Below, piece after piece: positions 1-26,287 of a stretch of 26,287 nucleotides of DNA. Source of the stretch: a virus; the IMG/VR virus record IMGVR_UViG_3300033571_022531, positions 1 to 26,287 of that record; one strand, 5' to 3'. The stretch's first letter is position 1; every line of letters begins with the position of its first letter. A model generated the notes under the pieces. The model searched no databases and was not told the origin of the DNA. It was given only the letters and a program-made list of their open reading frames with translations. The position numbers and the translations under genes were made by a program.

Positions 1-1159
1 CACCAACGATGGAGGTTGAACCAACGCTAACAATATTTGAAACCGTAGTTATTGTGTTTGAAGATTGGTAACCTATGGCTACGTTATCTGCGCCAGAAGT
101 TAAAGCATTACCGGATTGTTGACCAATTAAAGTTAGGCTTGAACCAGTAGTAAGGCCGGAAGGTTTTCCTCTTCCTAAAAATACGTTATTTGTGCCAAAC
201 CCACCTGAGCCCAAACCAGCATATTGCCAAGATAAAGCAGAGCCATCAGTGACTAAAACTTCATCTGCATTTCCAGTTTGAGACGGTAAAGTTGGTTGTT
301 TACTATCTAGCTGAGTTTGAATGGCGCTTGTAACGCCTTTTACATAACTTAGTTCAGTTAAAGACGGATAAGTTGCAGTAGTAAGCGTTTGTAGGTTTTT
401 TGAGGCGTCAGTTGCAAGAATTTGTGACGCGCTTAAATCGGGGAAGTTAATTAATCCAGTAGCATCAATTGTAATTCTTGGCGTGCCGTTAGTAGCGATT
501 ACAATTGCACCGGCAGTGCCAGTACCTACTGGGCTACCACCCCTCAAAGTTAGCTGCCCACCGCTTTTGTTTCCAGTAGACATGTCTCCGCCACGAACAA
601 CCACATCACGAAGCGCTGGGTTTGACGTGTCGTCTACCGCTCTATAAAGCGGACTATTTACGTAAGTCGCAACATTTACACCAGATGGTCTAGAAGTGGT
701 GTTTGCTCCGATGGTAAAAGAATTGTCGGAAACAAAAAGAAGGTTTTGGTTGATTGCAGTAGGACCAACTAAATTCCCTAAATCAGTATTTGCGTAACTT
801 CCTGCGGGTTGTTTTGAATTAAAAGTATTCCAGTCGGTAGAGGATAAATAACCAGAAGTGCCAGCCCCGGCTTGTGACATTTGAATAGTCGTGCCAGAAC
901 CAATAACCGCTCCAGTGCCCCCGGTAATGGTCAAAACAGAACTTCCGGTTTCAGTTAAATTTCCGAAAGTTAGAGCGGATTGTTTTGAGTTAAAAGTTGT
1001 CCAGTCGGTAGAACTAAGCCAACCATTAACGCTAGAACTAGATTGCGTCATGGAAGTGGTAACGGTTCCGGCTACGTCCGTTACTGTAATTGGTGCAGTG
1101 CCAACAAAAGTGTAACTAGTTCCCCCGCCTACGCCGGTGTATTTTGAATAAATAGGCAT
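1..1159 (-). CDS. Tail fibre protein, 3' end outside window
   Basis: This frame is open from an ATG at 1159 to the left edge of the window, giving 386 codons with no stop, so the C-terminus is missing. The start overlaps the stop of the preceding gene (TAATG). The protein is rich in Gly, Ser, Thr and Asn. It carries two copies of a GxLSSTDWxTFNSKQ motif at about residues 46-60 and 103-117, common in fibres of environmental phages. The last visible residues (NALTSGADNVAIGYQSS) resemble YadA-head-like beta-roll repeats. I infer a trimeric receptor-binding fibre or fibre tip at the end of the virion gene cluster. A C-terminal chaperone domain is common in such fibres but cannot be seen here. Receptor and host cannot be predicted. 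Confidence 0.75.
   Translation of the reverse strand, partial: MPIYSKYTGVGGGTSYTFVGTAPITVTDVAGTVTTSMTQSSSSVNGWLSSTDWTTFNSKQSALTFGNLTETGSSVLTITGGTGAVIGSGTTIQMSQAGAGTSGYLSSTDWNTFNSKQPAGSYANTDLGNLVGPTAINQNLLFVSDNSFTIGANTTSRPSGVNVATYVNSPLYRAVDDTSNPALRDVVVRGGDMSTGNKSGGQLTLRGGSPVGTGTAGAIVIATNGTPRITIDATGLINFPDLSASQILATDASKNLQTLTTATYPSLTELSYVKGVTSAIQTQLDSKQPTLPSQTGNADEVLVTDGSALSWQYAGLGSGGFGTNNVFLGRGKPSGLTTGSSLTLIGQQSGNALTSGADNVAIGYQSSNTITTVSNIVSVGSTSIVG
809..840. repeat. Direct repeat copy 1 in fibre gene (STDW motif)
   Basis: This 32-base stretch matches 980-1011 with three mismatches. It encodes the SSTDWNTFNSKQ motif of the fibre. DNA identity is high enough to suggest internal duplication. Confidence 0.7.
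980..1011. repeat. Direct repeat copy 2 in fibre gene (STDW motif)
   Basis: This is the partner of 809-840, encoding SSTDWTTFNSKQ. The copies are 171 bases apart, a whole number of codons (57), so recombination between them would delete or add a unit without breaking the frame. Confidence 0.7.
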
Positions 1160-1545
1160 TATGACACCTTCCCAGAAAGCCAGGAATTAATAGTACCGCT
1201 TCCCGTTCCCCCAGAAGTATCCGTAAAAACGAGCCTTATATATGCCGGAGCAGTAAGAACGATATCTATTAAAGCGCTATCCGCCGTACCCGTCGCCGTT
1301 ACGGGAGTGGTAAGAATAAGGGGTACCCAATGACCATTATCTAAATCATAATTTTGTACGCCCACGGGAGCGACATAGTCGTTACAAACCTGAACCGAAA
1401 AAGTTCCGGTTACGTTAGCTTCCCAGAATACGGTATAGGAAATCATCGAAACCATATTGATATTCGTAACTAAACTTGTGCGGTTTTGGTTGGCCACCGC
1501 ATTGGTCATTACTTGTTGTGGTTTTAATAATGGGCGTGATGACAT
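1159..1545 (-). CDS. Small beta-rich virion protein, probably tail or fibre associated
   Basis: The product is 128 aa, starting at ATG 1545 with AAGGA about nine bases upstream; its stop overlaps the start of the fibre gene by one base. I recognise no named family with certainty. The sequence alternates short hydrophobic strands with Thr/Gly/Asp turns (for example WEANVTGTFSVQV, then APAYIRLVFTDTSGGTGSG near the C-terminus), as in a small jelly-roll or beta-sandwich domain. There is no signal peptide or membrane segment. Coupling to the fibre gene suggests a tail or fibre component, possibly a fibre-base or carbohydrate-binding module. It lies directly downstream of a candidate promoter motif and hairpin. 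Confidence 0.6.
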   Translation of the reverse strand: MSSRPLLKPQQVMTNAVANQNRTSLVTNINMVSMISYTVFWEANVTGTFSVQVCNDYVAPVGVQNYDLDNGHWVPLILTTPVTATGTADSALIDIVLTAPAYIRLVFTDTSGGTGSGTINSWLSGKVS

Positions 1546-1565
1546 TTAGAGCCGTCCTTGTAGGT

Positions 1566-1583
1566 TAGGGCCTTGTGGGCCTA
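1566..1583 (-). other. Hairpin in leader of the 128-aa gene
   Basis: On the minus strand TAGGCC pairs with GGCCCTA around a CACAA loop: six pairs with one bulged C. It lies between the candidate promoter motif and the ribosome binding site. No T-run follows, so it is not a typical terminator; a 5' mRNA structure is possible. Confidence 0.3.
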
Positions 1584-1592
1584 CTGCTAATA

Positions 1593-1609
1593 TTGTTTAA
1601 ACGGGCCAA
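1593..1609 (-). promoter_or_regulatory. Candidate promoter/operator motif, degenerate copy
   Basis: The plus strand reads TTGTTTAAACGGGCCAA, matching the copy at 14921-14937 at 13 of 17 positions, including the whole GGGCCAA core. It fills the gap between the 998-aa gene and the 128-aa gene, upstream of the last two tail genes on the coding strand. This is the weakest of four copies. Confidence 0.3.
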
Positions 1610-4606
1610 TTACCGTTCAAGCATTCTGCGTTGCTGATCAGTTTGTGTAATGCTTGGTAGCTGACTTTTTCTTGAACTTTTGGGCGCCATTTGTGGTAAC
1701 GCACCTTGCGCTTGTTGCCCTTGTTGCTGGTACGTTGCTTGCGCCGCTTGTATTGCTTGTGGCTGCAAACTGGTTTCAAGTGGCGCACCTACAAATAAAC
1801 TTAAACTTTTTTTAACCTTAAAAGGAACTGTTTTACTTTCTTGGTTTGCGTCAAGAACGGAATCAGTAAGCTGTATAAGCATTTTGTTATACACTTCCGG
1901 GTACATGGCTTTTAAGTCAGCAACGTCGCTGCTTTGCAGTGAACCAGTTTTTATTTTATTTAAAACAACTAACGGGTTTTCTGCTATTTGTAGCGTTCGG
2001 TAATAGCTAGACATTTGTGCTTTTGTTGGTTCTGTTGGTTTTGAAAATGGTGAACTTTGTTTTATTCCGGGCCTTTTGGTAGCTAAATAACCTGCTACCC
2101 GCCCAACAGTTAAACCAATGCTAGTTGCTTGTTCCGGCATGTAATAGCCAACTTCACCGCCTAGTTCCAACATTTTGTTAGGGTTGGTTGCGTAACTTTT
2201 CATTTCTTTGTCTAGCGTAACTAACTTTTTTTCTTCGGCTGGTTTTACTGGTTCTTTTTCTGTTGCGTCAAATACTGCTTTTGTTGCCCTGCTAAATAAA
2301 TATGCGCCTTGTGCAGCGCCTGCCATGTAATCTTGCATTGCCTGAAATGCTTCTGGGCTTACATTTAATTTGCTTTCAAAAAACCGGTACATTCCAAGGC
2401 CGGCTTTTGTTTCTTTTCCCTTAAACACAGCATTTAATTCTGCCTTGTTTAATTGGTCTTCAATAACGCCCATGGTTTTTTGCCCAATAGCGCTTGCCAA
2501 ATTTCCAACATCCATTAAACCACGTATTCCAACTAATTGTTTTAGCATTTCCGCAGCTGTTGGCGCGGTAGCAGAAGGGTTGGCAGAAATGTGATCGGGA
2601 ATAACCTTCATTACTTCTGTAAGGTCTTCAATTCTTTGCAACATTTTTTCGTTGCCAGTAAAAGCTATTTTTAATTCGGGACCATTTTGTTTTAGCCACG
2701 TTGCGAATTTTCTACTGCTAAAAGTTTTTTCCTGTTTGTCAGCAGCTTTCATTAAACCGCTTTTTAACCATTCACCAAGTGCTTGTTTGTATTGTTCCGG
2801 TGTTAATACATTTTTGGCATTTTCAATGGTGACATCGTTTCTAAAAATACTGTTTATTACGTTTTGGTATTTAATTTGTTTTTCGGTAATGTCCTTACCG
2901 TAAATGTCACCACCGATTATTTTTTCAAAAATTTCCCTTTTTCTTTCGTTTTGGCCGTAACGTTTAAATGTGTCACGTGTTTTTATGTCTGGCGCTGCAA
3001 GTTCGGCTTCTTCTTCAATGTAGCCAAACATTTTGCTGACTATATCGTTAAGTTCTTTTCGGCCCTTTGAACCAACTTCTGTTTTACTTAACATTGCATC
3101 GCGAATGTTTTTTCGCGCATTTTCCAAACCACCAATGGTTTGTTTACCCTTATTTAAAATTTTTATTAGTTTTTCAACTTGCTTCCTGGTTTCTTCTGTC
3201 CATTTTTGTTCAATGTCATAAGGAACAAGTTTTAATTTTCCATCTTCACCGGCTTTTATGTATTCGCTTGCGCCAGGCACCGATTCTTCAATAACACCCA
3301 ATATTTTTTGTGTAGCACTTACCGGGTTAGCGCCTACCTTATCAAAAGCCTTAAAACCTTCCTTTAAGGTTTCGTATTCTGTTTCGTAGTTTTTAGCAAA
3401 ACCTTCGACCACTTCTTTTGCCGTATCTACCATTTCGCCGGTAGCTTTTGGGTTAAAAAAATCTACAACTTTATTAAGTTTTTCGGTTAAGTGCGCCTTT
3501 AAACGCATTTTGTGGTTTCTTAATTTTTTTCCCACATTATCTGGCCGCAATTCAGCAACGTCCAAAACTCGTTTTGCTTCGGCGCTTTCCTGTGCGCGAA
3601 GTTCGCCGGCATGGGGCACGTATTCCAAGTCTTCCAAACGCCCCAATGCTTCTTCAATACTTCTTCTATTTTCTTTTTTAAATTCTGGTTGTTCAGGAAC
3701 GTAATTTAATAATTCTTTGTCTAAATCACTTATTGATTCGGCGGGCTTTGGTGCTGCCTTAGCCGCTGCTTCAGCCGCTTCCTGTGCAGTAGTTGCACCT
3801 GGTGTTGCACCAGCTGCTTGGGCTGCTTCGTCTAAAGCTTCTTCAGCCATTTGGCCAGGCATTCCGCCGGGCTTTACTGCCGCTTCCCCGCCTTCTTCTG
3901 CAACGGCCTTAGCGGCGTCTAATGCGCCTTTTAATTTTGGTGCCCTTCTTGCTTTCCACAATTCGCTAATTTTACCTACGCTAGCGCCCCCGCCAGCGCC
4001 TACTAAAAAACTAAGGCCGGCGTTTAAAACCATTCCATTGGTTGTATCAATAGCGTCCTTTGGTTCGCTAGAAAGCAGCATTTTGTCAACGTCATCAAAT
4101 ACGCTGAAAGCGGCATTATCAATACCGTAATGCAATGCCATTTTGGCAATTTTGCCTTCAATATTTTTGCTTGCTACGTTTGCAAGGCCCTCTGCCAAAC
4201 CGGTTTGTGTAAAGCGTGCAGCCGCAGCTAAACGTTGTGCTGTTTTTGTGGCTTCTAAACCTTTTGCTGCAAGCGAAGCAACCCGGTTTAATGCCATTCC
4301 AGGCAAAACCATACTTCCTATTTCAACGCCAGTTGCTACTGCGCCAAGGTTTTCTTCACGGCTTACAATGTCTTTTTCATCTACGCCTAATAAATATTTT
4401 TCTGCGGCGGTAAAAGCAGGGCCAAAAAAACCACGGCCAACAGCTTCGCCAACCCCCAAAGCCTGTTGCGGTAAAGTATTTACTTTTACTTCTTGTTCGG
4501 TTGCCCTTCGATACCCCGCCTGTTCTAGGCCAGGTAAATCGCTTTCATACACTTCTTGTATGCCGCTTGGCCCGACAACACTTACTAATTTATTAAATTC
4601 ATCCAT
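1610..4606 (-). CDS. Large internal virion / DNA ejection protein (T7 gp16-position)
   Basis: The product is 998 aa. ATG at 4606 follows the upstream stop by one base (TAA A ATG); no clear SD is visible, so translation is probably coupled. Residues about 90-210 are Ala/Gly/Leu-rich with amphipathic and hydrophobic runs (MVLPGMALNRVASLAAKGLE, LNAGLSFLVGAGGGASVG), as in proteins that insert into membranes. Residues about 215-290 are an Ala/Glu/Pro-rich linker. A long, highly charged helical region follows, and the C-terminus is Gln-rich. I see no lysozyme or transglycosylase motif. Size, helical content and place as last of three large genes after a GNAT-fold gene match internal core proteins of T7-like phages, which leave the head to form a channel for DNA entry. 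The role is inferred from composition and order. Confidence 0.6.
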   Translation of the reverse strand: MDEFNKLVSVVGPSGIQEVYESDLPGLEQAGYRRATEQEVKVNTLPQQALGVGEAVGRGFFGPAFTAAEKYLLGVDEKDIVSREENLGAVATGVEIGSMVLPGMALNRVASLAAKGLEATKTAQRLAAAARFTQTGLAEGLANVASKNIEGKIAKMALHYGIDNAAFSVFDDVDKMLLSSEPKDAIDTTNGMVLNAGLSFLVGAGGGASVGKISELWKARRAPKLKGALDAAKAVAEEGGEAAVKPGGMPGQMAEEALDEAAQAAGATPGATTAQEAAEAAAKAAPKPAESISDLDKELLNYVPEQPEFKKENRRSIEEALGRLEDLEYVPHAGELRAQESAEAKRVLDVAELRPDNVGKKLRNHKMRLKAHLTEKLNKVVDFFNPKATGEMVDTAKEVVEGFAKNYETEYETLKEGFKAFDKVGANPVSATQKILGVIEESVPGASEYIKAGEDGKLKLVPYDIEQKWTEETRKQVEKLIKILNKGKQTIGGLENARKNIRDAMLSKTEVGSKGRKELNDIVSKMFGYIEEEAELAAPDIKTRDTFKRYGQNERKREIFEKIIGGDIYGKDITEKQIKYQNVINSIFRNDVTIENAKNVLTPEQYKQALGEWLKSGLMKAADKQEKTFSSRKFATWLKQNGPELKIAFTGNEKMLQRIEDLTEVMKVIPDHISANPSATAPTAAEMLKQLVGIRGLMDVGNLASAIGQKTMGVIEDQLNKAELNAVFKGKETKAGLGMYRFFESKLNVSPEAFQAMQDYMAGAAQGAYLFSRATKAVFDATEKEPVKPAEEKKLVTLDKEMKSYATNPNKMLELGGEVGYYMPEQATSIGLTVGRVAGYLATKRPGIKQSSPFSKPTEPTKAQMSSYYRTLQIAENPLVVLNKIKTGSLQSSDVADLKAMYPEVYNKMLIQLTDSVLDANQESKTVPFKVKKSLSLFVGAPLETSLQPQAIQAAQATYQQQGQQAQGALPQMAPKSSRKSQLPSITQTDQQRRMLER

Positions 4607-4607
4607 T

Positions 4608-6458
4608 TTATTGTCTAAATTGCCTTACAAGTTGTTCGGTTTGTGCATTTATGTACCGATTAAATTCAATATTTTTTGCTGCTTGTTTGCTTTGTTTCCA
4701 AGCACCGGCTTTTGGTGCCAAACCGCCCATGGCTTTTATGGTTTTTTCATTAACACCACTTGTGGCCAAACCAGCTAAAGCAATTCCCATTTGTTCATTT
4801 AAAGTTTCTGCTTCGCCGCTTTCGGCTGGACCAAATGCGCGCCCTTTTGTTAGGTTAAACCTAACGATTCTGTTGTAAGTTTCCCTAACATTTTCGATTG
4901 CGGCACTTTTTTCTTTTGCTTTTGCTGCTTCACTAGCATTGGTTGCAAAAAGCCTTCTAGTTACCAATTTTCCGCCTTCTGCGGGAATAACAACATCAAA
5001 GCCACGCTCCCTGTATTCTTTTGGTTCATAGCCACGGCCAGTTTGGCCAACGCCTTGGGAAGCAAGTTTATTTTGTTCTTTCCAAAGCCTATCCATTTCT
5101 AATGTAGCCATTTCTTCGTGGGCTTTTCTTTTTTCTAATTGGTTTTTAGCAATAGCCGCTTCCAATGCCGATTTTGCTTGTATGTTTTTTGGGTCTAAAT
5201 TTTGTGCAATTTCTTTTATGCGCATATCGGCAATGTCGCGCATGTTGTTCATTGTTTGTAATGTTGCAGCCCTTTCATTTCCTAAAGTTTCAAGGTGCAT
5301 TTTAAACAAATTGAACTTTTTTTCTTTGTTTAACTTTTGGGCTTCAACATCCCGTTCTATTTCACGGTTCAACATAGTAAGCGCTAAGTTTTCCCCGCCT
5401 GCCAAACCAGAGCCGGCACCTGCTAATAAAACACCCAAAATAGTTCTAATTTTTCTGCCGGTAGACATGTTTTCAAAAACCCTGTCTGGGTTAATGTCTT
5501 CTGACATTAATTTGTTTCTAAAATCTTCTTCTGCCGTAGAAATTCTTTTTGTAATGTCATTCAATACATTTTGTGCAGCTGCCATACGTTCGGAAGTGGG
5601 CAGTTTTGCATCAAACATAACTTCTTTTTGGTCACGAAGTGGTGAAGGTAATGGGGCAGGCGCTAAGGGTGCAGTAGGCGCGCCGGTAACAGCGCCAGGA
5701 ATGGACTGCCCCGGCTGTGCCGCTGTTACACCACGCTGTGATTGTTGTGCGGCTGTTGGTGCAGCTAACCCCTGCTCAAATTGTTGGTCGCCAGCAAGTT
5801 GTTCGGCTTGTAATAATTTTTGCTGTTGTTCTTCCTGTGCTGCTTGTAATTCGGGCGTTACTGGTTGCGCGGCTGTAAAATCAGGTTCAACTGGTGGTTT
5901 CATTAACCCAGCCTGTGGCATGGGTGGTTGGTTTCTTTCTGTTGTGGGCGTGTATTCGGTTCTTTTTCCTGTGTAACCTTGAATAACACCGGCACCTACG
6001 GGGCCAAATACGTTTGCAGCTGCTTCGCCCATTCGCAAGGGCGTTTTTAAAGTATCAACTGCGCCTTCAACTACTTGTTTTGCCGCATTTGCAACGCCAG
6101 CCATAACAGGCTGTAAAACTTGGCCCATTACTACACCCACATTTTTTGCTGTTTCGCCCTGTTGTGTGGGTTCTGCCTGTACAGGGCGTTCAGTGTATTG
6201 CCCCATGGTACTTTCTTGCGGAATGGCACCCTGTTCTTTTGTGCCAAGCATTTCTTCGTTTAATTTTGCAACAGGGTCTTGTACTAATTTTTCGCTTCCA
6301 CTTGCTTGATGCAAAGGCAAACTACCAAGTTGTTTAAGCTGTTTTCTGTTTAAGCCATTTTTTGCAATATTTATTTTATGCCCGTTTTCATGTTCTAACG
6401 TGGCGGAAGCATTATCTTCGGCAACTTTTTTAAAACCGCTGTACAAATCTTGTAGCAT
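4608..6458 (-). CDS. Internal virion protein candidate (T7 gp15-position)
   Basis: The product is 616 aa. ATG at 6458 lies one base after the upstream stop, with AAAGGA at good spacing. The first 70 residues are polar and include a LEHENGHKINIAKNGLNRKQ segment that may be a small separate domain. Residues about 105-160 form a helical stretch with hydrophobic faces. Residues about 170-285 are low complexity, rich in Pro, Gln and Ala. A strongly helical region (about 290-470) follows, including a Gly/Ala/Leu-rich segment (RTILGVLLAGAGSGLAGGEN) and a likely coiled coil. No enzymatic motif is visible. By composition and position it is probably an internal virion or ejection protein. Confidence 0.55.
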   Translation of the reverse strand: MLQDLYSGFKKVAEDNASATLEHENGHKINIAKNGLNRKQLKQLGSLPLHQASGSEKLVQDPVAKLNEEMLGTKEQGAIPQESTMGQYTERPVQAEPTQQGETAKNVGVVMGQVLQPVMAGVANAAKQVVEGAVDTLKTPLRMGEAAANVFGPVGAGVIQGYTGKRTEYTPTTERNQPPMPQAGLMKPPVEPDFTAAQPVTPELQAAQEEQQQKLLQAEQLAGDQQFEQGLAAPTAAQQSQRGVTAAQPGQSIPGAVTGAPTAPLAPAPLPSPLRDQKEVMFDAKLPTSERMAAAQNVLNDITKRISTAEEDFRNKLMSEDINPDRVFENMSTGRKIRTILGVLLAGAGSGLAGGENLALTMLNREIERDVEAQKLNKEKKFNLFKMHLETLGNERAATLQTMNNMRDIADMRIKEIAQNLDPKNIQAKSALEAAIAKNQLEKRKAHEEMATLEMDRLWKEQNKLASQGVGQTGRGYEPKEYRERGFDVVIPAEGGKLVTRRLFATNASEAAKAKEKSAAIENVRETYNRIVRFNLTKGRAFGPAESGEAETLNEQMGIALAGLATSGVNEKTIKAMGGLAPKAGAWKQSKQAAKNIEFNRYINAQTEQLVRQFRQ

Positions 6459-6459
6459 A

Positions 6460-7797
6460 TTATTTCCTTTTGCGTTGTTTTGCCAAAACAGCCGCTACAA
6501 ATTCCCGCGCCTTTTCTGCCGGGTCTTTTGATTGCATTACACTTCTTGGTATTACTATTCCGCCTTCTTCAAGCGTGGCTGGAACAGTATCATTTTTTAA
6601 ACTGTCTCCAGAAACCCTTGCCTTGCCAGGTATTTTTTTACCAGCTTCGACGGGTTCCTTTTTTCCTTCTTTTACTTTTTCAACTTCTTGCGGCGGTAAA
6701 TAACGTTCGCCTGGCGAAAGCATGGCCGGCACAGTTCCACCTTCAGCAAACCCAGGCGTAAAAGCACCTATTGCTTGTGGGTTTACCAACGGGTTTATCA
6801 TGGTTGGCATTTGTGTTTGAACCGGCAAGGCAACTCGTGGTGCTGCCATTGGCATTTGTGGTGCGCCAGGCATTTGCATGTTGACCCCTAAATTAGCGCG
6901 GTCATAAGCAGCTTGCCCATAAGGCTTAGGTTCTTCTTTTGTTTGTTCTTTTTTTGTGGGTGCTTTGTCGTAATCGCTTAGGCTTCCTAGCGGGGCACGA
7001 ATGTTGGTATTAGCATCAACGCCGCTACTGCCATCAATTCCAGATTTAAATTTAGAAAAATATTCGCCGTAGGAAGGAACTTCGCCCCCGGCGGCCATGG
7101 GCATACCAGCCAAAGCGCCAGCGCCACCAAGTATTTTTCCAAACATTCCTGCTTGGCCTTGTGCTGTTTGTTGGGCAATAGCCGCGTTTGCAGCATTGAT
7201 ATTACTTTGCATGGCAATTTTTTGCGCATTAGCTTGGGTGGCTGCTTGTAACGCCATTTGCTGTTGCTGTTGTGCCGCTTGCAAACCAGTTGTACCAGCT
7301 TGTGCAACTTGCCCTAACTGTTGTCCAGCCAAACCAGCCAACGCCTGTTGTGCTGATTGCTGTTCCCCAGCCCTTAAAATTGCTGCTTGACCGGCTGCCT
7401 GTTGCTGCGCCCCCATGCCAGCTAAGGCCGCTTGCCTGCCGGCCAAGCCAACATTAGCAGAAGCACCACGTTGGCCAGCCATAAGCGATGCTTGGTTTGC
7501 AACGTTTTGCCCTGTTGCTTGTGCTAGTTGTGCTTGCGCCACACTTGGGCCCAGCCCTTGTGCCTGTTGTGCTAATTGGCCAGCAACTAATTGTTGGTTT
7601 GCAATAGCACCAGGTGTTTGCGCAGCTAGCGCGGCAGTAAAATCACGTTGCCTTTGTAATTCCTGTTGGCTTTGTGCTTGCCCCAAACCTAAGTCTAAAT
7701 TGCTTACGGTTTGTTGGTACGAACCCATTCCGGGTACGCCTTCTGCGCGCCAACCCATACCAGAACTACTATTAAATAAATCGCCAACGAAACCCAT
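6460..7797 (-). CDS. Ala/Gln-rich internal virion protein candidate (T7 gp14-position)
   Basis: The product is 445 aa, with ATG at 7797 and AAGGAG located inside the end of the upstream gene. The N-terminus (MGFVGDLFNSSSGMGW) is followed by about 190 residues dominated by Ala, Gln and Gly, predicted almost wholly helical, as in small internal core proteins of T7-like phages. A Gly/Ala/Met-rich hydrophobic patch (GKILGGAGALAGMPMAAGG) sits near residues 218-237. The C-terminal third holds two related modules, FAEGGTVPAMLSPGERYLPP and DTVPATLEEGGIVIPRSV, a motif seen in phage structural proteins. The extreme C-terminus is basic. An ejection or core role is inferred from order and composition. 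Confidence 0.55.
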   Translation of the reverse strand: MGFVGDLFNSSSGMGWRAEGVPGMGSYQQTVSNLDLGLGQAQSQQELQRQRDFTAALAAQTPGAIANQQLVAGQLAQQAQGLGPSVAQAQLAQATGQNVANQASLMAGQRGASANVGLAGRQAALAGMGAQQQAAGQAAILRAGEQQSAQQALAGLAGQQLGQVAQAGTTGLQAAQQQQQMALQAATQANAQKIAMQSNINAANAAIAQQTAQGQAGMFGKILGGAGALAGMPMAAGGEVPSYGEYFSKFKSGIDGSSGVDANTNIRAPLGSLSDYDKAPTKKEQTKEEPKPYGQAAYDRANLGVNMQMPGAPQMPMAAPRVALPVQTQMPTMINPLVNPQAIGAFTPGFAEGGTVPAMLSPGERYLPPQEVEKVKEGKKEPVEAGKKIPGKARVSGDSLKNDTVPATLEEGGIVIPRSVMQSKDPAEKAREFVAAVLAKQRKRK

Positions 7798-7798
7798 T

Positions 7799-8173
7799 TT
7801 ATAACTCCTTTGCTAAAATAGTTTGGTTAGAAACCCTAAAACCTAAATTATCAGCACGTTTTAGAATGCAGGGTTCTTCCGTAAATGCAATTACCCTTTT
7901 AAACCCAAGGTTTCTTGCTAAGTCTAACAGCGTTTTGGCCAACTTTTCTAATGCTTCGTGCCTTACACTGCTTTCAAAGGTTTGGTTGCTGGCAACAGAA
8001 TCAATACAACATAATTCGCCTTCCATTAACCTTAAACCTGCAAAAGCTACAATTTCATTATTAACGGCGGCACAAAAAGTATGCCCCGGTAAATCTGACG
8101 CTTTTAGTGGAAACGGCAACCATTTGTTTACCGTTTCTATTTCAGTTCGTTTGTTTAATATTCTTATATCCAT
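7799..8173 (-). CDS. GNAT-fold protein, T7 gp13-like by position
   Basis: The product is 124 aa if translation starts at ATG 8173, one base after the upstream stop (TAA T ATG); a TTG at 8182 would add three residues and is less likely. The order of elements fits a GNAT N-acetyltransferase fold: a strand with IVAFAGLRLMEGELCCIDSV (about 41-60), a long helix with RHEALEKLAKTLLDLARNLG (about 71-90), a FKRVIAF strand and a terminal ADNLGFRV segment. The usual acetyl-CoA loop Q/RxxGxG/A is not evident, so catalysis may be lost. T7 gene 13, between the tail tube gene and the internal core genes, also encodes a GNAT-related virion protein. I infer an equivalent assembly role; a true acetyltransferase is the alternative. 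Confidence 0.6.
   Translation of the reverse strand: MDIRILNKRTEIETVNKWLPFPLKASDLPGHTFCAAVNNEIVAFAGLRLMEGELCCIDSVASNQTFESSVRHEALEKLAKTLLDLARNLGFKRVIAFTEEPCILKRADNLGFRVSNQTILAKEL
7805..7810 (-). promoter_or_regulatory. Strong Shine-Dalgarno AAGGAG for the 445-aa gene
   Basis: The minus strand reads AAGGAG seven bases before the ATG at 7797. It is embedded in the final codons of the GNAT-fold gene. A strong SD here suggests high-level expression of the first internal virion gene. Confidence 0.7.
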
Positions 8174-8174
8174 A

Positions 8175-11100
8175 TTAACCAACTGTATCGAATTGGCTTA
8201 CAGGCCCGTAACCTTTCTTAATGCCTACAACCAGGTTCATACCTGAAAGCGTCAAACCTTCACCGGCCACAGCGCCATAAGCTGGGTCAAATTGTTCTGT
8301 TATCGTAAATTGCACGGAATCGCACTTTTGCTGTTCTAGCAAAATGCGCCATTTTTCCACGTTCGTTACGCCGCCCCACGTAATGGTTTGGCCAAAAGTA
8401 ATGTTACCGCCCATAGGCAAATTGTAGTTATTTGGCGTAATAATTGTTTGCCCAACAATGCTGGAATTAAAATTATATGAAGTTCCAATAACCAACCGGT
8501 GCGGGCTTATGTAGCGGCCTAATAAAAACAAGAAATACACCCGCTGAAAACCTTGAATACCGACCAAAGCAAACCAGTTGGTTTTAAAATGCATTAAAAC
8601 AGGGTGACCGCCGTCTAAATATTTACCGGGGGTTTCTTGGTAAATTCTTATAATAGTTTGTTGGTTACTAATTAGTTTAAATAAATAAGTGTGCAGGTTT
8701 TCATACAAAGTTGCAGAAATGCCGGGCACATTAGTAAAAGTTCCCCATTGGTTGTAAAAGTAGTCGTACATTAAGGTAATGCCAGAATCCATAAGGAAAC
8801 GAACTTGGTTTGTGCCAGGTATTGCCGTTGCAGAAACAACCATTGCACCAGTTGTGAACAGTTCAACGGGCGCACCAATGTAAGTAGTGCTTAAATCCCT
8901 ACCCAATAACCAAATGCCTTTGTCGCTTTGAAACATTAGCCCATTTGGAATAAACACAATACTCTCTTGGTTTTCACAACCAATGGTAGAGGTAATAAAA
9001 ATTGGTTCTGAATATTGTGTTCCGGCACCGGTTGCGTCTGGCCCGGTTCCGTTTAAATAGTAAATGGCATCGCGTTTAAAAATGCATAATTTGTCGTCCA
9101 TGGGTGCTAAGGCCCGAACAGTTCCAGTAGCGCCTTGCGCACTTTGTGTTGGCGAAACGTAAATTGTAAAAAGGTCAGACATTTCTACGGGCGTGTTTTG
9201 AATTACTTGTTTGGAATACCACAACACGTTTTTATTTTCGGAATCAACAAACCATAAACGGTTATCAAACAAGGTAAGGCTTGTGCAAGCCGAAGTGCCA
9301 ATGTTTTCTATTACATTTCCTGTGGTGTACAACAAATTATTACCAAGAATTGTGCTGTCTGCTTGTGTGTCCACAAATGCGGTTATTGAATCAGTTGCTG
9401 TGCTGCTTATAATTGGCGCAGTTAAACTGGTTACTTGGTAATAGTTTTGTTGGTTTACGCCCCACCGGTAAATGACCACTTTTACATTTGTTTTGTAAGT
9501 AAGGCGCAAATTCGGAACATTTATTGTTACAGACCCAGTGCTAGTAGCGCCAGTTGTTTGTACGGCAACAGGAACGCTTGGGGCACTTCTAAAAATGTTA
9601 CCTTGGTTATCTGACCATTCATAAGTTACTTGGTAAAAATATGTATTTTGTGTGGCCGCAGGTGCCGACATGCTACCACCGGTAGAAGACCATGCGCATG
9701 TTACATAATCAGGGTACAAGAAAAAATTATTTTCAGTTGCAGAAACGCCATCATAACCCCATAACAAACCACCACTAATATTTAAGTTGTTTCCAATTTC
9801 TGTTGTATTTACTTTTTGTTCGCCTAAATTTACTTGCGCTAAATTTACGCCTGTTTGTGTGTAAATTTGTGATGTTTGCGTATTAGCATTAACGTTGGTT
9901 TCTTTGTTTGCCGACTGTATTACGTTTTTAAATAAGTAAGGAAAACTTGCGGCTGTTCCATTCACATAAACACTTGGTAAACCTGTTGTTAAATAGCCAC
10001 GGGCGTTTTGGTAAGCCAAACGTAAAACAACATTTCCGGTTGTGTCTAATAAAAAATATGTTGGCTGATTGTTGGAACTGTAAACCGTTAAAACGTATGT
10101 TGTGTCGTTACAAATAAAGGCTTTTGAAGCAAGCCCGACAGAACGTTTTAACACAGTAGAAGAACCAACCGTAATAGTTCCAAGTGCTGGATTTAAGGTT
10201 GCGCTTACTATGTTTAAATAGTTTGTTTGTGGGTTTGGCGAATATGAATAAGTGTTGCTTACTTCAGAAATAATTGTACACACATTGCTTTTTGAAACGG
10301 TTGCCAAATTTAACAACGTTCCAGAACTAACCCATGTTGCACTTGCCGTAACGTTTTGCGTGTTTGGGTTTAATGTAACCACTTGCCCCGAAGTCGTAGG
10401 CAAATTGTATGTTGTTACAAATATGCTGTTGCCATCGGTACTGCTACTAATAATAGTTGCTGCATTTGCGGTTACCAAGGTTGGTGAAGTAAGAGACAAA
10501 TTACTTTTAAGCCTTGTGCAATAAACATTAGAACCGGTTCTTGCCCATGCTATGTGCAGGTCGGAATTTAAAACAATTCCATCAAAAGAAATGGTTGTAG
10601 CGTAGGCTAAACTTGTTTCTATTGTTACGGCTGAATTTGCAATTAAACTAATTGAATTAACCGCTATGTATTGCAAATAATAAGAACCGCCTACTTGCAC
10701 AGGAAACAAAATAATAAAATTATTTCCTAAACAAAAAACCCTAGGCGCAGCCACGGGCGTGCCCGCACCGGTAAGCGCTGTTGGCGATATTAAATTTTGT
10801 GTGGTTTCTACGTTTAATACGCTGTATTTGTAGGTGGTTGTTCCGCCGTTTAATTCAGAATAAACAACACAAACTAATCCATTGGGGCTGAAGGCAGCAT
10901 CGCATTGGGTTTGGTTTAGGCTGTTATTTACCAGCGAAGAAACATTTAAACTTAGTGGTTGTATTCTGCCCTTGTTTACAAAGTTTTGGTTGCTGGGGTT
11001 GTAGGCATAAATGTTTTTACCAAGCGCGGTTAAACCGCCTTTAAAAGTTGCAATACCGGTAACAGTTTCATCGGTTAAGCTTCCCACCTGCCCATAGCCA

Positions 11101-11243
11101 TTTCTTTTTTGCAAAAGCCCATTTTTATTAAAAACAGAATTTTGCAGTTCTAAAAAATTACCAATGGGAACTTGCCACGGGTCACTTTTTGTATCTAACC
11201 CTTGCGAAAAATTAACTGCTATTTGTTGTTTTTGTAACGCCAT
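8175..11243 (-). CDS. Tail tubular protein B-like / tail nozzle protein
   Basis: The product is 1022 aa; ATG at 11243 overlaps the upstream stop (TAATG). The N-terminus (VNFSQGLDTKSDPWQVP, then LLQKRNGYGQVG) is typical of podoviral nozzle or stabilisation proteins. Residues about 640-790 contain further family-like patches: LFDNRLWFVDSENKNVLWYS, LAPMDDKLCIFKRDAIYYLN and IGCENQESIVFIPNGLMFQS followed by DKGIWLLGRD. The rest is strand-rich with many Thr, Ser, Asn and Gly, as expected for beta-propeller and beta-sandwich domains. It is longer than T7 gp12 (about 790 aa), with extra beta-rich sequence in the first half. It probably forms the distal tube below the adaptor ring. Assignment rests on these patches and on position before a GNAT-fold gene. 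Confidence 0.75.
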   Translation of the reverse strand: MALQKQQIAVNFSQGLDTKSDPWQVPIGNFLELQNSVFNKNGLLQKRNGYGQVGSLTDETVTGIATFKGGLTALGKNIYAYNPSNQNFVNKGRIQPLSLNVSSLVNNSLNQTQCDAAFSPNGLVCVVYSELNGGTTTYKYSVLNVETTQNLISPTALTGAGTPVAAPRVFCLGNNFIILFPVQVGGSYYLQYIAVNSISLIANSAVTIETSLAYATTISFDGIVLNSDLHIAWARTGSNVYCTRLKSNLSLTSPTLVTANAATIISSSTDGNSIFVTTYNLPTTSGQVVTLNPNTQNVTASATWVSSGTLLNLATVSKSNVCTIISEVSNTYSYSPNPQTNYLNIVSATLNPALGTITVGSSTVLKRSVGLASKAFICNDTTYVLTVYSSNNQPTYFLLDTTGNVVLRLAYQNARGYLTTGLPSVYVNGTAASFPYLFKNVIQSANKETNVNANTQTSQIYTQTGVNLAQVNLGEQKVNTTEIGNNLNISGGLLWGYDGVSATENNFFLYPDYVTCAWSSTGGSMSAPAATQNTYFYQVTYEWSDNQGNIFRSAPSVPVAVQTTGATSTGSVTINVPNLRLTYKTNVKVVIYRWGVNQQNYYQVTSLTAPIISSTATDSITAFVDTQADSTILGNNLLYTTGNVIENIGTSACTSLTLFDNRLWFVDSENKNVLWYSKQVIQNTPVEMSDLFTIYVSPTQSAQGATGTVRALAPMDDKLCIFKRDAIYYLNGTGPDATGAGTQYSEPIFITSTIGCENQESIVFIPNGLMFQSDKGIWLLGRDLSTTYIGAPVELFTTGAMVVSATAIPGTNQVRFLMDSGITLMYDYFYNQWGTFTNVPGISATLYENLHTYLFKLISNQQTIIRIYQETPGKYLDGGHPVLMHFKTNWFALVGIQGFQRVYFLFLLGRYISPHRLVIGTSYNFNSSIVGQTIITPNNYNLPMGGNITFGQTITWGGVTNVEKWRILLEQQKCDSVQFTITEQFDPAYGAVAGEGLTLSGMNLVVGIKKGYGPVSQFDTVG

Positions 11244-12388
11244 TATAATTCGTAAGCTAAAAGTGTAGCACCAATTACAGAAGCAGGGCAGCTGAGTATT
11301 GTTTGTAAAGTAACTTTGTACGTGTACGTTCCAGCGGCAATAACGTCCACGGCATTTACGCTACTTGCTGGAAGTCGAATATCATTTAACCCAAACGTGT
11401 AAGCGGTAACTGTATTAACAACATCGCGAATAAGGCCAACAGTTGCCCATTCGGTTCCGCTTGTTCCAGTAATTCTTAATGTTCCGCCAAGTAACATAAG
11501 CATTACCGGCCTTCCGGTTGTGGTAATTGTGACGGTTAAATTTGTAACGTCAGTTGCGGAAGCGTTTGTTGTGGTAAAAGTTCCAGAACTACTACTAATT
11601 TGTTGGCCCACCGCCGCTAATTTTGCGCGTGTAACATTGGCATTAATAATTTGGCTAGTTCCAATGCTATTATTTGCCATTTGCGTTTGTGTAATAGTTG
11701 CATTGGCAATGTTTGAAGCGGTAATTGTTTTTACTTGTAGGGTATTACTAGATACTTCAATAGTTGAATTATCTACAATGTAATTTGCAACCATGTTTCC
11801 AGTAGAATCCATGGTTAAAATGCTGGTGCTTCCGGGGCGGGCAGGCAGCACAATGCTTGTATCGGCACCAAGGCTTGGTACAGAAACAACCATTTTGTAT
11901 GAAGACGCCGTGGAATTTCTTAACCACAAATCACGGCAGTCTATAATTGCGGCAACGTTGCTGTCGCTTTGAAATTTAAAACTATTGTCAGCGTCTACGA
12001 ACGCGGCACTTGCACTTTTTGGCGGTGTAGAAGGTAAACCTGTAATTGTTCCAGTGGCACCGGTAACAGAACCGCTTTGTGTAATTCTTACATTGTTGCC
12101 GCCGCCATCAACATAATAAAGGTCTACGCCAGAAACATAAACGCTTTGGTTTGTTGGCGTTGAAAGTTGGGGTGTAAAAGTAACACGGCTTGTATCGGTA
12201 AGCCCAAAATTATTCATGGGCAAGTTACCATTAATATTTAACCCGTTAGTAGGAATTGCAACGCCTTTATTAGCGGTATGGTCGTGTTCGTCGATTAAAG
12301 TAAAACAGCTTACTTCTTGATTTGCGTATTGTGGCCCTGGTGTAACGTTTACAATTGGTAGGGTTAAATTCATGTTAGGTGTAGCCAT
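11243..12388 (-). CDS. Tail fibre / tail spike protein
   Basis: The product is 381 aa, ATG at 12388, with AGGA seven bases upstream, partly in the gap after the upstream stop. The N-terminus has a DEHDHTANKGVAIPTNGLN segment (about 33-51), a fibre motif with an HxH pair that could bind metal in a trimer. The middle has beta strands and a YVSGVDLYYVDGGGNNVRIT segment. At about 215-265 a run of short repeats of the form I..A.IT...M...SIG.S.I (ending near VTRAKLA) looks like a triple-stranded beta or coiled stalk. The C-terminal 110 residues form a beta-rich domain that may be the binding tip. It sits between the collar and nozzle genes, so fibre genes are inserted into the usual adaptor-nozzle pair. 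Confidence 0.75.
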   Translation of the reverse strand: MATPNMNLTLPIVNVTPGPQYANQEVSCFTLIDEHDHTANKGVAIPTNGLNINGNLPMNNFGLTDTSRVTFTPQLSTPTNQSVYVSGVDLYYVDGGGNNVRITQSGSVTGATGTITGLPSTPPKSASAAFVDADNSFKFQSDSNVAAIIDCRDLWLRNSTASSYKMVVSVPSLGADTSIVLPARPGSTSILTMDSTGNMVANYIVDNSTIEVSSNTLQVKTITASNIANATITQTQMANNSIGTSQIINANVTRAKLAAVGQQISSSSGTFTTTNASATDVTNLTVTITTTGRPVMLMLLGGTLRITGTSGTEWATVGLIRDVVNTVTAYTFGLNDIRLPASSVNAVDVIAAGTYTYKVTLQTILSCPASVIGATLLAYEL

Positions 12389-12397
12389 ATTTTTTTC

Positions 12398-13012
12398 CTA
12401 TGTTTTGATTATGTAATTTAACGCAATGTTTGCGGGGTACGTTTCAGTTCCGGTTCCGCTGCTAGAAATTGAATGCGAATGCGAAGAATTGGTTAATGTA
12501 ACTGCTCCGACAGATGCGCCTGGCAAAGTATTTTGTCCAGGCCCTACGGCAAAACTGCCTTGTTGTGCAGGTACCGTGCTAGCCCCAGTTGCCCCCCCGT
12601 GGTTATGCGATTCTAAATTATCTACTTGTTTTGTGCCTATGGTACCACTGTATGTTTGGCCCGATATAGTTTGAGAACCAACACCCCTTACAAAAATACC
12701 CCTACAATCTGGCACGTTAAAACTTGATGCGCCTGTACCCCCATAAGTTGTGCCGATTGCAGTGTACAAGGCAGCATACTGCGTATTAGCCACAGAATCG
12801 TAAGTAGAGCCATCGCAAAATAACCAACCGTCGGGCGCTGAACTGCCAGCAAACATAACCACCGAACCCGTCGGAACAGAAGAAGGGGTTGTGCTGCCGT
12901 TTATGTTTTTTAACTGGTCTTGCAAGTCAGTAACTTGCGCAATGGTTTGGTCAAGAATTGCCTTCCAACGCGTAGTCTGCAAGCTTTGTGGTAAGTTAAT
13001 AGGTAATTGCAT
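12398..13012 (-). CDS. Phage tail collar domain protein
   Basis: The product is 204 aa from ATG at 13012, which overlaps the upstream stop (TAATG); a TTG two codons earlier is rejected. Residues 1-45 form a short helical N-terminus. Residues about 46-112 match the tail-collar fold (Pfam Phage_Tail_Collar): VPTGSVVMFAGSSAPDGWLF, CDGSTYD, a YAALYTAIGTTYGG helix and FNVPDCRGIFVRGVG. The C-terminal part has paired histidines, SHNHGG (H136, H138) and SSHSHS (H178, H180), then TYPANIALNYIIKT; such HxH pairs bind metal in trimeric fibre tips of other phages. It is likely a short fibre or baseplate receptor-binding component. Confidence 0.85.
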   Translation of the reverse strand: MQLPINLPQSLQTTRWKAILDQTIAQVTDLQDQLKNINGSTTPSSVPTGSVVMFAGSSAPDGWLFCDGSTYDSVANTQYAALYTAIGTTYGGTGASSFNVPDCRGIFVRGVGSQTISGQTYSGTIGTKQVDNLESHNHGGATGASTVPAQQGSFAVGPGQNTLPGASVGAVTLTNSSHSHSISSSGTGTETYPANIALNYIIKT

Positions 13013-14109
13013 TACCAACCAGTTCCGAACGGCCCCTGCCAGCCCCCACCCCCGTCGGGGCCGAAGCCAGAGGCCATTCTACCGTCCGAAACGGTGTCGG
13101 CTTGGCCTTCATCCCTGTTCGGTGCGGATTCTTCTATTCTTTGTTTTAAATAAATAATTTCTGCGTCTAGTTTGCTGCTATCGCTTTCTTCTTTGTCCAA
13201 AGCGTATTTAGCTGCGCGGGCAATAATGTAATTCGTCCAACCGTTGTACCCATCAGTTGTGTCTGTTTCTAAAACAAGTTGCCTTCTTCTTGGCACATAC
13301 CACAAACCAATTGGTTGTAAGCTAGAAGGTGTTGGAATGAAACGAATGGTATTTCCAATTACACGGTACTGCATTCCGAACACGCCGTAAATTGTACTGG
13401 CCGTATTTGGGAAGACGTACCTGTTTCTGTCTATCAGGTTATACTTCTGAATCGTCACAAATCCATTGGGCGCATTGTTTAAACCAAGGTCAACGCCGGC
13501 TAATTTGTAAAGTGGTGGCGGAACAATATTGTTACCTTGCTTGTCTTGAAAAACCGTAATGCCATCGGGTAATGGGTAACTTTGTTGACTGCCATTTGTT
13601 GTAAAAAATACCGGACCTTCAACTTGGTAATCTTCATAAACAGTCGTGATAAGGTCGTACAATTCGTCAGCTGCTAGGTTAATAAAACTATTCCATTCCG
13701 GAAGCGTTACAAAATTTGAATTTACCCTGTCTGACTTTTGTTGGGCTAACGTTCTTAATTGTTGAAGGCTCATGTAGCCGGCAATTACAGGAATAATTGA
13801 AGCAGGCGTGGGTGAAGTTAGCCCGCTTTCATATGTGCCCGGCGTTGGTAAAGTAACAGTTTGAACTGTGCTTACCCAATACCAGTATTGAATGTTTTGT
13901 GTGACAGAAGTGTCTAAATATTTATTATCGGTTACTGTGGCAATTAAACTTGGGTCTGAAATTCCGCCGGTTGGAATAATGCCGGTTGTATTGCGGTAAA
14001 CCCTATAAGAAATAGTTGCGCCCGGAACAATATTCCAACTTAGCAAAACTTGTTTGTTGCCTTGCTGTAAAAATGTTTGTTGTGGGTTAGGTGCAAAAGG
14101 TGTTGGCAT
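13012..14109 (-). CDS. Head-tail adaptor with N-terminal fibronectin-III-like domain
   Basis: The product is 365 aa from ATG at 14109, with AAGGG five bases upstream; a GTG at 14145 would place the N-terminus inside a hairpin and is rejected. Residues about 5-105 look like a fibronectin type III domain (VLLSWNIVPGATISYRVYRN, IQYWYWVSTV, YESGLTSPTPASI). From about residue 113 the sequence resembles podoviral adaptor or tubular-A proteins: SLQQLRTLAQQKSDRVNSNF, VTLPEWNSFINLAADELYDL, a YEDYQ segment, then NTIRFIPTP and WTNYIIARAAKYALDKEESD. The tail ends in a Gly-rich GPDGGGGWQGPFGTGW. The adaptor ring would join portal to nozzle. The extra Ig-like domain would be displayed outside the ring. Confidence 0.75.
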   Translation of the reverse strand: MPTPFAPNPQQTFLQQGNKQVLLSWNIVPGATISYRVYRNTTGIIPTGGISDPSLIATVTDNKYLDTSVTQNIQYWYWVSTVQTVTLPTPGTYESGLTSPTPASIIPVIAGYMSLQQLRTLAQQKSDRVNSNFVTLPEWNSFINLAADELYDLITTVYEDYQVEGPVFFTTNGSQQSYPLPDGITVFQDKQGNNIVPPPLYKLAGVDLGLNNAPNGFVTIQKYNLIDRNRYVFPNTASTIYGVFGMQYRVIGNTIRFIPTPSSLQPIGLWYVPRRRQLVLETDTTDGYNGWTNYIIARAAKYALDKEESDSSKLDAEIIYLKQRIEESAPNRDEGQADTVSDGRMASGFGPDGGGGWQGPFGTGW

Positions 14110-14129
14110 ATTAACCCTTAAATAAAGGA

Positions 14130-14158
14130 GCGCCTGCGGAGACACAATTCCCAGGCGC
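14130..14158 (-). terminator. Possible weak intrinsic terminator upstream of the adaptor gene
   Basis: GCGCCTG (14130-14136) pairs perfectly with CAGGCGC (14152-14158) around a 15-base loop. In minus-strand direction the stem is followed by TCCTTTATTT, which is U-rich but interrupted. It lies in the gap between the capsid-associated gene and the adaptor gene. It could be a leaky terminator or an mRNA processing/stability hairpin. Confidence 0.4.
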
Positions 14159-14171
14159 CCCTACTTGTAAG

Positions 14172-14828
14172 TTACTGCCCTTGGACAGTTACCGAACTAT
14201 TGGAAAGGTAAAACCCTAGTGCAATTACGCAACCATCAGCGGGTGCTACCCTTGCGCCAGTAGAATCTAAACATTGTAAAACTAAAACTCCCCCACCATT
14301 AACCATGCTATTTGCCCTAGTTAAAGAAAGGTTTGAATTTCCGCAACCTTCAATAGCCATTACGCCAGAAGCTTGTGGCCTTTGAACTGCGGCGCTCCCA
14401 CCAATTACGCCAGAAGTTGTAGCAACAAAGCAAACGCCAACAGCTGGCGTTACACCAACTGGAAGGCCGCGCGCTACCCATTGCGCAGTTGTGGCAGTTC
14501 CCAAAGAAACAATTACGGAAGCACGCCCCGCAGTTGTAGAAGTTTGCGAAGAACCATCCGTTTTAGAAACGATTGCGCTAAGACCCATTATGTTTCGGCT
14601 GTAATTGTCTTGTAAAGTAACCATGATGACGCCAGTTTCTGGGTTTGGATTTCCAGTTGCTGGGGTTGCGCTTGTTCTCATATATACGGATTGTACTGCC
14701 CCGCCTTTTAAAGACCTAATTCCTAAGCCGTTTCCGTTAGTTGAATCAACTACGAAGTTGCAAGTAAGAAGCACTGGGTATGCTTCCATTTGGTACATTT
14801 TATTGGAAAGCCAACTTCTATTAGCCAT
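14172..14828 (-). CDS. Capsid-associated / decoration protein candidate
   Basis: The product is 218 aa from ATG at 14828, with AAGGA six bases upstream; a GTG 16 codons earlier lacks a comparable site. I recognise no named family. The sequence is strand-rich and small-residue-rich (Gly, Ala, Ser, Thr, Val), with patches such as GAVQSVYMRTSATPATGNP, VIMVTLQDNYSRNIMGL and a C-terminal CVIALGFYLSNSSVTV. There is no signal peptide or membrane segment. It follows the major capsid gene across a terminator and has its own candidate promoter motif, so it is probably made in large amounts. A head decoration or minor capsid protein is the simplest reading; a tail or fibre-base protein is possible. Confidence 0.5.
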   Translation of the reverse strand: MANRSWLSNKMYQMEAYPVLLTCNFVVDSTNGNGLGIRSLKGGAVQSVYMRTSATPATGNPNPETGVIMVTLQDNYSRNIMGLSAIVSKTDGSSQTSTTAGRASVIVSLGTATTAQWVARGLPVGVTPAVGVCFVATTSGVIGGSAAVQRPQASGVMAIEGCGNSNLSLTRANSMVNGGGVLVLQCLDSTGARVAPADGCVIALGFYLSNSSVTVQGQ

Positions 14829-14895
14829 GTGTTGTCCTTGTTGTGCCTTTATTAAACCCAGCAAACAGGTAGGCACGACCTGCGCGGGAAGTATT

Positions 14896-14911
14896 CCAAG
14901 GACAGCCTTGG
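14896..14911 (-). other. Hairpin in leader of the capsid-associated gene
   Basis: CCAAGG and CCTTGG form a perfect six-pair stem with a four-base loop. On the minus strand it lies about 10 bases past the candidate promoter motif at 14921-14937, so it would be near the 5' end of a transcript starting there. Such 5' stem-loops can stabilise late phage mRNAs. Confidence 0.35.
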
Positions 14912-14920
14912 CCTACAACT

Positions 14921-14937
14921 ATGTGTAATTGGGCCAA
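14921..14937 (-). promoter_or_regulatory. Candidate phage promoter motif
   Basis: The plus strand reads ATGTGTAATTGGGCCAA, which on the coding strand is TTGGCCCAATTACACAT. It matches the copy at 25578-25594 at 16 of 17 positions and the one at 20629-20645 at 15 of 17. It sits immediately downstream of the capsid terminator and upstream of the capsid-associated gene, the expected place for a promoter. I see no good sigma70 -10/-35 pair, so a phage-encoded or phage-modified polymerase is possible. Confidence 0.45.
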
Positions 14938-14969
14938 AAAATACCCCGGAAGCTTTCGCAACCGGGGTA
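14936..14969 (-). terminator. Strong rho-independent terminator after the major capsid gene
   Basis: TACCCCGG (minus-strand sense) and CCGGGGTA form a perfect eight-pair, GC-rich stem with a 12-base loop, followed directly by six T residues on the minus strand. It lies 36 bases beyond the capsid stop codon. It should end or strongly attenuate the head transcript. Confidence 0.85.
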
Positions 14970-15005
14970 CTTCGTTCTTTGCTCTTTTTACTCTGTTTTT
15001 TGTAA

Positions 15006-16313
15006 TTATGCGGACAAAGCAACCCGAAGGTTGTAGCCCGGTGCATTACAAACCCAGTTATAGTACGCTCCCACGCGGACTTCGAGCGCGTCAGAATTTC
15101 CAACGCGGAGGCCTTCTAGCCCCTCAAGACCATAGGTCAGAATGTGCGGCGCTTTTCCAAGCGAACGCAATTTCCAAGTGTCCATAGTCAGCGCGAGTCC
15201 GGTTTGTGGGATTGCGGAACGGTCTGCGAAAACCGTAACGTACCCATAAGCACTGTGGAATCGGATTCCTTCGAATGCGATTGCAGCTTCCTCGTGCTTG
15301 ATATCGACGTACTGAACCTTAGCGCCCAGTGCGTTCTCCAGTGCAGTGTAACTTTGGAAACTCAGAATTAAGGTGTCTGGGTCTGCGCCTTCGCGGTTTG
15401 CAAAACCTAATGCGTTTACAACGCCCTCTTCAATCGAATAGGAAGTTGCATCGTAACGCAGTCCGGCCAAACGGGTTGGGTCTACGCTTCTGTTCACGCC
15501 CCAGTAAGAATCTGTGGAAGCGGGATCAGTTGCGGGTATCCAAGCGCTAATACCGGAAGCAGCTAGGTAAGAACCAGTTGCGCCCAATGGGCCAGATCCG
15601 GAACCCCCAGTTGCAGGAATATCACCCTGAACGGTAACGTAGTTACCATTTGCCCAGTTTGTTTGCGGTGCGCCGCTTACTACTGTGAATTTAATCACGC
15701 CAGTAGAGCGGTTCACCGAAGACACCAAGCCCAAGTCAACGTTGGCGTTGATTGGTGCACCACCATCGGTGGCACTTGCTTGAATGGTCATGCCAACTTC
15801 AAAATTAACCACGCTTTGTGGGTTTTGAAGGGTGAATTGGTAAACGCCAGCGCTAGGCGTAGTGATTGCTGAACCAATAACACCACGGGTAGCAGTACCA
15901 GAACCAAACAGTTCGAATGCCATGTTATTGGACAAGTTTTTAATACCCCCGTCCATCTGGCGCTTCATTTCGTCAACGAAGGCCCCGGCATTTGACTTAG
16001 TCTGCTCGATAAGCAGATTGGTAATAGTCACAAGCTGGTAATCCTGTACCACGTAAACGAAAAAACTCGAATACTGGTTAGGTGTTTGGTTTCCCTGGGC
16101 CGAACTAAATGTGTGTGAACGTCCCTGTGGGTCACCGAACTGGATTGGAACCGGAATATATTTACCGGCCAAGCCGTCTGTACTCTCGTTCTTGGGCATA
16201 AGTGCGAAAGTTGGATTTTTGGAATAGACTAGGTCTTTCATATAGTCCTGGTTATCGACATACAGTTCTTTTAGAACTGCAATCGAACTAGAACTACTTG
16301 CGTAAGTAGCCAT
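15006..16313 (-). CDS. Major capsid protein, HK97-like fold
   Basis: The product is 435 aa; ATG at 16313 has GAGG eight bases upstream. The gene follows a scaffold and precedes a strong terminator, the classic context of a major capsid gene. Family-like features include an early helical arm (VLKELYVDNQDYMKDLVYSK), an extended E-loop-like segment (YIPVPIQFGDPQGRSHTFSS), a spine-helix region (AGAFVDEMKRQMDGGIKNLS) and a C-terminal axial-domain-like part with IAFEGIRFHSAYGYVTVFAD. The middle (about 150-235) is beta-rich (GMTIQASATDGG, GVIKFTVVSGAP) and may be an inserted surface domain. Cleavage of an N-terminal delta domain seems unlikely because scaffold is separate and no protease gene is present. 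Confidence 0.85.
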   Translation of the reverse strand: MATYASSSSSIAVLKELYVDNQDYMKDLVYSKNPTFALMPKNESTDGLAGKYIPVPIQFGDPQGRSHTFSSAQGNQTPNQYSSFFVYVVQDYQLVTITNLLIEQTKSNAGAFVDEMKRQMDGGIKNLSNNMAFELFGSGTATRGVIGSAITTPSAGVYQFTLQNPQSVVNFEVGMTIQASATDGGAPINANVDLGLVSSVNRSTGVIKFTVVSGAPQTNWANGNYVTVQGDIPATGGSGSGPLGATGSYLAASGISAWIPATDPASTDSYWGVNRSVDPTRLAGLRYDATSYSIEEGVVNALGFANREGADPDTLILSFQSYTALENALGAKVQYVDIKHEEAAIAFEGIRFHSAYGYVTVFADRSAIPQTGLALTMDTWKLRSLGKAPHILTYGLEGLEGLRVGNSDALEVRVGAYYNWVCNAPGYNLRVALSA

Positions 16314-16346
16314 TGTTTTTACCTCTAAAATTTTTTAACGCGGTTT

Positions 16347-16367
16347 AAGTTTGAACCATTCAAACTT
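16347..16367 (-). other. Perfect hairpin at the scaffold/capsid junction
   Basis: AAGTTTGAA and TTCAAACTT form a nine-pair stem with a three-base loop. It overlaps the scaffold stop codon. No T-run follows in the minus-strand direction (TAAACCGCG), so termination is unlikely. It may be an RNA processing or stability element that helps set the high capsid-to-scaffold ratio. Confidence 0.4.
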
Positions 16368-17472
16368 TCAACTTAGCGTTTTCGAAAGCCATAATGGCCC
16401 GTTCCCTAGCTGAAAGGGGCCGTGTAACGGTTCCCTGGTTTGTTAGGGTTTTTGGGCCTGGGTGTTGCTGCACAGGGTTTGCTTCTGCAAGCGCTTCGGC
16501 TTGCTTTTCCATACGCGACTTAACCTTTGAAAGCTTTGTTAGAAGCTGAATTTCGTTCAGTTTTCTTTCTAACAATTTATCTTCGATAAGGTTTGCGGCT
16601 TCTTCCACAGCGAGAATTACGCCTTCCTTGTCGAACACTTTCCGGATTAGTTCTACTACGGCTTCCGACTCGCCGGTTGCCTTAATAGTTTCAAACGCAG
16701 GATCGGAATCAACCAAAAGTTTGACGTCGTTACGAATTTGATTCACAGCTGCTTCGTAGGCTTGCGTGTCACGTTTAGTGAACTGTTCGTCTACGGAAGC
16801 TAACTTTTGCTCCAGTGCCGCAATTTTGTCGAGTAAGTGTTGGTTTGGGTCTGGGGCAACTTGACTTAGCTGTAACTCAGTCAAGCGGTCGTAGCTGACG
16901 CCAGCTTCGGCAAGCGCCTTCAAAGGATCAGTTTTCAAAACGTCCATACTTACGAAGCTTGCTTGCTGCGCTTTCCAGGCGTCTTGTTGAACCTTAAGTT
17001 CCTGCCGGGCTTTCCGAATCGCACGCTCCTGTTTTGCCAGGGCGACGAATTGGGGGCTAAGCGGTTCGCTAGTTGCTTCGGCGGCGGGCTTTTCCCCAAT
17101 ACTATTGTCTGTTTGGGCCGTAGGTTCTGCCGCGATGGGTGCAACGCCGTCTGTTGGCGCTGCTTCGGCAGTTAGGCCGCTTGGTGGCGGTTCAATGTCT
17201 TGCATCGGTTGTGTGTAAGTTTGTTGCGGGGCCGGTGCACTAATTTGCGCTTGATTTTTTAGTTTCGCGTATTGTTCCGCACGGGCGGTACTGCCGGCCG
17301 GGCGTGGTGGCGCCGCATTAATTGGTGCTTCTGGATTGTTTAGCCTTTGTTTTAAAGCTTCTATCCTTGCTGTTGTAGCTGAAGGCGTTCCAAATGTTAC
17401 TTGGGGCCTTGCTAATGGGGCTGTTGTTTGTGGTACTGTGCTGCCGGATTTCGGCACTGTGGTTAGTGACAT
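16360..17472 (-). CDS. Capsid scaffolding protein
   Basis: The product is 370 aa, ATG at 17472, with GGGAG five bases upstream. The first 150 residues are low complexity, rich in Pro, Ala, Thr and Gln, and probably disordered. Residues about 150-180 and 210-320 are strongly helical and charged (LAKQERAIRKARQELKVQQD, LLDKIAALEQKLASVDEQF, LLERKLNEIQLLTKLSKVKS), as expected for a coiled-coil scaffold. The C-terminus (PLSARERAIMAFENAKLKV) is a short basic helix, typical of the end that binds the capsid subunit. Position between portal and major capsid genes supports the call. It should fill the procapsid and be lost before or during packaging. Confidence 0.8.
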   Translation of the reverse strand: MSLTTVPKSGSTVPQTTAPLARPQVTFGTPSATTARIEALKQRLNNPEAPINAAPPRPAGSTARAEQYAKLKNQAQISAPAPQQTYTQPMQDIEPPPSGLTAEAAPTDGVAPIAAEPTAQTDNSIGEKPAAEATSEPLSPQFVALAKQERAIRKARQELKVQQDAWKAQQASFVSMDVLKTDPLKALAEAGVSYDRLTELQLSQVAPDPNQHLLDKIAALEQKLASVDEQFTKRDTQAYEAAVNQIRNDVKLLVDSDPAFETIKATGESEAVVELIRKVFDKEGVILAVEEAANLIEDKLLERKLNEIQLLTKLSKVKSRMEKQAEALAEANPVQQHPGPKTLTNQGTVTRPLSARERAIMAFENAKLKV

Positions 17473-17494
17473 GATTTCTCCCGTTTCTTCGGTT

Positions 17495-17513
17495 AAAAAG
17501 CGTTTCTACGCTT
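17495..17513 (-). terminator. Weak terminator or attenuator between portal and scaffold genes
   Basis: On the minus strand AAGCGT pairs with ACGCTT around an AGAA tetraloop, and the arm runs into a short T tract (ACGCTTTTTAACC). It lies between the portal stop and the scaffold SD. The stem is only six pairs, so partial termination or an mRNA end-protecting role is likely. Confidence 0.4.
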
Positions 17514-17516
17514 AGG

Positions 17517-19424
17517 TTACATAGCCATTCCGCCCATACCTTGTGGCAACATTGCGCTTTCAGGTAATGGTTGGGGTTTGGCTAAGTTGTTTTGTGGCAC
17601 TGCGGGCATGGCAGGTTGCATGGCGGCCATTTGAATGTCCTGTATTTCGTTGAAAAAGTCCCGCAGCATTTGCATCTTTTCTTCTTCTAACTTGCAGGTA
17701 GCGTAAAGGTTAATGTACTGGGTAACAATTTCAGTGGCCTTAGCAAGGTTCATGAATTGATCTGGGCCTTCGTATTTACCTTCTTCAACAATTTCATCCA
17801 GTATGTAAAAAATTCTTTCTTCGGAAGCGTTGGCCAATGTTTCAATTTGCCCAAGGTCTGGAAAATCAAGAAGGCGCCTACCTTCTTGAATGCTGATCAT
17901 GTTACTTTGAATCATTTCAGTAACTTTTTGCAAACGCCCGGCGGGTTCTTTGGGTAAGCTACTGCTTACGTAGGCTTGAATTACAAACGGGTCTTTTAAC
18001 AACTTCAAATCAGGCAATTCTATTTCTTTTGTGCCTTTTCTTCTGTCAGTGAAAATTGTTGTGTAGGTTCCGTCTCGTTCCCCAATATCCATCGCCTTAT
18101 CAATAATTTGGTAAGCCAAATCCACATAAAAATTAGTATAACGCTTTTCTAGCGCCGCGAACCTGTCGGAATTTATGTCTTGGTAAACCCTTTGCGCTTC
18201 GCCTGAATTGAGTCCGGCCGGCTTTTGGCTTGTTGCCGAAAGCATGGACAAACCTTCTTGCTCAAAGCCGAATTGTATGAGGCGTGCTCTTTCTTCGTAC
18301 ATTTCTTGAGCGTTAGACTGGCTAACAGAAAAGATTGGAGCGGTGCCACGGTAAGGGATTATCATTCCGATTTTGTTCTGAAAAGCAGCTTTGTTGACTT
18401 TGCTGCCTTCTTCCATAAACACGCGTGGTACGCCAAACAAATTAATACTTTTAGCAATCGTATCTAAAACGCCGTTTAATGTAAGTTGCGTTCCAAGTAA
18501 CGCTTCGGAAACGCCCATACCCCAAAAGCCTAATTGCCTTTTTCTGTGGTTTAAAAACACAAAGGGAAACTTTTGTTTTGTCCAAGGCTCGGAAAACAAT
18601 TCACCTTCGGAGCAAACTATTGAATGGTAGCCGTCGCCAGTGTCTTCGCCGGAAGGAAGTGCCCAACCTTCTACCACCATAACAAGGTCTGCAACGCTTT
18701 TGGCGGTTTCGGCCGAACCGTCTAGCGTAGCCTTTTCGCTTTCGGCTGCTTTTGCTCTTTGTTTTGGAAAAGCGCTTTCGACCATAGCCCTGTCCATTAG
18801 CTTTACTTGGTAAAGCCTACGGGGGTCGCCAAATGCCGCTTCTTGTAGGTCAACAAACAATTCGGTTAAAAGAACGCGCTCGATTCCTACTTTCTTGTCC
18901 ATTGTTTCAAGTATTTTTACGCAACCGGTTCCTTGTACAAGCGCATCCGTAAGAATGTATTCGCCTACTTCATAAGCTTTGGTTCGATAAAATTCGCCAA
19001 GAATAAAATCGTTTAGTTTTTTTGCCAGGTTTCTTTCTTTGTAGTCAGAATTATCCGTAAGGAACACGGGCGTGGGTCGGCTTTGTGTAAGCCTGCTTAC
19101 AAGCGTGTCGGTAACGGAAGAAATTAAATTGTACGTTGGGCGGTTAGGCGCAAGCGTAGTAATTTGATCCATTTTTGTAAGGTTGCTACCTACAAATGAA
19201 TAAAGGCTTTGGCCACTATACAACCGTGCAAACTGTGCTGCTTGCCGGTGTCTAAATTGTTGCCCCTGCTTTAAGTAGGCTACCGTTGCAAGTAATTGTT
19301 GTGCGCGTTCTTCGGACTTTTTAGCTTCCCACCAACGAAAACCACGGTTTCCGACAACATTTGCATCCTGTGTTTTGTAAACACGGGTGGCACGGTCTGT
19401 TTTAGGTTTTACGGTAACTTTCAT
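17517..19424 (-). CDS. Portal protein
   Basis: The product is 635 aa; ATG at 19424 overlaps the upstream stop as ATGA. Length and layout fit podoviral portals: a helical N-terminal domain (about 30-80), then RPTYNLISSVTDTLVSRLTQ and SRPTPVF (about 94-121), a GTGCVKILE segment, LLTELFVDLQEAAFGDPRRL (wing region, about 175-205), a QLGFWGMGVSEALLGTQLTL stretch (about 287-306), and long C-terminal helices with QEGRRLLDFPDLGQIETLAN. The last 40 residues are Met/Pro/Gln-rich and probably disordered. It should form the dodecameric ring at one vertex that docks the terminase and later the adaptor. The gene lies between terminase and scaffold, as usual. Confidence 0.88.
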   Translation of the reverse strand: MKVTVKPKTDRATRVYKTQDANVVGNRGFRWWEAKKSEERAQQLLATVAYLKQGQQFRHRQAAQFARLYSGQSLYSFVGSNLTKMDQITTLAPNRPTYNLISSVTDTLVSRLTQSRPTPVFLTDNSDYKERNLAKKLNDFILGEFYRTKAYEVGEYILTDALVQGTGCVKILETMDKKVGIERVLLTELFVDLQEAAFGDPRRLYQVKLMDRAMVESAFPKQRAKAAESEKATLDGSAETAKSVADLVMVVEGWALPSGEDTGDGYHSIVCSEGELFSEPWTKQKFPFVFLNHRKRQLGFWGMGVSEALLGTQLTLNGVLDTIAKSINLFGVPRVFMEEGSKVNKAAFQNKIGMIIPYRGTAPIFSVSQSNAQEMYEERARLIQFGFEQEGLSMLSATSQKPAGLNSGEAQRVYQDINSDRFAALEKRYTNFYVDLAYQIIDKAMDIGERDGTYTTIFTDRRKGTKEIELPDLKLLKDPFVIQAYVSSSLPKEPAGRLQKVTEMIQSNMISIQEGRRLLDFPDLGQIETLANASEERIFYILDEIVEEGKYEGPDQFMNLAKATEIVTQYINLYATCKLEEEKMQMLRDFFNEIQDIQMAAMQPAMPAVPQNNLAKPQPLPESAMLPQGMGGMAM

Positions 19425-19642
19425 TGTTCAACATTTTCCAACGGTGGCGTTGCCGAATAGTACAACAGTTCTTCTTCCGTTAGTTCTTGTTCAGTTAACT
19501 CTTCAACTTCGCCTTGCCGTTTCTTGTAACGGCTTTCTGGCGCTTCATCCGCTAGCTTTACTTTAATTCCGTTCGCTTCAAATTCTAAAACGCCTTTGTC
19601 GCGTAATACTTTTAAAAGGTCTTTTAGTTGCTTCAAATCCAT
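19421..19642 (-). CDS. Small conserved-type phage protein upstream of portal
   Basis: The product is 73 aa, with ATG at 19642 overlapping the preceding stop (TAATG) and its own TGA overlapping the portal ATG. The N-terminal half (LKDLLKVLRDKGVLEFEANG, then IKVKL) predicts a short helix and two strands. The C-terminal half is acidic (EVEELTEQELTEEELLYY). I know of no established function. Tight coupling on both sides suggests a head-assembly accessory protein, perhaps a small portal or scaffold partner. Confidence 0.6.
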   Translation of the reverse strand: MDLKQLKDLLKVLRDKGVLEFEANGIKVKLADEAPESRYKKRQGEVEELTEQELTEEELLYYSATPPLENVEQ

Positions 19643-20370
19643 TAGCGCATCATTTCCTTTTTCTTGCGTTCACGTTCGGACATAATTTGCCCAACAAGGC
19701 TGTGGTCATCATCGCTGGGGTTGCTGTCTACTTCATGTTCTTCGTCTTCAATGTAATGAACGTTGGCAAGGTCAACATGGTCACGGAAAGCTGTTTCGTA
19801 GTCGCGTTCGCTTTCTACTTCGCCGCCTTCGGCCATCATTTTTCTTTTTCGTTCGTGCATAACTTCGTCAACCACGCTTCCACCCATTGCAAGCTTAGCA
19901 ATTTCGCTTTGAACCATTCCCGGTGCGCGCATTACCATAGTTTGATGCTTAAGCCTTGAGTCCATTGGAACTTCGTGCGAGGAATGAAGCTTTTGGTTTT
20001 GAACCATTCCGCCTTCCGCATAACAACCGGCATTACAATGTACCGGCCCGCCATGTGCGCAAGTTTCCATTTGTGTTACGTGTTTCACTGTTCCCCCTTC
20101 GGACAATGTTGCGGTTTTTTCCGCTTGTTTAAATGCTTCCGCAGTTGGTGCGCCTTCGGTGCCTGGTTTTCGCATCCGTTCCCCGCTTCCTTCCGCAATT
20201 CTTTCGCGCTTAGCTTGAATGTTTGCATACAACCCGCCGCCCTTGGCCATGTTCCTTCGCTTTACATTGTAAGCAATAGCAACTGCCTGTTTGGGCGGTT
20301 TGCCCGCATCAATTTCGGTTTCAACATTCTTTTCAAAACTTTTTTTACTTTTGCCTTGAATTAGTGGCAC
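19642..20370 (-). CDS. Head-region protein with KPxKQAVAIA motif and xGGxV repeats
   Basis: The product is 242 aa, initiated at GTG 20370 with GGGGA upstream; the N-terminus MPLIQGKSKKSFEKNVETEI followed by GKPPKQAVAIAYNVKR matches a small phage protein family I have seen described only as hypothetical. The family is usually short; here it has a long extension. That extension has repeated Gly-Gly motifs (AKGGGL, SEGGTV, YAEGGMV, AMGGSVV, AEGGEVE at about 42, 90, 118, 161 and 180), a Cys/His cluster (CAHGGPVHCNAGC, residues 104-116) that could bind a metal, and two related basic segments (EVMHERKRKMM and QIMSERERKKKEMM). Function is unknown; head assembly is inferred from position between terminase and portal. 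Confidence 0.6.
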   Translation of the reverse strand: MPLIQGKSKKSFEKNVETEIDAGKPPKQAVAIAYNVKRRNMAKGGGLYANIQAKRERIAEGSGERMRKPGTEGAPTAEAFKQAEKTATLSEGGTVKHVTQMETCAHGGPVHCNAGCYAEGGMVQNQKLHSSHEVPMDSRLKHQTMVMRAPGMVQSEIAKLAMGGSVVDEVMHERKRKMMAEGGEVESERDYETAFRDHVDLANVHYIEDEEHEVDSNPSDDDHSLVGQIMSERERKKKEMMR

Positions 20371-20373
20371 GGG

Positions 20374-20601
20374 TTATTCCCCTTCGTGTTCGCCTTCTTC
20401 GTGTGGCATAGCATCAAGAAGAAGAAAGGCATTTTGAAGCGCAAATGCAACGCCCGTAACATCTTTTCGTTCTACGGCTTTCATAAGTTCTTCTGCGGCA
20501 ATTTGTAGCCCAACAGGCGCATGTTTACCGGTTTCGCTTCGGTGTTCCACAATTACCCCCACGTTGTTCTTTTTTTCTTCGCTTAAAATGAAAGGATTCA
20601 T
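20374..20601 (-). CDS. Small acidic-tailed phage protein of unknown function
   Basis: The product is 75 aa from ATG at 20601, followed three bases later by the next gene. It has a strand-like start (NVGVIVEHRSETG), two helices (VGLQIAAEELMKAVERKDVT and GVAFALQNAFLLLDAM) and an acidic tail (HEEGEHEGE). I do not recognise the family. It is the first gene after the large terminase, downstream of a candidate promoter motif, and may open the head transcript. Its SD (AAGGGG) lies in a potential hairpin. Confidence 0.6.
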   Translation of the reverse strand: MNPFILSEEKKNNVGVIVEHRSETGKHAPVGLQIAAEELMKAVERKDVTGVAFALQNAFLLLDAMPHEEGEHEGE

Positions 20602-20619
20602 AAAAAAGGCCCCTTTTTT
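20602..20619 (-). promoter_or_regulatory. Hairpin enclosing the SD of the 75-aa gene
   Basis: Six A, GG, CCCC, six T on the plus strand gives a self-complementary element directly before the start codon. On the minus strand the SD (AAGGGG) is split between one arm and the loop. At seven mostly A-T pairs it is weak, so it may tune translation rather than block it. Confidence 0.35.
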
Positions 20620-20628
20620 CTTACATTG

Positions 20629-20645
20629 TTGTGTATTTGGGCCAA
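20629..20645 (-). promoter_or_regulatory. Candidate phage promoter motif
   Basis: The plus strand reads TTGTGTATTTGGGCCAA, matching the copy at 14921-14937 at 15 of 17 positions. It lies in the 71-base gap between the large terminase stop and the 75-aa gene, 28 bases before that gene's start codon. Its place fits a promoter for the head genes. Confidence 0.45.
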
Positions 20646-20672
20646 ATTTTTACAAAAGTTTTAAAATTGGCT

Positions 20673-22094
20673 TTAGGCTAGTTCGGAAAAGTAATTATCG
20701 CTTTCTTCTATTTCGCGTAAGCGGTCGTAAGTTTCTTCAAACATTCTTTCTTCTTCCTGCTTAAACCAACGTTCGGTGTACGGTTTGGCAACAGGTAGTT
20801 CAGGTTCAAACACCCAGTGGTAGGCTTCGCGGAAAGCGTACAAGACGGCATCACAAATGTCGGAATGGTAATTGTCTTTTAGCTTAAGCTTTTCGGGGTT
20901 AGGCGTGTCGTTATCCCATTCCACAAGCTTTGTGTCGTACGCGAACATTGAAGTGCGCTTAGCATAGAACTTTTTAGTGCGAAGGGCGTCGTTTAATAGT
21001 TCTATGTATTCAAACTTACGGGCCTTTTCGGCCGCTGCTATGGGTATTTGGTGCCGCTTGGTTATTTCTTCGGCAATTTTCTTACCCAGCCCGCCAGTGT
21101 CCATTACTATTTTCTGCGGGTTGTACTTCTTAACCAAGGCTTCTAGTTGGCCTGCTAGTTCGGTAATGCCTTGCTTTGCGTGCACGGCTTCTTCGAACAG
21201 GTACAAAGCGGGGCTTTTTTCGTGCCAGCCAAGCACCGCCACAGCGTCAGAATCATCAAAGCCCAAATCGACGCCAAACACATAATTCCAACCATTTCCC
21301 AGGTTTGGAATAGTGGCGTAGTCGTTACGGTCTTCGCTGTATTTAAAGACAAGGGCGTCAGGGTCAAAAGCCCAAACGCCAAAACATTCACGCTGAATGC
21401 TGGGTTCATCACGCGTAACCCCCTTACGGTCAAGTTCCCGTTGCAGAATTTCTTCATGTGTTAGCCCGCTTTTCTTCGGTAGCCAAGGGTTATCGAACAT
21501 TGTCCAATGGTGGTGCGAATACTGCGGGTTATTGCACATGTCGTAATAGAAGCCTGTGGCCACAGGGGCAGGCGTGCCTATTAGGCGTAACCGCCCTGCG
21601 TAGTCAAACAAGCTTTTAGCTATAACTTCATCTACAAGCTGTTGAATGTACGGCCGAAAGCTTTGGCATTCATCTAAATAGCAAAGTATTAAGCTAATAC
21701 CACGGAACTTTTCCACTTCCTGCGAATCTTTTGCCCCGGAAATGTAAATTACGCTTTCGTTTGGGAAGGTAAGGGTAAGTTCGCTTTCGTTGACCTTTGC
21801 GCCAAGGCGGTATTCTCGGTTAATTCTAAGAAGGTCTGGCCAAATGATTCGTTTGGCAGACAATCTATTAAGTGTGAGATAGAGGCAATTAACTCGCGGT
21901 CTACTAAGAGCAGTTGAAACCATATCCGCGCAACAGGCCAAAGTCTTACCCGCTCGGCGAGAACAGCAAGCTGTGGCGAAAGGTGCTTTATCCTCGACAA
22001 AAGTGCGCTGTTTACCAAAACAGAATTTCGCAACTTCAAATTTAGGCGTTCCGCGCAGTTGCAGGTATTTTTCGTATGTTTCATTGCTGGCCAT
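20673..22094 (-). CDS. terL: Terminase large subunit
   Basis: The product is 473 aa from ATG at 22094, 14 bases inside the end of the small terminase gene; a TTG six codons earlier is less likely. It is the packaging motor with ATPase and nuclease domains. Visible motifs: a Walker A-like SRRAGKT (45-51), Walker B ILCYLDE (136-142) with catalytic Glu142, a coupling motif LIGTPAP (171-177), and an RNase H-like nuclease with Asp276 (FGVDLGFDDSDAVAV), Asp332 (IVMDTGGLG) and Asp412/Asp415 (YHSDICDAVLYAF). All key residues are present. It is coupled to the small terminase and follows the TET/JBP-type oxygenase gene. I cannot tell the packaging type (cos, headful or direct terminal repeats). Confidence 0.95.
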   Translation of the reverse strand: MASNETYEKYLQLRGTPKFEVAKFCFGKQRTFVEDKAPFATACCSRRAGKTLACCADMVSTALSRPRVNCLYLTLNRLSAKRIIWPDLLRINREYRLGAKVNESELTLTFPNESVIYISGAKDSQEVEKFRGISLILCYLDECQSFRPYIQQLVDEVIAKSLFDYAGRLRLIGTPAPVATGFYYDMCNNPQYSHHHWTMFDNPWLPKKSGLTHEEILQRELDRKGVTRDEPSIQRECFGVWAFDPDALVFKYSEDRNDYATIPNLGNGWNYVFGVDLGFDDSDAVAVLGWHEKSPALYLFEEAVHAKQGITELAGQLEALVKKYNPQKIVMDTGGLGKKIAEEITKRHQIPIAAAEKARKFEYIELLNDALRTKKFYAKRTSMFAYDTKLVEWDNDTPNPEKLKLKDNYHSDICDAVLYAFREAYHWVFEPELPVAKPYTERWFKQEEERMFEETYDRLREIEESDNYFSELA

Positions 22095-22440
22095 TTCGCA
22101 GCCTACGTTCAATTTCGGGCGTTAGCTTTTCGTCAGGTATTTCGCGTAGCTTTTCATCGGGAATGTTTACAAAATCAATTTGCTGGCGGCTTGTTTGCCC
22201 CAAGTAGTGCTCGCACATGTGCTTTAGAATGGCGTCGCTACCGCTGATGGCCCTGTGCCACAACAAGTCACGCAGTTTTGCCTTCCCGTTCTGCCTGCCA
22301 AGTTCAACTTCTGCCGCATAACGGCGATGAATTGTGTCCGTGGAAACCCTGAAAAACGCCGCAATTTCGGTAATACTCCACTGCTTTTCAGCGCATTTAA
22401 TTAATTGTTCTACGTCTAACGTTTTTCGTGGCCTTGCCAT
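22081..22440 (-). CDS. terS: Terminase small subunit
   Basis: The product is 119 aa from ATG at 22440, with a GGG SD (AAAGGGTTAGGT) just upstream, two bases after the oxygenase stop. The N-terminus is basic (MARPRKTL), followed by a helix-turn-helix (SITEIAAFFRVSTDTIHRRY, about 22-41) typical of small terminases that recognise the packaging site. The central helical segment (LRDLLWHRAISGSDAILKHM) continues into CEHYLGQTSRQQIDFVN, a pattern seen in small-terminase proteins that form rings. The C-terminus is charged. The gene overlaps the large terminase start, as expected for partners. Confidence 0.85.
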   Translation of the reverse strand: MARPRKTLDVEQLIKCAEKQWSITEIAAFFRVSTDTIHRRYAAEVELGRQNGKAKLRDLLWHRAISGSDAILKHMCEHYLGQTSRQQIDFVNIPDEKLREIPDEKLTPEIERRLRNGQQ

Positions 22441-22442
22441 AC

Positions 22443-23291
22443 CTAACCCTTTCTTTTTCGCTCCAATATTTTCTTCAGTTCTAGGTTCTTTTCGCGGCGG
22501 TTTAACGCCTGCCTTGTTTTTACTACCTTCAGCCGCTTCAATTCTTCTTCAAACGGGTAACAGTGCCGTAAGTTTTTTAACGTATAATTTACAATACTAC
22601 TACGAAACGCGCGCGTACCGTGAAAGGTACACGGTGTAACCCCGTGAAGTATTTCTTGGCCCCTAAAAAATACCATATAACCATTTCCTTGGTGCAGAGT
22701 AATGTTGTATTCGGGGCAGGCTAAATGGCCACCATCACAGTTTTCTTTTACAATTAAAACATTGCTTAAGTCTTCTTTATTATTACCAAAATCCCTGTGG
22801 TATTTAATAACTTGGTTCATGTTTATGTTTAAGTTCGCCCAAGGGGTTTGAACAAGCCTGTAGTCTGTGTGCACTTCTTCTTCCACTTTGCGTAAAGCAA
22901 CTTCGTAAAATTCGGGTAGGTTCTTTTTGTAAAACTGCGCTAAAAGTTCGTTTAATTTCATGGCTAGTAGCATGTTTTGCCGTTCTTCTTTTGTTTGCCG
23001 GCTAAACCTACAGTAGTCTTCCCGTATAGCTATGCGGGGCAGTGGCCCGTAAACAGTGCTAAGTTGGGGCACCCCATGCTGGGTTCTGCTAGAAGCTTTA
23101 GGCTTTGTTCCCTTGCTAATAACCCTGGCCAAATTGGCTATTTCAGCGGGCGCTTTGTAATAGGCGCATAGCAAACTGCCGGCTTCGTCATAAATTAGGC
23201 ATTCGCGGTCAATTAATTCGCCCACTATGCCGTTTGGGTAGTCCCCGGGCTTTAGGCTTGTGGGCACCTTTTTGGCTATTATGGTTTCCAT
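22443..23291 (-). CDS. TET/JBP-family 2-oxoglutarate/Fe(II) DNA base oxygenase
   Basis: The product is 282 aa from ATG at 23291, overlapping the ParB-like gene by 13 bases. The core (about 140-240) has the double-stranded beta-helix iron site: YHRDFGN gives His165 and Asp167, ILHGVTP gives His216, and RSSIVNYT gives Arg230 as likely 2-oxoglutarate ligand. From memory, HxD-to-His spacing of 51 and His-to-Arg of 14 are close to trypanosome JBP1 and animal TET. The preceding LNINMNQVIKYHRD and following SNVLIVKENCDGGHL also fit the TET/JBP pattern. The N-terminal 90 residues are unassigned and the C-terminal 35 are very basic, perhaps DNA-contacting. Phage TET enzymes are known to oxidise 5-methylcytosine; JBP oxidises thymine. 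The substrate here is undetermined, and no methyltransferase or glycosyltransferase is in the window. Confidence 0.82.
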   Translation of the reverse strand: METIIAKKVPTSLKPGDYPNGIVGELIDRECLIYDEAGSLLCAYYKAPAEIANLARVISKGTKPKASSRTQHGVPQLSTVYGPLPRIAIREDYCRFSRQTKEERQNMLLAMKLNELLAQFYKKNLPEFYEVALRKVEEEVHTDYRLVQTPWANLNINMNQVIKYHRDFGNNKEDLSNVLIVKENCDGGHLACPEYNITLHQGNGYMVFFRGQEILHGVTPCTFHGTRAFRSSIVNYTLKNLRHCYPFEEELKRLKVVKTRQALNRREKNLELKKILERKRKG

Positions 23292-23893
23292 TGTTTAAGC
23301 AGTTGCAGAACCACTTCGCTTACGTCCCCGCAGCTATTTACTTGCATGTACCGTTTAAAACCTTCAATTACGGTTTCATATTCAGAATTGTCGTAGGTAA
23401 GTTTTATTTCAAAAAAGTCCCTGTCTAGGTATTTGGCTAGCTTTTCTTCGGCCGTTGGGCCGTTCTGGGTTTGCCCGCTTTCGCGCATACTTTCTGTGGG
23501 GTCTACCGTAAAGTGCGAAACGCCCACAAGGTCAATGTCAAAGGGGCCCAGTTCAGTAAGGTCAGCGTTAATGCCGCTTAGGTCTAGTTCTGCCCAGCTG
23601 GCAATGGCATTGTCGCTTTGTAGAAATAGCCATTCTTGGTCATCATCTTCAAAGTCTTGAAATACAACGGGGGCTTCGTCCCAACCGTTTTTTTGAATGG
23701 CCTGTAATGTGCCGTGCCCTTTTACTATTTTGCCCGAACGCGTGCTTACTACTATGGGTGCGCGCAACCCTTGGTACTTAAGAATTTTGGCAAGCCTATT
23801 TAGTTGGTCTTCCGGGTGTTTGTTTCTGTTCTTCGGGTGCGGTTTTAGTGAACCGCATTTAACTAATGAATCGTATTTACAGTGAATAACCAT
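23279..23893 (-). CDS. ParB/sulfiredoxin-fold protein linked to DNA modification
   Basis: The product is 204 aa from ATG at 23893, inside the last codons of the upstream gene. Residues about 8-80 match the ParB N-terminal/Srx domain: LKPHPKNRNKHPEDQLNRLA, a GLRAPIVVSTRSGKIVKGHG segment with the GHG signature (59-61), LQAIQKNGWDEAPVVF, then DNAIASWAELD (94-104), the DN-A-E pattern seen in phage ParB-like and ParB-methylase proteins. No DNA methylase domain follows and there is no ParB HTH domain, so a chromosome segregation role is unlikely. ParB-like domains occur beside predicted base-modification enzymes in phages. Overlap with the oxygenase gene suggests a joint function, perhaps DNA binding, nucleotide-driven loading or nicking at modified DNA. 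That role is inferred. Confidence 0.8.
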   Translation of the reverse strand: MVIHCKYDSLVKCGSLKPHPKNRNKHPEDQLNRLAKILKYQGLRAPIVVSTRSGKIVKGHGTLQAIQKNGWDEAPVVFQDFEDDDQEWLFLQSDNAIASWAELDLSGINADLTELGPFDIDLVGVSHFTVDPTESMRESGQTQNGPTAEEKLAKYLDRDFFEIKLTYDNSEYETVIEGFKRYMQVNSCGDVSEVVLQLLKQWKP

Positions 23894-24587
23894 ATAAGCA
23901 TGCCTTTTCGTATATTTTTGGGGCGGCCCAAGGGGCTACCTTATTTTTTACAGCTGCTTCCACTACAATTCCAATAGGCGAACAAATAAAAAAGTAACCT
24001 ATTGAATAGGTTCCGATACTACAACCGAGCACTACCGCCCAATAACTGGCCACTGGTGCCACGCCCTTGTACCGTTCATCAGCAATGAAGTGTTTGCTAA
24101 ATTCTTCTTCGCCATACACGCACGGCCGAAACACAACGCGAAGGCCGTAATTAAATGTTTTAATGTCTGTAAGCCTTAAAATTCCGCAAACTTCTAGCCC
24201 TAAAACTTGTTCAAACGTTTCGTAAGTAGTGTCCAACCATTCTGAAAGCGGTTCAAAGTCACCAATGTTTCTTTCATGGCGGGCTATTTGAATAATGGTG
24301 CCATCAAGCCTGCGCCATTGGCGTTCAATTCTTCTGGCGGTCTTTGTGAAACCTTTACGTCGCAAATTTCGGGTTCCAATTTTAACCATTGCCCGAATAG
24401 CTGTGTTGCTAAGCACAGAAAGCTTTTCCAGTTCATTTACTTGGGGTTCTATTTTTTTAAGAAGCCTGTTTGCTTCCGTAAGTTGTTCATGCGTGTATGT
24501 GCCGTTTCCATGTATTTCTTTGTAAGCTTTAGAATAATCCCCAGCAAAACAATTTAGTGCAAAGCACAAAATAACTAAATATTTCAT
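23877..24587 (-). CDS. Exported protein with signal peptide and C-terminal membrane segment
   Basis: The product is 236 aa from ATG at 24587, overlapping the upstream stop (TAATG), with AAGGA nine bases upstream; a TTG eight codons earlier is rejected. Residues 1-15 (MKYLVILCFALNCFA) are a typical signal peptide, with cleavage likely before Gly16; the ALNC sequence is not a good lipobox. A helical charged domain (about 30-105) is followed by a segment with Cys124 and Cys146. A strongly hydrophobic stretch (about 170-201, YWAVVLGCSIGTYSIGYFFI) should span the membrane. Five cysteines in the mature part suggest disulfides. I do not recognise the family. It could be a host-envelope protein for superinfection exclusion or lysis; neither is shown. 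Confidence 0.6.
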   Translation of the reverse strand: MKYLVILCFALNCFAGDYSKAYKEIHGNGTYTHEQLTEANRLLKKIEPQVNELEKLSVLSNTAIRAMVKIGTRNLRRKGFTKTARRIERQWRRLDGTIIQIARHERNIGDFEPLSEWLDTTYETFEQVLGLEVCGILRLTDIKTFNYGLRVVFRPCVYGEEEFSKHFIADERYKGVAPVASYWAVVLGCSIGTYSIGYFFICSPIGIVVEAAVKNKVAPWAAPKIYEKACLYGYSL

Positions 24588-25003
24588 TACGAAAGTTCCT
24601 TTACCAACCAATTTTTGTCATCCAAACTGTCGTACAGTTTCTTTTCATTAAATTTTGTCCTGTTCCGCAACCATTCTTCTACTTGAAATTTTTGCACTTC
24701 TTCGGGCGACAAAAGCATAATTTTTTCGCCGCGTTCGGTTAATTCCAGTTCCCGAAGTTCGCGCATTTTATTAATGGCTTCAATTTTTGCCGCCACTTCT
24801 TTTTTTCCTGCAATTCCAAATTGCGCCAACGTAACGATGCACTCCCCAAGGCGGTAAGAATCCCCCGCCTTGAGGGCCATTTTGGTGATCTTAACTTTTT
24901 GCCTTTGTTGGGTGCGCGGACGCCACCAACCTTTTATTTTGGTAAAGCTGACACCGCAATAGAACACAAGTGCATGAAAAAGGTTTTTAAACAGTTTAAA
25001 CAC
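24587..25003 (-). CDS. Protein with one N-terminal hydrophobic segment, unknown function
   Basis: I favour GTG at 25003 as start (138 aa), because it overlaps the end of the upstream gene in the way usual here and has AAGG nine bases before it. A TTG at 25075 would give 162 aa but lies deep in the upstream gene. Residues about 4-19 (FKNLFHALVFYCGVSF) are hydrophobic and could be one membrane anchor. A basic stretch (KGWWRPRTQQRQKVKITK) follows, then a mostly helical charged domain including EVAAKIEAINKMRELRELEL. No known domain is evident. Pairing with the exported protein immediately downstream hints that the two act together at the envelope. Confidence 0.5.
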   Translation of the reverse strand: MFKLFKNLFHALVFYCGVSFTKIKGWWRPRTQQRQKVKITKMALKAGDSYRLGECIVTLAQFGIAGKKEVAAKIEAINKMRELRELELTERGEKIMLLSPEEVQKFQVEEWLRNRTKFNEKKLYDSLDDKNWLVKELS

Positions 25004-25232
25004 GCTTTTCAGCCTTTTTCTTTTCGGTTTCTTTTTCAGCAACCCAACACTGAATGTTGCCTTTGTCGAAACCAAATTCTACGTCTTGAAACTTTACGTG
25101 AACGTTGCCAAAGTCATCTAGGTGCATTTCAATTCCTGGGTACGTTTTTTGGTCTAACGTTCTTTTAATTTCCTGCCGAAGAACGGGCATCATGAATGGT
25201 TTGTGTAAATAAATGTGGCTTAATTTTTTCAT
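24996..25232 (-). CDS. Small charged protein of unknown function
   Basis: The product is 78 aa from ATG at 25232; its start overlaps the previous stop (ATGA). It has a strand-rich core (IEMHLDDFGNVHVKFQDVEF, then GFDKGNIQCW) between a basic N-terminal helix and a Lys/Glu-rich tail (EKETEKKKAEKRV). There is no signal peptide or membrane segment. I do not recognise the family. Confidence 0.5.
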   Translation of the reverse strand: MKKLSHIYLHKPFMMPVLRQEIKRTLDQKTYPGIEMHLDDFGNVHVKFQDVEFGFDKGNIQCWVAEKETEKKKAEKRV

Positions 25233-25558
25233 TTTTGTTCTTCCCCTAGCGCATTTGTAAGCGCTTGTTTTAAGTTTAGTTTTTCGCTACGCCAAGCAAG
25301 TTTGACGTAAACAAAAGGTTTGTCGTTGTCGTGAAATGCGTAACCTAAAATAACGTCAGGGTCTTCTTGTAAGCAAGCAACTTTGACCGGCTGACTTTCT
25401 AAAACCTTTTCAAGCCTTTTGTGCTGAAGGCTCATCCACATGTCTTTTTTTAATATTGTGCTATTGGTTTTGTCGTACCAATTGTTTTGCAAATAGGTAG
25501 CGAACAAAAATGGGTAGTCGGTTTCTTCGTGGTTTCTAATTAAATAAAGTGGCTTCAT
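25229..25558 (-). CDS. Short GNAT-like protein
   Basis: The product is 109 aa from ATG at 25558. The pattern YPFLFATYLQNNWYD (about 15-29), a MWMSLQHKRLEKVLESQPVK helix, then VACLQEDPDVILGYAFHD and PFVYVKLAWRSEKL resembles a GNAT acetyltransferase-like protein often seen in phage genomes. It ends soon after the strand that normally precedes the acetyl-CoA-binding helix, so it is shorter than a full GNAT domain (about 140-150 aa) and may be inactive or naturally minimal. Its start codon lies in one arm of an inverted repeat, and a candidate promoter motif lies 20 bases upstream. Confidence 0.55.
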   Translation of the reverse strand: MKPLYLIRNHEETDYPFLFATYLQNNWYDKTNSTILKKDMWMSLQHKRLEKVLESQPVKVACLQEDPDVILGYAFHDNDKPFVYVKLAWRSEKLNLKQALTNALGEEQK

Positions 25559-25588
25559 AATTACACTTGCTTCACTTATGTGTAATTA
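25558..25588. repeat. Nine-base inverted repeat across stop and start codons (operator candidate)
   Basis: TAATTACAC (25558-25566) and GTGTAATTA (25580-25588) are perfect inverted copies with a 13-base spacer. One arm begins at the start codon of the GNAT-like gene; the other contains the stop codon of the HTH gene and part of the 17-bp motif. Centre-to-centre distance is 22 bases, about two helical turns, as for a dimeric regulator. An RNA hairpin blocking initiation is the alternative. Confidence 0.4.
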
Positions 25589-25594
25589 GGCCAA
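25578..25594 (-). promoter_or_regulatory. Candidate phage promoter motif
   Basis: The plus strand reads ATGTGTAATTAGGCCAA, differing from the copy at 14921-14937 at one base. It spans the end of the HTH gene and the gap before the GNAT-like gene. If it is a promoter, it would start the block of small genes, ParB-like, oxygenase and terminase. Confidence 0.42.
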
Positions 25595-26068
25595 TTTCAG
25601 GCCAAATTCTTTTTCCATTTCTTCAATTGCGTAGCGAATTTCCCGGCGGGTTGTTTTTAATTCTTTGGCTATCTTATATTGGCTTAAACCTTCTGCATGC
25701 AGCTGCCAAATAATACGCGCCCTAATTGTTTTAAATTCTTTTTCATGAAGAAATTGCGAAGCTAACCGGTAGTATTCCGCCTGCGATTCTTTCCATATTA
25801 GGCTTGAATAGTTGGCGCTTCCGTTTGGCCTTTCCATTTCTGCCTGTTGAATCAGCAAATCAAGTGAAATTAAACCACGGCTATTTGGTTGTTCTGGGTT
25901 TGGCAAGCCACCATCATGTGAAATGGTGCCACTCCAATTTTTTAAAAGCCCAGTTCTTCTATCTTCTATGTCACTAAAACCTACTTCTGCTAATTTTCTA
26001 TCCCAAATTTTATTCAGCCGTTGAAGAATCTTCTTGTTCGCATGCCTTTTTTTCGTTTTTTTTTGCAT
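25586..26068 (-). CDS. Helix-turn-helix DNA-binding protein
   Basis: The product is 160 aa from ATG at 26068; a TTG one codon earlier is possible but not needed. No clear SD is visible, and the start lies inside the upstream gene, so coupling is likely. The N-terminus is very basic (MQKKTKKRHANKK). The middle has NKIWDRKLAEVGFSDIEDRR and an ESQAEYYRLASQFLHEKEF helix. The C-terminal part (about 116-152) is an HTH like those of sigma-region-4 or transposase-type domains: ARIIWQLHAEGLSQYKIAKE followed by LKTTRREIRYAI. I infer a phage transcription factor or DNA-site recognition protein; a role in packaging-site recognition is an alternative. It lies directly upstream of an inverted repeat it might bind. 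Confidence 0.65.
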   Translation of the reverse strand: MQKKTKKRHANKKILQRLNKIWDRKLAEVGFSDIEDRRTGLLKNWSGTISHDGGLPNPEQPNSRGLISLDLLIQQAEMERPNGSANYSSLIWKESQAEYYRLASQFLHEKEFKTIRARIIWQLHAEGLSQYKIAKELKTTRREIRYAIEEMEKEFGLKLA

Positions 26069-26287
26069 CAATTAAAGCTATGGCTTCAACTGCAACTTGG
26101 TTGCTTGCTGCTTTTCGAACCAAATTTGCTAGTTTGTTTTTTGGAACAAATGCTTTTGTAGGTGGCATTTGCAAAATAAGCATTCCGACAATTCTTTTTA
26201 GTTTGTCATTTACCGGCAACCCGCTTAGTTCGCTTATGTCATCTACCCAGTTGTTAAATTCAGTAAGCCCCTGAGGTAACTTTTCTG
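26010..26287 (-). CDS. Small helical phage protein, 5' end outside window
   Basis: This frame is open to the right edge and ends at TAA 26010-26012, leaving 91 visible residues; the N-terminus is missing. A TTG at 26219 is internal, because the frame continues upstream with sensible sequence (EKLPQGLTEFNNWVDDISEL). The body is helical (KLKRIVGMLILQMPPTKAFV, KLANLVRKAASNQVAVEAIA) with a charged C-terminal tail (KKNEKKACEQEDSSTAE). It resembles small uncharacterised phage proteins found next to HTH genes, but I cannot name a function. It overlaps the HTH gene by 59 bases, longer than other overlaps here. Confidence 0.6.
   Translation of the reverse strand, partial: EKLPQGLTEFNNWVDDISELSGLPVNDKLKRIVGMLILQMPPTKAFVPKNKLANLVRKAASNQVAVEAIALIDAKKNEKKACEQEDSSTAE

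Follow-up and report, generated by a model that had tools for sequence, protein, structure and literature searches.

Gene content and domain architecture of the locus

In the 26.3-kb IMG/VR virus record that forms the stretch of DNA analysed here (the window), four neighbouring minus-strand genes encode a large terminase subunit (TerL), a probable small terminase subunit (TerS), a TET/JBP-family dioxygenase (hereafter TET) and a ParB-like protein (Table 1). These genes had been reported in a preliminary description of the DNA, and their coordinates and spacing were confirmed by the positions of the open reading frames: the ParB-like and TET genes overlap by 13 b, TET and TerS are separated by 2 b, and TerS and TerL overlap by 14 b if translation of TerL begins with the ATG at 22094 (in the ORF list TerL is longer and begins with the TTG at 22112). 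The gene upstream of ParB overlaps it by 17 b, so that the gene run extends beyond the block; comparison of its product with Pfam, PHROG and NCBIfam gave no significant match.

Table 1. Genes at the locus and key residues of the TET/JBP protein.
Feature	Position	Strand	Basis or remark
TerL, 473 aa from the ATG at 22094	20673..22094	-	phrog_2, Pfam Terminase_6C
Probable TerS, 119 aa, N-terminal HTH	22081..22440	-	Weak PHROG matches, place between TET and TerL
TET/JBP-family 2OG-Fe(II) dioxygenase, 282 aa	22443..23291	-	Pfam, PDB profile, fold model
Key TET residues (numbering of the 282-aa window protein)			H165-x-D167, H216, R230, N157, N170, Y236, L238
ParB-like protein, 204 aa	23279..23893	-	Pfam/PHROG, PDB profile, Foldseek
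Protein without family match, directly upstream of ParB	23877..24611	-	Not a recognised modification enzyme

The preliminary description had also regarded the four genes as a tightly coupled block. The close spacing is real but not special, as gaps of less than 20 b separate most neighbouring genes of the window and tight spacing is the rule on its minus strand; the overlaps alone therefore say little, and it is conservation in other phages that takes the linkage beyond chance. Pfam and PHROG scans of the genes around the window TET gave no C5 cytosine methyltransferase, and the described lack of a neighbouring methyltransferase or glycosyltransferase holds; because the record may be a fragment, however, it holds for the 26.3-kb stretch only. 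Single-protein IMG/VR scans returned no close relatives of the window TET or TerL, so that the phage appears isolated. Several large minus-strand ORFs (998, 616, 445, 1022 and 381 aa, within 1610-12388) were without a PHROG match, which likewise places the phage far from known ones. A small protein with a C-terminal, weakly Tfx-like HTH, encoded on the minus strand at 25586-26071, is a possible regulator.

The terminase pair was borne out unequally. TerL matched phrog_2 (1.3e-40, spanning 23-431) and Pfam Terminase_6C (27.3 bits, over the cut-off, spanning 274-420), with both the ATPase and the RNase H-like nuclease domains present, and its assignment from these profiles can be regarded as secure. 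For TerS the matches were weak (phrog_309, 4.6e-4; phrog_141, 1.1e-3), Pfam gave an HTH only, and the protein did not match or align with the HTH proteins found at the same place in relatives; position and the weak HTH matches make it a probable TerS.

The 204-aa protein, described previously as ParB-like, fell 0.1 bit under the Pfam ParB_N cut-off (26.2 versus 26.3 bits), and its identity is secured by its fold. PHROG families containing ParB matched it down to 2e-24, a PDB profile search found ParB, Spo0J and Noc proteins to 9e-12, and Foldseek likewise matched it to ParB and Noc structures, the best alignments spanning about 100-125 columns. Residues 10-100 or thereabouts correspond to the CTP-binding N-terminal domain, which is followed by a linker and a C-terminal module at 148-204; N22, G59 and N95 are invariant and coincide, in the PDB alignment, with the positions of the box motifs. 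This N-terminal domain is shared with the ParB proteins of chromosome and plasmid partition, while the HTH and C-terminal dimer domains of the latter were not found in the window protein by Pfam or NCBIfam. The ParB domain was also found at the head of proteins in which it is fused to DNA methyltransferases, that is, attached to another base-modifying enzyme.

The 282-aa protein matched Pfam Tet_JBP (5.9e-15, 55.3 bits; cut-off 34.9), and a profile of 46 sequences searched against the PDB placed NgTet1, CMD1, TET2 and CcTet at the top. An AF2 model of the window protein was confident (pLDDT 93.4), and the Foldseek matches to it at ranks 1-26 were all TET or CMD1 structures, followed by ALKBH3 and FTO. 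The iron ligands (H165, D167 and H216) and the 2OG arginine (R230) were invariant in the TETs of the 46-member comparison clade defined below. The fold and catalytic residues are thus those of the solved TET2, NgTet1, CMD1 and CcTet structures, although identity over the structural match is only 12-16%. Pfam, the PDB profile and the fold model agree that this protein is a genuine TET/JBP dioxygenase, as had been proposed, and neither the profile nor the fold comparison placed it in an oxygenase family acting outside nucleic acids. The enzyme is predicted to oxidise a 5-methyl pyrimidine in DNA. The label of phrog_6059, 'queuine tRNA-ribosyltransferase', which might imply a DpdA-type 7-deazaguanine enzyme, was ruled out in favour of TET by the Pfam match, the fold and the residues. 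Phage TET/JBP proteins are often annotated with this name or as 'DpdA-like' (for example, at 813-1691 in locus L004, and in phrog_6059 itself), and these labels look like an annotation error.

ParB, terminase and a variable gene slot beside TET in other phages

Phage TETs taken together proved too diverse for their alignment to be used in scanning, and IMG/VR was scanned with a small phage alignment, which returned 260 relatives. The best 80 of these were read together with 14 annotated phages. Open reading frames served as gene calls and were assigned labels from profiles built for this analysis, and comparisons were drawn within a non-redundant clade of 46 members. ParB was found at most three genes upstream of TET in all 44 testable loci, with no gene between the two in 26, one in 16 and three in two. 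TerL lay within six genes of TET in 36 of 43 testable members and was separated from it by 11 genes in one more, while six members had the ParB-TET pair with no TerL within 12 genes. The TETs that had upstream room but no ParB (P12024L, Cr30 and S-CBWM1) formed a separate supported branch of the TET tree; that tree gave no placement for the window itself, a long branch. In eight loci from cellular genomes, an independent set that had not been used to derive the pattern, ParB adjoined or lay near TET in every case. ParB is thus the constant partner of TET and the terminase is not. The conserved neighbourhood expected by the preliminary description is borne out by these counts; ParB-TET-TerS-TerL is a widespread phage arrangement, and one partly known already; linkage of TET/JBP with ParB and terminase genes in phages was reportedly published by Iyer et al. 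in 2013.

The same gene order, a ParB-like gene followed by TET, a further gene where there is one, and the terminase, was seen in annotated phages, including the mycobacteriophage B cluster (gp1-gp2 of Acadian and Nigel) and phages of Gordonia, Microbacterium, Rhodococcus and Arthrobacter. The TETs of these actinophages, annotated 'Tet-like J-binding protein', 'thymidine hydroxylase' or 'oxidoreductase', are only 21-31% identical to that of the window, and most of the loci carry a kinase, an amino acid:DNA transferase (ADDT) or a glycosyltransferase that the window lacks. The Prochlorococcus phages MED4-117 and P-HS2 share with the window the order ParB, TET, small protein, TerL and its tight spacing, but have an FkbM-type methyltransferase between ParB and TET. 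The annotation of MED4-117 would make the small gene upstream of TET in many loci a methyltransferase; its sequence reads as ParB-like. In that phage (locus L005) the 'DNA methylase' at 4656-5297 is the ParB-like protein, and the 'hypothetical' protein at 5297-5998 is the FkbM-type methyltransferase. Two tandem ParB-TET pairs were observed at about 8900-14000 of locus L068, on a 327-kb contig.

When ParB alone was used in a reciprocal scan, many ParBs were recovered, and ParB-like genes proved common in phages, many of them without TET. Among the unfused ParBs whose surroundings were long enough for a verdict, 23 of the 26 that neighbour a TET had a C-terminal module score of more than 10 bits, against 1 of 24 without such a neighbour; the p-value of this contrast serves only as a guide, as the module profile was built from TET-linked ParBs and the loci share ancestry. 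The module was present in the window ParB (34.6 bits, leave-one-out) and in seven of the eight cellular loci, and on these sequence profiles it appears to mark ParBs that neighbour TET.

Between ParB and TerL, the relatives carry a swappable slot that holds a TAGT-like glycosyltransferase, a P-loop nucleotide kinase, an ADDT (match 9e-23), an FkbM methyltransferase, an FAD or PLP enzyme, or an unclassified 301-aa protein. Slot types were scattered over the TET tree (25 changes against a shuffled mean of 25.1, with incomplete slot labels), which is read as frequent exchange. Since the slot enzymes vary and are scattered in this way, the data suggest that TET makes a hydroxymethyl handle common to all and that its decoration varies. 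ADDT and a DNA kinase are said (Lee and colleagues, 2018) to act on 5-hydroxymethyluracil (5hmU) in thymine-hypermodified phages. No recognisable enzyme was found in the slot of the window, nor in that of L038 or the L085/L086/L088 group, and the window module, which has neither a sugar enzyme nor a methyl enzyme, represents the cassette with its slot empty, a form seen in a few other loci. The 301-aa family (958-1863 in L033, with relatives in L016-L018, L023, L036 and L090) had no Pfam or NCBIfam match and is a candidate new base-decorating enzyme. Two further annotations touch the slot: Acadian gp5 (L004 3022-3588), annotated as a terminase small subunit, matches the slot P-loop kinase profile but was also among the seeds of the TerS profile, so that its TerS label is mixed, and Terij gp3 (L009 1577-2155), annotated as a HicA-like toxin, matches the same kinase profile.

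Thymine or 5-methylcytosine as the base attacked

The C5 methyltransferase family PF00145 was searched for through 40 whole records, 37 of them in the ParB clade. It was found in four, all in the clade and all outside the TET locus, and was absent from the other 33 clade records, including all 11 isolates. Thymidylate synthase or dUMP hydroxymethylase-type genes (PF00303) were absent from all 37 and found only in Cr30, outside the clade, which leaves TET as the visible source of the hydroxymethyl group. A contrasting lineage, which served as a positive control, is that of Methylophilales phage Melnitz, where an HhaI-like C5 methyltransferase overlaps TET (Melnitz-3; L181 2457-4641) and DNA polymerase, recA and helicase genes lie alongside. 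The methyltransferase-TET pair was present in 62 of 63 testable loci of its relatives and ParB in none of 72, although these phages are close to one another and count as one lineage.

The residues around the base differ between the lineages. In the published structures (PMC7854593), the cytosine N4 contact is made by the third residue after the iron Asp (TET2 Asn1387, NgTet1 Asp234, CMD1 Asp350), and the residue two after the stacking Tyr/Phe contacts N3 (TET2 His1904, NgTet1 His297) or O2 (CMD1 Arg418). The ParB-clade TETs have Asn170 in 45 of 46 and Leu238 in 42 of 46, the position-238 residue of the window being unlike that of TET2, NgTet1 and CMD1; the eight cellular TETs have Asn in all eight and Leu in six. 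In the Melnitz lineage, by contrast, Asp occupied the N4-contact position in 53 of 55 sequences read. The Asn can donate to thymine O4, which is suggestive only: TET2 has Asn at this place and oxidises 5-methylcytosine (5mC), so the residue does not show thymine to be the base.

Kinetoplastid JBP1 and JBP2, the thymine hydroxylases of base J, belong to the same superfamily and act on the base proposed here for the window TET, in which, however, no J-binding domain was detected. The phage C5-MT–TET–glycosyltransferase pathway (Burke et al. 2021, cited in PMC12730594) resembles the clade in that TET lies amid modification genes and in the TAGT-like glycosyltransferases of some window relatives; the clade differs from it in its isolates without a C5 methyltransferase, its ParB partner and the Leu at the cytosine N3/O2 contact. 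Taken together, the comparisons lean towards thymine, with 5hmU as the product, over 5mC. As the 'Tet-like J-binding protein' and 'thymidine hydroxylase' labels attest, thymine had been guessed at before; the comparative evidence comes from this analysis.

Interpretation of the ParB-TET module

One interpretation of these data, which we consider probable, is that ParB and TET form a two-gene system that writes 5-hydroxymethyl-pyrimidine into the DNA of the phage, with thymine a likelier base than 5mC, and that acts mainly against host nucleases. The block would then contain a DNA-hydroxylation unit embedded in a tailed-phage packaging operon. The ParB-like protein, with its CTP-binding-type N-terminal domain and its own C-terminal module, would most likely load or target TET on phage DNA through a putative ParB-TET contact, and TET would oxidise the pyrimidine 5-methyl group in DNA that has already been replicated, probably converting thymine to 5hmU, as in kinetoplastid JBP. 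In relatives, the slot enzyme would decorate the hydroxymethyl group; with the slot of the window empty, the mark would stay 5-hydroxymethyl-pyrimidine unless a missing part of the genome encodes a decorating enzyme. Protection from host nucleases is a plausible role for the modified bases and would be the main benefit, and co-expression with the terminase would time hydroxylation before packaging. A more specific form of this proposal, a distinct two-component modifier with a CTP-switch loader, C-terminal docking, thymine hydroxylation and a slot enzyme that sets the final base, is put forward only tentatively.

It could instead be that TET oxidises 5mC, supplied by a methyltransferase of the host or one encoded by the phage outside this fragment, to 5hmC, as in the C5-MT–TET–glycosyltransferase pathway. 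This is a lesser possibility, though one with real arguments behind it. Phage TETs characterised to date are reported to act on 5mC (Burke 2021, cited in PMC12730594), Asn170 is the equivalent of TET2 Asn1387, the slot glycosyltransferases resemble TAGT, and the window, if a fragment, may not include the phage's own methyltransferase. A C5 methyltransferase was present in four of the 37 clade records and in five of the eight cellular genomes holding ParB-TET loci, whose kind could supply 5mC as hosts; on the other hand, none was found in the draft genome of one Corynebacterium with the module. The clade isolates without the gene and its place outside the TET locus where it does occur also argue against 5mC, as a linked methyltransferase is readily seen where present, in the Melnitz lineage, and Leu replaces the His/Arg contact to cytosine.

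The genes around the pair raise two further readings. That ParB serves partition or regulation and TET modifies DNA alone, as unrelated late genes, is unlikely: phage ParB-like genes are indeed common and many stand without TET, but the linkage holds in all 44 testable loci although their TETs have diverged greatly and their slot genes have been exchanged, the C-terminal module goes with TET, and no partition-type HTH or dimer domain was found. Less probable still is that base oxidation serves as a signal for packaging, ParB and TET marking pac/cos or guiding the terminase so that the four genes form one machine. The operon position and the frequent proximity of TerL would fit, and the preliminary description had read the terminase link as a mark of DNA for packaging. 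That part of it found no support, as ParB is invariant while six members have the ParB-TET pair but no TerL within 12 genes; the slot enzymes suit bulk decoration of bases, and TET lineages without ParB do not adjoin the terminase, the Melnitz type sitting instead with its C5 methyltransferase among DNA polymerase, recA and helicase genes. Direct coupling of ParB-TET to packaging is not supported, and the terminase link, explained more simply by the late-operon position, is read as shared late expression.

Cytosine is the base on which phage TETs are generally said to act. The split between ParB-linked TETs, with no C5 methyltransferase and Asn/Leu contacts, and C5 methyltransferase-linked TETs with an Asp contact makes a possible formation of 5hmU from thymine in bacterial viruses, in the manner of trypanosomes, clearly and cheaply testable; cultured phages with the ParB-TET module exist. 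It also suggests that ParB-like domains assist base-modifying enzymes of phages more generally.
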